Positions 1 to 63,462 of a stretch of DNA of 63,462 bases are shown here, piece by piece. The stretch lies in assembly GCA_035765895.1 (NCBI GenBank), contig DASTWL010000019.1:1-63462 (forward strand), given 5' to 3'. The translations under genes and the position numbers were made by a program. Position 1 is the first letter of the stretch. Each line of letters opens with the position of its first letter. The stretch comes from Verrucomicrobiia bacterium. Its GTDB lineage: Bacteria; Verrucomicrobiota; Verrucomicrobiia; Limisphaerales; DSYF01. Under the pieces are notes generated by a model. It worked only from the letters and a program-made list of their open reading frames with translations. It was not told where the DNA came from and did not search any database.

Positions 1-974
1 ATGGGGAGAATTTTTTCCTCGATGAACACCACTACGCGCGCGAACAACGGGCCGTGCTCCAGCTCATAGCTGTCGAGCCGTTTCACGAGTTCCTGCCGGG
101 CGTGGACGATGATCTGGCTGGCGACGGGCACGCCCCGCAGCCGGTCCACGGTCCGCGAATCCAGCTCCAGCGTGCTCTGGTATTCCAGCTCGCGCAGGAT
201 GTTCTGTTCCACCTCGGCGATCGGACCTTGCGCGTTGATGAAGTGGTAATGGTAAATCTCCTTCAACGATTGCAGCGCGTCCCACGTCTGTTCCTTGAAC
301 ACGCGGTAGCGCCGTCTCGCCAGCGATTCGTCGTGGTCGGTCGGACGGTCTTCAGGCATTTCGCCGCTGCCGGAACGTTCCGCTTCTTCGATCAACGCCC
401 GGGTCTCGCGGCCGCGCTTGAGCTGGCGGGCCACGGATTCCTTCTCATCCACGAACAGCACCATGATGTGGATGGTCGGCTGGCGGAAATGGATGCTGAG
501 CGGGGTGTTGTAGAATTCGCGGCGCAGCGTGTGCATCTTGTCCACGAGCAGCTTCAAGCACTCCACCTGGACGTGCGTGCGGGGGAAGCCGTCGAGGATG
601 ACGCCGTCCTGGTATTCCGGCCGCAGCAGTTCGCGTAACAGGAGCCGGACCACCTCGCGGTCGCCCACCATGTTGCCGGCGTCCTTCAAGGCCTTGGCCT
701 CGGGCGAATCCAGCAAGGCGCTCATCACAATGGGGCGGCAGGTCAGGCCGCGCACCTTGGCGATGAAGGCGGTGTTGGTGCCCTTGCCTGCGCCGGGCGC
801 GCCGCCGAGCAGGATGATCTCCTTGGGAAAGCGCAGGTGTTCGCGGCCCGGCTCGGCCTCCAGTTCGGTCCAGATGGCGCTGAAGATAAGCTGCGCGTCC
901 TTGATCTCCAGATCGGGGCGCTTGCCGGCTGACGCGGGCGCGGCGGTCGGCGTGGTTTCGGTGGCGGAATTCAT
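1..974 (-). CDS. Adenylate-kinase-like nucleoside monophosphate kinase (3' end beyond window)
   Basis: At least 324 codons are open from the ATG at 974 down to the left edge, so the C-terminus is missing. The protein shows a P-loop GGAPGAGKGT near residues 57-66 and a second kinase signature DGFPRT near residue 125, the two hallmarks of adenylate kinases, which exchange phosphate between ATP and AMP. It is longer than a normal adenylate kinase (about 215 residues): an N-terminal stretch of about 50 residues precedes the P-loop and more than 100 residues follow the LID-like region (RPTDHDE, then ARRRYRVF). A variant substrate or an added domain is therefore likely. A diverged copy of its first 33 codons lies upstream at 1781-1912. 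The kinase assignment is firm; the substrate is inference. Confidence 0.85.
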   Translation of the reverse strand, partial: MNSATETTPTAAPASAGKRPDLEIKDAQLIFSAIWTELEAEPGREHLRFPKEIILLGGAPGAGKGTNTAFIAKVRGLTCRPIVMSALLDSPEAKALKDAGNMVGDREVVRLLLRELLRPEYQDGVILDGFPRTHVQVECLKLLVDKMHTLRREFYNTPLSIHFRQPTIHIMVLFVDEKESVARQLKRGRETRALIEEAERSGSGEMPEDRPTDHDESLARRRYRVFKEQTWDALQSLKEIYHYHFINAQGPIAEVEQNILRELEYQSTLELDSRTVDRLRGVPVASQIIVHARQELVKRLDSYELEHGPLFARVVVFIEEKILP

Positions 975-1008
975 GGCGATACTTCGGAGGGAAATTACAA
1001 AGTCGCGC
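877..1008. repeat. 132-bp direct repeat, copy A (start of the kinase-like gene)
   Basis: These 132 bases cover the first 33 codons of the kinase-like gene and about 34 bases upstream. They align without gaps to 1781-1912, with roughly twenty mismatches by eye. This copy keeps the ATG start. Confidence 0.85.
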
Positions 1009-1083
1009 CATCCGAGGCACGCGGTTTCGGTTGGGATTCCGGAAGAAGAATTACAAACTGTAGTTCCCCTCGTTGGACACGAA

Positions 1084-1605
1084 CTATGCGAAGGCTCTCA
1101 AACCACAGTTCCCCTCCTTGGAGGGGCCAGGGGTGGGTTGCCCCGGAATTGTTTTGACTGACCTTCCCGCCCGCGTTGCGCGACTTCGTGGCACAAACAC
1201 CGGCACCTCCCGACTCGGCCAACCGCGCTTTGTCTCTTCTGCTCGAATCCAATCCTCAATCTTCTTCAGCACCGACTCCATATCGTTCTTCACCTCGTAA
1301 TTCCAAAAGCGCAAATGTGTCACGCCAAGCGTTTCGATTTCCTTGTGCCGACGCTCATCTTGTTCACGCAAGTGGTCGTGAACGGAGCCATCCACGTCCA
1401 CCGCCAGATTCAATTCTTTGCAGTAAAAATCCACGATGCGCTGGCCAAGTGGACGCTGGCGATCGAAGTCGTAACCGCACAGTTGCTTTCGCTTGAGCCG
1501 ATTCCAAAGCAGCACTTCGGCAAGCGTCATTATGCGGCGCAGGGTGTGAGCACGCTCCGTCAGGTCGGCGCGATATGGAATGATGGGCTGGCTCACGCGA
1601 GTCAT
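1084..1605 (-). CDS. DUF559-family (Vsr-like nuclease fold) protein
   Basis: The 173-residue protein matches the DUF559 pattern: TLAEVLLWNRLKRKQL near the N-terminus, then RPLGQRIVDFYC, then LAVDVDGSVHD, then LRFWNYEV and a closing helix. DUF559 belongs to the PD-(D/E)XK/Vsr-like nuclease superfamily; the conserved acidic residues of the DFYC and DVDGSVH segments are present. Cellular role is unknown for the family. An in-frame GTG at 1611 is an alternative start to the ATG at 1605. The last 15 or so residues (PGQPTPGPSKEG...) are translated from the GC-rich palindromic repeat at 1107-1139, so the native C-terminus has probably been extended by repeat insertion. The gene sits between repeats on both sides and between two copies of the kinase 5' end. 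Confidence 0.85.
   Translation of the reverse strand: MTRVSQPIIPYRADLTERAHTLRRIMTLAEVLLWNRLKRKQLCGYDFDRQRPLGQRIVDFYCKELNLAVDVDGSVHDHLREQDERRHKEIETLGVTHLRFWNYEVKNDMESVLKKIEDWIRAEETKRGWPSREVPVFVPRSRATRAGRSVKTIPGQPTPGPSKEGNCGLRAFA
1107..1139 (+). repeat. GC-rich palindromic repeat, copy R1
   Basis: A unit of about 33 bases: a CCCCTCC/GGAGGGG stem with a TT loop, followed by an AGGGGTGGGTT tail. The same unit occurs at 1667-1699, 1732-1764, 2348-2379 and 2391-2422. This copy encodes the tail of the DUF559 protein on the opposite strand. Confidence 0.85.
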
Positions 1606-1666
1606 GCTCACGCGTCCATGCCGGACGAGGCAAGGTGAATTTGGGAGTGGAAGCGGGAGACGGGGA

Positions 1667-1699
1667 AACCCACCCCTAACCCCTCCAAGGAGGGGAACT
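1667..1699 (-). repeat. GC-rich palindromic repeat, copy R2
   Basis: Same unit as 1107-1139 in the opposite orientation (AACCCACCCCT leading into CCCCTCC AA GGAGGGG). It lies head to head with copy R3, about 32 bases away, just upstream of the DUF559 gene. Confidence 0.85.
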
Positions 1700-1731
1700 C
1701 CGAATCGCGCATGCCACGTCCGGCTCGTCCG

Positions 1732-1764
1732 GCTCCCCTCCTTGGAGGGGCCGGGGGTGGGTTA
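1732..1764 (+). repeat. GC-rich palindromic repeat, copy R3
   Basis: Same unit and orientation as R1 (CCCCTCC TT GGAGGGG followed by GGGGTGGGTT). It ends about 17 bases before the decayed copy of the kinase 5' end at 1781. Confidence 0.85.
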
Positions 1765-1780
1765 CCTTGAATTCACTTAG

Positions 1781-1912
1781 GCGCTGAAGATGAGCTGCGC
1801 GTCCTTGATCTCCAGATCGGGACGCTTGCCGGCCGGCGCGGGCGCGGTGGGCGGCGTTGTTTCGGTGGATGGATTAATGACGTCAGTGCGGACGGAAATT
1901 GCAAAGTCGCGC
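1781..1912 (-). pseudogene. Decayed duplicate of the 5' end of the adenylate-kinase-like gene (repeat copy B)
   Basis: The 132 bases align ungapped to 877-1008. Read on the minus strand, the matching frame stays open for 33 codons and keeps KRPDLEIKDAQLIFSA exactly, but the start ATG has become ATT and a TAA stop follows immediately after FSA. Several differences are synonymous or conservative, which suggests divergence of a once coding copy. No other kinase sequence follows, so this is a 5' fragment only. Confidence 0.75.
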
Positions 1913-2106
1913 TAGCGTCTGGCCTTGGCTTCAAATGGTCAACTTTTTTGCATTTAGGGCATGTTACAGTCATTACGTTCGCCTGCGTCAGAAAAATAAA
2001 CCCACAGTGAGAGCATTTGTGTCCCTCCTTAACGTCGAACTTCGGAGCAATGGGGCCGCTTAAAAAATCCCAAGCTGAATTGTTGCCAGTGAGTTTGGGA
2101 ATTCAA
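1913..2106 (-). pseudogene. Zinc-ribbon protein remnant without a usable start
   Basis: On the minus strand, from just after an in-frame TGA near 2107, about 60 codons are open. They encode a segment containing GPIAPKFDVKEGHKCSHCGF and then VTCPKCKKVDHLKP, that is CxxC...CxxC spaced like a zinc ribbon. No ATG, GTG or TTG precedes the first CxxC in this frame, and downstream the frame runs out of phase into the duplicated kinase 5' end. This looks like the C-terminal part of a small zinc-binding protein whose beginning was lost and whose end was overwritten by the duplication. It could also be chance, but two paired CxxC motifs make that less likely. Confidence 0.4.
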
Positions 2107-2142
2107 CTCTTAGAATTCAACGAGGAAGAAGCCGTAAAGGTG

Positions 2143-3495
2143 CTACACGAGCCCGCGCTTCTGAACTTGTCCCAAACACCACTCGTATTCCCTGACGAGT
2201 TGCGTGACGACGCTTTCATTCTTCAGTTCCGGCGGCAGGACTTCCCAGGTGTAGGTTTCAAATTCGAGGTGCGGGCAGAGCTTCGGGTTTTCGCCCAGCA
2301 CATCCAACAGTTCCAGCAGGTGGTCGGTGGTGTTGTCGAAGCAGGGAAACCCACCCCCCACCCCTCCCGGGAGGGGATCGGCCACGGACGACCCACCCCT
2401 GGCCCCTCCAGGGAGGGGAACTGCCGGAGGAGTGTGCAGCGGGATGTGGAAGTGGATACGCCACTCCGAGTCGTTGATGGTTGATGGTTGAGGGTTGATG
2501 GCGTCCAAGGCGAGCGGGAGGTCTTTGTAGCGGGTGAGGGTGCCGTCCGGGGCGCGGGCGATGACTTGATGGAGGTAAACGTCGTCCACGAAGGCGCGCA
2601 AGGCGGTGCGGGCTTGCGGGGTGGCGCGGACTTTTAACGCGGAACTCAGGTGCAGCTTGCTGAGCTTGATGTCGTGCCGGCGGAATTCCGCGATGGCGGC
2701 GCGGGCGGATTCGTATTGCAACGCGAAGTGGCAGGCGTCGTAGTTCACGCCGAGGTGCGCGTTCAGGCGCGGGTTGTTCGGATGTTCGTCGCGCAGCGTG
2801 CCGAAGAACGCCACGGTTTCCGCGGTGTTCTCGAACAGTCCGAGCGGTTCGGGTTCCACGCCGAGATGCAGCGTGCGTCCGGTGCGTTCGCTGACGCGCG
2901 CGATGTGTTCGACGCAGGCCCAGAGATTGTTCCGAATTGCGGAGAGTTTGGCGGCGGAGTCGGACGGAGCGCCGACGTGCTCGTCGGCTTTGGACCTACG
3001 CACGTCGTAAGCCGGTGAGGACACCGGCGCTCCGGTTTGCGGCGAGGCGCCGCAGCCACGAGGGAAGATGAATTCCTTGAACGAGCCGGGCAGGGTGCTG
3101 ACGCTGCCTTCGACGCCGGACGGGACGAGTTGCGCGAGGAGGTCGAAGAGGAGGTTGGTGTAGTCGAGGCGTTCGCGTGTGGTCCAGTCGGGGGCGAAGA
3201 CTTGCTCCTTTACGCGCCCGCCGTGGAAGCGGCCGTAGGGAAATCCGTTGATGGTGAAAACGTAGCAGCCGTGCTGGTCGAGCCACTTCTGGAACGCGAG
3301 CAATGTCGGCGGCTCGGCAAGTTCGCGGGCGGCCAGTGCGCTCAATCGCAGCCCGATGCCGAACGGTGCGCTCGTGCCGACGCGTTGGCGGACGGCGAGA
3401 GTGTATTGTTCCAGGCCGCGGAAGGTTTCGCGCCAGTCCTCCCCGCGATGGATGTTCGTGCAGTAGGTGAGATGAAGGTCGTGGTTGAGTTTCAT
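2143..3495 (-). CDS. eboE: EboE-like TIM-barrel protein, carrying three in-frame repeat insertions
   Basis: The 450-residue protein resembles the xylose-isomerase-like EboE of the ebo cluster, which is linked to trafficking of metabolites such as scytonemin precursors. Landmarks are LTYCTNIHRGEDW at the start, TINGFPYGRFHG, VPSGVEGSVSTLPGSFKEF, LHLGVEPEPLGLFEN, and LGVNYDACHFA (a likely metal/substrate site), ending in EFETYTWEVLP. The chain is longer than expected because three repeats are translated inside it: a 70-bp double hairpin (GAPVSSPAYDVRRSKADEHV), four GTTGATG-type heptamers (INPQPSTIN), and a pair of GC-rich palindromes (VPLPGGARGG...GGVGGGF). The frame survives all three. The eboB homologue lies just upstream on the same strand. 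The family call is fairly sure; activity of this copy is uncertain. Confidence 0.75.
   Translation of the reverse strand: MKLNHDLHLTYCTNIHRGEDWRETFRGLEQYTLAVRQRVGTSAPFGIGLRLSALAARELAEPPTLLAFQKWLDQHGCYVFTINGFPYGRFHGGRVKEQVFAPDWTTRERLDYTNLLFDLLAQLVPSGVEGSVSTLPGSFKEFIFPRGCGASPQTGAPVSSPAYDVRRSKADEHVGAPSDSAAKLSAIRNNLWACVEHIARVSERTGRTLHLGVEPEPLGLFENTAETVAFFGTLRDEHPNNPRLNAHLGVNYDACHFALQYESARAAIAEFRRHDIKLSKLHLSSALKVRATPQARTALRAFVDDVYLHQVIARAPDGTLTRYKDLPLALDAINPQPSTINDSEWRIHFHIPLHTPPAVPLPGGARGGSSVADPLPGGVGGGFPCFDNTTDHLLELLDVLGENPKLCPHLEFETYTWEVLPPELKNESVVTQLVREYEWCLGQVQKRGLV
2348..2422 (-). repeat. Two GC-rich palindromic repeats (R4, R5) inside eboE
   Basis: Copies at 2348-2379 (a CCCCTCCCGGGAGGGG palindrome) and 2391-2422 (CCCCTCC AG GGAGGGG), each preceded by an AACCCACCCC-type arm, lie in tandem and in the orientation of R2. 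Together they span 75 bases, a multiple of three, and are read through as a glycine-rich loop of the EboE-like protein. Confidence 0.85.
2473..2500 (+). repeat. Heptanucleotide tandem repeat, four units of GTTGATG type
   Basis: Four consecutive 7-mers: GTTGATG, GTTGATG, GTTGAGG, GTTGATG. They lie inside the eboE frame and encode part of INPQPSTIN. A second four-unit tract of the same type lies at 4626-4653. Confidence 0.85.
2965..3034. repeat. 70-bp double-hairpin (BIME/REP-like) element inside eboE
   Basis: The layout is exactly symmetrical: CGGAGC (2965-2970), hairpin GCCGACG-TGCT-CGTCGGC (2971-2988), a 22-base spacer, hairpin GCCGGTG-AGGA-CACCGGC (3011-3028), and GCTCCG (3029-3034), the complement of the first six bases. 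This is the architecture of bacterial interspersed mosaic or REP-pair elements. It is translated within eboE without a stop. Confidence 0.85.
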
Positions 3496-3634
3496 GGGCT
3501 CACCAAATTCTTAACCGCGGATGGACACGGATCAATTCTGCCAGGTAGGACGGGCAGTCCCTCCCCCGTCGTTCTTCGATAGCCACGTAACGGCGCCCAG
3601 AGGAGCGCGCGGCTGCCCAGTTTGAGTCAACGTC

Positions 3635-3789
3635 CGCCCTCACCCTAACCCTCTCCCCCAGGAGAGGGAGCAGACTGCGGACGCTTGCCGGTTCTATGCT
3701 GGCTGCTCGACCAATCCAGTCGCGGGTATTATCAGGAGACTGGCGAACGATTCTCCCTCTCCTCGGGGGAGAGGGCCGGGGTGAGGGCG
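3635..3789. repeat. Intergenic inverted-repeat element between eboB and eboE
   Basis: A left arm at 3635-3670 (CGCCCTCACCCT... ending GGAGAGGGAG) and a right arm at 3753-3789 (CTCCCTCTCC... ending GGGGTGAGGGCG) are near-perfect inverted copies of about 36 bases around an 82-base centre. Each arm also has an internal CCCTCTCC/GGAGAGGG palindrome. The 315-base gap between the two ebo genes holds this element and no credible gene. Confidence 0.8.
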
Positions 3790-3810
3790 AGCGTAAAACC
3801 ACTGTTCCTC

Positions 3811-4617
3811 TCACGCCGGTAAAACAAAATGCGGGCACTGGCTCAGGAAGCGCGCGGGGTTTTGGTAGATGAGGCGGTCGATCGCGGCGAGCGAGTGGCC
3901 GCGGCGGCGCATTTCGCGGGCGGTCTTCGGCACGGCGAGTGGATCGCTGAGGCCCCAGTCGCAGGCGCAGTTCAGCCAGACGCGTTCGTGCGAGAAATTT
4001 TCCACCATGTCCACGGCGCGTGCGGGCGAACATTTCGAATCGGGATACAACGTGATGCCCGCCCAGAATCCGGCATCGAGCACGGCGCCGATGGTGTGCT
4101 CTTCGACGTGGTCAATGATGACGCGCTCGGGCTTGATGCGGCCGTCGCGCTGGAGCAGGTCCACGATGAGGCGTGTGCCCTTGAGTTTGTCTTCGAGGTG
4201 CGGCGTGTGGACGAGGATGAGCTGGTCGTGTTGCGCGGCGAGGTCCACATGCTTCTGCAGCACGATCATTTCGTTGCGGCTATTCTTGTTCAGGCCGATC
4301 TCGCCAATGCCGAGGACGTTCGGGCGCCTGAGAAATTCCGGGATGATCGCGAGCACTTCGTCGGCGAGCTTCACGTCCTCGGATTCCTTTGGGTTGATGC
4401 AGAGCCACGAGTAATGCGGCAGGCCGAACTTGGCGGCGCGCTTCGGCTCGTAGTCGGTGAGCTGGGAAAAATAATCGTAGAAGCCGTGCGCGGAACTGCG
4501 GTCGAAGCCAGCCCAGAAGGCGGGTTCGCAAACAGCCTGACAACCGGCGGTGACCATCGCCGCGTAATCATCGGTCGTCCGGCTGACCATGTGGGCGTGA
4601 GGTTCGATGTAGCGCAT
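3811..4617 (-). CDS. eboB: EboB-like TatD-family hydrolase
   Basis: The 268-residue protein is a TatD-type amidohydrolase: [15 protein letters not shown] at the N-terminus supplies the HxH metal ligands, [11 protein letters not shown] gives the conserved glutamate, LVHTPH and VIIDHVEE give two more histidine sites, and CACDWG supplies a late aspartate. Reading [10 protein letters not shown] together with EPAFW and [11 protein letters not shown] fits the EboB branch rather than a general TatD nuclease. The next gene on the strand is the eboE homologue, supporting the assignment. EboA, EboC (UbiA-type), EboD and EboF are not in the window, so this is a partial ebo set unless the rest lies elsewhere. 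Confidence 0.8.
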
Positions 4618-4625
4618 TCGCTCAG

Positions 4626-4653
4626 GTTGATGGTTGAGAGTTGTTGGTTGAGG
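4626..4653 (+). repeat. Heptanucleotide tandem repeat, second tract
   Basis: Four consecutive 7-mers GTTGATG, GTTGAGA, GTTGTTG, GTTGAGG, matching the 28-base tract at 2473-2500 in unit length and copy number. It lies in the short gap upstream of eboB. Confidence 0.75.
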
Positions 4654-4655
4654 GA

Positions 4656-5045
4656 CTATTCGCTCGTGCGCTGGTTAACAAGCGATGTGCGCAGGCCGCT
4701 CAACATCTTCCCTTGCTTTTCGGCGACGGCATAGAGGCTGCGGAACGCATCTTCGCTCAGGAACCCTTGGTTACGACCGATGAACGATTGTGAAACCACC
4801 TCGAACAGCGATCCGGTGGCGATTTCAACAAAACGGGCGAAGTCCTGCCGTGACGTGCGGGAGCTTCCTTCGGCGATGTTTGAAGAAATGGAAACCGCTG
4901 CGCGACGCATTTGATTGGTGAGGCCAAATCTCTCTTGATCAGGAAAATCGCGCGCCAGCGCATAGACCAGGTCGGCGAAGCTGATCGCTTCCTGCCACGT
5001 TGCGAGTTTTTCAAAATTAAACATACGCGGATGTTCCTCCGTCAT
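4656..5045 (-). CDS. Four-helix-bundle protein (S23 / 23S-rRNA-intervening-sequence family)
   Basis: The 129-residue protein has the family pattern: [20 protein letters not shown], then [21 protein letters not shown], then a final pair of helices. S23-type proteins are small four-helix bundles, first noticed in 23S rRNA intervening sequences and related to the Avd accessory proteins of diversity-generating retroelements; most are standalone with unknown function. No reverse transcriptase or variable repeat is visible nearby. The GAF gene ends three bases upstream (5049), so the two are probably cotranscribed. Confidence 0.9.
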
Positions 5046-5048
5046 CCA

Positions 5049-5804
5049 TCAACCTTCCGGCGGCCATGCTCCGGCCGCCGACTTTCCCTTCGCTGCCGGA
5101 ATCGGCTCCGTCGTCGGGTCGCTGAGGGCGAGGAGGATTTGTTTGGCGCGCCCGGGTTCGGCGCGTTCGAGTTCTTTGAGCGCGGCGCGGAAGGCTTTGA
5201 TGCGGTAATCGTCTTCGCCTTCGGCGCGGTCCACGCGGTCCAGGAAGGCGGCGACTTCAATCAGCTTGTGGCGCACCTCGATAAAATAGTGATCGAGCAA
5301 TTCCTTTTTCGTCGGGCGACCGAGGTGTTTGCCAATGGCCTCACCGAGTTGCAGCAGCAAGGCCTGTTCATCGGCGGTGAATTCGTAGGTGACCGGTTTG
5401 GCAATGCCCAACACGCCGCGCAGCAGGCTTTGCTCAACCAACATTGGGACGGCGATGGAACCTTCCATCCGCGTTTCCTTCGCACCGGGTTTGGCCACGC
5501 CCGACGTGTCGGTTTGAAGATTGCACACTTGCACCGGCGACTTCCGTTCGGCGGCGAGGCCAGCCATGCCTTTACCCACGGGAATCACTTTCACCTTGTC
5601 CATGATCGCTTCCGGAATGCCGCGCTGGGCGACAAGTTCGAGCCGGCCGGTGACCCGGTTGAGCCCATGAATCGTGCCGGTGACGCAGCCGAAATGTTTC
5701 AGGATGATTTCCAGCACCTGCTGGAGTGTGGCGCCGTCGCCGCCTTGCGCGAGCAGGAGGTTTTGAACGACGGACAAGACGGGGGAATTCGTTGTCATGG
5801 CCAT
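5049..5804 (-). CDS. GAF-domain protein
   Basis: The 251-residue protein contains a GAF domain of about 150 residues, with recognisable elements HFGCVTGTIHGLN, LELVAQRGIPE, VIPVGKGMAGLAAE, and ITVPM-like SIAVPMLVEQ followed by RGVLGIAKP. A C-terminal helical part follows (LLDHYFIEVRHKLIEVAAFL), so it may be a signal or redox sensor that acts through dimerisation or a partner. The open frame extends further upstream, but the ATG pair at 5804 and 5798 begins where family similarity begins and the longer N-terminus is antisense to the opposite gene. It is divergent from the S41-like gene at 5998. Confidence 0.8.
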   Translation of the reverse strand: MAMTTNSPVLSVVQNLLLAQGGDGATLQQVLEIILKHFGCVTGTIHGLNRVTGRLELVAQRGIPEAIMDKVKVIPVGKGMAGLAAERKSPVQVCNLQTDTSGVAKPGAKETRMEGSIAVPMLVEQSLLRGVLGIAKPVTYEFTADEQALLLQLGEAIGKHLGRPTKKELLDHYFIEVRHKLIEVAAFLDRVDRAEGEDDYRIKAFRAALKELERAEPGRAKQILLALSDPTTEPIPAAKGKSAAGAWPPEG

Positions 5805-5997
5805 GCGGGCGCGGCGTTTGAGTGCAAAGGCATGCGAAAGGTTGCGGCAAGGTGTTGTTCTTGTCCACCCCGTGATGTTGCTGGCCGGCGCGCCGGCGGT
5901 TTGGGCGATGGTGCCGGGCGCAAAAAATGGCGGCGGCGTGACTGCGCAGTTGCGGCGGGAACCATCCGATGAGAAACTGGCGGCGCATTTGACGAAC

Positions 5998-7041
5998 ATG
6001 ATTGCACGCAGTTCCATCCTGGGTTTGGCCGGCATGCTTTTGCTGGCGTTGTCGCTTCCCGCGGCCGAACGTCCCGCGACGCCGGATTTCAAGGAAGTGG
6101 AAACCGTTCTTCGGGAGCACCTGGCCGGCGCGACGGACGAGAGCCTGAACCGCGCCGCAGTGGACGGGCTGCTCCTCGCCTTGAAGGGGCGGGTGCTGCT
6201 GGAGACCAATGCAAGCGCAACGGCCGTGGCGCCCGCCGCAACCGGGCCGTGTGTGGCGCGGCAGCGCATTTTTGATGGCGGCGTGGCTTATGTTCAGGTC
6301 AAGCGGGTGGCTGACGCGTTGCCCGGGGAAATTGCCGCCGCCGTGAAGCGCCTCTCGGCCACGAACAAACTGACCGGCTTCGTGCTGGACTTGCGGTATG
6401 CCGATGGAACCGATTACACGGCGGCCGCCCACACTGTGGATTTGTTTCTCAGCAAGGAAGTGCCGTTGCTGAATGCGGGGCAGGGGTTGCTCCGTTCGGA
6501 AGCCAAGACCAACGCCATCCAGCTGCCGGTGGTGGCGTTGCTGAACGAAGAAACCGGCGGTGCGGCCGAGGCCGTGGGGGCGATGCTGCGTCAAACGGCC
6601 ACCGGCTTGTTGATCGGCACCCGGACGGCAGGTCATGCGGGTGTGATGAACGAGTTCAAACTTTCCACGGGGCAGACGCTGCGACTGTTGACGGCATCCG
6701 TCCAGCTTGGCGACGCCAAGGCCATTCCGACCACGGGCGTCGCGCCGGACATTGAGGTGAAGGTCAACCCGGACGACGAGCGGCGGTTTTACGCCGATCC
6801 GTTCGCCGGCACGCTGGCGCCAGAGGATAGCTCCACCAACACCGTTGCCAATCCGCCCAAGCGCGTCCGTCTGACCGAGGCGGATTTGGTCCGGGAACAC
6901 CGCACGGATGGCGACGCCGAAGAAGACGTTGCCCCGCTGGGCCGCACCGGCCCGGACGGTCCGGTCATTCAGGATCCCGCCCTGGCCCGGGGCATTGATT
7001 TGCTCAAGGGGCTGGCGGTGGTGCGACAGGGTCATTTCTGA
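5998..7041 (+). CDS. S41-type (C-terminal-processing) peptidase homologue lacking the catalytic dyad
   Basis: The protein has 347 residues, starting [20 protein letters not shown] with a signal peptide. The S41 core is recognisable in [11 protein letters not shown], then [20 protein letters not shown], then [13 protein letters not shown]. In active CtpA/Tsp peptidases the equivalent motifs are SASASE and FGKG, with Ser and Lys 25 residues apart. Here the matching positions are Gly188 and His213, so both dyad residues appear to be gone. No PDZ domain is evident. A scaffolding or binding role in the periplasm is inference. The next gene begins 53 bases downstream on the same strand. Confidence 0.75.
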
Positions 7042-7093
7042 TTTCGCATTTGACGATTCCCCGGCGGGACTCACACTGGCGGCTTGCTGTTCG

Positions 7094-9262
7094 ATGAAAA
7101 CGATTCTCTTCATTTGCACGGGAAACATTTGCCGCAGCCCCATGGCGGAAGGATTGTTCCGCCACGCCGTCGCCGGGCGCGGTGAATATCGCGTGCTGTC
7201 GGCAGGTTTGGGCGCGGTGGATGGCCAGGCACCGAGTCCCCATTCCGTGACGGTGATGAAGGAGCTGGGCATCGACATTTCGCAGCAGCGCAGCCGCATG
7301 CTCACCACGCAACTGGTGCAGGAGGCGGACTACATTTTCGGGATGACGCACAGTCATGTGGACACCGTGCAATTGCTCTATCCGCAGGCGGCGGAGAAGA
7401 CCTTTCTGCTGCGGGAATTCGACGACACGCTGGACCCTTACGAGAAGGGCATCAGCGATCCCATTGGCGGTCCGGTTTCGGTTTATCGCATGTGCCGGGA
7501 CCAGATTGAGCAGGGGATTGCGAGCATTTTGCAGTTCATGGAACACGGACATGCCGGCACTGGTCGCGCCGCCGCCGGCAAGCCGGTGACCTTTGCCCTG
7601 GGCAGCGACCACGGTGGCTTTGAACTCAAGGAAGCGCTCAAGGTGCACCTCGAGGAGCGCGGCATCAGCTACGTCGATCTGGGCACACACAGCAAGGATT
7701 CGACGGATTATCCCGATTACGCGCAGGCCGTGGGACAGATGGTGACCGAACAGCGTGCGGAACTCGGCCTGCTGGTCTGCACCACCGGCATCGGCATGTG
7801 CATCACGGCAAACAAAATGGCCGGCATTCGCGCCGCGCTCGTGGCCGACAGGGACACCGCTGCCGTCACCCGCCAGCACAATGATTCCAACGTGCTGTGT
7901 CTGGCCGGCAAAACGACCCCCGTCCAGGCCGCGGCCGAAATCGTGGATGCCTTTCTGGGCGCAAAATTTGAGGGCGGCCGCCATCAGCGCCGCGTGGACA
8001 AAATGGAACCCCGCAACCTACCGACTGAATTGAAACTGAAACACGTTGATCCCGAAATTGCCGAGGCCATCGAACACGAGCGCATCCGGCAGCAGGAAAA
8101 CATCGAACTCATCGCGAGCGAAAACTTCACCAGCCCGGCCGTCATGGAGGCCCAGGGATCGGTGCTCACGAACAAATACGCCGAGGGCTATCCGAGGAAG
8201 CGCTGGTATGGCGGCTGCGAAAACGTGGACCTCATCGAGCAGGTGGCCATCGATCGCGCGAAGAAGCTGTTCAACGCCGAGCACGCCAACGTGCAGCCGC
8301 ATTGCGGCAGCAGCACGAACATGGCGGTGTATTTCGCCTTCCTGAAGCCGGGCGACAAGATGCTGACGATGGATTTGAGCCACGGCGGCCATCTCACGCA
8401 CGGCAACAAGGCGAACTTCTCCGGCAAGTTCTTTGAGATCGTTCATTACGGCGTGAGCAAGGAGGACGAACGCATCGATTACAACCAACTCGCGGCCATG
8501 GCGCGGGAACACAAGCCGAAGATGATCACGGTCGGCGCCAGCGCCTATCCACGCATCATCGATTTCGAGCGCATGGGCGAGATTGCGCGCGAAGTGGGGG
8601 CACTGCTGCTGGCGGACATCGCGCACATCGCCGGTCTCGTGGCGGCGGGGATCCACCCCAGCCCGGTGCCGCACGCCGATTTTGTCACCACGACGACGCA
8701 CAAGACGCTGCGCGGTCCGCGCGGCGGGTTGATCCTTTGCAAGGAGAAGTATGCGAAGGAAGTCGATTCGATGATTTTCCCCGGCATCCAGGGCGGCCCA
8801 CTGGAACACGTCATTGCGGCCAAGGCCGTGTGCTTTCACGAGGCGCTGCAACCCGGGTTCCAAACCTATCAGCAGCAAATCGTGAAAAACGCCGCCGCCC
8901 TGGCCGAGGCCATGAAGCGGAACGGCTTCCGCCTCGTGAGCGGCGGCACGGACAACCATCTGATGCTCGTGGACGTGGGCGCCCGCGGCATCACCGGCAA
9001 GGAATGCCAGATCGCGCTCGACGAGGCCGGCATCACCGTGAACAAGAACACGATTCCCTTTGAAACCCGGTCACCGTTCCAGGCCAGCGGCATTCGTCTG
9101 GGCACGCCCGCTGTCACCACCCGTGGCATGCAGGAACCGGAAATGGCCGCCATCGGGGACATGATCAGCGAAGTGCTGCTCGACCTCCAAAACAAGGAGG
9201 CGCTGGGCAAGGTCCGCGACCGCGTGCGCGAACTGACGGCCAAATTTCCGCTGCCTTATTGA
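7094..9262 (+). CDS. glyA: Triple fusion: low-MW phosphatase - ribose-5-phosphate isomerase B - serine hydroxymethyltransferase
   Basis: One 722-residue frame contains three complete enzymes. Residues 1-160 are a low-molecular-weight tyrosine/arginine phosphatase with the CTGNICRS loop (Cys8, Arg14) and a DPIGGP general-acid motif. Residues about 163-295 are Rpi[14 protein letters not shown], catalytic Cys229 in CTTGIG, and RQHNDSNVL. Residues from about 304 are serine hydroxymethyltransferase: [19 protein letters not shown], and the PLP lysine in [14 protein letters not shown] (Lys537). The enzyme interconverts serine and glycine with tetrahydrofolate; RpiB interconverts ribose- and ribulose-5-phosphate. 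In Bacillus subtilis ywlE, ywlF (rpiB) and glyA are near neighbours, so the fusion condenses a known gene order. An internal ATG at 8003 could yield free GlyA. Confidence 0.95.
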
Positions 9263-9287
9263 GACGCGAACACGCTTTGAATCAGCG

Positions 9288-9323
9288 CGGGCCGGAGGAA
9301 TGTTTCCTGCGGCCCGTTTTTTT
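9288..9323 (+). terminator. Rho-independent terminator after the triple-fusion gene
   Basis: A 13-bp stem (CGGGCCGGAGGAA paired with TTCCTGCGGCCCG, one mismatch) with a two-base loop is followed by seven T residues. It lies 26 bases after the stop. Confidence 0.85.
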
Positions 9324-9448
9324 GCCGTCTGGCTGCGCTGACGAGTGGGCTCAATCCGGTTGAACCCGCATTGAGCCTTGCCAGTGCGCCAGCAATTGCG
9401 ATGCTGGAGCGGCATCGGGCATCCAACTTCGAAATGCAGTTTCTTTTC

Positions 9449-9625
9449 ATGAGCAGCGCAGACCAACCCACGCCACCCGCTTCTTCGCCCGCGCCCATCC
9501 CGTCACCAACCGGCCCCGGATCCGGCCCGCCGCCGGAACCCCCGCCCGAGTTGACGCCGGAGGAACAGATGGCGCGGTTTGAGGAAGCACTGAAGGAAAC
9601 CGATTGGGGGCATCAACCGTGCTAA
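9449..9625 (+). CDS. Small proline-rich protein with DWGHQPC tail
   Basis: The 58-residue protein has a low-complexity Pro/Ser/Gly first half and a charged second half, ELTPEEQMARFEEALKETDW then GHQPC at the C-terminus. I do not assign a function. The helix-forming tail and the terminal His-Cys pair look like the functional part and could bind a metal or a partner. The longer open frame starting at 9371 is less likely because its extra residues overlap the region after the terminator and lack character. Confidence 0.55.
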   Translation: MSSADQPTPPASSPAPIPSPTGPGSGPPPEPPPELTPEEQMARFEEALKETDWGHQPC

Positions 9626-9791
9626 ATTGCCTTTGGCCACGCACTCCTTTGCCCGCGTTCACGCCGAAGCAGCGGGGGGCGGCGGGCGGCCCGATTTGTG
9701 GCATGCGTCATTCGTCGATTCAATTGAACGCCACACCCGCGGCGCCGGCCCGCTGCGGCGGGCCGGGTGAACCTTCAACGCCGCGACACTC

Positions 9792-10325
9792 ATGAACCCG
9801 ACGACCGGCAAACTTTTTGTCTGGGCGGGGGAACAGGCCGCCTGTGTGCGCATCAAGGGCCGGGCGAACTTCGCGATCGCGGTCGAGTTTCGCAGATTGC
9901 TCCAGCACCTTCGGGGTGCCGGTTACGAACGCATCGTGCTGGACCTTTCGGACTGCGACCTCATGGACAGCACGTTTCTCGGCTCGCTGGCGTTCGAGGC
10001 CCGGCGCGCTCCGGCGGCCGGCGCGGCCGCCCCACCATCGCCAATGGAATTGTGGAATCCCAAGCCCGGAGTGCGTGAATTGATCGAGGAACTCGGCGTC
10101 GCCCGGTTGTTTCAATTTGTGGAACGTAATCTTGCCACGGCCGATTTCACCGCAGCGCCCGCCACCGAACCTGCCACTCAGGAGGAGTTGCGGCGCAACT
10201 GCCTTGAGGCGCACGAACTGCTGATGGCCATGCACCCGGACAATGTGGCCAAGTTCAAAGACGTGGCCCGGTTTCTGGTCGATGACCTCAAGCGGCGGAG
10301 CGCGTCCAACGGCGGCCCGGCGTAG
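9792..10325 (+). CDS. STAS-domain protein (anti-sigma-antagonist type)
   Basis: The 177-residue protein carries a STAS domain: VWAGEQAACVRIKGRANF, then YERIVLDLSDCDLMDSTFLGSL, where Ser60 in MDSTF is the usual phosphoacceptor position of SpoIIAA-type antagonists. The C-terminal third (EELRRNCLEAHELLMAMHPDN then KDVARFLVDDLKR) is a helical extension not in the minimal domain. The response-regulator gene follows after 85 bases on the same strand, suggesting a partner-switching module. No RsbW-type kinase or PP2C phosphatase is adjacent. Confidence 0.88.
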   Translation: MNPTTGKLFVWAGEQAACVRIKGRANFAIAVEFRRLLQHLRGAGYERIVLDLSDCDLMDSTFLGSLAFEARRAPAAGAAAPPSPMELWNPKPGVRELIEELGVARLFQFVERNLATADFTAAPATEPATQEELRRNCLEAHELLMAMHPDNVAKFKDVARFLVDDLKRRSASNGGPA

Positions 10326-10410
10326 ATTCCGGCCGCCTGCAATTGCGACTTTCCAGAATCCACCGCCGGGCTTAATTTCCTCCAGCAGCAGGGCAACCGC
10401 ATCGCGGCCT

Positions 10411-11229
10411 ATGACCCCAGACACGGACAATCCTCAGGCAGCCGGCGCTAAACGCGTGAAAATCCTCATTGCCGAAGATTCCCCCCTCAACCGGCAGGTG
10501 GCGCTCAAGCAGCTCGAAAAACTCGGCTACGAAGCGGACGGCGTGGCGGACGGCACCGAAGCCGTGGAAGCCCTCAAGCGCACCGATTACGACATCATTC
10601 TCATGGACTGCCAGATGCCGGAGATGAACGGTTATGAAGCCACCTGGCGCATCCGCGAGAACGAGAAGGAGCAACCCGCCGCCGAGGCAGGCGAACCGAA
10701 GCAAAAGCGCGTTTACATCATCGCCATGACCGCCAACACGGAGGCGGACAATCGGGAAAAATGCGAGCAGGCGGGCATGGACGATTACATCAACAAGCCT
10801 GTGGAACTGCCCGAGCTGGAGGCTGCGGTGCACCGGGGACTGGCCGATCGCGCCGCGCAACGAGCGCTGGATGAAGTCATCGATCCGGTCGTCATCGCCG
10901 GCCTGCGGCAGCTGCGGATGCCGGGCAGGCCCGACCCGCTGGTGGAACTTATCGACCTGTTCGCGCAGGAGGCCCCGGAACAAATCAAGGTGCTGGAACG
11001 GGCCGTGACCGAGAACGATTACACCTCCCTGTCCCGCACGCTGAGTGCGGCGGCCAGCCTCAAGGGCAGTGCAAGCAACCTGGGCGCACGCAAGCTGGCC
11101 GCCCTGTGTGATGAAATCGAGCAAACCGCCAAGAACTGGTCGCTGGCCGAAGTGTTGCCGCTGGTGGAACGCGCCCGGGGCGAACTCGCCCGCGTCCGTG
11201 GCGCCCTCGAAAAAATCAAAACAGGCTGA
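10411..11229 (+). CDS. Response regulator with degenerate Hpt-like C-terminal domain
   Basis: The 272-residue protein has a receiver domain at residues 11-145: ILIAEDSPLNRQ acidic pair, Asp66 in LMDCQMPEMNG, the AMTAN threonine, and Lys129 in INKPVEL. From about residue 165 a five-helix Hpt-like domain follows. In an Hpt the phosphoacceptor sits in AHTLKGSSANLGA; here the segment reads AASLKGSASNLGA with Ala215 in the histidine position, so phosphotransfer through this domain is not expected. It may serve as a docking or dimerisation helix bundle. ATG 10411 is preferred because the longer frame overlaps the end of the STAS gene. Confidence 0.9.
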   Translation: MTPDTDNPQAAGAKRVKILIAEDSPLNRQVALKQLEKLGYEADGVADGTEAVEALKRTDYDIILMDCQMPEMNGYEATWRIRENEKEQPAAEAGEPKQKRVYIIAMTANTEADNREKCEQAGMDDYINKPVELPELEAAVHRGLADRAAQRALDEVIDPVVIAGLRQLRMPGRPDPLVELIDLFAQEAPEQIKVLERAVTENDYTSLSRTLSAAASLKGSASNLGARKLAALCDEIEQTAKNWSLAEVLPLVERARGELARVRGALEKIKTG

Positions 11230-11620
11230 ACTGAATTGCGCCGGTTCCGGCCGGTGCGGCTTCAGAAACTTCGCGTGGCGGCCGCGTCCGCTCCGCCGGC
11301 TTGTTTCCCGGAAAGACAGGCGCAAACTGATGGGTCCAACCGCGTCGTCATGCTTAACTCTTGTCCAAATGATTCGCCGACTTTTCTTCGGTCTGGCCGT
11401 TACGCTGCCCGGTCGGGCAGGCTTGGGCAACGCCGGCTCGCCGCGTGACTCGGGGAAGTGGACGCCCGAAGGCCCGGGCCGCGAGCCGCGCCCACCGGCC
11501 AAAACAGAGCGTCCGCATGAATTCCGTTGAATCCTCGCCCGGCGGCGTGACTTTTGCCGGACACGGCGGCATGCTCAATCGCTCAACCATGTCATCGCGC
11601 TTCTGATTTAAGCCCCATTC
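11230..11620. other. Intergenic stretch without a credible gene
   Basis: Short open frames here are continuations of shadow frames from the response-regulator gene. I see no RNA gene or clear terminator; the promoter of the fucosidase gene presumably lies in its right half. Confidence 0.5.
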
Positions 11621-13078
11621 ATGAAAGCACTACTCCCCACATTTCTGCTGACTTTGGCGGCGGGCGCGGTTGCCCATGCCGTTGAACCGCCCGCTCCCCT
11701 CGCACCGGTGCCCAGCGCCCGGCAACTCGCCTGGCATGAGCTGGAATTCTACGGCTTCGTGCATTTCACCATCAACACCTTCACCGGCAAGGAATGGGGC
11801 TACGGCGACGAATCGCCCGAGCTGTTCAACCCCACCGATTTCAGTGCGGAACAAATCGTCCGCGCAGCCAAAGCGGGTGGCATGAAGGGCCTCATCCTCA
11901 CCGCCAAACACCACGACGGCTTCTGCCTCTGGCCCTCGCAATTCACCGAGCACTCGATCAAGCACAGTCCTTGGCAGCATGGGCAAGGTGACATGGTGAA
12001 GGCTTTTGCCGACGCGTGTCGTGCGAATGGCCTGAAGTTCGGCGTTTATCTTTCGCCGTGGGACCGCAACCGTTCGGACTACGGAACGCCTGCGTATATC
12101 ACTTACTACCGGAATCAACTGCGCGAACTGATGTCCAACTACGGCCCGCTGTTCGAGGTGTGGTTCGATGGGGCGAACGGTGGTGATGGTTATTACGGCG
12201 GCGCCCGGGAAAAGCGAAACATTGACCGGCGCACCTACTATGACTGGCCAAACACCTGGCAAATCGTCCGCGACCTGCAACCCGGCGCCTGCCTGTTCAG
12301 CGACGGCGGCCCGGACATCCGCTGGGTCGGCAACGAGCGTGGCCAGGCCGGTGATCCCTGCTGGGCCACGTTGAATCGCGACGAATTTGCGCCGGGCCAG
12401 GCGGACAGCCAGCGGTTGAATCACGGTGACCGGCCTGGCACACACTGGGTTCCGGCCGAGTGCGATGTCTCCATCCGTCCGGGCTGGTTCTACCATGCCA
12501 GCGAGGACAACAAGGTCAAAACGCCTGCTCAATTGGTGGAACTCTACTTCACCTCGGTCGGCCGCGGCGCCTCGCTGCTACTGAACCTGCCCCCCGATCG
12601 ACGCGGTCGCCTTGCCGATGTGGACGTGCGGTCGCTCACGGAGTTCCGCCATGAGTTGGATGCGATTTTCGCGCACGACCTGGCGCGCCCGGCGCAGGCG
12701 GCTTCGCCCACGGTGCGCGGAGGCGACAACCAGTTCGCCGCCCGCTGCGTGAATGATGACCGGCGCGACACGTATTGGACGACGGACGACGGTGTGACCA
12801 ACGCGGCATTGACCCTGGACTTTGGCCGGCCCGTGGCGTTTGACGTGGTCCGGTTGCGCGAATACCTGCCGCTGGGACAGCGCGTGGACGCGTTTGCGCT
12901 TGATCAATGGCAGGACGGCAAATGGACCGAATTTGCCACCGGCAGCAGCATTGGCAATTGCCGCCTGTTGCGCGTGCCCGCGGTGACGACTGCAAAAGTT
13001 CGCCTGCGCATCACCAAAGCTGCGGCTTGCCCAGCGATTTCGGAACTGGGCATCTTTGCGCCGGCAAATTCTCGATAA
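11621..13078 (+). CDS. GH29 alpha-L-fucosidase with C-terminal discoidin-like domain
   Basis: The 485-residue secreted enzyme starts with a signal peptide (MKALLPTFLLTLAAGAVAHA). GH29 landmarks are ELEFYGFVHFTINTFTGKEW, LILTAKHHDGFCLWPS, FGVYLSPWDRN, and EVWFDGANGG with the nucleophile Asp183. Residues about 360-480 form an F5/8 type C (discoidin) carbohydrate-binding module, with DTYWTTDDG and AFDVVRLREYLPLGQRV. It hydrolyses alpha-fucosyl linkages of host-type glycans by a retaining mechanism. The second GH29 at 28016 differs in architecture, suggesting different linkage preference. The protease gene follows after 8 bases, so the two are likely cotranscribed. Confidence 0.92.
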   Translation: MKALLPTFLLTLAAGAVAHAVEPPAPLAPVPSARQLAWHELEFYGFVHFTINTFTGKEWGYGDESPELFNPTDFSAEQIVRAAKAGGMKGLILTAKHHDGFCLWPSQFTEHSIKHSPWQHGQGDMVKAFADACRANGLKFGVYLSPWDRNRSDYGTPAYITYYRNQLRELMSNYGPLFEVWFDGANGGDGYYGGAREKRNIDRRTYYDWPNTWQIVRDLQPGACLFSDGGPDIRWVGNERGQAGDPCWATLNRDEFAPGQADSQRLNHGDRPGTHWVPAECDVSIRPGWFYHASEDNKVKTPAQLVELYFTSVGRGASLLLNLPPDRRGRLADVDVRSLTEFRHELDAIFAHDLARPAQAASPTVRGGDNQFAARCVNDDRRDTYWTTDDGVTNAALTLDFGRPVAFDVVRLREYLPLGQRVDAFALDQWQDGKWTEFATGSSIGNCRLLRVPAVTTAKVRLRITKAAACPAISELGIFAPANSR

Positions 13079-13086
13079 GGAACCTC

Positions 13087-16000
13087 ATGAAAAAAAGTTT
13101 GGCGGTTGGGCTGTTGGTATTGGCCGGGGTGATCCTGTTTCTCGTCACGCAGCAAAGGAAAACCTCGCCCCGCGCCGTCGCGAGCGCGGCGCCGGAGCAA
13201 CCCGTAACGACAAACGCCAATCAAATCGCCGCGCCCAGCACGCCATCCGTCCCCGGCGCGGCTCCAGCCTCGCCGAGGCCTGCCGGCCAAGTCACCAGTC
13301 CCTTGCCGGCTTCGCGCCGTCCGTGGGATTACACGTTTTTCGCGGTGCATTCCAACGCGGTCGTGGGCACGGTGATTGAGTTTGCGCTGGCGGATGGCCA
13401 GCCCGCGCGCGGCCGGATCGAGCACGTGGAGCATGCGGATGGGGAATTGATCTGGGTTGCCGGCGAAGTCACCTCGCCGGAGCCGGGACGGTTTTCGTTC
13501 CGCAAACAAACGTTGCCCGGGAAGGCGGGCGATTATTCCGGCGAAGTGACTTTCCCGCGCAGCCAACGTGCGTTCCGGCTGGAGCCCGTGGGACCGAACG
13601 GCACGACCGAACTGGTCGCCCGCCGTTTGGACGAGGTGGTTTGTCTCCTGCCGCCACCGGATGACGCGACGCTGGCGCAGGATGCCGCGGAGATCCCGCC
13701 GCTGAATCCTTCAAGCGTTCCCGACTACGTGCCGCCTTACAACGGCGGCATCATCTCGCTGCAAAGTTTGCCCGGCGCCGTCGGCGTGATTTACCTCGAC
13801 TATCGCGGCGGTTACACGCCGACCTGGGGCGGTATCACCTACGACAAGCCGAACGCAAGCAATGCGCAGATCAAAGACGTTTGGAAACGCGTGGCTGAGG
13901 ATTACATGCCGTTCAACATCAATGTGACGACCGACATCCGCGTCTATGAAGCCGCCCCCGAAAACAGCCGCCAGCGTTGCGTGCTGACCCCCACGACGAC
14001 GGCCGCGCCGGGCGCCGGCGGTGTGGCCTACATCGGGGATTGGAACAGCACCGGCGACCGTCCGTGCTGGGCGTTTTATTCGACGGGCAAAGCCGCGGCG
14101 GAAGTTGTTTCGCACGAGGTTGGCCACACGTTGGGCCTGAGCCACGACGGCCGCACCGCCCCCTACAACGAAGGTTACTTCGGCGGGCAGGGCAGTGGCG
14201 CAACGGGCTGGGCGCCGATCATGGGCGTCGGCTATTACCAGCCGGTCGTCCAATGGAGCAAAGGCGAATACGCCTACGCCAATCAAACCCAGGACGACTT
14301 GAACATCATTGCCAGCAACAACAACAACGTGGACTACCGCACCGACGACACCGGCCCGACGCTCGGCACGGCGCGTTATCTCGAAGTTTATTCCAATTTC
14401 ACGGCATCCGCGGAAGGGGTGGTGGAAACGACCGACGACACCGATGCGTTTCGTTTCACCACCACGGGCGGCACGGTGACCTTGACGGCGAATCCCGTCG
14501 GGGACTGGGCGGACCTCGCCATCATGGCGACCCTGGCCGACGCGAGCGACACCGTCATTGCCAGCAACAACCCGCAAAACGTGCTGTCGGCCAGCATCAG
14601 CACGAACTTGTCGGCGGGCACCTACACCTTCCGTGTCACGGGTGCGGGTCGCAATGATCCACTGACGAACGGCTTTTCGAGCTACGCGAGCCTGGGCTAC
14701 TACTCCATCACGGGCTCCGTGGCGGGCGCCGCGCTTGCCAGCCGCTTCAGCATTGCGGAGAATTCACCCAACGGCACCACCGTCGGCACCATCACCGCCA
14801 CCAACCTCGGCGTCGATACGCTCACCTACACCATCGTGGCCGGCAACACCGCGGACACATTTGCACTCGACAACAACGGCGTATTGACGGTGGCCAATGC
14901 CGCCGCGCTGAACTACGAAGCGTTGGGCGCGCAAAGCAGCTTCCCGGTGCAGTTTGAACTGTTCGTGGACATCAACAACCTGACAAATCCGGGCCTGACA
15001 GAACTCAACCGTCGCGTGGTGGTGCGCGTGCTTGATGTCAACGAGGCACCGTCGTTGACGGGCTTCACCAATTCGCTCATCGCCCACACGCAACCGGGCA
15101 CGCTCGTGGGCACGCTCGCGGCCAGCGATCCCGATGCCTACACCGTGCTCAGCTTCGCCATTCTCAGCGGCAACAACAACGGCGTCTTTGCCCTCAACAG
15201 TGTCACCGGCGATCTGACCGTGGCCGGTGATTTGGATCCCGCCGTGCAGGCCGTTTACAACCTGGCCGTGCGCGTGACGGACAACGGCTCGCCCGTCCTG
15301 AGCGCGACGAATTTCGTCCAGCTCGCCGTGGCCACGAACACCTCGCCGTTCCAGCCGGGCACCATCCGTTATGCGGTTTACGACGGCATTGGCAGCGGAA
15401 ACCTCATCAGCGATCTGACCAACAACGCACGTTTCCCCCGCGACCCGGATTGGGAACAGCCGCGGGCGACGTTCGAAGGCGATACGGATCGCGGTGACGG
15501 CTACGGCTCGGCGATGCGCGGGTATTTGATTCCGCCGGCGACCGGGCTTTACACCTTCTGGATCGCTTCGGACGACAACGGGGAATTGTGGCTGGGGGGC
15601 AACACGAATCCCGCCAGCGCGGTGCGCATCGCCTATATCAGCGGTTCGAGCAGCTGGGCTGGGCCTCGGGAGTGGACGAAGTATGCCAGCCAAAAATCCG
15701 CCGCGCGCACGCTGATTGCGGGGCAGGCTTATTACATCGAGGCCCGCCAAAAGGAAGGCGGCGGAGGCGACAACCTGGCCGTGGGCTGGTCCGGCCCGGC
15801 CACTGCGGGGCAAACCAACGTCATCGCCGGACTCTACCTGGCGCCGTATTTCTTGAATTACGTGCCGCGCGCCACGGGCTTTGCGGCGAACGTGCGGCGG
15901 GATGCCTTTTTGAACGCGGCGGTCGGCCGGGTGACGGTGACGGACGTCAACACCAACGACGGCCACACGTTCACGCTGTTGAGCGGCAATGTCGGCGGCG

Positions 16001-17208
16001 TGTTTGCCGTGGACACCAGCGGATGGGTGCGCATTGCCAGTGAAACCGCCCTTCAAGCCAGCGTGACCACCAATTTTACGTTGAGCATCCGCGTCGCCGA
16101 CAACGGCGCGCCGCCGCTCGCAACCACCACGTCGGTCAGCTTGACGTTGATCAGCCCGGACACCATCGCCGTCACCAATCTCCAGCGCGAGATGTTCTAC
16201 AACCTCGGCACCAGCACGTCGCTGGCAAGCCTGACGAACAACGTCAAATATCCCGGCCGCCCGGATGGGTTGCTGGCGTTCGGCGACTTCAGCACCGACC
16301 AGAACGTGGCCGATGGTTACGGCTCGCGCGCCCGCGGCTACGTGGTGCCTTCCGTCAGTGGCGATTACCGGTTTTTCCTGTCGTCCGACGACGATGGGCA
16401 GCTCAGGTTCAGCCCGAATGAAAACCCGTCGAACGCGGTGCTCATCGCTTCGGTGACGGGTTGGTCCGATGTGACGCAATGGACCAAATTCCCTTCGCAG
16501 ACCTCGCCGTTGCAGGTAGGCCTGGTGGCGGGCCAGCGTTATTACCTCGAAGTGTTGCAGAAGGATGGGAGCGGCGGGGACCATTTTGAAGTCGGCTGGC
16601 TCGTGTCCGGCAGCGGCGTAACCAACGTCATTCCCGCGGCAAACCTGCAGCCTGTGGACCTCAATTACGCGCCGCGCCTCATCAACAATCCGTCCGTGTT
16701 CATTTCCCCGAACGTGACCAATGGCCAGACCGTTGCCACGCTGGTCGCGCTGGACAGTCCGTTGGACACGCTGACCTACAAAATCGCGGGCGGCAATTCG
16801 AACAACACATTCGCGGTCAACGCGGCCAGCGGCGTGATTACGGTGGCGGACAACACGGCGATTGCGGACGGCTCGGTGACCGCGTTTCCGCTGACCGTGG
16901 CGGTGCAGGATTCCGGCTACGGCGGGCGCTATCCCTTGAAGACGGCGCAGACGAACCTGACGGTGAGCGTCGTGGGCGTCAGCATTGCCCCCGTCAAGTT
17001 CGCCGCGACCGTGGCGGGCAGCCAGTTGACGCTGGCGTGGCCGCCCAATCACACCGGCTGGACCTTGCAGGCGCAAACCAACGCGCTGGCCACCGGGCTG
17101 CGTGGTGATGCGTGGGTGGCGGTGCCCGGTTCGTCGGCCACAAACGCCATCACTGTCCCGATTGATCCAACGCAGCCGTCCGTCTTCTACCGCCTGACCT
17201 ATCCGTAG
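13087..17208 (+). CDS. Large secreted metzincin-type metalloprotease with cadherin-like and two PA14 domains
   Basis: The 1373-residue protein begins with an N-terminal hydrophobic anchor (KKSLAVGLLVLAGVILFLV) and a proline/alanine-rich linker. The catalytic domain has the zinc site HEVGHTLGLSHDG (His343, Glu344, His347, His353) and a Met-turn near IMGVGYY, which places it in the metzincins. A pre-peptidase-like beta domain follows (AFRFTTTGGTVTLTA), then cadherin-like repeats, a PA14 domain at about 760-920, another cadherin-like unit, a second PA14 at about 1033-1193, a third cadherin-like unit, and a C-terminal domain of about 70 residues (WTLQAQTNALATGL...VFYRLTYP) shared with the PATR protein at 18164. 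The substrate is probably extracellular glycoprotein, by context. Start ATG 13087 gives the signal/anchor immediately. Confidence 0.85.
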   Translation: MKKSLAVGLLVLAGVILFLVTQQRKTSPRAVASAAPEQPVTTNANQIAAPSTPSVPGAAPASPRPAGQVTSPLPASRRPWDYTFFAVHSNAVVGTVIEFALADGQPARGRIEHVEHADGELIWVAGEVTSPEPGRFSFRKQTLPGKAGDYSGEVTFPRSQRAFRLEPVGPNGTTELVARRLDEVVCLLPPPDDATLAQDAAEIPPLNPSSVPDYVPPYNGGIISLQSLPGAVGVIYLDYRGGYTPTWGGITYDKPNASNAQIKDVWKRVAEDYMPFNINVTTDIRVYEAAPENSRQRCVLTPTTTAAPGAGGVAYIGDWNSTGDRPCWAFYSTGKAAAEVVSHEVGHTLGLSHDGRTAPYNEGYFGGQGSGATGWAPIMGVGYYQPVVQWSKGEYAYANQTQDDLNIIASNNNNVDYRTDDTGPTLGTARYLEVYSNFTASAEGVVETTDDTDAFRFTTTGGTVTLTANPVGDWADLAIMATLADASDTVIASNNPQNVLSASISTNLSAGTYTFRVTGAGRNDPLTNGFSSYASLGYYSITGSVAGAALASRFSIAENSPNGTTVGTITATNLGVDTLTYTIVAGNTADTFALDNNGVLTVANAAALNYEALGAQSSFPVQFELFVDINNLTNPGLTELNRRVVVRVLDVNEAPSLTGFTNSLIAHTQPGTLVGTLAASDPDAYTVLSFAILSGNNNGVFALNSVTGDLTVAGDLDPAVQAVYNLAVRVTDNGSPVLSATNFVQLAVATNTSPFQPGTIRYAVYDGIGSGNLISDLTNNARFPRDPDWEQPRATFEGDTDRGDGYGSAMRGYLIPPATGLYTFWIASDDNGELWLGGNTNPASAVRIAYISGSSSWAGPREWTKYASQKSAARTLIAGQAYYIEARQKEGGGGDNLAVGWSGPATAGQTNVIAGLYLAPYFLNYVPRATGFAANVRRDAFLNAAVGRVTVTDVNTNDGHTFTLLSGNVGGVFAVDTSGWVRIASETALQASVTTNFTLSIRVADNGAPPLATTTSVSLTLISPDTIAVTNLQREMFYNLGTSTSLASLTNNVKYPGRPDGLLAFGDFSTDQNVADGYGSRARGYVVPSVSGDYRFFLSSDDDGQLRFSPNENPSNAVLIASVTGWSDVTQWTKFPSQTSPLQVGLVAGQRYYLEVLQKDGSGGDHFEVGWLVSGSGVTNVIPAANLQPVDLNYAPRLINNPSVFISPNVTNGQTVATLVALDSPLDTLTYKIAGGNSNNTFAVNAASGVITVADNTAIADGSVTAFPLTVAVQDSGYGGRYPLKTAQTNLTVSVVGVSIAPVKFAATVAGSQLTLAWPPNHTGWTLQAQTNALATGLRGDAWVAVPGSSATNAITVPIDPTQPSVFYRLTYP

Positions 17209-17337
17209 GCGCCCGCGATTTCGTGCGGAACATTTGCGGCGGCGGGGATCGCCGGCGCACGGGTGCCGTTGCCTGTCACGTCAAAAGACAAGTTGAATTC
17301 TGTTCTCGCTCCGGCGGGCCGGACCTAGAGTCCGAAC

Positions 17338-18093
17338 ATGAGCCCGGTCATCCGTAGTGAGTGTCAGAAGCGCGCAGGGGCAGAACGTTGCCGCGGGGGC
17401 TTCACCTTGATCGAACTGCTGGTCGTCATTGCCATCATTGCCATCCTGGCCTCCATGCTGCTGCCCGCCTTGGGAAAGGCAAAAGCCCGCGCGCAGCAGA
17501 CGTCCTGTCTGAACAACCTCAAGCAGGTGGGGCTCGCGGTGCACATGTATCTCGACGACAACCGCGACACGTTTCCTGCGAAGATTCAGGGCACCATGTA
17601 TGGCTGGCTGGGGCGGGCCGGCAACAGCGGCGGCTACATTACGCTCGACGCCACCAAGCGGCCGTTGAACCAGTATCTCGGCCAGTTCCAGCCCAATGCC
17701 GAGGTGCCGCCGGCGTTGTGCCCCATGGATCGGCCCCTGCCGGGCAGCACGAACAACAGCTACCAAACCTACGGCTCCTCCTACAGCGCCAACACGCACG
17801 GCGGGGCGTCGCCGTCAGAAGCGCAATTCACCCTGACGGTCGCGGGCGATCCCAATTTGCGGAGCGTCAAATACACCGAAATCCGCGATCCGGTTCGCAT
17901 GGTGGTGATGTCGGAGAACGGGGCGTTCTTCCCGGTGTGGAATGGCACGGACGCGCCGCAACTCGAATACCGCCACACGAAGTTCAGGGACAACCGGTGG
18001 AACACGGTCTTCGCCGATGGTCACGCCAGCTTCACCCGCTTCGTCGTCGGCGCCTGGGCCAGCCCGGACTACACCATGGACCGCCGCCAGTGA
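17338..18093 (+). CDS. Type II secretion-style pseudopilin (prepilin N-methylation motif, DUF1559-like)
   Basis: The 251-residue protein carries the prepilin cleavage/methylation signature [19 protein letters not shown] at residues 20-38, with cleavage expected after the second glycine and Glu at mature position 5. The C-terminal part has CPMDRP, a SYSANTHGG segment and a final [12 protein letters not shown]. That FADGHA motif is typical of the large orphan pseudopilin families abundant in Verrucomicrobiota and Planctomycetota. It is not accompanied by gsp genes. It lies between the protease and the PATR protein, so a role in the surface assembly of these substrates is possible but unproven. 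Confidence 0.88.
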
Positions 18094-18163
18094 CTGGGTG
18101 GCGCGCTTGTCAGGCAATTCATGCTTCGCTGATCAATCCAACCCAAACGAATCAAATCAACCC

Positions 18164-21100
18164 ATGAAAATCAACCAGCCAAAACTGGCCTTGGCCCTTC
18201 TGGCCTCGCTGTGTCTGGCCGCGCCCGGAGTGCGGGGCGCGGACGTCGTCAAGACCAACAACCTGGACAATCTGAACCTCGGTTCGAGTTGGGTGGGCGG
18301 CACCGCACCCACCGCCACAGACACAGCCGTCTTTGACAGCACCTATGCGACCACCGGCACGTTGAATAGCGGCGCCCTGGTGCAGTGGACCGGGCTGCGC
18401 GTGACATCGCCGGGCGGCGCGGTGCTCATCAACAACAGCACCTCGCCCAACAACCTTGGCATTGGCGCCGGCGGCCTCGACCTGTCCAGCGCCACCACGA
18501 ATCTGGTCATCCGCCGTTTCCAGATGGACGCCAGTCAGACATGGGACATCGCTGCCGGGCGCACCTTCCGGATCGGCTCCCCGAACGCGACGTTTGCCCC
18601 CGCCGCCAACGACTCGGCCAACAACCGTGTGGGTGTCTTTGTGAACAATTCCGCCGGGGCCACCCTCACCAAGAACGGTGCGGGCACCGTGTATCTGGAC
18701 ATGGGCAACGCCTCGCTGGGCAACGTGAACTGGCAGATCAACGGCGGCACGGTGGCGGCCATCTGGAACCGGTTGAATGCCCTCGGCTCCGGCACCATCA
18801 CGCTGGCTGGAGGCGGGCTGGCGGACGGCACGCCCATCGCCGGTTCGCTGGGCAACTGGGTTTGGGACAATCCCATCGCGCTGCAGGCGGCGACCACTTC
18901 CTTCATCGACAACCAGAACACCGGCGGCAGCGGACGCTGGTTGAAACTGGAGAGCCCCATTTCGGGCGGCGGCAATCTTGAGTTCCGTGACACTGGCGTG
19001 GGTTTTGACAACCTTAACAACGGTTTCATCCTCACCGGCACCAACACCATGAGCGGCACGGTGACCATCACCGCAACCGCCGAAGTCCGGGTGGGCGGCA
19101 CGGCGCCTGCACCGGGTTCGTCAGCCAACGCCAATGCCAACGCCGGCACGTATGGCACGCTCGGCACGGCCAGCATCGTCAACAACGGCTGGCTGACCTT
19201 CTCAAGGACGGATGCATACGATGTCACCAACGACATTTCCGGAACCGGTTCCGTGCGCATCGGCAGCGAATCGCTGGCGGGCACGGATGCGCAATACGTC
19301 ACGGCCCACGGTGCCTGGACCTACTCGGGCAGCACCCTCATCAATCGCGGCACCCTGGCGCTTGCCCCCGGCAGTTCACTGCCCAACACGGCCGAGATTT
19401 ATCTTAATGCTCCCAACGTCGAAGCGACCACCCTCGATGTCACGGCGCTGGGCTCCTACACGCTCGGCGGCGGACGCCGCCTCCTCGGCCGCGGCACCAC
19501 GGGCGCGAACATCGTCAACGGCAACTTCGTCGCGGCCAGCGGGAGCGCGCTCGTGCCCGGCGGCAGCAATACCGTCAACACGCTGACGTTCAACAACGAC
19601 CTCGCGCTGAATGGCGCCACGTTGTTGATGGACGTGACCAGTGCGAATTGGGATCACATTCAAGTGAATGGCAATTTCTTGGCGTCCGGCGTGACAACCA
19701 TCCAGTGCGTTGCGGCTGGGGGCCTGACGACGGGCGAATATCCGCTGATTCAAATCGCCGGCACGCGCGGCGGCAGCACGGCCAACTTCAACCTGACCGG
19801 GCTGACTTCCTCCGGCACGCGGCAGTCCTTCTCCCTGGCCTATGGCACCGCCACCTATCCGAATGACATCGTGCTCGTGGTGAGCGGCAGCGCACCTGCC
19901 AGCCTCACCTGGAAGGGCGACGGCATCGCCAATGTTTGGGATGTGGACGGCGCCTTGAACTGGGACAACCTCGGCACGCCCGACAAGTTTTTTAACAACG
20001 ACGCCGTCACCTTTGATGACACCGGCTCCACCACGCCCGCGGTCAACCTGGTCGGCACCTTGCTGCCCGGTTCGGTCACGGACTACTCCACGGTGGATCA
20101 CACCTTCGGCGGCAGCGGCGTCATCGGGGGCGCGGCCACGCTGACGAAGAGCGGCTCCGGCACGTTGACTCTGGCCAACACCAACACCTACACCGGCGTG
20201 ACCACGGTCAGTGGCGGCACGCTGGTCGTTGCCAGTGGTGCGGCGCTCGCCGACACCGGCAGTGTGTTGGTGGATACTGGCGGCGCAGCCTTTCAGGTGA
20301 ATGCCAGCGAAACCATCGCCACCTTGAACAACGTTTCCGGCTCCGCCGTCAACGTGTCGGCGGGCACCCTGAGCTACACCAATGGCTCCCTCTTGGGCAC
20401 GCTTAGCGGCACGGGCAGGCTGACCCGTTTGGGCACTGCCGACACGGCGCTGGGCCAGTTTACCGCCGCAGACGCGCTGGCGTTCAACGGCACCCTGATG
20501 CTGCGCGGCAGCACACCCAGCTTGAACCCGGGCAGCCTGCAAGGCGCCTCGGGCCGCTTCTGGCTGCATGACGTGAACGGCTCCCAGCTCGCGGGGACCA
20601 AGTTCAACCTCGACACCGGCGACAGCATCTCCAACGCGCAGGACGTCATCATCGGCGACTGGGACGCGAATTCCGGCAACCGCCTGTTGACGCTGGCCTC
20701 ACTCACGGGCTACGGATCGCTGCGCAACGATGCAGGCGGCGATGGTCCCCGGCACATCATTGTGGACCAGGCCACGGACACCACCTTCAACGGCATGATT
20801 TTGGCCCATGCCAGCACGCACGCGACGCCTTTCCTGCGCGGCGTTTTCTTCGAGAAGCAAGGTCCGGGCACCTTGACCATGGCGAACGTCATGGGGCGGC
20901 AAACGGCTTCCGCGGCCAGTGCCACGAATGCCAGTTACACCGTCCTCGTGGGTGGTGGCAAATTGGTCATGCTGGCCACGAACACCATCGAGGGTTCCAT
21001 CACCGTGACGGGCGGTGCCACTCTGGAAGTTGGCGGGGCCGGGTTGCTGGGCAACGGCACCTACGCCTACGCCATGACCAACGACGGCACGCTGACCTTG

Positions 21101-23497
21101 AACAGCGCGGCGAATCAAATACTGGCGGGCGGCATTGCGGGCGTCGGCATGCTGACCAAATCGGGCAGTGGCACGCTTTCGCTTGCGGGCACGAACACGT
21201 TCACCGGCGCCACGATGGTCGGCGGCGGCGCGCTCGTGGGCCTCACCGGCGGCTCGGTCGCCAGCGCCATCACGGTGGCGGATGGTGCGACCAACGGTGT
21301 CCGGGTAGTTGCTGCTGGCGGTCAGTGGACGTGCGGCGGCCTGACGTTCGACAGCGGCACCACCTTTGCCGACTTTGATTTCGGCGCCCAGCCGGCCAGC
21401 GCCAGCATTGCGCCCTTGTTGGTGAACGGGAATCTCAGCGTGAACGGCACGCTCAACGTCATCGTCCGCAACGGCGTCTTTGCGCCGGGCACGTATCCGC
21501 TCATCAAATACACCGGCACCTTGTCGGGCACGCCGCCCGCGGCGGTCTTCAGCCTGCCGGCGGGCATGAGCGCGACGCTCGTCAACAACCCGGGCAACCA
21601 GTCCATCGACCTCAATGTCAGCGTTGGCAACGTCCTCGTCTGGGGCGTGGGCGACGGCCTGTGGGACATCAACACCACGGCCAACTGGCTCAACAATGCC
21701 ACGCCCGTCGTTTACAACGACGGCCAGGCGGTAACGTTGGATGATACTGCCAGTGGCGCTTCACCCATCACGGTGACGTTGAACACCAACGTGGCGCCGG
21801 CCGCGGTGGCGGTCAGCAATCCGACCCAGGATTACACGCTGACGGGCACCGGCGCGATTGCCGGCGGCACGGCGCTGACGAAGCAGGGCGCGGGTTCGCT
21901 CACGCTGGCCACAGCCAACACCTACACCGGCGGCACGGTCATCAACGCCGGTGCAATCAAGGTGCAGAACTCGGGGGCGCTCGCCACGGGCACGGTGCTG
22001 GTCAACGCCGGCGCAGCCCTTCAGGTGGAAGGCGGCATTACCCTCAGCAGCGGAGCGCTCACGCTCGCGAGCACGGGAGCCGGCAACACGGGCGGGCTTC
22101 GCAGTTTGGCCGGCACCAATGGCGCCACCAGCGCCGTTGCCCTCACGGCCGACGCCGTGGTGGGTGTGGCGGCGGATCAACTGACGCTCTCCGGCGTCAT
22201 CTCGGGCACCAACGCGCTCACCAAGGTGGGCGCCGGAAAACTCGTGCTGGGCAACGCCAACAACAGCTTCACCGGTGACTTCACGCTGGCAGGCGGGTCA
22301 TTGGACACCGGCACCACGCAGGGTGGTGGTGTGAACGGCTACCTCGGCGCCGTGAACGGTGCACGGACCATCACCGTGCAGAGCGGCGCGACGCTGAGTT
22401 TTCGCGCCAACAACCAGTTTGGGGGCGGCGGCAAAACGGTCTTCGACATTCCAGCCGTGGTTCTCAACGGCGGCACGTTGAACTCCACGCGCTTCAACAT
22501 TCTGGGCAACGTCACCTTGAACAACGGCGGCACGCTCACCCAATCCACCACGGACTCGGGCAGTTACGAAGGTTACGAGTTTCTCGGCGGCACGGTCGCG
22601 GTGAGCGGCGCTGGCACAGCCACTATTTCGTCGGGCAACGGCCGGTTCAACCACCTGGCGGGCAATTCGCTTACCACGTTTGCTGTCAGCAACACCACCG
22701 CCGATGCCGCCGCCGATCTGGTGGTGACCAGCGGCCTGCGGGACGGTTCCGGAGACAATGTCGGTGCGGGCGGGCTGATCAAGACCGGCGCGGGCACGAT
22801 GCTGCTGGCCGGCGCGGATTCCTACACGGGTGACACCCTGGTGAACGAAGGAACGCTCAGCATCACCACGGCGCGCACGGGAGCCGGCAGCTTCACGGTT
22901 GCCGACGGAGCCACGCTGGTGGTGAGCAACAACAACAATGCCGGCTCCGCACCAATGAGTTTCCTGAACTTGGGCACGAGCGGCACGGCTACCTTGGCCT
23001 TCGCGCACGTCGCCAGCACGACCGTTCCAGTTCTCAACGTCCCCGGCGGGCTGTATGTGAACGGCGCCAACACGATCAAAATTGCTGATGCCACGGGCCT
23101 GACCGCGCCCGGCATTTATCCGCTGGTGGCTTACGGCGCTTCGTTGTCGGGCAGCGTCCCGGCCCTTGCGCCGTTGCCGGCGGGCGTCACCGCCACGCTG
23201 ACGAATGACACGGTGAACGGCTGGATTGCCCTCGCCGTGACCGCCGTTCCGGCGACGGTGGATCCGAATCCCACCAACGTGCTGGCGAGCATTTCGGGCA
23301 GCAACCTGGTCCTGAGCTGGCCGGCCAGTCATACGGGCTGGACGTTGCAGGCACAGACGAACTCCCTGGCAACCGGCCTCTCGAACGATACCAACGCGTG
23401 GTTCGACGTGCCGGGCTCTGCGTTGACCAATCAAGTGAGCCTCCCGGTGGATCAGGCCAATCCGGCGGTGTTCTACCGGTTGCGACTGGCGCAGTAA
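18164..23497 (+). CDS. Giant PATR (autotransporter-associated beta-strand repeat) surface protein
   Basis: The 1777-residue secreted protein starts with a signal peptide (LALALLASLCLAAPGVRG) and is almost entirely beta-helical. Five clear PATR motifs of the type LTKSGSGTLTLANTNTYTG are encoded from about 20141, 21152, 21884, 22217 and 22774, with weaker ones earlier. Such repeats form long right-handed beta-helices in adhesins and polysaccharide-acting proteins. No outer-membrane barrel is present at the C-terminus. Instead it ends with the same domain as the protease at 13087 (WTLQAQTNSLATGL...VFYRLRLAQ), likely a sorting or anchoring module. No catalytic residues are recognisable. Binding to host or plant glycans is inference. 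Confidence 0.85.
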   Translation: MKINQPKLALALLASLCLAAPGVRGADVVKTNNLDNLNLGSSWVGGTAPTATDTAVFDSTYATTGTLNSGALVQWTGLRVTSPGGAVLINNSTSPNNLGIGAGGLDLSSATTNLVIRRFQMDASQTWDIAAGRTFRIGSPNATFAPAANDSANNRVGVFVNNSAGATLTKNGAGTVYLDMGNASLGNVNWQINGGTVAAIWNRLNALGSGTITLAGGGLADGTPIAGSLGNWVWDNPIALQAATTSFIDNQNTGGSGRWLKLESPISGGGNLEFRDTGVGFDNLNNGFILTGTNTMSGTVTITATAEVRVGGTAPAPGSSANANANAGTYGTLGTASIVNNGWLTFSRTDAYDVTNDISGTGSVRIGSESLAGTDAQYVTAHGAWTYSGSTLINRGTLALAPGSSLPNTAEIYLNAPNVEATTLDVTALGSYTLGGGRRLLGRGTTGANIVNGNFVAASGSALVPGGSNTVNTLTFNNDLALNGATLLMDVTSANWDHIQVNGNFLASGVTTIQCVAAGGLTTGEYPLIQIAGTRGGSTANFNLTGLTSSGTRQSFSLAYGTATYPNDIVLVVSGSAPASLTWKGDGIANVWDVDGALNWDNLGTPDKFFNNDAVTFDDTGSTTPAVNLVGTLLPGSVTDYSTVDHTFGGSGVIGGAATLTKSGSGTLTLANTNTYTGVTTVSGGTLVVASGAALADTGSVLVDTGGAAFQVNASETIATLNNVSGSAVNVSAGTLSYTNGSLLGTLSGTGRLTRLGTADTALGQFTAADALAFNGTLMLRGSTPSLNPGSLQGASGRFWLHDVNGSQLAGTKFNLDTGDSISNAQDVIIGDWDANSGNRLLTLASLTGYGSLRNDAGGDGPRHIIVDQATDTTFNGMILAHASTHATPFLRGVFFEKQGPGTLTMANVMGRQTASAASATNASYTVLVGGGKLVMLATNTIEGSITVTGGATLEVGGAGLLGNGTYAYAMTNDGTLTLNSAANQILAGGIAGVGMLTKSGSGTLSLAGTNTFTGATMVGGGALVGLTGGSVASAITVADGATNGVRVVAAGGQWTCGGLTFDSGTTFADFDFGAQPASASIAPLLVNGNLSVNGTLNVIVRNGVFAPGTYPLIKYTGTLSGTPPAAVFSLPAGMSATLVNNPGNQSIDLNVSVGNVLVWGVGDGLWDINTTANWLNNATPVVYNDGQAVTLDDTASGASPITVTLNTNVAPAAVAVSNPTQDYTLTGTGAIAGGTALTKQGAGSLTLATANTYTGGTVINAGAIKVQNSGALATGTVLVNAGAALQVEGGITLSSGALTLASTGAGNTGGLRSLAGTNGATSAVALTADAVVGVAADQLTLSGVISGTNALTKVGAGKLVLGNANNSFTGDFTLAGGSLDTGTTQGGGVNGYLGAVNGARTITVQSGATLSFRANNQFGGGGKTVFDIPAVVLNGGTLNSTRFNILGNVTLNNGGTLTQSTTDSGSYEGYEFLGGTVAVSGAGTATISSGNGRFNHLAGNSLTTFAVSNTTADAAADLVVTSGLRDGSGDNVGAGGLIKTGAGTMLLAGADSYTGDTLVNEGTLSITTARTGAGSFTVADGATLVVSNNNNAGSAPMSFLNLGTSGTATLAFAHVASTTVPVLNVPGGLYVNGANTIKIADATGLTAPGIYPLVAYGASLSGSVPALAPLPAGVTATLTNDTVNGWIALAVTAVPATVDPNPTNVLASISGSNLVLSWPASHTGWTLQAQTNSLATGLSNDTNAWFDVPGSALTNQVSLPVDQANPAVFYRLRLAQ

Positions 23498-23538
23498 ACG
23501 ATTGCCGATTTGGGTTCCGTTCGGTTCGGGTTCAGTTG

Positions 23539-23578
23539 CACCCCGCAGCGGTGAGTCACGCTGCGGGGTGTTGCTTTG
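23539..23578 (+). terminator. Terminator-like hairpin after the PATR gene
   Basis: A perfect 12-bp stem (CACCCCGCAGCG / CGCTGCGGGGTG) with an 8-base loop is followed by TTGCTTT. It lies 42 bases after the stop. Confidence 0.7.
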
Positions 23579-23612
23579 CCAATGCCGGGTTGGGCGGGTC
23601 AGATAAAGAAGC

Positions 23613-23639
23613 GGGCGGCTGGATTTGCTCCAGCCGCCC
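23613..23639 (-). terminator. Terminator-like hairpin after nanA (minus strand)
   Basis: A perfect 11-bp stem (GGGCGGCTGGA / TCCAGCCGCCC) with a 5-base loop lies 26 bases beyond the nanA stop. The T-tract on the minus strand is weak (GCTTCTTTATCT). Confidence 0.6.
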
Positions 23640-23664
23640 ATCAAAAATCAATGAGACTTGAACC

Positions 23665-24600
23665 TCAGCGCGCCGCGCCCGCGAGGCTTGGCGTCAAAAT
23701 GCCCAGCGTTTCGACCTGCCGAAACAGGCGGGCCTTTTGGTCCTCGCGCAGCTGACGCACGGGCGGACGCACCGGTCCGCAATCCACGCCCACCAGGCTC
23801 ATGAGCGCCTTGCCGGCCGGCAGCACGCCGTAGGGCAGCAGCACCTGGACGAGCTTCACCGATTGCATTTGCAGCGCCTGCGCCGTGATGTTGTCGCCCG
23901 CCTGGTGGGCGGCGATCAGCTTCGTGTAAAGTGGGGCGGCATAATTGTAGGTGCTGCCCACGGCACCGTGCACGCCCAAGGCCAGCGCGCCGAGCAGCAT
24001 TTCATCCGTGCCAAAAAGAATGTTGAACTGGCCGTCGTCCGCCTCGAGGCATTCCTGCAACGCCATGAGATTCGAACTGGTGAACTTGATGCCGGCCAGG
24101 TTGGGGATGCGTTGCTTGCCGGCGCGCAAAAATTCGCCCAGCGCCACGTTCACCCCGGTCAACGCGGGGATGTCGTAAAAATAAAAGGGCAGCTCGGGTG
24201 CGGCGGCGGCGACGGGCGCGAGAAAATCAATCAGATCCTCGGTGGCGGCGGGCTTGAAGTAGCAGGGCGCCATCGCCGAAATGGCATCCGCTCCAATTTC
24301 GCGGGCCTGGGCCGCCAGGGTGCGGGCGTCTTCCTGGCAGTTGTGGCCGACGTGCACGATCAATTTGAGCTTCGCGCGGTCCCGGACCTCCTGCCACCGC
24401 CGGGCCACGCTCATCCGTTCCGCCACCGTCAACGAGTGGGACTCGCCCGTGCTCCCGCAAATGAACGCGCCGGCGACCGGGCTGGCCGCAAGGTGCGCGG
24501 CCTGGCGTTCGATGGCCGCCAGGTTGATCCGGCCATCGGCGTGCATGGGCGTGTGCGTCGCCGCCACCAGACCCGTCAGGAACCGGGAATATCCGTTCAT
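23665..24600 (-). CDS. nanA: N-acetylneuraminate lyase
   Basis: The 311-residue class I aldolase cleaves N-acetylneuraminate to N-acetylmannosamine and pyruvate. It is of normal length. Landmarks are ICGSTGESHSL (GxxGE motif), FYFYDIPALTGV (the catalytic tyrosine region), and GIKFTSSN with the Schiff-base Lys172. The open frame extends 13 codons upstream, but ATG 24600 begins NGYSRFLTGLVAA, the usual start for the family. It faces the regulator gene head to head across 83 bases and starts the catabolic side of the sialic acid locus. The product side (kinase, NagA/NagB) is not in this window. Confidence 0.93.
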   Translation of the reverse strand: MNGYSRFLTGLVAATHTPMHADGRINLAAIERQAAHLAASPVAGAFICGSTGESHSLTVAERMSVARRWQEVRDRAKLKLIVHVGHNCQEDARTLAAQAREIGADAISAMAPCYFKPAATEDLIDFLAPVAAAAPELPFYFYDIPALTGVNVALGEFLRAGKQRIPNLAGIKFTSSNLMALQECLEADDGQFNILFGTDEMLLGALALGVHGAVGSTYNYAAPLYTKLIAAHQAGDNITAQALQMQSVKLVQVLLPYGVLPAGKALMSLVGVDCGPVRPPVRQLREDQKARLFRQVETLGILTPSLAGAAR

Positions 24601-24683
24601 ACCGGCCCCAGCCTCTGCAATTTCGCCGCCGTCGGCCATTGAAAACCACTTGTTCTTTCTGAAGACATCCGGGAACTTGCGGC
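24601..24683. promoter_or_regulatory. Shared divergent promoter region of nanA and the GntR regulator
   Basis: This 83-base gap between head-to-head genes must hold both promoters and probably the operator. The only AT-rich stretch is the segment around 24642-24662. It includes ACTTGT, which resembles a half-site of AraR-type operators, but no convincing palindrome or -35/-10 pair could be fixed by eye. Confidence 0.45.
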
Positions 24684-25802
24684 ATGGTTCCGCATTCGTC
24701 CGCCCGCGAAGATCTGATTCCCAAACGCTCGTCGCTCGTGGCCCAGACGGTGGCCATCCTGCGCAACCACCTGCGCTCCGGCGTCTGGAAGGAGTTTCTG
24801 CCCGGCGAGCACGATCTCTGCGAACGCCTCCAGATCAGCCGCGTCACCTTGCGCGCGGCCCTGGACCAGCTGCAACGCGAAAAGTGGATCAAGGCGGGGC
24901 AGGGGAAGCGCCGTCAAATCATCGCCCGCCACATTCCCCGGCCCGCGCGGTCGCACAGCAACGTGGTCGTTTTGTTGTCCCCCATGTCCATCCTCACGCT
25001 GCCCACGAGCGTGTTGTTCTGGGTGGACGCGTTGCGGGAACATCTTGCCGAGGCCGGCTACCGGCTGGAGTTTCACACCAGCCAGGCCTGTTACAGCGAG
25101 CATCCCGAACGCGCGATTGACGCGATGGCACAGCAGCTCAACGCCGCGGCGTGGGTGCTGTATCTTTCCACGGAGGCCATGCAACGCGTCTTCTCCGGCC
25201 GGGGACTGCCCGGCGTCATCGCCGGCTCGCCGCATCCGGGCGTCGAGCTGTCTTCGGTGGACATTGACTATGCGGCGACGTGCCGGCACGCGGCCGGCCT
25301 GCTCGCGGCGCGCGGCCGCAGGCGGATCGCGCTGCTGATGCCCCGCAGCGGCCAGGCCGGCAATCTGCAAAGTGAACGCGGCTTTCTGGAGGCGGGTGAA
25401 AGCCTGCGCGCCGCGGGCGTGGAAACACTGATCGTGCACCACGACGGAACACCTGAAGGCGTCTGCCGCCGGTTGGACGCCCTGTTGGAGGCGGGGAAAC
25501 CTGTGGATGGCCTGCTCATCGCCAAACCGGCGCACGTGGTCACTGCAGTGTCGCATTTGCTGCGGCGCGGTGTGAAAATCCCGCAGCAGGTGGCGCTCGT
25601 CTCGCGCGACAACGACCCTTTCCTCGAAAGCCTGGTGCCCGCAGTGGCGCGTTACGAACGAAACCCGACGCTCTTCGCCCGCAAGGTGCTGCGGCTCGTG
25701 CTGGATCTGGTCCGGGAAGGTGTCCGGCCGCGCCACAACTATCGGCTCATGCCCACGTTGGTGTCCGGTGAAACGCTCGGCCCCAAGGCCGGTCCGGCGT
25801 AG
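24684..25802 (+). CDS. GntR/LacI-type transcriptional regulator (AraR-like architecture), likely sialic acid regulator
   Basis: The 372-residue protein has a GntR-family winged helix at residues 18-88 (LRNHLRSGVWKEFLPGEHDL, then ISRVTLRAALDQLQREKWI) joined to a periplasmic-binding-protein-like effector domain (VVVLLSPMSILTLP; VDIDYAATCRHAAGLLAARG; HLLRRGVKIPQQVALVSRDN). The same fold combination is found in AraR of Bacillus. Position, divergent from nanA and directly upstream of the hexosaminidase, sialidase and esterase genes on its own strand, suggests it senses sialic acid or ManNAc/GlcNAc and represses both directions. The effector is inference. Confidence 0.85.
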   Translation: MVPHSSAREDLIPKRSSLVAQTVAILRNHLRSGVWKEFLPGEHDLCERLQISRVTLRAALDQLQREKWIKAGQGKRRQIIARHIPRPARSHSNVVVLLSPMSILTLPTSVLFWVDALREHLAEAGYRLEFHTSQACYSEHPERAIDAMAQQLNAAAWVLYLSTEAMQRVFSGRGLPGVIAGSPHPGVELSSVDIDYAATCRHAAGLLAARGRRRIALLMPRSGQAGNLQSERGFLEAGESLRAAGVETLIVHHDGTPEGVCRRLDALLEAGKPVDGLLIAKPAHVVTAVSHLLRRGVKIPQQVALVSRDNDPFLESLVPAVARYERNPTLFARKVLRLVLDLVREGVRPRHNYRLMPTLVSGETLGPKAGPA

Positions 25803-25875
25803 CGCCAGCCCTGTCTCAGCAACAAACAAGTCATTTTCGCTAGAGGCGGAACTCGAAGACGCTACCTTGGCGAGC

Positions 25876-27888
25876 ATGAAATTCATCGCGCCACGCGGCC
25901 TCGACGGCATTACAGCAGGCCTGGCTTTGGCGCTGGCGCTGGTCACGGCAGGCGCCGTTCCCGCGCTGCTTCCCGCGCCAGCCTCGGTGCAATGGCGGGA
26001 TGAAAACTTCAACGCCGCCCGGTTCACCATCAGGGCTCCGGCGGAAGCGGGCTTTGCCGCCCGGGAACTGGAGCAGTTCCTCGCCCAACTCGGCGGCCAG
26101 CGGAACGAACACGGCGGGCGGATCGTTTTGCAACTGGGCGGCACCGGAAACGCATCGCCGGAAAGCTACTCGCTCACGGTGACCGCTCACGAGGTCACCG
26201 TGACGGCGCGCGCGGCGGCCGGGTTGCTATATGGCGTGCAGACGCTCCGGCAACTGGCCACGGCGCAAGATGGGCGGCCCGTCATCGCCGGCTGTCGCAT
26301 CAGCGACGCACCGGCGTTCGCCTGGCGCGGTTTCATGCACGACGTGGGGCGGAACTTTCAGGACATCGCATTGCTCAAGCGTTTCGTGGACGTCATGGCG
26401 CGTTACAAAATGAACGTGTTTCACTTTCACCTCGCCGACAATCCGGCCTGGCGTGTCGAATGCCGCGTGCATCCCGAGTTGAATGACCCGAAGTTCACGC
26501 CCGTCACGCGCAACCCGGGAAAGTTCTACACCTACGTCGAACTGAACGACTTCATCGCCTACTGCCGCGAACGTGGCATCCGCGTCGTGCCCGAACTCGA
26601 CATGCCCGGCCACAGCGAATACTTCAAACGCGCCTTTGGCGTGGACATGCAGGACGAGCGCGGCATGCAGATTCTCGCCGACTGCCTGAACGAGTTCATG
26701 GACCACGTGGACACGCCGGAACTGCACATCGGCTCCGATGAGGTAGCCATCCGGAACAAGGATTTCCTGCCGCGTATGACGGCACTCATCCGCCAACACG
26801 GCCGGCAAATCATCGTGTGGCGTCCGGGACACCTGCCCGACGGCAAGGTCATCACGCAGCTCTGGTCCGCCGGCGGGCGGCCCAACGGCCCGCTGCCCGG
26901 CGTTCCGGCGGTCGATTCGCGAAACGACTATGTGAATCACATGGACCCGTTCGATGGTCCGTGCCGCATCTTGAACCTTGCCACCTGCGACCAGGCGGCG
27001 GGTGATGCGTTTGCGCTGGGCGGCATCCTTTGCCACTGGCCGGATGTCGCGGCGGGTGAGCCGATGAACATTTACCGGCAAAGCCCGGTCATGCCCGCGC
27101 TGCTGGCGGCGGCGGAGCGTTACTGGTGCGGTCACACGCCGGAACAGCCGAAGTTCTGGGGGCGCCTGCCGGACTTTGGCACGGCGGAGTTCGCGCGCTA
27201 TGCGGACTTCGAGGCGCGGATGATCGAGCAGCGCAACCGCTTCTTCGCCGGCTGGCCGTTTCCGTATGTGAAGCAAACCGACCTGGTGTGGAAACTCATC
27301 GGGCCGTTCGATCACCGGGGCGACGTGAATGCCGTTTTTCCCGTTGAGCAGGAATTACGTGACGAATACGTCGTGGATGGCCGGACCAATCGCTGGTTGG
27401 AAGCGCGGGGCGCGACGATTCACTTCCATCACTTTTGGTATGACGGCTGGCTGCCGAAGGCGAAGTCCGGCACCGCTTACGCGCTGACGTATGTGTGGTC
27501 GCCGCGCGCACAGACGGTTGGTTTCTGGATTGGCTTCAATGGTCCGTCGCGCTCCGACCGGCGCAACGGCGCGAATCCCACCCAGGGTGAGTGGAGCACG
27601 ACCGGGTCACGGATCTGGATCAACGATGCTGAAATTCCCGCGCCGAAATGGAGGCAGCCCGGCGTCATCCAATCGCCCAACGAAACACCGTTTGTGGACG
27701 AGGATTATTTCTATCGCGAACCAACATCGGTGGCGCTGAAGCAGGGTTGGAACAAGCTTCTCGTCAAGGCGCCCCGCAGCGAGAAGACCTGGAAGTGGAT
27801 GTTCACCTGCGTGCCGGTCGCAGTGAATGGCAACGCCGTGCGCGAAGTCGGAGGACTGCGCTTTGCCACCCAGCCGGAAAAGTTTTGA
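25876..27888 (+). CDS. GH20 beta-N-acetylhexosaminidase
   Basis: The 670-residue protein has an N-terminal hydrophobic stretch, then a GH20b alpha/beta domain, then the catalytic barrel with FAWRGFMHDVGRNF, FHFHLADNPAWRVE, VPELDMPGHSEYF, and the catalytic pair Asp288-Glu289 in ELHIGSDEVAI. These enzymes remove terminal GlcNAc/GalNAc by substrate-assisted catalysis. The usual HxGxDE sequence is HIGSDE here, within family variation. A C-terminal beta domain of about 150 residues (VGFWIGFNGPSRSDRR; WMFTCVP) is of the jelly-roll type. It is the first degradative gene after the regulator (73 bases). Confidence 0.9.
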   Translation: MKFIAPRGLDGITAGLALALALVTAGAVPALLPAPASVQWRDENFNAARFTIRAPAEAGFAARELEQFLAQLGGQRNEHGGRIVLQLGGTGNASPESYSLTVTAHEVTVTARAAAGLLYGVQTLRQLATAQDGRPVIAGCRISDAPAFAWRGFMHDVGRNFQDIALLKRFVDVMARYKMNVFHFHLADNPAWRVECRVHPELNDPKFTPVTRNPGKFYTYVELNDFIAYCRERGIRVVPELDMPGHSEYFKRAFGVDMQDERGMQILADCLNEFMDHVDTPELHIGSDEVAIRNKDFLPRMTALIRQHGRQIIVWRPGHLPDGKVITQLWSAGGRPNGPLPGVPAVDSRNDYVNHMDPFDGPCRILNLATCDQAAGDAFALGGILCHWPDVAAGEPMNIYRQSPVMPALLAAAERYWCGHTPEQPKFWGRLPDFGTAEFARYADFEARMIEQRNRFFAGWPFPYVKQTDLVWKLIGPFDHRGDVNAVFPVEQELRDEYVVDGRTNRWLEARGATIHFHHFWYDGWLPKAKSGTAYALTYVWSPRAQTVGFWIGFNGPSRSDRRNGANPTQGEWSTTGSRIWINDAEIPAPKWRQPGVIQSPNETPFVDEDYFYREPTSVALKQGWNKLLVKAPRSEKTWKWMFTCVPVAVNGNAVREVGGLRFATQPEKF

Positions 27889-28015
27889 GCAAATCCGAAC
27901 GAGCCATTATTCCGGTGAAATTGACCAAACACACATCCCGCTGGATTGAAGGCGAAACGGTCTGCTTTTGGGTCTGGCCCCAGAAGAACACAGCCAGCTG
28001 GGAACTCGAAAAATA

Positions 28016-29806
28016 ATGAAAAGCATCATTATTGCCGCATTTTATTCTGTGGCGTTGATGGCCGTGGCTGAGACGCCGAAAACTCATACGCCGCCGCCTG
28101 AATTCAAGGAAACCGCCGCCGAGCACGACGCGCGAATGCAATGGTTTCGCGACGCGCATTTCGGGATGTTCATCCATTGGGGCTTGTATTCGCAACTCGC
28201 CGGCGAGTGGCAGGACAAAACCATCACCGGCGGCGCCGAGTGGATTCAGAATTACCTGAACATCCCCAGCTCGCAATACAGCACGCTGACCAACCAGTTC
28301 AATCCGGTGAAGTTCAACGCCGATTCCTGGGCCGGGCTCATGGAGCGCGCCGGCGTGAAATACATCGCCATTACCACCAAGCATCACGATGGATTTTGCA
28401 TGTGGCCGACGAAGCAAAACCGCGACTGGAACATCAGCGTCACGCCGTTCCCGCGCGACCCGCTCAAGGAACTTTCAGAAGCCTGCAACCGCCACAACGT
28501 GCGTTTTGGCATCTATCATTCGGTGATGGACTGGCATCATCCCGACTGGCCGGGGAAGAGCTTCAACGACCAACGGCAAGGAACGCCCGACAAGGCACGG
28601 TTCAAGGCTTATCTTTACGCCGAGTTGAAGGAGCTTTTCACGGACTACGGGCCGATTGGCATTGTATGGTATGACGGGACCTGGGATCGCAAGGCTTGGA
28701 CGTCGCAGGATGGCAAGGAACTCGAAGACTACACGCGCTCGCTCCAGCCGAGCGTCATCCTCGACAACCGCTCCGGCTGGGTGCCGCCGCAGCGCAAGCT
28801 CGGCTTTGCCGTCAAAAATGACTACGGCTACACCGCTGCCGGCGACTACATTTCACCCGAGGGCGAAGTGCCGCCGACGGGCATGCCGGGCATTGACTGG
28901 GAAACGTGCCAGACGATGCAGTTGCCGAACAACTGGGGCTACAACCGGCTCGTTGGCTTCCGCCCGTTCAAGGATTTGCTTCAGCAACTCGTGGACGTGA
29001 CGAGCAAAGGTGGCAACATGCTGCTCAACATCGGACCGGACGCCGAAGGCGAAATCCTGCCGCAGGCGCGGCAGTGCTTGGAAAAATTCGGCGACTGGAT
29101 GAAACTCAATGCCGAATCCATCCACGGCACGCGCGCCTCGCCGTTTGCGGAATTGCCATTTAACGGCCGATGCACGCAAAAGCCCGGCGTGCTTTACCTG
29201 CACGTTTTCGCCTGGCCGCAGAACAGGAAACTTGCCGTGCCGGCCCGGAACAAAGTCATCCGCGCTTATCTTCTGGCCGACGCCAGACGCGCGGCGTTGA
29301 AGACGACCCGCTCGCCCTACGGCATTGAAATCAACCTGCCCGAAGCCGCGCCCGACCCGATTGATGCTGTCCTGGCGGTGGAAATCGAAGGAGCGCCGCA
29401 AGTCATCCCGTCGCCGGAAAAATTGTCACTGGGCAAACCCGTGGAAGTCTCGAGCTTTTGGGCAGGCCGCGAAGAGGAGTTGAACAAGGATCACATTACC
29501 GACGGAAAGCTGCCAACGATTTGGGCGGCGGAAGAAAAAGCTCGTTCCGCCTCGGTGACTGTTGACCTGCAAAATGAATGTGAAGTCGGCGGGGCGATGT
29601 TGAGCGACGCACCGTATGGGCGAACGCAGGCGTTTGACGTGGAGGCGCAGGTGAACGGTGGGTGGAAGAAGGTCGCGTCCGGCACGACCATCGGCAGCGA
29701 ACTGCGACTAAACTTTGCCCCGGTGAAGGCACGTTATTTCCGGCTCAACATCCGGCAGGCCAGTGATACGCCAGTGGTGGCGGAGTTTCAATTGTTCGCC
29801 TATTAA
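28016..29806 (+). CDS. GH29 alpha-L-fucosidase, second copy
   Basis: The 596-residue secreted enzyme (signal MKSIIIAAFYSVALMAVAE) shows RDAHFGMFIHWGLYSQLAGE, IAITTKHHDGFCMWPTK, FGIYHSVMDWHHPDW, and GIVWYDGTWD with the nucleophile Asp220. SKGGNMLLNIGPDAEG closes the barrel. The C-terminus holds a beta-sandwich and an F5/8-type-C-like domain (VEVSSFWAG; YFRLNIRQA; VAEFQLFAY). It represents the classical GH29-A type, unlike the shorter enzyme at 11621. It is followed after 17 bases by the sialidase, in line with removal of fucose that shields sialylated termini. Confidence 0.92.
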   Translation: MKSIIIAAFYSVALMAVAETPKTHTPPPEFKETAAEHDARMQWFRDAHFGMFIHWGLYSQLAGEWQDKTITGGAEWIQNYLNIPSSQYSTLTNQFNPVKFNADSWAGLMERAGVKYIAITTKHHDGFCMWPTKQNRDWNISVTPFPRDPLKELSEACNRHNVRFGIYHSVMDWHHPDWPGKSFNDQRQGTPDKARFKAYLYAELKELFTDYGPIGIVWYDGTWDRKAWTSQDGKELEDYTRSLQPSVILDNRSGWVPPQRKLGFAVKNDYGYTAAGDYISPEGEVPPTGMPGIDWETCQTMQLPNNWGYNRLVGFRPFKDLLQQLVDVTSKGGNMLLNIGPDAEGEILPQARQCLEKFGDWMKLNAESIHGTRASPFAELPFNGRCTQKPGVLYLHVFAWPQNRKLAVPARNKVIRAYLLADARRAALKTTRSPYGIEINLPEAAPDPIDAVLAVEIEGAPQVIPSPEKLSLGKPVEVSSFWAGREEELNKDHITDGKLPTIWAAEEKARSASVTVDLQNECEVGGAMLSDAPYGRTQAFDVEAQVNGGWKKVASGTTIGSELRLNFAPVKARYFRLNIRQASDTPVVAEFQLFAY

Positions 29807-29823
29807 CTTCCAAGTGAATCGAT

Positions 29824-31014
29824 ATGAACCCCCTTCGCTTTATCCAAAGAAATCTCGGCGGCATCATTTGTTTGCTGCTCGTCTCTGGCTGTTTCGCGAA
29901 CGAACCTCAGCTCTCCGACGTTTTTATCGCTGGCACGGACCAGTTCAAATCCATTCGCATTCCCTCTGTGGTCGTGACCAGGCTGGGCACCGTGCTGGCC
30001 ATCGCCGAGGGCCGGGCGCAGCACGCCGACCAGGCGAACAACAAGCTCATCCTCAAGCGCAGCACGGATGGCGGCAAAACCTGGGGCGCGCAACAGGTCA
30101 TCGCCGACGACGGCGCGAACTGCCTCAATAATCCCTGCTCCGTCGTGGACCGGAACACCGGCCGCGTCATCGTGATGTATCAATCCTATCCGGCCAACCA
30201 CAGCGAGCGGGATGGTTCGATCAAGCCCGGTTTGGCCGGGCCGGACATCGTGCGCAATTACGTCGTGACCTCCGCCGATGACGGCGTGACATGGTCGCCG
30301 CCGCTCGATGTAACGCGCACGACGAAGACGCCCGAGCGCGTCACGATTCTCGCGAGCGGGCCGGGCATTGGCATTCAATTGACGCGTGGCCCGCATCCGG
30401 GACGCATCCTCATCCCGTTCAATGAAGGGCCGTTTAACCAATGGATTGTGCTGGCCGTTTACAGCGATGACGGCGGGAAGAACTGGAAACGAGGTGAGCC
30501 CGCCCCCGGCTGCCGGGTGCCGAACGGCAAGGGCGGGGAAATCAGCCTCGTGAACGAAGTCCAGATGGTCGAACTCGTCGATGGCTCCGTGATGCTCAAC
30601 AGCCGCAAGTGGGGCGGCAAGGCGCTCCGCAAAACCGCCACGAGCCATGATGGCGGTGTAACGTGGTCGAAGATCGAGGAGGATCCTGCGTTGCGCGACC
30701 CCGGCTGCATGGGGTCCATCTTCCGCTACACCTTTCCTGGGAACGGCAATAAGAGCCGCATCCTTTACTCCGGTCCGGATAGTTCGAAGCGCGAGAATGG
30801 CACCGTTTACTTGAGTTATGACGAAGGCAAAACCTGGCCGGTGAAGAAGGTGCTGTTCCCCGGAAGTTTTGCTTACAGCGTTTTGACCGCGCTGCCGGAC
30901 GGCACGCTTGGCTGCCTCTTCGAGACGGACGGCGCCAACCGCATCGTTTTCGCGCGCTTCACCCTGGACTGGTTGACGGACGGGAAAGACTCGCCGCCCG
31001 CCGCCAAACAGTGA
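29824..31014 (+). CDS. GH33 exo-sialidase, lipoprotein
   Basis: The 396-residue protein has a lipoprotein signal (CLLLVSGC, lipobox VSGC) so it is probably membrane-anchored. GH33 marks are the FRIP-like SIRIP motif with Arg45 and five Asp boxes: RSTDGGKTW, SADDGVTW, YSDDGGKNW, SHDGGVTW and LSYDEGKTW. Further conserved residues are the asparagine/aspartate pocket around EGRAQHADQANN and the arginine in RKWGG. It releases terminal sialic acid from glycoconjugates. It has no added carbohydrate-binding domain, in contrast to the large esterase-sialidase at 33335. Confidence 0.93.
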   Translation: MNPLRFIQRNLGGIICLLLVSGCFANEPQLSDVFIAGTDQFKSIRIPSVVVTRLGTVLAIAEGRAQHADQANNKLILKRSTDGGKTWGAQQVIADDGANCLNNPCSVVDRNTGRVIVMYQSYPANHSERDGSIKPGLAGPDIVRNYVVTSADDGVTWSPPLDVTRTTKTPERVTILASGPGIGIQLTRGPHPGRILIPFNEGPFNQWIVLAVYSDDGGKNWKRGEPAPGCRVPNGKGGEISLVNEVQMVELVDGSVMLNSRKWGGKALRKTATSHDGGVTWSKIEEDPALRDPGCMGSIFRYTFPGNGNKSRILYSGPDSSKRENGTVYLSYDEGKTWPVKKVLFPGSFAYSVLTALPDGTLGCLFETDGANRIVFARFTLDWLTDGKDSPPAAKQ

Positions 31015-31029
31015 ATCGCTCTTGACCGT

Positions 31030-31683
31030 GTGAACGCCGACATCCAAGCCGCCGCGCAAATTGTCTGGGATTATCACCGGCTCGGCCACGTGCTGGAGCC
31101 GGCGGATCTCCTCTTCGTGCTCGGCAGCCACGACCTGCGCGTGGCCGAACATGCGGCGGATTTGTTCCACCGCGGACTCGCACCGCTGGTGGTGCTGTCC
31201 GGCGGGTTCGGCGTGCGTCTGGTCAGTCCGTGGACGAAGTCCGAGGCGGAAATGTTTGCGGAGGTGATGCAGCACCGCGGGGTGCCGGCGACGGCGTTGC
31301 TGCTGGAACCGCGTTCGACGAACACGGGTGAGAATGTCCGGTTCACGCGCGAACTGCTGGCCGCCCGGGGCCTCGCGGTTCAGTCGGTCATTGCGGTGCA
31401 AAAGCCCTACATGGAGCGGCGGACGTTCGCCACGATTCGTCAACAGTGGTCGGAGGTCGCGCTGCGCGTCTCCTCACCACCGCTCGATTTCGAGGCCTAC
31501 TGCGATTCCAACATTCCCATCCGCGACATCATTGAATTCATGGTCGGCGATCTGCAACGCATCATGGAATACCCGCAACTCGGCTTCATGATTCCGCAGG
31601 AAGTGCCGGAGCGCGTCGTGGCGGCTTACGAAACGCTCGTCATCGCCGGGTTCACCCGCCATTTGATTCCGCGCTCAAAATGA
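31030..31683 (+). CDS. YdcF/SanA-family (DUF218) protein
   Basis: The 217-residue protein starts with GTG. DUF218 features are LLFVLGSHDLRVAEHAADL, then PLVVLSGGFG, then EPRSTNTGENVRF, then AVQKPYMERRTF. The family has a Rossmann-like fold; YdcF of E. coli binds S-adenosylmethionine and SanA/ElyC affect the envelope, but no enzymatic role is settled. There is no signal peptide, so it should be cytoplasmic. It sits between the sialidase and the O-acetylesterase and overlaps the latter by four bases (ATGA), so it is cotranscribed with sialic acid genes. A role in sialate metabolism is only suggested by this. Confidence 0.82.
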   Translation: MNADIQAAAQIVWDYHRLGHVLEPADLLFVLGSHDLRVAEHAADLFHRGLAPLVVLSGGFGVRLVSPWTKSEAEMFAEVMQHRGVPATALLLEPRSTNTGENVRFTRELLAARGLAVQSVIAVQKPYMERRTFATIRQQWSEVALRVSSPPLDFEAYCDSNIPIRDIIEFMVGDLQRIMEYPQLGFMIPQEVPERVVAAYETLVIAGFTRHLIPRSK

Positions 31684-33227
31684 AACGAATCATTTCGGTT
31701 GTATTCGCATTGGTCTGGAGTGCTTTCAGCGCACCCGGGGTGGGCCTCAGTCTCGCTCCGTGGTTTACGGACAACCTGGTGTTGCAGCGCGACATACCGG
31801 TGCCGGTGTGGGGAACAGCCAGCCCGGGCGAACGCATCATCGTTACCTTCGCCGGCCAGCGGAAAACGACTCTGGCGGATCCTTCGGGGTGCTGGCAGGT
31901 GGTGCTTGACCCGTTGCCGGCGAGTTTTGCGGCGCGCACGTTGACCGCCGAAGCGACAGACACACTGCGTTTGACGAACATTTTGGTGGGCGAAGTCTGG
32001 CTGGCCGCGGGCCAGTCGAACATGGAGTTTCCGTTGTCCCGCGAGGCACACGCCAGCGCTGAACTGCCCGTGGCCGCGAATGCCAGCTTGCGCCTGCTTA
32101 ATCTTTCTTTTGCCGGGCAGTATTTATACGCGAAGCCGTTTGGTGCGAATGAGCTTTCGCGCATGACACCGGAGCAATTCTACTCCGGCACTTGGTGCGA
32201 GTGCTCGCCCGCTTCGGCAAAGGATTTCTCCGCCATTGCCTACTTTTTCGGCCATGAATTGCAGCCGGAACTCCACGTGCCGCTCGGCATCATTCATCTG
32301 GCCGTGGGTGGCAGTCCGACCGAAGCGTGGATTCGCCGCGCGGCGCTCGCGGCCGATCCGGAACTCGGCGTGATGACCCGCGGCAACTGGCTCACCAATG
32401 CCACACTGGATGACTGGTGCCGCGAGCGCGGTCACCAGAATTTCGATGCGCCGCTCCAGTCGGGTCTCGCGGTTCCCGGCGATGATCTGGGGCCGAATCA
32501 TCCCTTCAAACCGGGCTTCCTTTGGGAGGCCGGACCAGCGCGGCTGCGGCCGTTCGCGATTCGCGGCGTGCTTTGGTATCAGGGCGAGAGCAATTCGCTC
32601 GAACCGCGGCGCGTGGCCCAGCATGAGAAACTCTTTCCGCTGCTCGTCCGCGACTGGCGTGCGCAATGGGGGCAGTTGCGACTGCCGTTCCTTTACTGCC
32701 AGCTTTCCAGCATCGGCACCAACGGCGGCTACAAAGCGTCGTGCTGGCCTGATTTCCGTGACCAGCAGCGGCGGTTCCTGGGAGCCATCCCTGACACGGC
32801 GATGGCCGTGACTAGCGACCTCGGCCATCCCACCGATGTGCATCCGCGCAACAAGCGCGACGTCGGACATCGCCTCGCGTTGGCGGCGCTGGCGCTGGTT
32901 TACGGACGCGAAGTTGAATTCAGCGGCCCGTTGATCCAGAGCGTCGAGCGCCGCGGCGACCAGGTGCTGGTCCGCTTTCAACATGCGAACGGACTGAAAA
33001 CCACCGACGGAGAGCCGCCAAATGACTTCGAGGTCGCCGGTGAGGACGGGCAGTTCTTCCCCGCGGTCGCCGCCATCCAGGGCGGCGTGGTGGTGCTGAC
33101 GTGTCCACGAGTTTCACGCGCGGTTGAAGCCCGTTATGCGTGGCAACCGTTTCCCACGCCGGTGCAAAACCTCGTCAATGCCGCTGGTCTTCCCGCCTCC
33201 ACCTTTCGCGAAGCAGTGAGCCGCTGA
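31680..33227 (+). CDS. Sialate O-acetylesterase (SGNH family)
   Basis: The 515-residue secreted protein (signal MKRIISVVFALVWSAFSAPG) has an N-terminal beta domain and an SGNH hydrolase split as in sialate 9-O-acetylesterases: AAGQSNMEF with the nucleophile Ser113, HLAVGGSPTEAW, LWYQGESNS, and the catalytic Asp386/His388 in DVHPRNK. It removes O-acetyl groups from sialic acids, a prerequisite for many sialidases and for NanA. It begins within the end of the YdcF-like gene (overlap ATGA) and precedes the fused esterase-sialidase, giving the locus two esterases. Confidence 0.9.
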   Translation: MKRIISVVFALVWSAFSAPGVGLSLAPWFTDNLVLQRDIPVPVWGTASPGERIIVTFAGQRKTTLADPSGCWQVVLDPLPASFAARTLTAEATDTLRLTNILVGEVWLAAGQSNMEFPLSREAHASAELPVAANASLRLLNLSFAGQYLYAKPFGANELSRMTPEQFYSGTWCECSPASAKDFSAIAYFFGHELQPELHVPLGIIHLAVGGSPTEAWIRRAALAADPELGVMTRGNWLTNATLDDWCRERGHQNFDAPLQSGLAVPGDDLGPNHPFKPGFLWEAGPARLRPFAIRGVLWYQGESNSLEPRRVAQHEKLFPLLVRDWRAQWGQLRLPFLYCQLSSIGTNGGYKASCWPDFRDQQRRFLGAIPDTAMAVTSDLGHPTDVHPRNKRDVGHRLALAALALVYGREVEFSGPLIQSVERRGDQVLVRFQHANGLKTTDGEPPNDFEVAGEDGQFFPAVAAIQGGVVVLTCPRVSRAVEARYAWQPFPTPVQNLVNAAGLPASTFREAVSR

Positions 33228-33334
33228 CCGCTCTTGTTTTGGCACCAGACAGGTGCCCGCCGCTTGTCAGGGGAGCGGGCTGCTCCTAGCGTTGCTCACG
33301 AATGAGCATGCCCGGCCGGCAGAAAATTATCGCA

Positions 33335-36300
33335 ATGCAACCTCGCTTCCTGATGATCCTCGGCGCGCTCAGCTTGGGATGGGGTGCACCGGCATTGGGT
33401 GGACAGACGCTGCGACTGTTCGTGCTCACGGGCCAGTCAAACAGCCTTGGCACACCGGCCACCACCGTCACCAACATGGTTTTGGCGCGCCCGTCGAATC
33501 ATCCCGTGGATTCGCGGGTGCCGTTTTTCTGGGACAACACGGCGGATGGCACGGCCGCCGGTGACGCGGCGCTGGGGGCATCCGCAGGCTGGACGAACAT
33601 CAGCCCGCAGACCGGCGGCTACTACCCGGGCAGTGCGGAGCATTGGGGCCCGGAGGCCGGCTTTGCCCGGATGCTTTGGGACGCGGGCTATCACGACTTC
33701 GGCATCGTGAAGGCCAGCCGCGGCGGCGGCGGGAATTCCTACTGGGACAAGACCAACGCCGATCATCACATGTATGACAAGGTGGTGAACACCGTCAGCA
33801 ACGCCGTGCTCGTCCTGCCGCCGGGCTACACGAATTTCCAGGTGGTCGGACTGTTGTATGTGCAAGGCGAGAGCAACGATGCCACGGAAGCCGACCAGGC
33901 CGACACCCGTTTTGCCGCGTTGCTGGAAAACCTGCGCGCCGACCTGCCGCACGCCGCCGGCATGAACGCGGTGTTCGGCGAGATTGGCAGCGACGCCACG
34001 GGCAACCGCCTGCTCACCACGCAGCGCCAGATGAATCTCGCCGCTGCGCGGGCTGACATTGGGTTCGCCCGTTCGACAGGATTGCCGATTCAAAACGTGG
34101 ACGGGCTGAACGTGCATTACGCCGCCGATTCGCTGATTGTGTTGGGCGAACGCATGGCCGCGGAAGCCATGCGCATGGGTGTCCTGCCGGAACAGCCGCT
34201 GCCGGAGCTCGATTCACTCCACGCCTGGTATCAGGGCGATCACGGGGTGGTGCCGACGACGAACGCCACGGTGGCCCGTTGGAGCGATCTCGCCAGCGGA
34301 ACCACGGCGCGCGATCTGACCCAGATTGTCGGCACGCCGGCGCTGGTTGCGGGCCGGTTCCTCGCCGCGCCAAAGCAGAACTTTATTCGCTTCAATGGCA
34401 CGAATCAGGCCGCCTGGGCCACGTTCGCAAGCTTCGGTTCGCTGAACGGTCCCCGCACCCTGGCGTTCGCCCTGCGCGTGAACGATGCGAACGACGGTTT
34501 TCTCTTCGACGGCTCAACCGGCAGCGGCATGACCCGCGCCCAGGTGCGTTCCAACTTCTGGCAGGCCGGCGTGCAGATTGGTCCCGCGGCCACGGGGGCC
34601 AACCCGGACACGCCCACAGCACCACGGGTAACAGGCAAATGGCAGTTTCACGAGTTCAGTTACGTTCCGACCAACGGCGCCACGCGCGTGCAGCACTGGA
34701 TCAACGGCACGAACGTGGCCGACTTTCTGGACCCCGAAACCAACGGCCTCGGCGGACTCATCCTTGGCGCCAACGTGCAGGCGCAACGCTTCCTCTCCGT
34801 GGACCTCGGCGAAGTGCTGGTTTATCAGACCGAACTCTCGCCGGCCGAACGCGCCCTTTTGCTCACACATCTGCAGGCGCGCTGGAATTCCCCTGCGGAG
34901 GCGCCCGCCGCCGCGGGTGTATATGCGTGGTATGCCGGCGATGACGGGCTGGCCACGCTGGCGGACAACTACACCATCAACACCTGGGCCAACCTGGGCA
35001 CTGCCGCAACCAACACGACGTTCACGGCGGCCAGGCGCAACCTGAGTCATGTCACCAGCGCGCCGCAAAAAGTCTGGCTCCGCTTTACCGACGGCACGCC
35101 CGCGGCCGCGGTGGCGTTTGACGGCAACGACGCCTTGTGGGCGGCGCAATCGGATTTCGGAACGCTGAATGGCGACCGCACATTGATGGCGATGGTGCGC
35201 GTCGTCAATGCGGTGCCGCAGGGGTTCCTCTTCGACAGCAGTTCCTACACGGTCGGCTTGACCCGCGCGCAGGTGCATGATGGCAACTGGCAGGTGAGCG
35301 CTTATGGCGCGGGAGCCAGTGGCGCGGCCGGAGCGGCGGGGCGGGTGACGGCGTCCGCCACGACCAACGTCTGGCAGGTGCACGCGTTTGTGGTGACGAC
35401 GAACGATCTGCGCTTCCGGCATTTTATCGACGGCGTGGAAGGCGCCGCCGTGACCAATGCCGTGCCGGGCGCGCTGGGCGGTTTGATTGTTGGCGCGAAT
35501 GCGTCGGCGGGGCTCGGCATCCGTGCCGAGGTGGCGGAACTGATGGTTTTCAATGCGGCCCTGGACGACGGCACGCGCACCAATCTGGAGAGTTACCTGG
35601 CGGCCAAGTGGGCGGGCGTGACGGCTGATCCCGACGCGCCCACGCCACCACCGCAGCCCAATTTCGTCCGCGTCTTCACCGGCGGCGGCGACGGTTACAC
35701 GTGCTTTCGCATTCCCGTGCTGGTCACGACGGCAAAGGGCACGGTGATCGCCATGTCCGACGGGCGCATTGGCAGTTGCGGTGACATCCCGACGCCGCTG
35801 GATCTGGTCTTCAAACGCAGCTTTGACAACGGCGCCACGTGGGGACCTTTGCAAGTCGTGGCGGACTACGGCAGCAACCCCAACGACGTGGACACTTATC
35901 CGGCCTACGGCATGACGAACATTGCGCGGGTTTCGGCGGGCGATGCGGCATTGCTGCTCGACCGCAGCAACGGCCGGGTCTGGGCCTTGTATGACAACGG
36001 CGGCGTGACCAACGGTGCGCGAAAAATCAAACTTGAACAGCGTTACAGCGACGACGACGGCGCAACGTGGTCGGCGGTGGTGGATCTCGAAGCCGCGAAT
36101 CCAGGCCTCCGGCCGGCCGGGGGCGAGTTTCTCACCGGGCCGGGCAATGGCATCCAAATGACCGAAGGTCCGCATGCCGGACGATTGATCTTCCCGGTGT
36201 ATCACTATGCCAGCCCCTCGGCGTCCGGCGTCATCTACAGCGACGATCACGGCGCGACCTGGCAGCGCGGCGCGCTCGTCACCGGCGGCGGTGAGATTCA

Positions 36301-37129
36301 GGTCTGCGAAACGGCGGGCGGGGGACTGCTGGCCTCGATGCGGGACAACAATTTTGCGTGGAACGGCGTGCGGACATTCGCGCGCAGCACCGATGGCGGG
36401 GCGACGTGGAGCGCACCCTACACCAACACCGTGGTGCCGCCCACGATGCCCGACCCGGCGTGTCAGGGGAATGTTTACCGGCTGACCACCACCAACAACA
36501 GCAACGCCAGCCGGCTCGTGCACGTCAATGCCGCCAGTTCGTCCAGCCGCATGAACCTGACCTTGCGCATCAGTTACGACGAAGGCCAGTCGTGGCCCGT
36601 CAGCAACCAGATTTATGCCGCGGGCGCGGCGTATTCGTCCGTTACAAAGCTCGCCACGGGTGACATCGGCGTGTTGTTCGAGAAGGACCCCTACGGCAAT
36701 CTGGATTACGCCCGCCGGTCCATCGCCGAGGTGACGGCCGGCGCGGACGCATTGCCGGCGTATGACGTGTGGGCAGGAGAGCACTTCACGCCGGCGCAAT
36801 TGTCGGATCCCGCGGTGTCCGGCCCGGAAGCCGATCCCGACGGTGACGGGCGCAACAACTTTGAAGAATTCGTTGCCGGCACGGATCCGCTTTCGGCGGC
36901 GAGTTTTCTCCAATTGAAGGTCTCACCCACAGGAACGGGCGCCGAACTTGGCTTCGCGGGCGTGTCCAACAAGAGTTACACGATTCAATACCGGGACGCA
37001 TTGGCAGGTGATGCGTGGCAGCGGCTGGCCAATGTAAACACCCTGGCCAGCAACAGCACGATCACGCTGTCCGTCGGGGTGACGAACGACAAACGGTTCT
37101 TTCGTCTCGCCACGCCACAGTTACCTTGA
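33335..37129 (+). CDS. Bimodular SGNH esterase - LamG x2 - GH33 sialidase fusion
   Basis: The 1264-residue secreted protein joins two activities. Residues 1-280 are an SGNH esterase related to sialate O-acetylesterases (LTGQSNSLGTP with Ser35; YVQGESND; Asp256 and His261 in DGLNVHYAADS). Residues about 290-525 and 527-765 are two concanavalin/LamG-like domains (AWYQGDHGV and AWYAGDDGL). From about 775 to 1130 is a GH33 sialidase with YTCFRIP (Arg792) and Asp boxes RSFDNGATW, YSDDDGATW, YSDDHGATW, RSTDGGATW and ISYDEGQSW. A calcium-loop-like segment, DPDGDGRNNFEEFVAGTDP, and a C-terminal beta domain follow. An upstream in-frame ATG at 33302 lacks a signal peptide; ATG 33335 starts it directly. 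Deacetylation and desialylation in one chain is the inferred role. Confidence 0.88.
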   Translation: MQPRFLMILGALSLGWGAPALGGQTLRLFVLTGQSNSLGTPATTVTNMVLARPSNHPVDSRVPFFWDNTADGTAAGDAALGASAGWTNISPQTGGYYPGSAEHWGPEAGFARMLWDAGYHDFGIVKASRGGGGNSYWDKTNADHHMYDKVVNTVSNAVLVLPPGYTNFQVVGLLYVQGESNDATEADQADTRFAALLENLRADLPHAAGMNAVFGEIGSDATGNRLLTTQRQMNLAAARADIGFARSTGLPIQNVDGLNVHYAADSLIVLGERMAAEAMRMGVLPEQPLPELDSLHAWYQGDHGVVPTTNATVARWSDLASGTTARDLTQIVGTPALVAGRFLAAPKQNFIRFNGTNQAAWATFASFGSLNGPRTLAFALRVNDANDGFLFDGSTGSGMTRAQVRSNFWQAGVQIGPAATGANPDTPTAPRVTGKWQFHEFSYVPTNGATRVQHWINGTNVADFLDPETNGLGGLILGANVQAQRFLSVDLGEVLVYQTELSPAERALLLTHLQARWNSPAEAPAAAGVYAWYAGDDGLATLADNYTINTWANLGTAATNTTFTAARRNLSHVTSAPQKVWLRFTDGTPAAAVAFDGNDALWAAQSDFGTLNGDRTLMAMVRVVNAVPQGFLFDSSSYTVGLTRAQVHDGNWQVSAYGAGASGAAGAAGRVTASATTNVWQVHAFVVTTNDLRFRHFIDGVEGAAVTNAVPGALGGLIVGANASAGLGIRAEVAELMVFNAALDDGTRTNLESYLAAKWAGVTADPDAPTPPPQPNFVRVFTGGGDGYTCFRIPVLVTTAKGTVIAMSDGRIGSCGDIPTPLDLVFKRSFDNGATWGPLQVVADYGSNPNDVDTYPAYGMTNIARVSAGDAALLLDRSNGRVWALYDNGGVTNGARKIKLEQRYSDDDGATWSAVVDLEAANPGLRPAGGEFLTGPGNGIQMTEGPHAGRLIFPVYHYASPSASGVIYSDDHGATWQRGALVTGGGEIQVCETAGGGLLASMRDNNFAWNGVRTFARSTDGGATWSAPYTNTVVPPTMPDPACQGNVYRLTTTNNSNASRLVHVNAASSSSRMNLTLRISYDEGQSWPVSNQIYAAGAAYSSVTKLATGDIGVLFEKDPYGNLDYARRSIAEVTAGADALPAYDVWAGEHFTPAQLSDPAVSGPEADPDGDGRNNFEEFVAGTDPLSAASFLQLKVSPTGTGAELGFAGVSNKSYTIQYRDALAGDAWQRLANVNTLASNSTITLSVGVTNDKRFFRLATPQLP

Positions 37130-37133
37130 ACGC

Positions 37134-38315
37134 ATGGCCCCCGAGCGCCTCAACGAACTCGCCCGTTTCTACTGCACCGCGCTGATCGAAGATTGCGCGA
37201 AGTTCTGGTTCCCGCGGAGTCTTGATCGCAAGCACGGCGGCTATCTCCATTGCCTCGACCGCGACGGCTCGGTGCTCGACACCGACAAATCGGTCTGGGC
37301 GCAGGGCCGCATGGCGTGGATGCTCGCGACGCTTTACAACACCGTTGAACGGCGCGCGGAGTGGCTGGAATGGTCCAGGCTCGGCCTGGACTTCCTCGAT
37401 CATCACTGTTTCGACACCGATGGCCGGATGTTTTTCCACGTCACCCGCGAGGGAAAGCCCATCCGCAAACGGCGCTATGCCTTCAGCGAATCCTTTGCCG
37501 CCATCGCCCACGCGGCTTACACCAAGGCGACGGGCAATGCGCACTCCGCGCAACGGGCGCACGAGTTGTTCGACCGGTTCGTGGACTGGAATTTCACGCC
37601 GGGCAAAATGCCGCCCAAGTTCACCGAAGTGCGTCCGCTCATCGGCATGGGCCCGCGCATGATTACGATTGTCACCGCGCAGGAACTCCGCGCCAATCTC
37701 GGTGACGATCCGAAACTGACCCGATGGATTGACCGTTGCATCGGGGAAATTGAGCGCTGGTTCGTGAAGCCGGACATTCAATGCGTCATGGAAGCCGTCG
37801 CGCCGGATGGCTCGATTGTCGATCACTTCGACGGGCGCACGCTGAATCCCGGCCACGCCATCGAAGGCGCGTGGTTCATTCTGCACGAGGGCCGGCATCG
37901 GCAGGATTCCCGCCTCATCAAACTCGGTTGCCAGATGCTCGACTGGATGTGGGCGCGCGGCTGGGACCGCGAGTTCGGCGGCATTTTCTACTTCCGCGAT
38001 GTCTTCGACAAACCGGTGCAGGAATACTGGCACGATATGAAGTTCTGGTGGCCGCACGACGAGGCGATCATCGCCACGCTGCTGGCGTATCAGCTCACGC
38101 GCGATCCCAAATACGCTGAGTGGCACCGGCTCGTGCATGACTGGAGCTTTGAACACTTCGGCGATCCGCAGCACGGCGAGTGGTTTGGCTACCTGCACCG
38201 CGACGGTCGAGTTTCGGTTCCGTTGAAGGGCAATCTGTGGAAGAGCTTTTTCCATCATCCGCGTGCGCTGTGGTATTGCGCGCGGTTGTGCGAAGAGATG
38301 AACGAACCAACATGA
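37134..38315 (+). CDS. nanE: N-acylglucosamine 2-epimerase (AGE family), ManNAc-GlcNAc epimerase
   Basis: The 393-residue (alpha/alpha)6 protein follows the previous gene after 4 bases. AGE landmarks are DTDKSVWAQGRMAWML, RYAFSESFAAIAHA, NPGHAIEGAW with His241, and FFHHPRALWYCA with His375; these match the two catalytic histidines (248 and 382) of porcine renin-binding protein/AGE. It interconverts N-acetylmannosamine and N-acetylglucosamine and so handles the product of NanA. This is the route used in Bacteroides fragilis (NanL, NanE, NanT) and avoids ManNAc 6-phosphate. There is no signal peptide, so it is cytoplasmic. Confidence 0.9.
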   Translation: MAPERLNELARFYCTALIEDCAKFWFPRSLDRKHGGYLHCLDRDGSVLDTDKSVWAQGRMAWMLATLYNTVERRAEWLEWSRLGLDFLDHHCFDTDGRMFFHVTREGKPIRKRRYAFSESFAAIAHAAYTKATGNAHSAQRAHELFDRFVDWNFTPGKMPPKFTEVRPLIGMGPRMITIVTAQELRANLGDDPKLTRWIDRCIGEIERWFVKPDIQCVMEAVAPDGSIVDHFDGRTLNPGHAIEGAWFILHEGRHRQDSRLIKLGCQMLDWMWARGWDREFGGIFYFRDVFDKPVQEYWHDMKFWWPHDEAIIATLLAYQLTRDPKYAEWHRLVHDWSFEHFGDPQHGEWFGYLHRDGRVSVPLKGNLWKSFFHHPRALWYCARLCEEMNEPT

Positions 38316-39433
38316 ACGACCACAGAGCCCGCGCTTGCAGATGCGTTGCCGCCTTGCCGCCGCAGCGACGGGCACCGGCGCACGTCGGCCGCGGCTGGCT
38401 CTGGGCCGCCCTGATTTTTATGACCGCGAAACTTCTCGCTGCGGATGTCGCACTTGACTGGCAACAACTTCCCGTGCTGCCCGATCCGCTCGGCGTGGCC
38501 GGGGCGTTTGCGGGTGTCAGCGACGGCGCTCTTATCGTCGCCGGTGGCGCCAACTTTCCGGACAAACTGCCGTGGAACGGTGGTCGCAAAGTCTGGCACG
38601 ACGCGGTTTATGTTTTGGAACGGCCGCAGGGCGTGTGGCGCAGCGGCTTCAAACTCCCCAAGCCGCTCGGCTATGGCGTTTCGCTCACCACGCCCGACGG
38701 CGTGCTGTGCATTGGTGGCAGCGATGCCACGCAACACGTGCGCGATGTCTTTCTGCTGCAGTGGCACCATGACGAACTCAAGCATGAAGCCCTGGCGCCA
38801 CTGCCCGCGCCACTGGCAAACGCGTGCGGGGCGCTGGTCGGGCACACCGTTTATGTCGCGGGGGGCACCGCTTCGCCGGACGCCACAAACGCGTTGAACG
38901 TTTTCTGGTCGCTCGATCTTAAGGCGCGCGGCGCCTCGTGGGAGGAATTGCCAGCGTGGCCGGGCCCGGCGCGGATGTTGTCGGTGGCGGCGGCGCTCGG
39001 GGATTCGTTCTACGTGGTTGGCGGCACTGATCTGGCGCCGGATGCCGCGGGCAATCCCATGCGCACCTATCTGAAGGATGCCTACCGTTTCACGCCGGGC
39101 CAGGGCTGGCGGCGCATCGCGGATTTGCCGAATCCGGTCGTTGCGGCGCCGACGCCCGCGCCGGTGAGTTCGGGCACCCAGTTCCTCGTGATTGGCGGCG
39201 ACGATGGCAGCCTGGTTAACTTCACGCCGCGCTCCGAACATCCCGGTTTCCCAAAGCGCGTGCTGGCCTACGATGCTGCCCATGACACATGGTCGGTCGT
39301 GGGGGAAACACCCGCTTCGCGCGCCACCCTGCCCACGGCGCCGTGGCGGGGCGGCTTCGTGCTGCCGAGCGGCGAAGCGAAGCCCGGCGTGCGTTCGCCG
39401 CAAGTGTGGGTTGTCCGCCCACGGGGGATTTGA
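38312..39433 (+). CDS. nanM: Kelch-repeat sialic acid mutarotase (NanM-like, N-acetylneuraminate epimerase)
   Basis: The 373-residue protein overlaps the epimerase gene by four bases (ATGA). It has a membrane/signal segment (GWLWAALIFMTAKLLAA) after a short basic N-terminus. The body is a six-bladed kelch propeller of the cyclically permuted mutarotase type: ALIVAGGANFPDKLPW, KVWHDAVYVLE, GVLCIGGSDATQHV, TVYVAGGTASPDATN, DSFYVVGGTDLAP, and LVIGGDDGSL. NanM-type proteins convert the alpha anomer released by sialidase to the beta form in the periplasm before uptake. Gene order next to the importer fits that job. Confidence 0.88.
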   Translation: MNDHRARACRCVAALPPQRRAPAHVGRGWLWAALIFMTAKLLAADVALDWQQLPVLPDPLGVAGAFAGVSDGALIVAGGANFPDKLPWNGGRKVWHDAVYVLERPQGVWRSGFKLPKPLGYGVSLTTPDGVLCIGGSDATQHVRDVFLLQWHHDELKHEALAPLPAPLANACGALVGHTVYVAGGTASPDATNALNVFWSLDLKARGASWEELPAWPGPARMLSVAAALGDSFYVVGGTDLAPDAAGNPMRTYLKDAYRFTPGQGWRRIADLPNPVVAAPTPAPVSSGTQFLVIGGDDGSLVNFTPRSEHPGFPKRVLAYDAAHDTWSVVGETPASRATLPTAPWRGGFVLPSGEAKPGVRSPQVWVVRPRGI

Positions 39434-39447
39434 TTAACCTGCGCCGC

Positions 39448-40698
39448 GTGAATCCCGATTCCCGTCCCGGACGTAGTGCATGGGTGGCAGTGGCACTGCT
39501 TTTTCCCGTCGCCATGCTGAACTATTTGGACCGTCAGATTTTTTCGACCATGAAAAAATCCATGATGGCCGACATGCACAGCATCGCCACAGACGAACAG
39601 TTCGGCGCGTTGATGGGCATCTTCCTGATTGTCTATGGCTGCTTCAGTCCGATTGGCGGCTACCTGGCCGACCGCTTCAACCGGCGCTGGACCGTCATCG
39701 TCTCGCTGGGGGTGTGGTCATTGGTGACGTGGTTGACCGGGCACACCCACAACTACGACCAGATGTGGTGGGCGCGCGCGGCCATGGGCATCAGCGAGGC
39801 GTGTTACATCCCCGCCGCGCTCGCCTTGATCGCAGATTTTCACACCGGCCCGACGCGTTCCCGCGCGGTGGGCATTCATCAGGCGGGCATTTACACCGGC
39901 ATTGCACTGGGCGGCTTGGGCGGCTTCATTGCCGATTCGGCCTACGGCTGGCGGGCTGCGTTCAACTGGTTCGGGCTGGCGGGCGTGCTGTATGCCTTCG
40001 TGCTCGTGGCCTTCCTGCGCAATCCGGACAAACCGAAGGTGAATGTTGCACTGGGCGAAAAATCCCTGAGTCCGTGGGCGGCCGTGAAGTCCCTCCTTGG
40101 CCTCGGCTCCTTCATTCTGCTCGTGCTGTATTTCACGTTGCCCGCCTTGCCCGGCTGGCTGATGAAGAACTGGCTGCCCGCGATTTTGGCGGATACGTTC
40201 AAGCTGGGGCAGGGGACGGCTGGCCTCAACGCCACCTTGTGGATCACTTTTGCATCGCTGGTCGGCGTGCTGGCGGGCGGAGCGATTGCCGACCGCTGGA
40301 TGCGCGTCACGCCGCGCGGACGGATTTACACCAGCGCCTTGGGAATGGTGCTGATGATTCCGGCGCTGTTCGGCGTCGGCTACGCGCCGTCGCTGGCAGT
40401 GGCGATTGTCTTTCTGGTCATCTTCGGGCTCGGGTGGGGTTTTTTCGACTGCAACAACATGCCGATCCTCTGCCAGATCGCGCGGCCGGAATTGCGCGCC
40501 ACGGGCTATGGCCTGATGAATCTGGTCAGCATCACGGCCGGCGGCTGGTTCACCCAGAAAATCGGCGCCCTGCGCGATGCCGGGGTGGCGCCCGCGCTCA
40601 TCTTTGTGTTCTGCGCGCTGGCGGCCGCAGTGTCCGTGGCACTGGTCCTGTTCATCCGGCCGCGAACCATCGCGGAAGCGCAGTCCGGCGGCCGGTGA
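39448..40698 (+). CDS. MFS transporter, probable sialic acid importer (NanT-like role)
   Basis: The 416-residue protein has twelve predicted membrane spans. Motifs include the first-helix MLNYLDRQIFSTM, YLADRFNRRWTVI (MFS loop motif DRxxRR), and ADRWMRVTPRGRIY in the second half. Start is GTG 39448, 14 bases after the kelch gene; the longer frame upstream is a shadow of that gene. The subfamily looks spinster/anion-cation-symporter like and the sequence alone does not fix the substrate. Its position at the end of the epimerase, mutarotase and sialidase run makes a sialic acid importer the best inference. Confidence 0.82.
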   Translation: MNPDSRPGRSAWVAVALLFPVAMLNYLDRQIFSTMKKSMMADMHSIATDEQFGALMGIFLIVYGCFSPIGGYLADRFNRRWTVIVSLGVWSLVTWLTGHTHNYDQMWWARAAMGISEACYIPAALALIADFHTGPTRSRAVGIHQAGIYTGIALGGLGGFIADSAYGWRAAFNWFGLAGVLYAFVLVAFLRNPDKPKVNVALGEKSLSPWAAVKSLLGLGSFILLVLYFTLPALPGWLMKNWLPAILADTFKLGQGTAGLNATLWITFASLVGVLAGGAIADRWMRVTPRGRIYTSALGMVLMIPALFGVGYAPSLAVAIVFLVIFGLGWGFFDCNNMPILCQIARPELRATGYGLMNLVSITAGGWFTQKIGALRDAGVAPALIFVFCALAAAVSVALVLFIRPRTIAEAQSGGR

Positions 40699-40765
40699 CA
40701 GCCGCCGTTCGTCCGACCTCAACTCCGCGCTTGCTGCGGTGCGCAACCGACGGTCAACTGGTCGC

Positions 40766-41395
40766 ATGACAGACGAACGCTCGTTTCGGATTGGCGTGCT
40801 GGGCTCGGGCAAAGGCTCCAACTTTGTGGCCATTGCGGAAGCCATTCGCGCCGGCGCCGTGCCGGCCGAGGTTGCCCTCGTGTTGAGTGACGTGGAGAAT
40901 GCCGGCATCCTGGAACGCGCCCGCGAACGCGGCCGGCCGGCGCGATACGTCGCGCCCGGGAAATTCCGCACCAAGCTCGACGACGAAGCCGAGGCGAACT
41001 TTGTGACGGCGCTGCGGGAGGCAAAGGTGGATTTGGTCGTGCTTGCCGGTTTCATGCGCATCCTCAAGAGCGGGTTGATGAACGCCTTTCTCAACCGCAT
41101 CATCAACATCCACCCGTCGCTGCTGCCGTCGTTTCCGGGGCTGGAGGCGTGGAAGCAGGCGTTGGATCATGGCGTGAAGGTGACGGGCTGCACCGTGCAT
41201 TTCGTGGATGCCGGAGTGGACAGCGGTCCCATCATCGGCCAGCAAACCGTGCCCGTGCTCGACGACGACACGCCGGAGTCGCTGCATCAACGCATTCACG
41301 CGGCGGAACATGAACTGTATCCGAAGTGCGTCGCGGCCCTGGCCCGGGGGGAAATTGAAGTGCGCGGGCGGCGGGTCGTTCACCGGCGCCCGTAA
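40766..41395 (+). CDS. purN: Phosphoribosylglycinamide formyltransferase
   Basis: The 209-residue protein is a complete PurN: IGVLGSGKGSNFVAI at the start, VVLAGFMRIL, INIHPSLLPSFPGL with the catalytic His and the preceding Asn, and HFVDAGVDSGPII with the catalytic Asp. It transfers a formyl group from 10-formyltetrahydrofolate to GAR in purine synthesis. It marks the end of the sialic acid locus; the gap of 67 bases from the transporter may still hold a promoter. Confidence 0.95.
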   Translation: MTDERSFRIGVLGSGKGSNFVAIAEAIRAGAVPAEVALVLSDVENAGILERARERGRPARYVAPGKFRTKLDDEAEANFVTALREAKVDLVVLAGFMRILKSGLMNAFLNRIINIHPSLLPSFPGLEAWKQALDHGVKVTGCTVHFVDAGVDSGPIIGQQTVPVLDDDTPESLHQRIHAAEHELYPKCVAALARGEIEVRGRRVVHRRP

Positions 41396-41513
41396 TGGCC
41401 GGCGCCGGCTTCCCAACGCCGGCAGCGGAATGAAAAAAGGTTCGCCTCAGCCGGTCAAAATCGGTTAAACCATCCGGCCCGGCGGTCAACCCACGCCGGG
41501 ATAAATTCACGAC

Positions 41514-42392
41514 ATGAGCAAGCAAGTGCTTCGATTCGGCCTGCCCAAGGGCAGTTTGCAGGAGTCCGCGCTCCAGAAGATGGCCAAAGCGGGCTGGAAC
41601 GTTTCCGTTTCCAGCCGCTCCTATGTGCCTTATGTGGACGACGAGGAGCTGGAAATCCGTCTGATTCGCGCCCAGGAAATCAGCCGCTACGTCGAGAATG
41701 GTGTGCTCGATGCCGGCATCACCGGTCATGACTGGATCATTGAGAACGATTCCAAAGTCCACGAAGTCGGCGAATTTGTCTTCAGCAAGGTCAGCCGGCA
41801 GCCGACGCGCTGGGTGCTCGCGGTGCCGGAGCAATCGCCCATCAAGTCCGTGAAGGATTTGGAAGGCAAACGCATCGCGACCGAGGTGGTGAATCTGACC
41901 AAGCGCTGGCTCAAGAAAAATGGCGTGAAGGCCGAGGTGGAATTCTCCTGGGGCGCCACGGAAGTGAAGGCGCACGAAATGGTGGATGCCATCATCGAAG
42001 TCACCGAGACGGGCTCCTCGCTGCGCGCCAACAAGCTGCGCATCGTGGAAACCCTGCTGACATCATCGCCCCGGCTGATCGTCAATCACGACGCGTGGAA
42101 GGACAAGTTCAAGCGCCAGAAGGTGGAGACGCTCGCCCTCCTGCTGCGCGGCGCGCTGGAGGCGGAATCGAAGGTCGGCCTCAAGATGAACATCGCCGAG
42201 AAGAATTTGCAGACGCTGCTCGCAACACTGCCGGCGCTGCGCAACCCGACCATTTCCCAGCTCAGCCAGGCCGGCTGGGTGGCGGTGGAGACGATCATCG
42301 ACGAAACCGTCGTGCGCCACCTGATCCCGCAGCTCAAGGCGCACGGCGCCGAAGGCATCATTGAATATCCGCTCAACAAGGTGGTGTATTGA
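41514..42392 (+). CDS. hisG: ATP phosphoribosyltransferase, long form
   Basis: The 292-residue protein starts histidine synthesis from ATP and PRPP. It begins [15 protein letters not shown], has [12 protein letters not shown] and the PRPP loop [15 protein letters not shown], and carries the C-terminal regulatory ACT-like domain of about 75 residues of long HisG ([21 protein letters not shown]). A HisZ partner is therefore not needed. Other his genes are not in the window. Confidence 0.95.
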
Positions 42393-42446
42393 GCGAGTAA
42401 AGTTTGACAATTCGACGCCACTTTTCTACTCAATCCGACACAAATT

Positions 42447-42548
42447 ATGGGTTCACTCAAGAAACGCCGTAAGGCCAAAATCAACAAACACAAGCGGCGC
42501 AAGAAACTGCGTTTGAATCGCCACAAGAAGCGCACCTGGCAGAAGTAA
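42447..42548 (+). CDS. AURKAIP1/COX24-domain small basic protein (putative ribosomal protein)
   Basis: The 33-residue protein consists almost entirely of Lys/Arg/His around [19 protein letters not shown] and RHKKRTWQK. It matches the AURKAIP1/COX24 domain, whose mitochondrial member mS38 and mycobacterial bS22 sit on the small ribosomal subunit near the decoding centre. A similar structural role is likely here. It lies 55 bases after hisG. The base composition around it is typical of the host. Confidence 0.85.
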
Positions 42549-42627
42549 CCCTGCCTGAAGCGTCATTCCGCTTTCCCACACGGCGGCGCCCATTTCACTG
42601 GGTTGCCGCCTAGTGTATTATGAGCCG

Positions 42628-44304
42628 ATGACATCCCGGCTGACCTTCCTCGTAACGGGCCTGTTCGCCTGCGTTGCCTTGGTGGCGTGTCGTTCGGTGT
42701 CCCGCACCGCCGACGCGCGGGCCACGGTCCAATCGGAACGCGCGATGGAGCGACAGGCGGAGGCGCATGCGCACTACGCGCAGGGCGCCCTTTACGAGTT
42801 GCAGGGGGAACCCGCGCCGGCACTGGACGAATTCGACCGCGCCGCCCGGCTTGATCCCGGCAACGAGCAGCTCGTTGTCGAGATTGCCCGCCGCTGGCTC
42901 CTGCAAAAGAAGCCGGACCGGGCGCTGGACCTGCTCAAGCTGGGCGCGTCCCAGCCCGGGGCCTCCGCCATGCTGGACGTGCTGCTGGGGACCGCCTATG
43001 CGCAGGTGGGCGAAACCAACCTGGCCGTCACTGCCAACCAGCGCGCGATCAAAAAGTCGCCCCAACTGCTGGCCGGTTACCAGAACCTCTACGTCGGACA
43101 CGTGCAGGCCGGCCGGCCGTTGGAAGCCTTGAACGTGCTCGACGCCGCCGCGAAGCAGAAGGATGTCAACGCGGAGTTCCTGGTGGGGCTCGCCGAGTTG
43201 TATTTGAATTTGGAAACCGCCGCACCGTCCACCCGGACGAATGTGCAGGCGCGCCTGCGGCCGTTGCTGCAACGGGCAAAGGCAACAGCGACGGAAAACC
43301 TGCACACCCGCCTGCGGCTGGCGGATGCGTTCAACGCCGCCGGGGAGGCTGATGAGGCGGCCACGCTGTATCAGGCACTCCTCGCCGAGGTGCCGCAGGC
43401 GCCCATGCTCCAGGAAAACTTGCGGGCCAAATTGACGGACATCTATCTACGCGGCAAGGATCGGGGCAAGGCCATCGAACAGTTGCGGGCGATGGTGGCC
43501 AGCGACCCGCTCAACATGCAGGCGCACTATTACCTTGCGCTCCTGTATGCCGAAGCGGGCGACTCGGAACACGCGGAGGAGATGTATCGCAAAACCATCG
43601 TGCTCAACCCCAAGTTCGAACAGGCTTACTACGATCTGGCCGCGTCCCAGTTGGGCAGCAGCGAGACCAATGCCGTCTTCCGGACGCTGGAACAGGCGCA
43701 GAAGAAATTTGGTGAAAACTTTGTTTCGGAGTTCCTGCTCGGCGTGGCCAATGCCCGCATCGGCAAATATGCGGAGGCGGTCAAGCGTTACACTTCGGCC
43801 GAGGTGATGGCGCGGGCCACGGACCCGAAGCGCCTGACGCCCTTGTTCTATTTCCAAATGGGCTCGGCACTGGAACGGAAGGGTGACTATTCGGAAGCGG
43901 TGAAATACCTCGAGAAAGCGCTCGCGCTCAAACCGGAGTTTCCAGAGGCCGCCAACTACCTGGGCTTCATGTGGGCGGAACGCGGCGAAAACCTGGAGCG
44001 CGCCCGGGCGTTGATCGACCAGGCCGTCAAGGCGGAGCCCGACAACAGCGCGTATCTTGACAGTCTGGCCTGGGTGCTGTTCAAGCAGGGCCGCGCGCAG
44101 GAAGCCCTGCCCGTGATGCTCCACGCCATCGCCCAGGCGCAGGAGGACCATGAAATGGATGCCACCCTTTACGACCACCTCGGCGACATCTACGCGGCGC
44201 AAGGCGACGCGACCAAAGCACGCGACGCCTGGACCAAGGCGCTGAACTTGGGGCCCGATGACACCATCCGGAAGAAGTTGGACGCGCTGCCGGCGGCGCA
44301 CTAA
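42628..44304 (+). CDS. TPR-repeat lipoprotein
   Basis: The 558-residue protein begins TSRLTFLVTGLFACVALVAC with a lipobox ending at Cys22, so it is likely an outer- or inner-membrane lipoprotein. At least ten tetratricopeptide repeats fill the rest, for example AHYAQGALYELQGEPAPALD, AHYYLALLYAEAGDSEHAEE, ALERKGDYSEAVKYLEKALA and DHLGDIYAAQGDATKARDAW. These form a superhelical scaffold for protein-protein contacts. An upstream GTG at 42613 adds five residues and is less likely. No partner is evident from context. Confidence 0.88.
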   Translation: MTSRLTFLVTGLFACVALVACRSVSRTADARATVQSERAMERQAEAHAHYAQGALYELQGEPAPALDEFDRAARLDPGNEQLVVEIARRWLLQKKPDRALDLLKLGASQPGASAMLDVLLGTAYAQVGETNLAVTANQRAIKKSPQLLAGYQNLYVGHVQAGRPLEALNVLDAAAKQKDVNAEFLVGLAELYLNLETAAPSTRTNVQARLRPLLQRAKATATENLHTRLRLADAFNAAGEADEAATLYQALLAEVPQAPMLQENLRAKLTDIYLRGKDRGKAIEQLRAMVASDPLNMQAHYYLALLYAEAGDSEHAEEMYRKTIVLNPKFEQAYYDLAASQLGSSETNAVFRTLEQAQKKFGENFVSEFLLGVANARIGKYAEAVKRYTSAEVMARATDPKRLTPLFYFQMGSALERKGDYSEAVKYLEKALALKPEFPEAANYLGFMWAERGENLERARALIDQAVKAEPDNSAYLDSLAWVLFKQGRAQEALPVMLHAIAQAQEDHEMDATLYDHLGDIYAAQGDATKARDAWTKALNLGPDDTIRKKLDALPAAH

Positions 44305-44318
44305 GGCTGTTCGGGCAA

Positions 44319-44702
44319 ATGGGACACCAATTCACCAAGCATTACACCCGCGAGGAAGCGCGCACCCTGCTGCCGCAAATTCGCGAATGGCTCGGGCAAC
44401 TCGCCGTGCTGCGCGCCAGCCTGCGCAAGCATGATCAACGCGTCGAAACCCTGCTTGATGCCGGCACCGACCGTGGCGGCCAGACCGTGAACGACTGGGT
44501 GCGGACCATGGCCGATATCCAGCATGTGATCATGGAATTTCAAAGTCGTGAGATCTTCATCAAGGACGCCGATCGCGGCTTGATTGATTTTCCCGCGCTC
44601 ATCGGCGGCCGGGAAGTGTTTCTCTGCTGGGAAAACGGAGAGGCCGACATTGAATATTGGCACGATCTGGAATCGGGCTACGGCGGCCGCGAAAAGCTCT
44701 GA
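44319..44702 (+). CDS. DUF2203-family protein
   Basis: The 127-residue protein has the DUF2203 pattern: HYTREEARTLLPQIREWLG at the N-terminus, a central helix, RGLIDFPALIGGREVFLCW, and EYWHDLESGYGGREKL at the end. The family is small, conserved and of unknown function. It begins 14 bases after the TPR gene. Confidence 0.85.
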   Translation: MGHQFTKHYTREEARTLLPQIREWLGQLAVLRASLRKHDQRVETLLDAGTDRGGQTVNDWVRTMADIQHVIMEFQSREIFIKDADRGLIDFPALIGGREVFLCWENGEADIEYWHDLESGYGGREKL

Positions 44703-44893
44703 AGCGCCGGCCCAGATGCCGGCGGTGGGGGGCAGATTGGGCGCGGCCAGGTCGCCATTGGCTGGGGCGCAAATTTTTTTGAACGCATCTATAGCAGGGC
44801 AATCTAAACGTCACACGGGCAGGGGCGCGGCTGGCTTCGTGCGCGGGCGCACGGGCGCGGGCACTCTTCCGGAGATTTTTTGAAAGCACGACC

Positions 44894-45853
44894 ATGATCA
44901 AAGTTGAAAAATTGACGAAAGTCTTTGGCACCAAGCGGGCCGTGGACGACGTGAGCTTCTCCGTCGAGCGCGGCGAGGTGCTGGGCTTTCTCGGACCAAA
45001 CGGTGCGGGAAAATCCACCACCATGCGCATGATTACTGGCTTTATTCCGCCCAGTGCGGGGCGGGTGACCGTTGGCGGACACGACATGCTGGCCCGCCCG
45101 ATTCCGGCCAAACGATTGATCGGGTATCTGCCCGAGAGCGCGCCGGCCTACACGGACATGACGGTGCATGGCTTTCTAAATTTCACCGCGGAGATTCGCG
45201 GTCTGACCGGCGCCGCGCGCAAGCAGGCGGTGCACCGCGTCGTTGAAATGTGCTTTCTCGAAGCTGTGTTGCACCAGAGCGTGGAAACGTTGTCCAAAGG
45301 CTACCGCCATCGCACCTGCTTCGCCCAGTCCATCATCCACGATCCCGACGTGCTCGTCCTGGACGAGCCGACCGACGGCCTCGATCCGAATCAAAAGCAC
45401 GAGGTGCGCAATTTGATCCGGCGCATGGGCGAGAAAAAGGCGATCATCTTCTCCACCCACATTCTCGAGGAGGTGGATGCCGTCTGCTCGCGGGCGATCA
45501 TCATCGACCGGGGCCGCGTGGTGGCCAACGGCACTCCGGCCGAACTGCGCCGGAAGTCCGATCTGGCCGGCGCGGTGACCGTCCGCGTGGCGGGCGTGGC
45601 CGCCAGCGCAATCTCACAAAAACTTCAGGCGGTAGCCGGCGTCAAACGCTGCATTGTGGTCAGCGAAAACGGCAAGTCAGCCACCGTGCGCGCCTTCCCA
45701 AAAGCGCCGCCGGTGAACGGCGAATTTGCCCGCGCCATTGGCGAGGCTTTGAACGGTGTGAAAATTGAAGAACTGCACACGGAAGAAGGGCGGCTCGACG
45801 AGGTGTTCCGCAGCATCACCATGCCGGACACGGCCAAGGAGGTGGCCCGATGA
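44894..45853 (+). CDS. gldA: ABC transporter ATP-binding protein (GldA-like)
   Basis: The 319-residue ATPase has Walker A GPNGAGKST, a variant signature LSKGYRHR in place of LSGGQ, Walker B VLVLDEPTDGLDP and the H-loop IFSTHILEEV. The LSKG(Y/F) signature and about 90 residues beyond the ATPase core are typical of GldA-type subunits. It is first in a run with the permease, the GldG-like protein and the DUF4340 protein (overlaps of 4 bases or gaps under 15). In Bacteroidota GldAFG is tied to gliding, but in other phyla the same set occurs without gliding, so the exported substrate is unknown. Confidence 0.88.
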   Translation: MIKVEKLTKVFGTKRAVDDVSFSVERGEVLGFLGPNGAGKSTTMRMITGFIPPSAGRVTVGGHDMLARPIPAKRLIGYLPESAPAYTDMTVHGFLNFTAEIRGLTGAARKQAVHRVVEMCFLEAVLHQSVETLSKGYRHRTCFAQSIIHDPDVLVLDEPTDGLDPNQKHEVRNLIRRMGEKKAIIFSTHILEEVDAVCSRAIIIDRGRVVANGTPAELRRKSDLAGAVTVRVAGVAASAISQKLQAVAGVKRCIVVSENGKSATVRAFPKAPPVNGEFARAIGEALNGVKIEELHTEEGRLDEVFRSITMPDTAKEVAR

Positions 45854-46602
45854 GCGCCGTTGCCAACATCAAGACCATTGCGAAGCGCGAATTGAGCGCC
45901 TACTTCACCTCGCCGCTCGCGTATGTGTTCATTGTGATTTTTCTCATCCTGTGCGGTTTCTTCACGTTCTCGTCGTCGCTGGGCGCGTTCTTTGAACGCG
46001 GTCAGGCGTCGCTGGTGCAGCCGTTCTTCAACTGGCATCCGTGGTTTTACCTCTTCCTCGTGCCGGCGGTGGGCATGCGGTTGTGGGCGGAGGAGCGCCG
46101 CGTGGGCACCATCGAGCTGCTGCTGACCATGCCCATCACGGCCTGGCAGGCGATCGCGGGAAAATTCCTCGCCAGCTGGTTGTTCCTGGGCGTCGCGCTG
46201 ATTCTGACCTTCCCGGTGGTCATCACGGTGAACTATCTGGGGCATCCCGACAACGGCGTCATCTTCGCGGCCTACGTTGGAAGCTGGCTGATGGGCGGGG
46301 CGTATCTTGCCATCAGTTGCCTGACGTCCGCCATGACCCGCACGCAGGTCGTCAGCTTCATCATCTCGGTGATGGCCTGCCTGTTCCTGATTCTGTGCGG
46401 CTTCGGCCCGGTGATCGGCTTGTTGGAAAACATCGCGAGCCCCAAGTTGGTGGACTTTGTGGCTTCGTTCAGTTTCATCACCCACTTCGAGGGCTTTCAG
46501 AAGGGCATCCTGGATTCGCGTGACGTGATTTTCTTCCTGTCCGTGATCGGGTTTTCGCTGTTCAGCACAAGCGTCATTTTGCGCGGTCACCGCGCGGGCT
46601 AA
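45850..46602 (+). CDS. gldF: ABC-2 type permease (GldF-like)
   Basis: The 250-residue membrane protein overlaps gldA by 4 bases (ATGA). It has six predicted spans, including AYVFIVIFLILCGFFTFSS and FIISVMACLFLILCGFG, and the conserved EERRVGTIELLLTMPITAWQ segment of this permease class. With GldA and the GldG-like subunit it should form one transporter. Confidence 0.87.
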   Translation: MSAVANIKTIAKRELSAYFTSPLAYVFIVIFLILCGFFTFSSSLGAFFERGQASLVQPFFNWHPWFYLFLVPAVGMRLWAEERRVGTIELLLTMPITAWQAIAGKFLASWLFLGVALILTFPVVITVNYLGHPDNGVIFAAYVGSWLMGGAYLAISCLTSAMTRTQVVSFIISVMACLFLILCGFGPVIGLLENIASPKLVDFVASFSFITHFEGFQKGILDSRDVIFFLSVIGFSLFSTSVILRGHRAG

Positions 46603-46615
46603 GAGAGAAGGAAGC

Positions 46616-48505
46616 ATGAAGAACAAAGGTCTCCAGACAATTCTCTATTCGACCGTTGGCATCCTGGCGATGGCGGTCATTCTGATCGGTTTCAACGTCA
46701 TCACCGGGGCGTTCAAGAAGCGCGTCGATCTTACCGAGGAAAAGGCCTACACGCTGTCCGCGGGCACAAAGGCCATTCTGGCAAAGCTCGATACACCGGT
46801 GAAAATCCGGTTCTACTGCACGCAAAGCGAACAATCCACGCCCGAGACGGTGTTTCTCAAGAGCTACGCCCGCCGCGTCGAGGACTTGCTGGAGGAATTC
46901 CGCCAGGCCGGACACGGAAAAGTCATCATTGAGAAGTTCAATCCGTTGCCGGATTCGGATGCGGAGGACAAGGCGCGCTTTGACGGCATCGAGCCGGAAC
47001 AGCTGGGCACCGGCGAACCGTTCTATCTGGGGCTGGCGGTGAGCCAGTTGGATGAAAAACAGGCCGTGCCGCTGCCGCCCAATCGCGAGCGCCTGCTTGA
47101 ATACGACGTCGCCCGCGCCATTTCCCGGGTTGAAAATCCGGCCAAGCCGGTCATCGGCGTCATGAGCAGCCTGCCCATTTGGGGCCAGCCCGCCAACCCG
47201 ATGATGATGCAAATGGGCCAGCGCGGCAGCGAGCCGTGGATTCTCATCAACGAATTGAAACAGGACTTCGACGTGAAGCGCGTCGAAATGACGGCCGACA
47301 AGATTGACGACGGCATCAAGGTGCTGCTGGTCATCCATCCCAAGGAGATCTCGGACAAGGCCCAGTTCGCCATTGACCAGTTCGTGATGCGCGGGGGCAA
47401 GCTGATTGCGTTCCTCGATCCTTACTCGGTCGTGGACAGCCGCGGTCAGAACCCGATGATGGGCGGGATGAGCGCGGGCAGCAGTTCGAATCTGGAGAAG
47501 CTGCTCAAGGCGTGGGGGCTTTCCTTTTCCACCAAGGTCGTGGCCGACGTGAATCTTCTGATGGAACTGGGCGGCCGCACCGGCGAACCCATGCGCCAAC
47601 CCACGTGGTTGTCCGTGACCAAGAAGGAAATGAACAACAACGACATCACGACCAGCGAGATTGACAACATCTGGCTGCCCATGGCGGGCGCATTCACCGG
47701 CACGCCGGCGGCCGGCCTCAAGGAAACCGTGCTCTTTCACAGCACCAAGGATTCGGAGCTGGTGGACGGCATGATGGCGAGCTTCGGCGGCGACCAGATC
47801 CTCAAGGACTTCAAGTCGGCCGACCAGGAGCAGACGCTGACCGTGCGCCTCACCGGCAAGTTCAAGACGGCTTTTCCGGAGGGTGAACCCGGCGACGGTT
47901 CGACCAATGCCACCAGCACCACGACCAACACGTTGAAGGAATGCAAGGATGAGAACGCCGTGATTCTGGTGGGCGACTCCGACCTGCTTTACGACAACTT
48001 TGCCGTGCAGACCATGAACACGCCTTTTGGCCGGCTGGCCCAGGCGTTGAATGCGAATCTGACCTTCGCGCAGAACTGCGTGGAGCAGATGGCTGGCGAC
48101 AAGAATTTGATCCAGGTGCGCAGCCGGGCCGTGTTGAACCGGCCGTTTGAAGTCGTCAAGCAAAAGGAGGCGGAGGCCAACGCGCGTTACCAGGCGGAAA
48201 TCGCCAAGCTGGAACAAAGCCTGACGGACACCCAGCAGCGGCTGAACGAGCTTCAGGCGCAGAAGAGCGACAAGAGCCAGCGGTTCATCCTGTCGCCCGA
48301 GCAGGAGCAGGAATTGCAAAAATTTCAGGACCAGGAAGCCAGCGTGCGCAAGCAGTTGAAGGAGGTCCGCAAGAAGCTGAACCAGGACATTGTTTCGATG
48401 GAGAACAACATCAAGTGGACGAACATTCTCGCGATGCCGGTGCTGGTCAGCCTGTTTGGCATCGTGCTCGCCGTGGTCAAGAGCAAGAAGCAAGGAGCGA
48501 AATGA
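46616..48505 (+). CDS. gldG: GldG-like auxiliary ABC protein
   Basis: The 629-residue protein has an N-terminal membrane span (LYSTVGILAMAVILIGFNVI), a large extracytoplasmic domain (LTEEKAYTLSAGTKAIL; VKIRFYCTQ; VIDQF-like QFAIDQFVMRGGKLIAFLDP), a coiled coil at about 505-590 and a C-terminal span. This is the domain plan of GldG and the IFT52-like ABC accessory family. It is separated from gldF by 13 bases and overlaps the next gene by 4. Confidence 0.87.
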   Translation: MKNKGLQTILYSTVGILAMAVILIGFNVITGAFKKRVDLTEEKAYTLSAGTKAILAKLDTPVKIRFYCTQSEQSTPETVFLKSYARRVEDLLEEFRQAGHGKVIIEKFNPLPDSDAEDKARFDGIEPEQLGTGEPFYLGLAVSQLDEKQAVPLPPNRERLLEYDVARAISRVENPAKPVIGVMSSLPIWGQPANPMMMQMGQRGSEPWILINELKQDFDVKRVEMTADKIDDGIKVLLVIHPKEISDKAQFAIDQFVMRGGKLIAFLDPYSVVDSRGQNPMMGGMSAGSSSNLEKLLKAWGLSFSTKVVADVNLLMELGGRTGEPMRQPTWLSVTKKEMNNNDITTSEIDNIWLPMAGAFTGTPAAGLKETVLFHSTKDSELVDGMMASFGGDQILKDFKSADQEQTLTVRLTGKFKTAFPEGEPGDGSTNATSTTTNTLKECKDENAVILVGDSDLLYDNFAVQTMNTPFGRLAQALNANLTFAQNCVEQMAGDKNLIQVRSRAVLNRPFEVVKQKEAEANARYQAEIAKLEQSLTDTQQRLNELQAQKSDKSQRFILSPEQEQELQKFQDQEASVRKQLKEVRKKLNQDIVSMENNIKWTNILAMPVLVSLFGIVLAVVKSKKQGAK

Positions 48506-49707
48506 ACAAGAATCAGCTTACGATTTTGATCGTTTTGGTGGCGGCCGTCGGGCTGGGCGGCTGGATGCTCTACAAAAAGCAGGAAGCCTCCTGGGCGGGC
48601 GGCACGTCATCCAAGGCCAGCCTGCTCAGCGACCTGCCCGTCGGCGAATCGCTGGCCCAGGTGGTCATTCGGCAGGGGACCAACGAGGTGAATCTCGTCA
48701 AACAATCCGAAACCTGGCGGGTGAAGGAACGCGGGAATTATCCGGCCAATTACGCACAGCTTAGCAGCGCCATTCTGAAGCTGCGCGACCTCAAGCCCGT
48801 TCAGACCGAGCCAATCGGCGCTTCGCAACGGGCGCGCCTGGAATTGCTGCCGCCCGGTGGCGCCGGCACCAACGGCACCGGAACCGCCGTCGAATTCCGC
48901 GACGCAAAGGGCAAGCTGCTGAACTCGTTGCTGCTCGGGAAATCACAGATGCGCCAGTCGGGCGAGGAAGACCAGTTTGGCGCGGCCGGCGGCATTCCGA
49001 TTGGCCGCTGGCTGATGGTCGGTGATGCGAAGGACATCGCCGTGCTGGTTTCGGATCCGCTCTCCAATTTGACGCCCGCGCCGGCATCCTGGCTCGACAA
49101 GGATTTCCTGAAGGTTGAAAAAATCAAAGCCATCTCGGTCACCCATACGGTGGCGACGAATTCGTGGAGCGTGTCGCGCACGAACGAAACCGGCACCGAC
49201 TGGGTGCTGGCGGACGCCAAGCCCGAGGAAAAGCTCGATTCCAGCAAAACCAGCGGCTTCAGTTGGGCGCTGTCCTCGCCCACGTTCAACGATGTTCTGG
49301 TGGCACCCAAACCCGAAGCCGTGGGCCTGGATCACCCCACGACCATTCAGCTTGAGACGTTTGATGGCTTCCACTACACGCTGAAGGTGGGCAATAAAAC
49401 CAACGACGATGAGGTGTTGACCGTGGGCGTCGAAGGCACCTTCCCGCGCACCCGCACGCCGGGCAAGGACGAGAAGGCCGAGGACAAGACCAAGCTCGAC
49501 AAGGAATTCGCGGACAACTTGAAAAAGCTGGATGACAAACTGGGCAAGGAAAAGGCGTTTGAAGGGTGGACGTATTTGGTGCCCAGCTACACGCTCGATT
49601 CGCTCATCAAGAACCGCAGCGAGCTGCTGGTGGAGAAAAAGGACGAAAAGGGCGCGACCAACGAAGTGAGCACCGCGACCGCCGAATCGTCCGCCGACGG
49701 CAAATAG
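48502..49707 (+). CDS. DUF4340 protein of the Gld-type ABC operon
   Basis: The 401-residue protein has one N-terminal span (LTILIVLVAAVGLGGWML) and an extracytoplasmic DUF4340 domain, with characteristic SETWRVKERGNYPANYAQLS and PEAVGLDHPTTIQLETFDG. DUF4340 proteins accompany GldFG-like transporters in many phyla. The C-terminus is charged and low-complexity. The gene overlaps gldG by 4 bases (ATGA), so it is the last of the four-gene operon. Confidence 0.85.
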   Translation: MNKNQLTILIVLVAAVGLGGWMLYKKQEASWAGGTSSKASLLSDLPVGESLAQVVIRQGTNEVNLVKQSETWRVKERGNYPANYAQLSSAILKLRDLKPVQTEPIGASQRARLELLPPGGAGTNGTGTAVEFRDAKGKLLNSLLLGKSQMRQSGEEDQFGAAGGIPIGRWLMVGDAKDIAVLVSDPLSNLTPAPASWLDKDFLKVEKIKAISVTHTVATNSWSVSRTNETGTDWVLADAKPEEKLDSSKTSGFSWALSSPTFNDVLVAPKPEAVGLDHPTTIQLETFDGFHYTLKVGNKTNDDEVLTVGVEGTFPRTRTPGKDEKAEDKTKLDKEFADNLKKLDDKLGKEKAFEGWTYLVPSYTLDSLIKNRSELLVEKKDEKGATNEVSTATAESSADGK

Positions 49708-49740
49708 GGCGGGTGGCTCTTTCGGTAGTGCGGAATTTGC

Positions 49741-49769
49741 GCCCGGCGGCCTTCCCGCCGGGCGTTTCT
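49741..49769 (+). terminator. Terminator-like hairpin after the Gld-type operon
   Basis: A perfect 9-bp stem (GCCCGGCGG / CCGCCGGGC) with a 5-base loop is followed by GTTTCTG. It lies 33 bases after the DUF4340 gene. Confidence 0.65.
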
Positions 49770-49861
49770 GCCAATTAAATCAAGCCCGCCCTTCACTTTT
49801 GGTCGAAGCTCGCGTATTGTCGCCCGCCTCGCAGGTTGCACAGAACTGACGAGCGACGACC

Positions 49862-50791
49862 ATGGAAAATGTCATCATCATCGGCACCGGCTGCGCCGGT
49901 TTGACCGCGGCCATCTACACGGCGCGCGCCAACCTCAATCCGTTGGTCCTGACCGGCACCATGCCCGGCGGACTGCTGACCACCACGAGCATCGTGGAAA
50001 ATTTCCCCGGCTTTCCCGAGGGCGTGGATGGCTATGAACTGATGACCCGCCTGCAAAAACAGGCCGAGCGTTTCGGCGCCCGCGTCAAATTTGCCACGGT
50101 TGAAAAGGTGGATTTGAGCGGCGCGCCGTTCACCCTGGTGGTGGATGGAGAAAACGTGCAGACAAAGTCGCTCATCATTGCCACGGGCGCCGGACATCGC
50201 CACCTCGGACTCGACAGTGAACATTTGCTCGACAAGAAGGGCGTGACGTATTGCGCGACGTGCGACGGTGCCCTGCCGATGTTCCGCAACCAGCCGTTGG
50301 TCGTCGTAGGCGGCGGCGATTCCGCGTGCGAGGAGGCGATGTATCTCACACGCTTTGCCTCGACGGTTTACCTGATTCACCGGCGCGACCAGTTGCGCGC
50401 CTCTAAAATCATGGCCGAGCGCACGCTGGCGAATCCCAAGATCAAGCCCGTGTGGGATACGGTGGTGACCGAGGTCTTGGACGTGAAGCAGGACAAAGTG
50501 ACGGGCGTGCGTTTGAGGAATCTGAAAACCAACGCCGAATCCACGCTGGACTGCGCGGGGGTGTTTGTGGCGATTGGCCACGTGCCCAACACGCAACTGT
50601 TTCAGGGCGTGCTCGACATGGACGAAGCCGGTTACCTGAAGACCAGGGCCGGTTCGGCAACGAATGTGCCGGGCGTATTTGTGGCCGGCGACTGCTCGGA
50701 CCGGGTTTATCGCCAGGCCATCACCGCCGCCGGCATGGGCTGTGCCGCGGCAATTGACTGTGAACGCTACCTCGGCACGCTGGAGAAGTGA
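49862..50791 (+). CDS. trxB: Thioredoxin reductase
   Basis: The 309-residue flavoprotein has the FAD-binding IIIGTGCAGLTAA, the redox-active pair in YCATCDGAL, the NADPH site VVVGGGDSACEEA, and the FAD-closing VFVAGDCSDRVYRQA. It reduces thioredoxin with NADPH. Note Cys in the first dinucleotide motif (GTGCAG) in place of the common GSGPAG. The length is normal. Confidence 0.93.
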   Translation: MENVIIIGTGCAGLTAAIYTARANLNPLVLTGTMPGGLLTTTSIVENFPGFPEGVDGYELMTRLQKQAERFGARVKFATVEKVDLSGAPFTLVVDGENVQTKSLIIATGAGHRHLGLDSEHLLDKKGVTYCATCDGALPMFRNQPLVVVGGGDSACEEAMYLTRFASTVYLIHRRDQLRASKIMAERTLANPKIKPVWDTVVTEVLDVKQDKVTGVRLRNLKTNAESTLDCAGVFVAIGHVPNTQLFQGVLDMDEAGYLKTRAGSATNVPGVFVAGDCSDRVYRQAITAAGMGCAAAIDCERYLGTLEK

Positions 50792-50798
50792 GGCCATC

Positions 50799-51662
50799 AT
50801 GGCAGGCGCCAAAATAACCTTCCGGACCGGGCAGGGCGGACTGCCCCTGTTGCGCGTGGAAACGGCCGGTGCGCTGGCGGACATCTACCTGCACGGCGCG
50901 CACGTGACCCATTATCAACGCCACGGCGAGCAACCCGTCTTGTTTCTGAGCCGGCAGGCAGAGTTCGCCCGCGGCAAGGCGATTCGTGGCGGTGTCCCGG
51001 TCATTTTGCCGTGGTTCGGCAGCCGCGCTGGCCAGGCTTCGCACGGCTTCGCCCGAACTGCGGAGTGGGAATTGCTGGAAGTCGGATTCTCCGGCGAGGA
51101 TTTTGCCCGGCTGCGTTTCCGGCTGCCCGAAGTGTCTGAGGCCGCCGACTGGCCGAAGTTCGTGGCCGAATACGAGGTGCTGGTTGGCGACATGCTGGAG
51201 CTGGAATTGAAGCTCACGAACGTCGATGCCCAACGAGCATTGTCCGCCGAAGCCTGCTTGCATTCCTATTTTGCCGTCAGCGACATCGCGAAAACGGAAG
51301 TTGTGGGACTGCAGGGCGCGCATTATCTGGATGCCACGGACGCCTTTCAATCGAAGGAAGAGCTGCCGCCGGCAATCCGGTTCAAGGGCGAGGTGGACCG
51401 CATTTACGTCAACGCGCCCCAGACGGTCAGCATTGTGGACCACGGCCTGGGCCGGGTCATTGAAGTGGCCAAGCAAAATTCCCTTTCGACCGTGGTCTGG
51501 AATCCCTGGGTGGAGAAAGCCCGCCAGCTGAAGGATCTGGCCGACGACGAATTTCAGCGGATGGTGTGCGTCGAGTCGGGCAACGTGAAACAAAACCAGT
51601 CGCTGTTGCAGCCCGGCGAGTCAGCCGTGTTCAACGTGGCGATTGACTGCCGTCCCTTTTAG
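50799..51662 (+). CDS. D-hexose-6-phosphate mutarotase (aldose 1-epimerase fold)
   Basis: The 287-residue protein resembles YeaD: ADIYLHGAHVTHYQ, GKAIRGGVPVILPWFGS, ACLHSYFAVSDI, and STVVWNPWVEKARQLKD close to its catalytic glutamate region (FQRMVCVESGNV). It interconverts anomers of glucose 6-phosphate and related sugars. ATG 50799 is 7 bases after trxB, so the longer frame upstream is a shadow. Its stop overlaps that of the convergent regulator at 51659. Confidence 0.88.
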   Translation: MAGAKITFRTGQGGLPLLRVETAGALADIYLHGAHVTHYQRHGEQPVLFLSRQAEFARGKAIRGGVPVILPWFGSRAGQASHGFARTAEWELLEVGFSGEDFARLRFRLPEVSEAADWPKFVAEYEVLVGDMLELELKLTNVDAQRALSAEACLHSYFAVSDIAKTEVVGLQGAHYLDATDAFQSKEELPPAIRFKGEVDRIYVNAPQTVSIVDHGLGRVIEVAKQNSLSTVVWNPWVEKARQLKDLADDEFQRMVCVESGNVKQNQSLLQPGESAVFNVAIDCRPF

Positions 51663-52150
51663 TGCGCCGGCAGCAGGGGGACTTCCGCGGCGGCTTCCTT
51701 CAACCGGGCAAAGTTGCCCTGTTCACAACACGCCACAAACGTCTCCGTCACCGACTTCAACTCCTCCCAACGGGCCCGAATATGCTTCGCTTCGGTCGGG
51801 CTGATGTGGTTGTCCGCCGCCGCCGTGGCGATGACCGCGAGCAAATCGGCGAACTCCTGCACGATTTCGTTCGTTGCTGGAATCAGAAAATCAGGATGCG
51901 CGAGGGCCGTCTTGGGATTGCGAATGAAAAAGCCGCCGGCACGCTGGCAGATCCAATGCACAAGGCGCAGGTCATTGGTGCTTTTGATCAGGGCCTCGAG
52001 GCGGTCGAGCGGATTGACGGCGCCGCTGCCCGAGCCGTCGTCGGACTCCGCCCATTTGTAAATCATCGACAGCGACAGGCCGAGATCGGCGGCTACCTGT
52101 TTGGCGCTCGACGTTTTGAGGACCTCCCGGAGAATCTCGTGCGATTGCAT
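51659..52150 (-). CDS. HTH protein similar to phage CII-type regulators
   Basis: The 163-residue protein has a helix-turn-helix near the N-terminus (SSAKQVAADLGLSLSMIYKW), a linker GSGSG, then DRLEALIKSTNDLRLVHWIC, which resembles the phage regulatory protein CII (CP76) family. The C-terminal half is helical (ADLLAVIATAAADNHISPTE). The gene stands alone on its strand, convergent with and overlapping the mutarotase gene by 4 bases. No other phage genes are nearby, so it may be domesticated. Confidence 0.7.
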   Translation of the reverse strand: MQSHEILREVLKTSSAKQVAADLGLSLSMIYKWAESDDGSGSGAVNPLDRLEALIKSTNDLRLVHWICQRAGGFFIRNPKTALAHPDFLIPATNEIVQEFADLLAVIATAAADNHISPTEAKHIRARWEELKSVTETFVACCEQGNFARLKEAAAEVPLLPAH

Positions 52151-52359
52151 GGGCGGGAGGGTTGACGAAGGCGGCCGGGTAATTCAAGGCGGAAGACTAC
52201 AGAGACGCCGAAGCATTGTAACTGCGGTCTGAAGGCCAAAGGGGGTAAAAATGGCGCTGGAGTGTGGTGAAGTGATGACCGCGAAACGAGCGGGACTTGG
52301 ACTGACTAATTCAAATTTAAGGGAAGCTGCTGAAAATGGGTTCTGGCTTGCTTGAGGCG

Positions 52360-52383
52360 CTGCCCGGGCATTAACTCGGGCAG
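52360..52383 (+). promoter_or_regulatory. Hairpin in the leader of the NfeD-flotillin operon
   Basis: A perfect 7-bp stem CTGCCCG / CGGGCAG with a 10-base loop lies 14 bases before the ATG of the NfeD-like gene. It may mark a leader element or an end of the upstream AT-richer gap (52151-52397), in which I see no gene. Confidence 0.35.
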
Positions 52384-52397
52384 ATCAGCGAGGGACT

Positions 52398-52952
52398 ATG
52401 TTTATCTATGCAATCTGCCTAGTTGTTGGGCTGCTGTTCACCTTGGTCAGCGCTATCGCAGGCCACTTCTTTGGAGGTCACGACGGTGGTGATGTTGGGA
52501 CAGGGGGGCACGCTGAGGCAGGGTTCGACGATAGCGGAATACCCGGGATTTCGTTCTTCAGCCCTTTGGTGCTGGCAAGTTTTCTAACTGCTTTCGGCGG
52601 GTTTGGAATTATTTTCAGCGATATTAAAGCGACACAGAGCGTCTGGATTAGCGCCCCGCTCTCCATCGCATGCGCTGTCTGTTTTGCCTTCGCGGTTGTG
52701 TGGGTTTTTAATGTGGTTTTTACGCGTGCCCAAAGTTCAAGTGAATCTCGCGTGGCAACACTGGTTGGTCAGACGGCTTCTGTCATCAGCCCAATACCCG
52801 AACAGGGCGTTGGTGAAATCGCCTACGTTCAGGGCGGAACGCGTTACACAGCGCCAGCTCGGACGGAGACGGGCCAACCCATCACGGGAGGGCGCCCGGT
52901 CAAAATTACGCGCATAGTCGGAACCCAGTTTTATGTGGAACCGTTGAACTAA
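52398..52952 (+). CDS. NfeD-like (YqiJ-type) membrane protein
   Basis: The 184-residue protein has three predicted spans (YAICLVVGLLFTLVSAIAG; LVLASFLTAFGGFGIIF; IACAVCFAFAVVWVFNVVF), a Gly/His/Asp-rich loop (GHFFGGHDGGDVGTGGHAE) and a C-terminal OB-fold domain (LVGQTASVISPIPEQGVGEI; VKITRIVGTQFYVEPL). NfeD-type proteins occur next to flotillins, as here with a 28-base gap, and act in membrane microdomain organisation. The His/Asp-rich loop may bind metal (inference). Confidence 0.85.
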   Translation: MFIYAICLVVGLLFTLVSAIAGHFFGGHDGGDVGTGGHAEAGFDDSGIPGISFFSPLVLASFLTAFGGFGIIFSDIKATQSVWISAPLSIACAVCFAFAVVWVFNVVFTRAQSSSESRVATLVGQTASVISPIPEQGVGEIAYVQGGTRYTAPARTETGQPITGGRPVKITRIVGTQFYVEPLN

Positions 52953-52980
52953 AACTCAAATCGAAGAACAGAGACTCGTT

Positions 52981-54498
52981 ATGGAACTGATTCCCATGTT
53001 TGCTGACATCCCATGGATGCGTGCGATTGCCATCGGCAGCGTCGTCGTTGTCATATTGTTCATCATCGGCGGCATTTTTGCCAGCCGCTACACCAAGGTT
53101 GGTCCCAATCAGGTGCTCGTCATTTCAGGGCGTAAACGCAAGATAATTGATCCCGACGGAACCATGCGACACGTCGGTTTCCGAATTGTTAAGGGCGGCG
53201 GCGTTCTTGTTTGGCCAGTCCTTGAAAAGGTGGACATCCTCTCGCTCGAACTGCTCACCATTGATGTGCAGACGCCGGAAGTTTACACCAGCAAGGGTGT
53301 GCCCGTGAAGGTGGACGGCGTGGCCCAGATCAAGGTCAAGGGCGACGACATCTCAATTGCCACGGCTTCTGAACAGTTCCTTGGCAAGACCCAGGACGAG
53401 ATTCGCAACATTGCCACGCAAACGCTCGAAGGCCATTTGCGCGCCATTCTCGGCACGATGACCGTCGAGGAAATTTACCAGAACCGCGACGCGTTTGCCT
53501 CCAAGGTGCAGGAAGTGGCTGCCGGCGACATGGCCAACATGGGGCTCGGCATCGTCAGCTTCACGATTCGCGACATCCGGGACAGCCAGGGCTACCTCGA
53601 CGCGCTCGGCAAGCCGCGCATCGCGCAGGTGAAACGCGACGCGCAGATCGCGCAGGCCGAAGCGGACCGTGACGCAACCATCAAGTCAGCCCAGGCCACG
53701 CAGGCCGGGCAGGAGGCCAAATTTGCCGCCGATTCCAAGATTGCCGAGGCGCAACGAGATTATCAGAGCAATGTTGCAGGCTACCAGGCCACGGTGAATC
53801 AGAAAAAGGCCGAGGCCGACCTCGCCTATGATTTGCAGAAATACAAGACCGGCCAGCTCGTAAAAGCCGAGGAAGTGCAGGTCACCATCATCGAGAAGCA
53901 GAAGCAGATCGAGCTGCAGGAACAGGAAATCAAGCGCAAGCAGCGCGAACTCGAGGCCACCGTTCAAAGACCGGCTGATGCCGAACGCTACAAGGTGGAG
54001 ACCCTGGCAAACGCCAAGAAATTCCAGTTGGAAACCGAAGCCGCCGGTGCGGCGGCGGCCGCCAAGGCGCAAGGTTTTGCCAACGCGGATGTGAACAAGG
54101 CAACAGGTCTGGCGGAGGCCGAGGCGAACAAGGCCAAGGGTCTTGCCGAGGCCGCCATCATTGAAGCGCAAGGCCGGGCGCAGGCGGAAGCCACACGGCT
54201 CAAGGCGGAAGCCTTCCAGAAATTCAACGAAGCGGCCGTCATTGAAATGCTGGTCAAAGTGCTCCCGGAAATCGCGGGCAAGATCAGCGAACCGCTGGCC
54301 AAGACCGACAAGATCACCATCATCAACAGCGGCAACGGCGGGGGGGGCGCCAGCAAGCTCACCGGCGACGTGACGCAAATCATCGCGCAATTGCCGCCCG
54401 TGCTGGAAAGCCTGACTGGCGTGAAGTTTGAAAAACTGCTGGAGCAGGTGCCCGCGCTGAAAAATGCGATGGCGAAGGATGTTGCCGTGGAGAAGTGA
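52981..54498 (+). CDS. Flotillin (SPFH family)
   Basis: The 505-residue protein has one N-terminal span (IGSVVVVILFIIGGIFASRY), an SPFH/PHB domain (YTKVGPNQVLVISGRKRK; TIDVQTPEVYTSKGVPVKVD; IVSFTIRDIRDSQGYL), a long Ala/Glu/Lys-rich coiled coil of about 200 residues (repeats of the type KATGLAEAEANKAKGLAEA), and a C-terminal segment. Flotillins scaffold lipid domains in bacteria. The first 250 or so bases look less GC-rich than the rest, like the upstream NfeD gene. The zinc-ribbon gene overlaps its stop. Confidence 0.93.
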   Translation: MELIPMFADIPWMRAIAIGSVVVVILFIIGGIFASRYTKVGPNQVLVISGRKRKIIDPDGTMRHVGFRIVKGGGVLVWPVLEKVDILSLELLTIDVQTPEVYTSKGVPVKVDGVAQIKVKGDDISIATASEQFLGKTQDEIRNIATQTLEGHLRAILGTMTVEEIYQNRDAFASKVQEVAAGDMANMGLGIVSFTIRDIRDSQGYLDALGKPRIAQVKRDAQIAQAEADRDATIKSAQATQAGQEAKFAADSKIAEAQRDYQSNVAGYQATVNQKKAEADLAYDLQKYKTGQLVKAEEVQVTIIEKQKQIELQEQEIKRKQRELEATVQRPADAERYKVETLANAKKFQLETEAAGAAAAAKAQGFANADVNKATGLAEAEANKAKGLAEAAIIEAQGRAQAEATRLKAEAFQKFNEAAVIEMLVKVLPEIAGKISEPLAKTDKITIINSGNGGGGASKLTGDVTQIIAQLPPVLESLTGVKFEKLLEQVPALKNAMAKDVAVEK

Positions 54499-54716
54499 CC
54501 GACATGAGTTTCTTCACGTCAGAGCCGGTTTGTGTGAACGTGGAAGGGCGCGAGTTGAAATGCCTGGTGTGCGGGTTCGACAGCTTCTGGAAACGCGAGG
54601 CACAATTGAACACGGCGGCCGCGTCTTTTTTTAATTTTGACTGGGCGAATTCCTCAGGCATTAGCTACGTGTGCGCCAAGTGCGGCTACATTCACTGGTT
54701 CCTTCCCAAACGATAG
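54495..54716 (+). CDS. Small zinc-ribbon protein
   Basis: The 73-residue protein has two CxxC knuckles: LKCLVCGFDSFWKRE and YVCAKCGYIHWFLPK, the pattern of a nucleic-acid- or protein-binding zinc ribbon. GTG 54495 overlaps the flotillin stop (GTGA), or ATG 54504 may be used; both keep the domain intact. It is cotranscribed with flotillin and directly adjoins the carbonic anhydrase gene. The precise role is unknown. Confidence 0.75.
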   Translation: MTDMSFFTSEPVCVNVEGRELKCLVCGFDSFWKREAQLNTAAASFFNFDWANSSGISYVCAKCGYIHWFLPKR

Positions 54717-55769
54717 ATGCGCCTCCTCGAAGCCATCGTCACCGCCAATGAGCGCGCTGTGTCCGGCGGCGGCCGGCCCGAGCCGCTCGCGGCCGAGCTT
54801 GCCGACGCGCTGCCGCTTGTGGCGCTGACCTGCATCGACGCCCGGCTGAACAAACTCATCCCCGAAATGCTCGGCGTGCCAGAAGAGAAATTCATCTGGC
54901 TGCGCAACGCGGGGAACATCATCACCGGACCGCTCAGCAGCACGATGCGTTCGCTGGCGCTGGCGTGCGCCGTGAAGGGCGGCCGGGAAGTGGCTGTCAT
55001 CGGCCATTCGGATTGTCAGGTGGCCAAAAGCAGCACCCTGCAGTTGCTGGACAGCTTCGCCAAGCTGGGCGTGGACCGCGCCAAGCTCCCGGAAAATCTC
55101 AACGAGTTTTTCGGCGTGTTTGCCAGCGAACGGCAGAATGTCATCAAAGGCTGTGACATCGTGCGCCGAAGCCCGTTGTTGGGACCGAAAGTTCCCGTGC
55201 ACGGCCTGTTGATGGACGTGTCGAGCGGCAGGCTGGAATGGATCGTCAACGGCTATGAAACGTTGAGCGCCCCGCAGATCGCTCCCGCGTCGGATTTCAC
55301 CCAGTCCTTGAAGGTTGGTCTGGACCAGGCGGAAACGGTCGTCGGCAATTTGAAGGAATTCACGCTGGGCGAAATGAAGTTTCCGGAGACCAAAATTGGC
55401 GAAATCGCCAGCAAAGCGGAGCAGATCATTCAGCAGGTCGAAAAAATCGCCGCCGCCCATCCGCAGGCGGAGACGCCGAAGGAACTGGTCGTGGAGGCGG
55501 CCAAGGATTTTGCACGGCACATCATCCGGACCGGGCTCTACAAGGTCGTGGGCGATGACAAAAAGGTTTACGGCCCGATTCGCGGGGAAAAGCTTTTGCA
55601 ATGGCTGGCGGAAGACCGTATTGATGGCAAGACTCTGGTGCAAACCGAGGGATCATCCGAGTGGGCCCCGCTGGAGAAACTGGGGGAACTGCTCAAACGG
55701 GCGCCCGTTCCGCTGCCGCCGCCGCTGCAGCCCAACATGACGTTCAAAGTCAGGCGGCCCCGCCGTTAG
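54717..55769 (+). CDS. Beta-carbonic-anhydrase-like protein with C-terminal GYF_2 domain
   Basis: The 350-residue protein starts immediately after the zinc-ribbon stop. Residues 1-170 resemble a beta-carbonic anhydrase with the zinc site CxDxR (Cys39, Asp41, Arg43 in TCIDARL) and HxxC (His97, Cys100 in GHSDC), and the conserved WLRNAGN. The enzyme class hydrates CO2. After a helical linker, residues 275-330 are a GYF_2 domain (VYGPIRGEKLLQWLAEDRID; SEWAPLEKLGEL), usually a peptide-binding module. The combination of the two domains is unusual. Confidence 0.82.
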   Translation: MRLLEAIVTANERAVSGGGRPEPLAAELADALPLVALTCIDARLNKLIPEMLGVPEEKFIWLRNAGNIITGPLSSTMRSLALACAVKGGREVAVIGHSDCQVAKSSTLQLLDSFAKLGVDRAKLPENLNEFFGVFASERQNVIKGCDIVRRSPLLGPKVPVHGLLMDVSSGRLEWIVNGYETLSAPQIAPASDFTQSLKVGLDQAETVVGNLKEFTLGEMKFPETKIGEIASKAEQIIQQVEKIAAAHPQAETPKELVVEAAKDFARHIIRTGLYKVVGDDKKVYGPIRGEKLLQWLAEDRIDGKTLVQTEGSSEWAPLEKLGELLKRAPVPLPPPLQPNMTFKVRRPRR

Positions 55770-55784
55770 CGCGCTGCAAAAGTC

Positions 55785-56417
55785 ATGTCAAAGAATCGTT
55801 CCGGTTGCCGGAGCTGCCTGCTCTGGATGTCCTGCATCTTCGTCGGGTTCGCCTTGATCATCGGCGTGGCCACCTACTTTGGTTTCCGCAAGGCGCGCCA
55901 GTTCATGGAGCAATTCGCGCAGAAGGAGCCGGTCAGCCTGCCGGTGGTCCGTTACGCGCCGCCTGAACTTGACGCGCTGCACAAGCGCATCGATTCCTTC
56001 CTGAGCCACGCACAAGCCGGGCGGACCAATGCGCAACTCGTCCTGACCGCCCGCGATCTCAATGCGCTGATCAGCGACTCGTGGTTGAGCAATCACGTCT
56101 ATGTGACCTTGCAGAGCAACGTCATCGCCGGCCAGTTCAGCGTGCCGTTTGAGGATTTGGGGATGCCGCTGTTTCGCGGGCGTTACCTCAATGGCGCGGG
56201 GACGTTGAATGTGAGCGCGCAGGAAGGCGACTTCGCCGTGACGGTCCGTGACGTGACGGTGAACGGCATCAAATTGCCGGAGCATTACATGACCTGGCTG
56301 CGCAAACAAAACTTCGCACGAGACGTGGGCACCAATGCCGCCACCAAGGAATCGCTGCAACGCGTTGGCCGCATCGCCGTGGAAGACGGACAACTGGTTT
56401 TTGACGTGTCGCGCTAG
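55785..56417 (+). CDS. Membrane-anchored protein of unknown function
   Basis: The 210-residue protein has an N-terminal span (CLLWMSCIFVGFALIIGVAT) with four cysteines in or near it. The rest is an extracytoplasmic beta-rich domain (LVLTARDLNALISDSW; YVTLQSNVIAGQFSVPFED; RYLNGAGTLNVSAQEGDFAV). This resembles lipid- or membrane-associated beta-barrel-like domains such as LmeA/DUF2993, but I do not assign a family. It is 15 bases after the carbonic anhydrase gene and thus probably in the same operon. Confidence 0.6.
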   Translation: MSKNRSGCRSCLLWMSCIFVGFALIIGVATYFGFRKARQFMEQFAQKEPVSLPVVRYAPPELDALHKRIDSFLSHAQAGRTNAQLVLTARDLNALISDSWLSNHVYVTLQSNVIAGQFSVPFEDLGMPLFRGRYLNGAGTLNVSAQEGDFAVTVRDVTVNGIKLPEHYMTWLRKQNFARDVGTNAATKESLQRVGRIAVEDGQLVFDVSR

Positions 56418-56819
56418 GACTTGCAATTGTTTTAAGCTGCTTTAATTCAAAAAGATAAGGCTTTTATTTAGAAGATCAACGTCTCCTCGTGTCCCGGCCG
56501 ATGGCGTTAAGGCGGGAAAGGCGTGTGACCGGGCTTACTGCCAGTTTCAAATTGAGTTTTCGCGCGCTTCCGCCTATTATGCCCCTTTGTCCGGGGTCTG
56601 AAATGAGGAGTCGGGCGGGTCGCTAAATGCCTGCACGTTCAAAACCAGCAAACCACCCGAGACAAAACGCGTCGTCCAAACCAAAATGACCGCGTGTGGT
56701 GGGGTTGCCGCCCAGCAAGTTCCGCTGTTCATCCGAGCAGGGGACGCGTGTCGTTTGATTGGACGATGGACAGTTGCGGAGCCTGTTTTAGATTCGAGAA
56801 CTGAGTTCGCTTATTTTTT
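56418..56819. other. Intergenic region upstream of rpoD, no gene seen
   Basis: This 402-base gap has less GC than the neighbouring genes and is the probable site of the rpoD promoter. I found no open frame with protein-like character, no tRNA and no clear terminator hairpin. A structured RNA cannot be excluded. Confidence 0.5.
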
Positions 56820-58682
56820 ATGTTGAAACGGAAAGTCAGCAAGACAACGAAACACGTTGCCTCCAAGCGGCCGGCGGTCAAAGCGCGCAAAGCCCCGCCC
56901 AGCAAAGCCGCCCCCGCACCGGCCGATCCCAAGCCCGCCCGCAAAGAAACCCGCGGCAAGAACGCTCCCGTCAATGAACCTGCCGCCCAGCCTCCGGCCG
57001 CGCCCGTGCCGCTGGCGGCCGGTCCTCTGGGCGAAGCGGTGCCCGGCCTGACGCGCGTGGATTTGAACGAGACGATGAAGGCGCTCGTTCACCTTGCCCA
57101 CGAAAACGGCTACCTGACTTACGACGACATCAACGACCTCCTTCCCGAAGGCTTGTCGCCGGAGGAACTCGACGAAGTGCTGACGAAGCTCCGCAGCATG
57201 GACATCGAGATCATGGACCAGAGCGAAGTCGAGCGGAACAAGCCTGCCGAACAGCCTGAGGAGGACGAGGACGCGCGGCTCGACATCCTGGATGATCCGG
57301 TCCGGATGTATATGAACCAGATGGGCAAGGTGCCGCTGCTCACCCGCGAACAGGAGGTCGAGATTTGCAAGCGCATTGAAACCGCCGAGCTGGAGATGAA
57401 GCGCATCGTTTACAGCTTTGGTTTCGCCGCCAAGGAGCATATTGCGATTGCCGAAAAGCTTCTCTCCGAGCCGCCCAAGGAACGCTTCGACCGCGTCGTC
57501 GTGGACAAGAAGATCCCCAACCGCGACGGCCATCTCAAAGACCTCCGCAATCTGATCAAAAAGGTGCGCACCCTGGACGCCCAGGTCGATGAGAAGTTCA
57601 TGTCCTGGCAAAAGCTCAGCGTCAAAGCCCGCAAGGAAAAGGCGCACAAGGAATTTTTGAAGCTGGACAAGAAGCTGCAGGAAACTTTCCCCAAGTTTTA
57701 CTACAAACAGAAGGCGCTGGAGGAAATGATCGTGGTCGCAGGCAACATCCACGAAAAATTCCAGATGAGCCTGCGGGTCGTGGACGATCTGGAAAAGCAG
57801 CGCAAATCGCCCGAACTGCTGGCGGCCATCAAGGCGGAGCAGGGGAAAATTGCTGCGCTCGAGTTGCTGGTCCGGATGCCGCGCGAGCAGTTTTACCAGG
57901 CGTTTTCGGATCTAAAGAAGGCCGCCGACGAGGCGCACAAGGCCAAGACCCACATGGCCGAGGCCAATTTGCGCCTCGTGGTGTCCGTGGCCAAGAAATA
58001 CACGAACCGCGGCCAGTCCTTTCTGGATCTGATTCAGGAAGGCAACATCGACCTGATGAAGGGCGTGGAGAAGTTTGAGTATCGTCGCGGCTACAAGTTT
58101 TCGACCTACGCCATCTGGTGGATCCGGCAGGCCATCACGCGTTCAATTGCCGATCAGGCGCGCACCATTCGTATTCCGGTGCACATGATCGAAATCATGA
58201 ACAAGCTGTGGCGCGCCCAGAAGCATCTGACCCAGGAACTGGGCCGCGAACCAACGCCGGAAGAACTCGCCGACGAAATGCACATGCCGGTGACGCGCAT
58301 CAACGCGTTGCTGAAGATGGCGCAACAGCCCATTTCGCTCCATGCACCGGTCGGTGACGACGGCGATGTCAGCGTCGGCGATTTCATCGAGGACAAGAGC
58401 GCGGAAAATCCCTCGGACGTCACGAGCTACAGCCTGTTGAAGGAAAAATTGGCCGACGTGTTGATGACGCTCACCGAGCGCGAGCGGAAAATTCTCGAAA
58501 TGCGTTTTGGGCTGGTGGACGGCTACGAACGCACGCTCGAGGAAATCGGCAAGATGTATAACGTCACCCGCGAACGCATCCGGCAGATTGAAGCGAAGGC
58601 GCTGCGCAAACTGCGCCACCCAACGCGCGTGCGGCACCTGCAAGGTTTCCTCGATGGTGAGGATGAGGCGGCGCTCGCCTGA
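56820..58682 (+). CDS. rpoD: Primary sigma factor RpoD (sigma-70)
   Basis: The 620-residue protein is the housekeeping sigma factor. An Ala/Lys/Pro-rich N-terminus precedes region 1.1 ([19 protein letters not shown]), then region 1.2 ([20 protein letters not shown]), the non-conserved region, region 2 ([20 protein letters not shown]), region 3 and region 4 with the HTH ([20 protein letters not shown]). All promoter-recognition regions are intact. A strong terminator follows. Confidence 0.97.
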
Positions 58683-58700
58683 TCTTTCGTTTTTTTCCAC

Positions 58701-58732
58701 GGCCGGCGGAATCTTTCCCGCCGGCCTTTTTC
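58701..58732 (+). terminator. Rho-independent terminator of rpoD
   Basis: A perfect 9-bp stem (GGCCGGCGG / CCGCCGGCC) with an 8-base loop is followed by TTTTT. It lies 18 bases after the stop. Confidence 0.88.
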
Positions 58733-58811
58733 GTTTTGGCGGCGGCGGGGAGGCGGTTATATTTGTCGCACAACCGAGCGGGCAAACCTTTTGCCGCGAC
58801 TGGGCCTGACC

Positions 58812-59492
58812 ATGAAAGTAACCTATTACGGACATTCTTGTTTTGGAGTGCTTGCCGGAGGCCGGCACCTGCTTTTCGATCCCTTCATTTCCGGCAATCC
58901 GTTGGCGAAGCAGGTGGATGTCAGCCGCATTCCCGCCGATTACATCCTGGTTTCCCACGGACATGACGACCACATTCTTGATGCCATCGACATCGCCCGG
59001 CGCACGGGCGCACTTGTCATCTCCAACTTTGAAATTGTCGAATGGCTCACCGCCAAGGGCCTGACCCGCACGCATCCGCTGAACCATGGCGGCCGACGCG
59101 ACTTTGAATTTGGCCGCGTGAAATACGTTAATGCCGTGCATTCAAGCATGCTGCCCGATGGCAGCTATGGCGGGAATCCGGGCGGCTTTGTGATCGAAAG
59201 TGCCGACGGCAATTTCTACTTCTCGGGCGATACGGCCCTGACGCTCGACATGCAGTTGATTGGCGAAACGACGGTCTTGAAATTTGCCGCGCTTTGCGTC
59301 GGCGACAATTTCACCATGGGCGTGGCGGACGCGATTCGTGCCGCCGATTTTGTGAAATGCACAAACGTGTTGGGTCTGCATTACGACACCTTTCCCCCCA
59401 TCCAGATCGATCATGAAGCGGCGCGAAAGCAATTTCAGGCGGCCGGCAAAACCTTGCACCTGATGCAGCCCGGTGAGACACGTGAGCTTTGA
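58812..59492 (+). CDS. UPF0173-type metal-dependent hydrolase (metallo-beta-lactamase fold)
   Basis: The 226-residue protein begins KVTYYGHSCFGVLAGG and has the metal motif SHGHDDH, LNHGG, a second site VHSSMLPDG, FYFSGDTALTLDMQ, and LGLHYDTFPPI. This is the MBL-fold UPF0173 family, with two metals likely. The substrate is unknown. It is a complete protein of normal length. Confidence 0.92.
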   Translation: MKVTYYGHSCFGVLAGGRHLLFDPFISGNPLAKQVDVSRIPADYILVSHGHDDHILDAIDIARRTGALVISNFEIVEWLTAKGLTRTHPLNHGGRRDFEFGRVKYVNAVHSSMLPDGSYGGNPGGFVIESADGNFYFSGDTALTLDMQLIGETTVLKFAALCVGDNFTMGVADAIRAADFVKCTNVLGLHYDTFPPIQIDHEAARKQFQAAGKTLHLMQPGETREL

Positions 59493-59537
59493 ACAGCGGC
59501 CAGTTGCAAACCTCCCCGACGGGACTACCTTGGCGCC

Positions 59538-59897
59538 ATGAAACTTCGTGTGCCGTTGCTCGTTTTGTTCGCCAGCCTTCTCGCGGGCGGCGCGGTGACG
59601 AGTTGCGCCACCAAGCCCAAAGTGGACTGGAGCAGCCGGATTGGCCGCTACACCTATGATCAGGCGGTGGTCGAACTGGGCCCGCCCGACCGGCAGGCCA
59701 GGTTGAGTGATGGCCGCAGCGTAGCGGAATGGGTGGTCGGACACACCGGCGGCAGCGGCGTCACCTTCGGCATTGGCAGTTTCAGCCGCCATACGGGCGT
59801 CGGGGTTTCCCAAACGGTTGGCTCCGGCGGCCGCGACAAAATCCTGCGGCTCACGTTCGATGCCAACAACCAGCTCGTGGAATGGAGCCAAAATTAG
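59538..59897 (+). CDS. Small lipoprotein, unknown function
   Basis: The 119-residue protein has a lipoprotein signal (LLVLFASLLAGGAVTSC, lipobox VTSC) and a mature domain with YTYDQAVVELGPPDRQARLS, EWVVGH and ILRLTFDANNQLVEWS. The pattern resembles small outer-membrane-assembly-like lipoproteins (BamE/SmpA fold), in which the protein reads a DG...G hairpin then an exposed strand, but I cannot confirm that. Confidence 0.65.
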   Translation: MKLRVPLLVLFASLLAGGAVTSCATKPKVDWSSRIGRYTYDQAVVELGPPDRQARLSDGRSVAEWVVGHTGGSGVTFGIGSFSRHTGVGVSQTVGSGGRDKILRLTFDANNQLVEWSQN

Positions 59898-59953
59898 GCA
59901 TCATTCGGTTTGACAGGCGGGGCTTGGTTTTGGATTGTGGGCGCCGCTTTGTT

Positions 59954-60028
<75 letters not shown>

Positions 60029-60193
60029 CTTTTCGAGAGTCCCTAGTCCATTCCATAGTCCATTTTTTCCCGACGTTCCCTCGCGGACGGGGGACTTTTA
60101 CCTTTCTTTCACGCGCTTCCGCAGTATCTTTTGCCGCTCGGGAATGCGGTCCGTGACTGGGTTCAGCCGGACGGCATTTCGACACGACCGACG

Positions 60194-61984
60194 ATGGACG
60201 CCGCACACATTAGAAACTTCAGCATCATTGCCCACATTGACCATGGGAAGACGACGTTGAGTGACCGTTTGCTTCACCGCACGGGCACCATCGCAACCCG
60301 GGACATGGAAGATCAGCTGCTTGACGCGATGGATTTGGAACGGGAGCGGGGCATCACGATCAAGGCTCATCCGGTCACGATGCATTACCGGGCGAAAAAC
60401 GGGGAGACCTACGAGTTGAATCTCATCGACACCCCAGGCCACGTGGATTTCGCTTATGAAGTGTCCCGCAGCCTGAGCGCGTGCGAAGGTGCGTTGCTGG
60501 TCATCGATGCCGCCCAAGGTGTCGAGGCCCAGACGGTGGCCAACTTCCACCTCGCCTCAAAGCAGAACCTCCTAATCATTCCCGTCATCAACAAGATTGA
60601 CCTGCCGCACGCCAACGTGCCGCAGGCCAAACAGCAACTGGAAGACGTTCTCGCCGTGCCCAGCGAATGGGCCATCCCGTGCAGCGCCAAGGAAGGCATC
60701 GGCATCGAGGACATCCTTGAGGCGATTGTCGAGCGCGTGCCGCCGCCGAAACCCACCGGTGAGCCCAGCCTGCAGGCGCTGGCGTTCGATTCCTATTTCG
60801 ACACATACAAGGGCGTCGTCACGCACGTCCGCGTGTTCAATGGTGAAATCAAGCCCGGCATGATGATTCGTCTCCTGCACGCCGGCAAAAACTACGAGGT
60901 CAAGGAAGTCGGCAGCTTCAATCCGAAGCCCTACACGCGCGAAAAGCTGGAAACCGGCGAGACGGGTTACATCACGGCCAACATCAAATCCCCCAGCGAC
61001 GTGCAGATGGGGGACACCATCACGGACGCGCGGCACCCCTCCGGCACTTTGCCCGGCTTCAAAGAAATCCATCCGATGGTGTTCAGCGGCATTTATCCGA
61101 TCAACACTGCGGACTACGAGGCCCTGAAGTCCTCCATGGCCAAATTGAAGCTCAACGATTCGGCCTTTGTCTATTCGTCCGAAACCTCGGTGGCGCTCGG
61201 ATTCGGCTTTCGCTGCGGTTTTCTCGGGCTGCTGCACCTGGAAATCGTCCAGGAACGGCTGCGCCGCGAATACAACATGGACATCATCGCCACGTATCCC
61301 AGCGTGGTCTACAAAGTTCATCTCACCGACGGCACGATGAAGGAAGTGGACAACCCGGCCTTCATGCCCGAAGTCACCTACATCGGAAAAATCGAGGAAC
61401 CGATGGTGAAGTCCTTCGTCATCTGCCCGAACGAAAACATCGGCGACATCATGGCCTTGATCGCTGAAAAGCGCGGCCTGGTGGACCACACGGAAACGCT
61501 CGATGCCCGGCGCGTCATGCTTTCGTCGGTGATTCCGCTCAACGAGATCCTCATCGATTTTCACGACCGCATCAAAAGCATCACGCGCGGTTTTGGTTCC
61601 ATGGACTACGAGCCGGCGGATTACGAGGAGAGCGACATGGTCAAGCTGGACATGCTCGTGAACGGCGAGCCGATGGATGCGTTTTCCTGCATCGTGCACC
61701 GGTCCAAAGCCGAGGGCAGGGGACGCACGCTCGCTGAAAAGCTGAAAGAGGTCATCCCGCGGCAGCAATTCCAGATCAAGATCCAGGCGGCCATCGGCGG
61801 CAAGATTGTCGCCTCGGAAACCGTCAGCGCGTTCCGCAAGGACGTGACGGCCAAGTGCTATGGCGGCGACATTTCCCGGAAACGCAAATTGCTGGAGAAG
61901 CAGAAAGAGGGCAAAAAGCGCATGAAGTCGATCGGGTCCGTGAACATTCCGCAGGAAGCGTTCATCGAGGTGCTCAAGGCCTGA
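60194..61984 (+). CDS. lepA: Elongation factor 4 (LepA)
   Basis: The 596-residue GTPase has the P-loop AHIDHGKTT, DTPGHVDF, NKIDLPHA, and the C-terminal LepA-specific domain ending KEGKKRMKSIGSVNIPQEAF. It back-translocates or remodels ribosomes under stress. Start ATG 60194 leads directly into AHIRNFSIIAHIDHGKTTL; the upstream extension is not conserved. The neighbouring lepB is a common pairing. Confidence 0.97.
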   Translation: MDAAHIRNFSIIAHIDHGKTTLSDRLLHRTGTIATRDMEDQLLDAMDLERERGITIKAHPVTMHYRAKNGETYELNLIDTPGHVDFAYEVSRSLSACEGALLVIDAAQGVEAQTVANFHLASKQNLLIIPVINKIDLPHANVPQAKQQLEDVLAVPSEWAIPCSAKEGIGIEDILEAIVERVPPPKPTGEPSLQALAFDSYFDTYKGVVTHVRVFNGEIKPGMMIRLLHAGKNYEVKEVGSFNPKPYTREKLETGETGYITANIKSPSDVQMGDTITDARHPSGTLPGFKEIHPMVFSGIYPINTADYEALKSSMAKLKLNDSAFVYSSETSVALGFGFRCGFLGLLHLEIVQERLRREYNMDIIATYPSVVYKVHLTDGTMKEVDNPAFMPEVTYIGKIEEPMVKSFVICPNENIGDIMALIAEKRGLVDHTETLDARRVMLSSVIPLNEILIDFHDRIKSITRGFGSMDYEPADYEESDMVKLDMLVNGEPMDAFSCIVHRSKAEGRGRTLAEKLKEVIPRQQFQIKIQAAIGGKIVASETVSAFRKDVTAKCYGGDISRKRKLLEKQKEGKKRMKSIGSVNIPQEAFIEVLKA

Positions 61985-62030
61985 CGCATGCCGCCAACGC
62001 CATCCAGTCAAGGGCAGGGGAGCTGAGACA

Positions 62031-63290
62031 ATGACAATTATTCGCTGGTTCCTATCCAAAACCGTCCGCGAGGCGTCGGCCATGAAACGCCACGTTTGGA
62101 AATTGTTGCAGCACCAGCGGGACATTCTGGATGCCGAGGCCATCGCCGGCATCGAGGGCGCCATGGCCAACCTGAATCAGGCGCTCCGCGAAGGCGCCAA
62201 CCGGCCCATGCTCAAGACCTACATGGGACGACTTGAAGAGGCGGCCAACAAATGGCTGAAGCCCTATCCCAATGCCGGCTGGCGCGAAAATGTCGAAGTC
62301 CTGCTCGTGGCGCTGGCAGTCGCCATGGGCATTCGCACGTTCTTCCTGCAACCGTTCAAGATTCCGACCGGTTCCATGCAGCCGACCTTGTTTGGCATCA
62401 CATCCGTGCCCGATTTCAGCAAAATCGCGGCGGAAACGGACGACCCGTCGGAGCAAATGGTCAAGGCCCGCGAAGAGGCAAAGCGGCGGGACAGCCTGAC
62501 TCCTCCCACGGGCTGGGAACGCGTGAGACAATGGTTGGCCGGCGATTCCTACATCCATTTTGTAGCGCCGGCAGACGGTGTTTTGAACGGCGTCAGCGCC
62601 CCGACACGACTGCTGATCTTCAACATCAAACAGACCATCTGGTTCAACGGCCGGGCGCACACGCTCTGGTTTCCGCCCGATCTCGGCAGTGCCACGTTGG
62701 AACAACGGGCGGGCGTCCGGGACGGTGAACATTTCCGCGCCGGCCAGGATGTCTTCAAAATCCGGATCACGAGCGGCGATCATTTGTTCGTGGACCGTTT
62801 TACCTACAATTTCCGTCCGCCCCGGCGCGGCGAAATCATCGTGTTCGAAACCAAGGGCATCTATCCGCTACCGCAGGACCAGTTTTACATCAAACGGCTT
62901 GTGGCCTTGGGCGGTGACCGCGTTCAGATCGGCAATGACCGGCATTTGCGCATCAATGGCAATCGCCTCGACGCCTCGACGCCGCATTTTGAATTCGTTT
63001 ATGGCTTTGACCCCAAGGATCCGCCGCGTGACAGCCAGTTCTCAGGCCACGTAAACCAGTTCGTGGCCAACCAGATTGGCTACCAGCATCCGTTGGCGCC
63101 ACATTTTGAAGATGCTTCGTCGGAATACGACGTGCCGAAGAATTATCTGATGGTCATGGGTGACAACACCATGAACAGCTTTGACTCACGGGCGTGGGGT
63201 GCGTTTCCGAAGTCCAACGTGATTGGCCGGTCGTGCTTTGTGTATTGGCCGCTATCGGGCCGGTTTGGGTGGAACAACTTGGTGCATTGA
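62031..63290 (+). CDS. lepB: Signal peptidase I with extended N-terminus and inserts
   Basis: The 419-residue protein has an N-terminal region of about 80 residues (a helical, soluble-looking part) before the first span (VEVLLVALAVAMGIRTFFL). The catalytic boxes are PTGSMQPTL (Ser nucleophile), GDHLFVDRFTYNF, FYIKRLVALGGD (Lys general base) and MGDNTMNSFDSRAW. An insert of about 90 residues lies between the Ser and Lys boxes and another near VYGFDPKDPP. It is longer than E. coli LepB (324 residues). It should process the many secreted proteins of this organism. Confidence 0.95.
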   Translation: MTIIRWFLSKTVREASAMKRHVWKLLQHQRDILDAEAIAGIEGAMANLNQALREGANRPMLKTYMGRLEEAANKWLKPYPNAGWRENVEVLLVALAVAMGIRTFFLQPFKIPTGSMQPTLFGITSVPDFSKIAAETDDPSEQMVKAREEAKRRDSLTPPTGWERVRQWLAGDSYIHFVAPADGVLNGVSAPTRLLIFNIKQTIWFNGRAHTLWFPPDLGSATLEQRAGVRDGEHFRAGQDVFKIRITSGDHLFVDRFTYNFRPPRRGEIIVFETKGIYPLPQDQFYIKRLVALGGDRVQIGNDRHLRINGNRLDASTPHFEFVYGFDPKDPPRDSQFSGHVNQFVANQIGYQHPLAPHFEDASSEYDVPKNYLMVMGDNTMNSFDSRAWGAFPKSNVIGRSCFVYWPLSGRFGWNNLVH

Positions 63291-63322
63291 AAATCCCAGT
63301 TTGGCGGCAATCTCGGTTGGGC

Positions 63323-63379
63323 TAGTGTGGTGAGTGATTAGTTCGTGCAATAATGCGTGCGACCTGCGAAGGTGGGGGC
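63323..63379 (+). repeat. Possible left end of an IS630-type element
   Basis: The 57 bases between a TA at 63323-63324 and the transposase start are plausible as target site plus terminal inverted repeat of an IS630 element, which inserts at TA. The partner end is outside the window, so the boundary is a guess. Confidence 0.3.
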
Positions 63380-63462
63380 ATGAGCACCGGTCGCCCTTTG
63401 AAACCATTGACCTTGCAGCCCGAAGAGCAAGCCAAGCTCGAACTGATGGCGCGGCGCCCCAA
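63380..63462 (+). mobile_element. IS630-family transposase, N-terminal fragment (continues beyond window)
   Basis: The 27 codons present read STGRPLKPLTLQPEEQAKLE then LMARRP, matching the start of IS630/ISXo8-type transposases (typically a short basic head followed by LTLxxEERxxLExxARR). The DDE domain lies beyond the edge. It stands 89 bases after lepB and is the only recognised mobile element in the window. Confidence 0.65.

Follow-up and report, generated by a model that had tools for sequence, protein, structure and literature searches.

A predicted bifunctional esterase-sialidase in a Limisphaerales sialic acid utilization cluster, and the apparently recurrent pairing of esterase and sialidase modules in the PVC superphylum

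The 63,462-nucleotide stretch of Verrucomicrobiia (Limisphaerales) DNA analysed here, referred to below as the window, encodes a single chain in which a SASA-type SGNH esterase domain, two LamG domains and a GH33 sialidase domain follow one another, within a cluster of genes for sialic acid utilization (Table 1). This protein is, with a probability of roughly 0.78, a secreted bifunctional enzyme of that cluster. The N-terminal SASA domain would strip O-acetyl esters from the sialic acids at glycan ends and so relieve their block on sialidases, the LamG domains would tether the enzyme to its glycan, GH33 on the C-terminal side would then free the sialic acid, and NanM, the MFS transporter, NanA and AGE would bring the released sugar to GlcNAc. 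The two domains most likely act in this way, with deacetylation of sialic acid, the predicted substrate, preceding cleavage by GH33, a reading well supported by their context.

Table 1. Coordinates of the window cluster, of the domains of the bimodular protein and of selected relatives (window positions unless a locus is named)
Feature	Coordinates	Strand	Remarks
NanA-like N-acetylneuraminate lyase	23674..24591	-	60% identity with the G031 cluster's lyase
GntR/LacI-type regulator	24684..25802	+	
GH20 hexosaminidase	25720..27888	+	
GH29 alpha-L-fucosidase	27968..29806	+	
Second GH33 sialidase	29824..31014	+	single-domain
DUF218 protein	31030..31683	+	
SIAE-type carbohydrate/sialate O-acetylesterase	31680..33227	+	separate gene
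Bimodular SASA-LamG-LamG-GH33-CTD protein	33335..37129	+	starts at ATG 33335 (1264 aa); the frame is already open at ATG 33302
Signal-peptide-like N terminus, MQPRFLMILGALSLGWGAPALGG	33335..33403	+	read from sequence
SASA/SGNH esterase domain	33410..34168	+	PF03629 match, model and fold matches, residue tally
First LamG/ConA-like domain	34214..34888	+	Pfam, own profiles, model
Second LamG/ConA-like domain	34919..35614	+	Pfam, own profiles, model; missing in several orthologues
GH33 sialidase domain	35669..36736	+	five Asp boxes, Arg triad, Asp/Glu/Tyr; Pfam, PDB match, residue tally
C-terminal domain with TSP3-like stretch	36806..37108	+	common to many large proteins of the order
AGE, N-acylglucosamine 2-epimerase	37134..38315	+	
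NanM, N-acetylneuraminate epimerase (mutarotase)	38180..39433	+	
MFS transporter, probable sialic acid importer	39289..40698	+	
G031 bimodular orthologue	L026 3594-7052 = L077 6596-10054	- (L026), + (L077)	GEAN in place of GQSN
Inner SASA with Gly at the catalytic Ser	L088 860-1086, L104 820-1045, L110 986-1206, L111 860-1085 (aa)		

The open frame codes for 1275 aa when read from its first ATG, and the second ATG, which opens the signal-peptide-like stretch, gives the 1264-aa numbering of the initial annotation; both numberings are used below. The order of SGNH esterase, two LamG domains and GH33 proposed in that annotation is borne out by Pfam matches, the catalytic residues and a model of the LamG region, and a TSP3-like stretch and C-terminal domain (residues 1169-1269) that it did not mention are also present. 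An artefactual origin of the frame was rejected, as ten genomes share it. PF03629 (SASA) matches residues 38-290 with an E-value of 1.2e-21 for the domain alone and a score of 77.8 bits, above the curated cut-off of 24.8. The SGNH set is complete, with S46, G141, N145, D267 and H272 in the 1275-aa frame (35, 130, 134, 256 and 261 in the shorter numbering); Ser35, Asp256 and His261 thus stand where they had been placed, and Asn134 and Glu179 accompany them.

A model of the SASA domain (pLDDT 81) ranks closest in fold to the CE6-like protein 1zmb (Z 23.6) and the plant protein At4g34215 (2apj, Z 23.4), both of which we take to be filed under CE6, followed by SIAE (19.0) and NanS (17.9). The domain alone gave no match to PDB sequences at E 1, and with a profile 1zmb and 2apj were the sole matches with E < 0.01; these two were solved as single-domain proteins and are 16-21% identical to the window SASA domain. 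The SIAE-type/CE20 esterases (8f9o; 7kmm, 9ega, 9h4u) share the SGNH fold, PF03629 and the same kind of chemistry, but resemble the domain at the fold level only (Z about 19-20), with no sequence match for the PDB proteins in a single-sequence or profile search (SIAE); their true relative here is the gene immediately upstream of the bimodular gene. NanS, the 9-O-acetylesterase of E. coli (3pt5), likewise has the SGNH fold and belongs to a sialic acid pathway, but is a separate protein. Since CE6-type acetylesterases outrank SIAE and NanS, and unfused relatives occur beside sulfatases and GDSL esterases (see below), the modelled fold cannot settle the substrate of the SASA domain, and we infer its sialic acid specificity from the fusion and the gene neighbourhood.

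Between SASA and GH33, Pfam detects Laminin_G_3 in two weak stretches (2.6e-6), and a 482-residue model (pLDDT 85) contains two concanavalin/LamG-type jelly rolls. These score Z 18-21 against ConA-like domains, among them the ones in trypanosomal sialidases, GH54 and AbnA, which confirms the two LamG-like domains of the initial annotation. BNR_2 matches residues 838-1123 (E 1.4e-26). Among solved structures, the GH33 part is best matched by the sialidase of Micromonospora viridifaciens (1eur, 3.8e-35), whose catalytic positions and Asp boxes align with it, but whose matched chain has neither an esterase nor a LamG domain. Arg792 is in place as claimed, the count of Asp boxes is indeed exactly five (829, 905, 969, 1018 and 1080 in the 1264-aa numbering), and the full GH33 set comprises R803, D828, E1003, R1014, R1083 and Y1111 of the 1275-aa frame. 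Judged by these residues, both active sites of the protein are complete. The suggestion that both reactions take place at one binding site finds no support, as the active sites lie in separate folds with the two LamG domains between them.

The bimodular gene is flanked by the SIAE-type esterase gene and by AGE and NanM, within a nan cluster. The gene families of this cluster have established roles in the conversion of sialylated glycans to GlcNAc, and on those roles the cluster can be read as such a route. Its G+C content (63.3%) does not stand out from that of the window (61.9%). Elsewhere in the window, a 784-aa frame (6908-9262, +) joins a low molecular weight phosphatase, RpiB and serine hydroxymethyltransferase in an unusual triple fusion, and a 1433-aa protein (12907-17208, +) carries reprolysin-like, cadherin and PA14/GLEYA domains.

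A search of 320 genomes of the order recovered orthologues in nine genomes besides the window's own, with SASA domains 66-71% identical and frames of 1054-1300 aa. Each of the nine chains runs SASA-LamG (one or two)-GH33, and eight continue into the C-terminal domain, while the ninth (L054), on a contig of 5.3 kb, is cut inside GH33; the architecture thus recurs in related genomes of the order. The sialic acid setting holds as well, with nan-type genes by seven of the nine orthologues: NanA, NanM and MFS genes are close by in five, the MFS gene beside the G031 cluster being a 243-aa fragment only, and AGE and GntR occur in the covered stretch of two. Nan-type genes are absent from the covered stretch of L057, and the L054 contig is too short to show any. 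The distribution is patchy, in that the nearest genomes (G001-G003; same genus, same family) are without the chain. In G008 the equivalent chain is without SASA, and the adjoining gene codes for LamG-GH33-SIAE. A LamG-GH33-SIAE chain, which unites the sialidase with the second esterase family, lies in a nan cluster at L025 7675-11070 (-).

The nucleophile Ser of the G031 orthologue is replaced by Ala (codon GCG) and its GH33 domain is kept, so this chain does not invariably need its esterase step. A SIAE gene is encoded elsewhere in that genome; both G031 and G094 have kept the fused chain with SIAE present only at another place in the genome. At approximately L027 5448-6055 (-), G024 retains fragments only, namely a SASA piece (residues 111-183) and, about 60 bases away, the C-terminal domain, which look like a decayed copy that has lost its middle.

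Relatives beyond the order were sought by a scan with the SASA alignment over one genome per species, using the motifs TGQSN[SA]LGT and LLY[LV]QGES[DN]; from this non-exhaustive scan 80 loci were kept, by record title overwhelmingly from Verrucomicrobiota, Planctomycetota, Lentisphaerae and Kiritimatiellae, the few MAGs titled Proteobacteria or Klebsiella being taken to be mislabelled bins. GH33 lies in the same chain in 38 of the 80 loci, elsewhere in the stretch in 12, and is absent from the fetched stretch in 30. With a background of roughly one match to GH33 in each genome of 4-5 Mb (some 42 matches in 40 genomes), it would be expected by chance in well under 1% of such stretches. By own profiles, the chains comprise SASA-LamG(-LamG)-GH33 (14), GH33-SASA-SIAE (7), SASA-GH33 (6), GH33-SASA (5), SASA-SASA-LamG-GH33 (4) and LamG-GH33-SASA (2). 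Pfam places GDSL esterase domains alongside SASA in several chains, including SASA-GDSL-(SASA)-GH33. Among cultured bacteria, fused chains occur in Haloferula sp. BvORR071 and in Haloferula rosea (L087), where the chain bears an extra lectin domain of the Vibrio-sialidase kind (PF09264, 5.7e-14). Luteolibacter marinus is a probable third holder, its stretch stopping before the GH33 region. Some unfused SASA relatives adjoin sulfatases and GDSL esterases; together with the 30 relatives without GH33, these led to the rejection of the idea that the family acts on sialic acid alone, and membership of the SASA family is therefore no proof of sialic acid specificity. Other fusions noted include sialidase with hexosaminidase (GH33-GH20; L084 2-3490, -, and L086 74-4015, +) and, in several PVC genomes, NanM mutarotase with a sodium:solute symporter (L025 404-3028, -; L087 1291-4164, -; L118 3095-5842, +; L139 8609-11191, +; L144 1520-4126, +).

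In the SASA tree, a quick tree with SH-aLRT support only, the window-type domains group together, and the fusion labels require 11 changes, of which branches with good support force several. The GH33 domains of the Limisphaerales type, to which the window protein belongs, fall far from those of the Verrucomicrobiales-type chains in the GH33 tree despite the same SASA-LamG-GH33 order. Mean GH33 identity is 36% between the two types and 68% within the window type, whereas their SASA parts are 57-62% identical. A single GH33 clade for both types was rejected with a p-AU of 1.3e-68, a nominal value as the groups were picked after viewing the first tree. A single ancient fusion behind all SASA-LamG-GH33 chains was rejected on the low GH33 identity and the rejected common clade. 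From the GH33 tree and the identities it follows that the SASA-LamG unit sits on two sialidase lineages, and the presence of different lineages under the same domain order argues that the esterase-sialidase pairing arose more than once. The GH33-SASA-SIAE chains represent a further pairing, in the opposite order.

Of the 29 SASA rows that lie N-terminal to GH33, 23 (the window protein and 22 others) retain the catalytic Ser, as do all 14 C-terminal rows. One row lacks this region, and the exceptions are G031 (Ala) and the inner SASA domains of the four SASA-SASA chains (Gly), in each of which the outer SASA keeps its Ser. Because this loss comes with a second intact SASA in the same chain, it argues that esterase activity matters, with the proviso that the four chains are related and may reflect one event. 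GH33 catalytic residues are retained in nearly all fused chains. That the N-terminal SASA domain now serves mainly as a non-catalytic module binding sialoglycans, as might be read from the five Ser-less domains with their Asn, Glu, Asp and His retained, is very improbable given how widely the Ser persists in both N- and C-terminal positions.

A more serious alternative is that the SASA domain removes acetyl groups from a different sugar of this glycan, be it GalNAc, Gal or GlcNAc, or from an acetylated polysaccharide of algal or bacterial origin, and was fused to GH33 only since both act on one composite glycan. The proximity of the fold to CE6-type acetylesterases, the sulfatase and GDSL neighbourhoods of unfused relatives and the separate SIAE already in the cluster all speak for it, but the partner that keeps recurring, in several independent fusions of differing order, is GH33, and most orthologues lie beside nan-type genes; the alternative is considered unlikely. 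The reading of the SASA domain as a sialate esterase can also be refined, tentatively, by a division of labour in which SASA and SIAE would split the acetyl positions (e.g. 9-O versus 4-O or 7-O), the cluster would strip multiply acetylated sialic acids and the fused SASA would handle the position that blocks this particular GH33. The two esterases of the window cluster, the tri-modular GH33-SASA-SIAE chains in seven loci and the SASA-GDSL-(SASA)-GH33 chains fit such a division; the sequence, however, gives no evidence on acetyl position, and G094 and G031 do without a SIAE gene beside the fused chain.

To our knowledge, the bacterial answers to the O-acetyl block described so far are separate esterases and one fused chain from the gut. 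Sialidases are blocked where sialic acid carries O-acetyl esters (PMC10298468). The fused chain is SiaBb1 of Bifidobacterium bifidum, which, in the accounts given by PMC10298468 and PMC7232152 (primary report: Ashida 2018, doi 10.1080/09168451.2018.1497944, as cited there), unites an SGNH domain with sialate-O-acetylesterase activity and GH33 in one extracellular chain and removes 9-O-acetyl groups, aiding the release of sialic acid from mucin, so that by these accounts a chain of this kind does act in the proposed manner in vitro. At the level of those accounts, the window protein shares with SiaBb1 the joining of an SGNH esterase and GH33, but SiaBb1 is a chain of about 189 kDa from a gut actinobacterium, while the window protein belongs to the PVC group and has paired LamG domains and the C-terminal domain of its order. 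The initial annotation knew of no description of this exact order; the principle of the fusion has been in print since 2018, which weakens that claim to novelty, while its scale and recurrence look new. No fused esterase-sialidase, and no SASA-GH33 protein of Planctomycetes or Verrucomicrobia, was found beyond SiaBb1 in the literature covered, which excludes most subscription journals; what looks new here is the different bacterial group, the paired LamG domains and the recurrent PVC-wide pairing.

On balance, it appears that sialidases of the PVC superphylum have repeatedly and independently taken in one to three esterase modules (SASA, GDSL or SIAE) in N-terminal, C-terminal or tri-modular arrangements, the inner Ser-less SASA domains being accompanied by a second intact SASA in the chain. 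Fused enzymes of this kind, forming a family among environmental bacteria, would help to release O-acetylated sialic acids and to map them, and the natural variants, in which the Ser is lost or domains are swapped, would test whether the fusion itself betters the reaction. It also hints at O-acetylated sialic acids as a food source beyond the gut and, if the repeated acquisition is true, O-acetyl removal would be a built-in step of environmental sialidase action.
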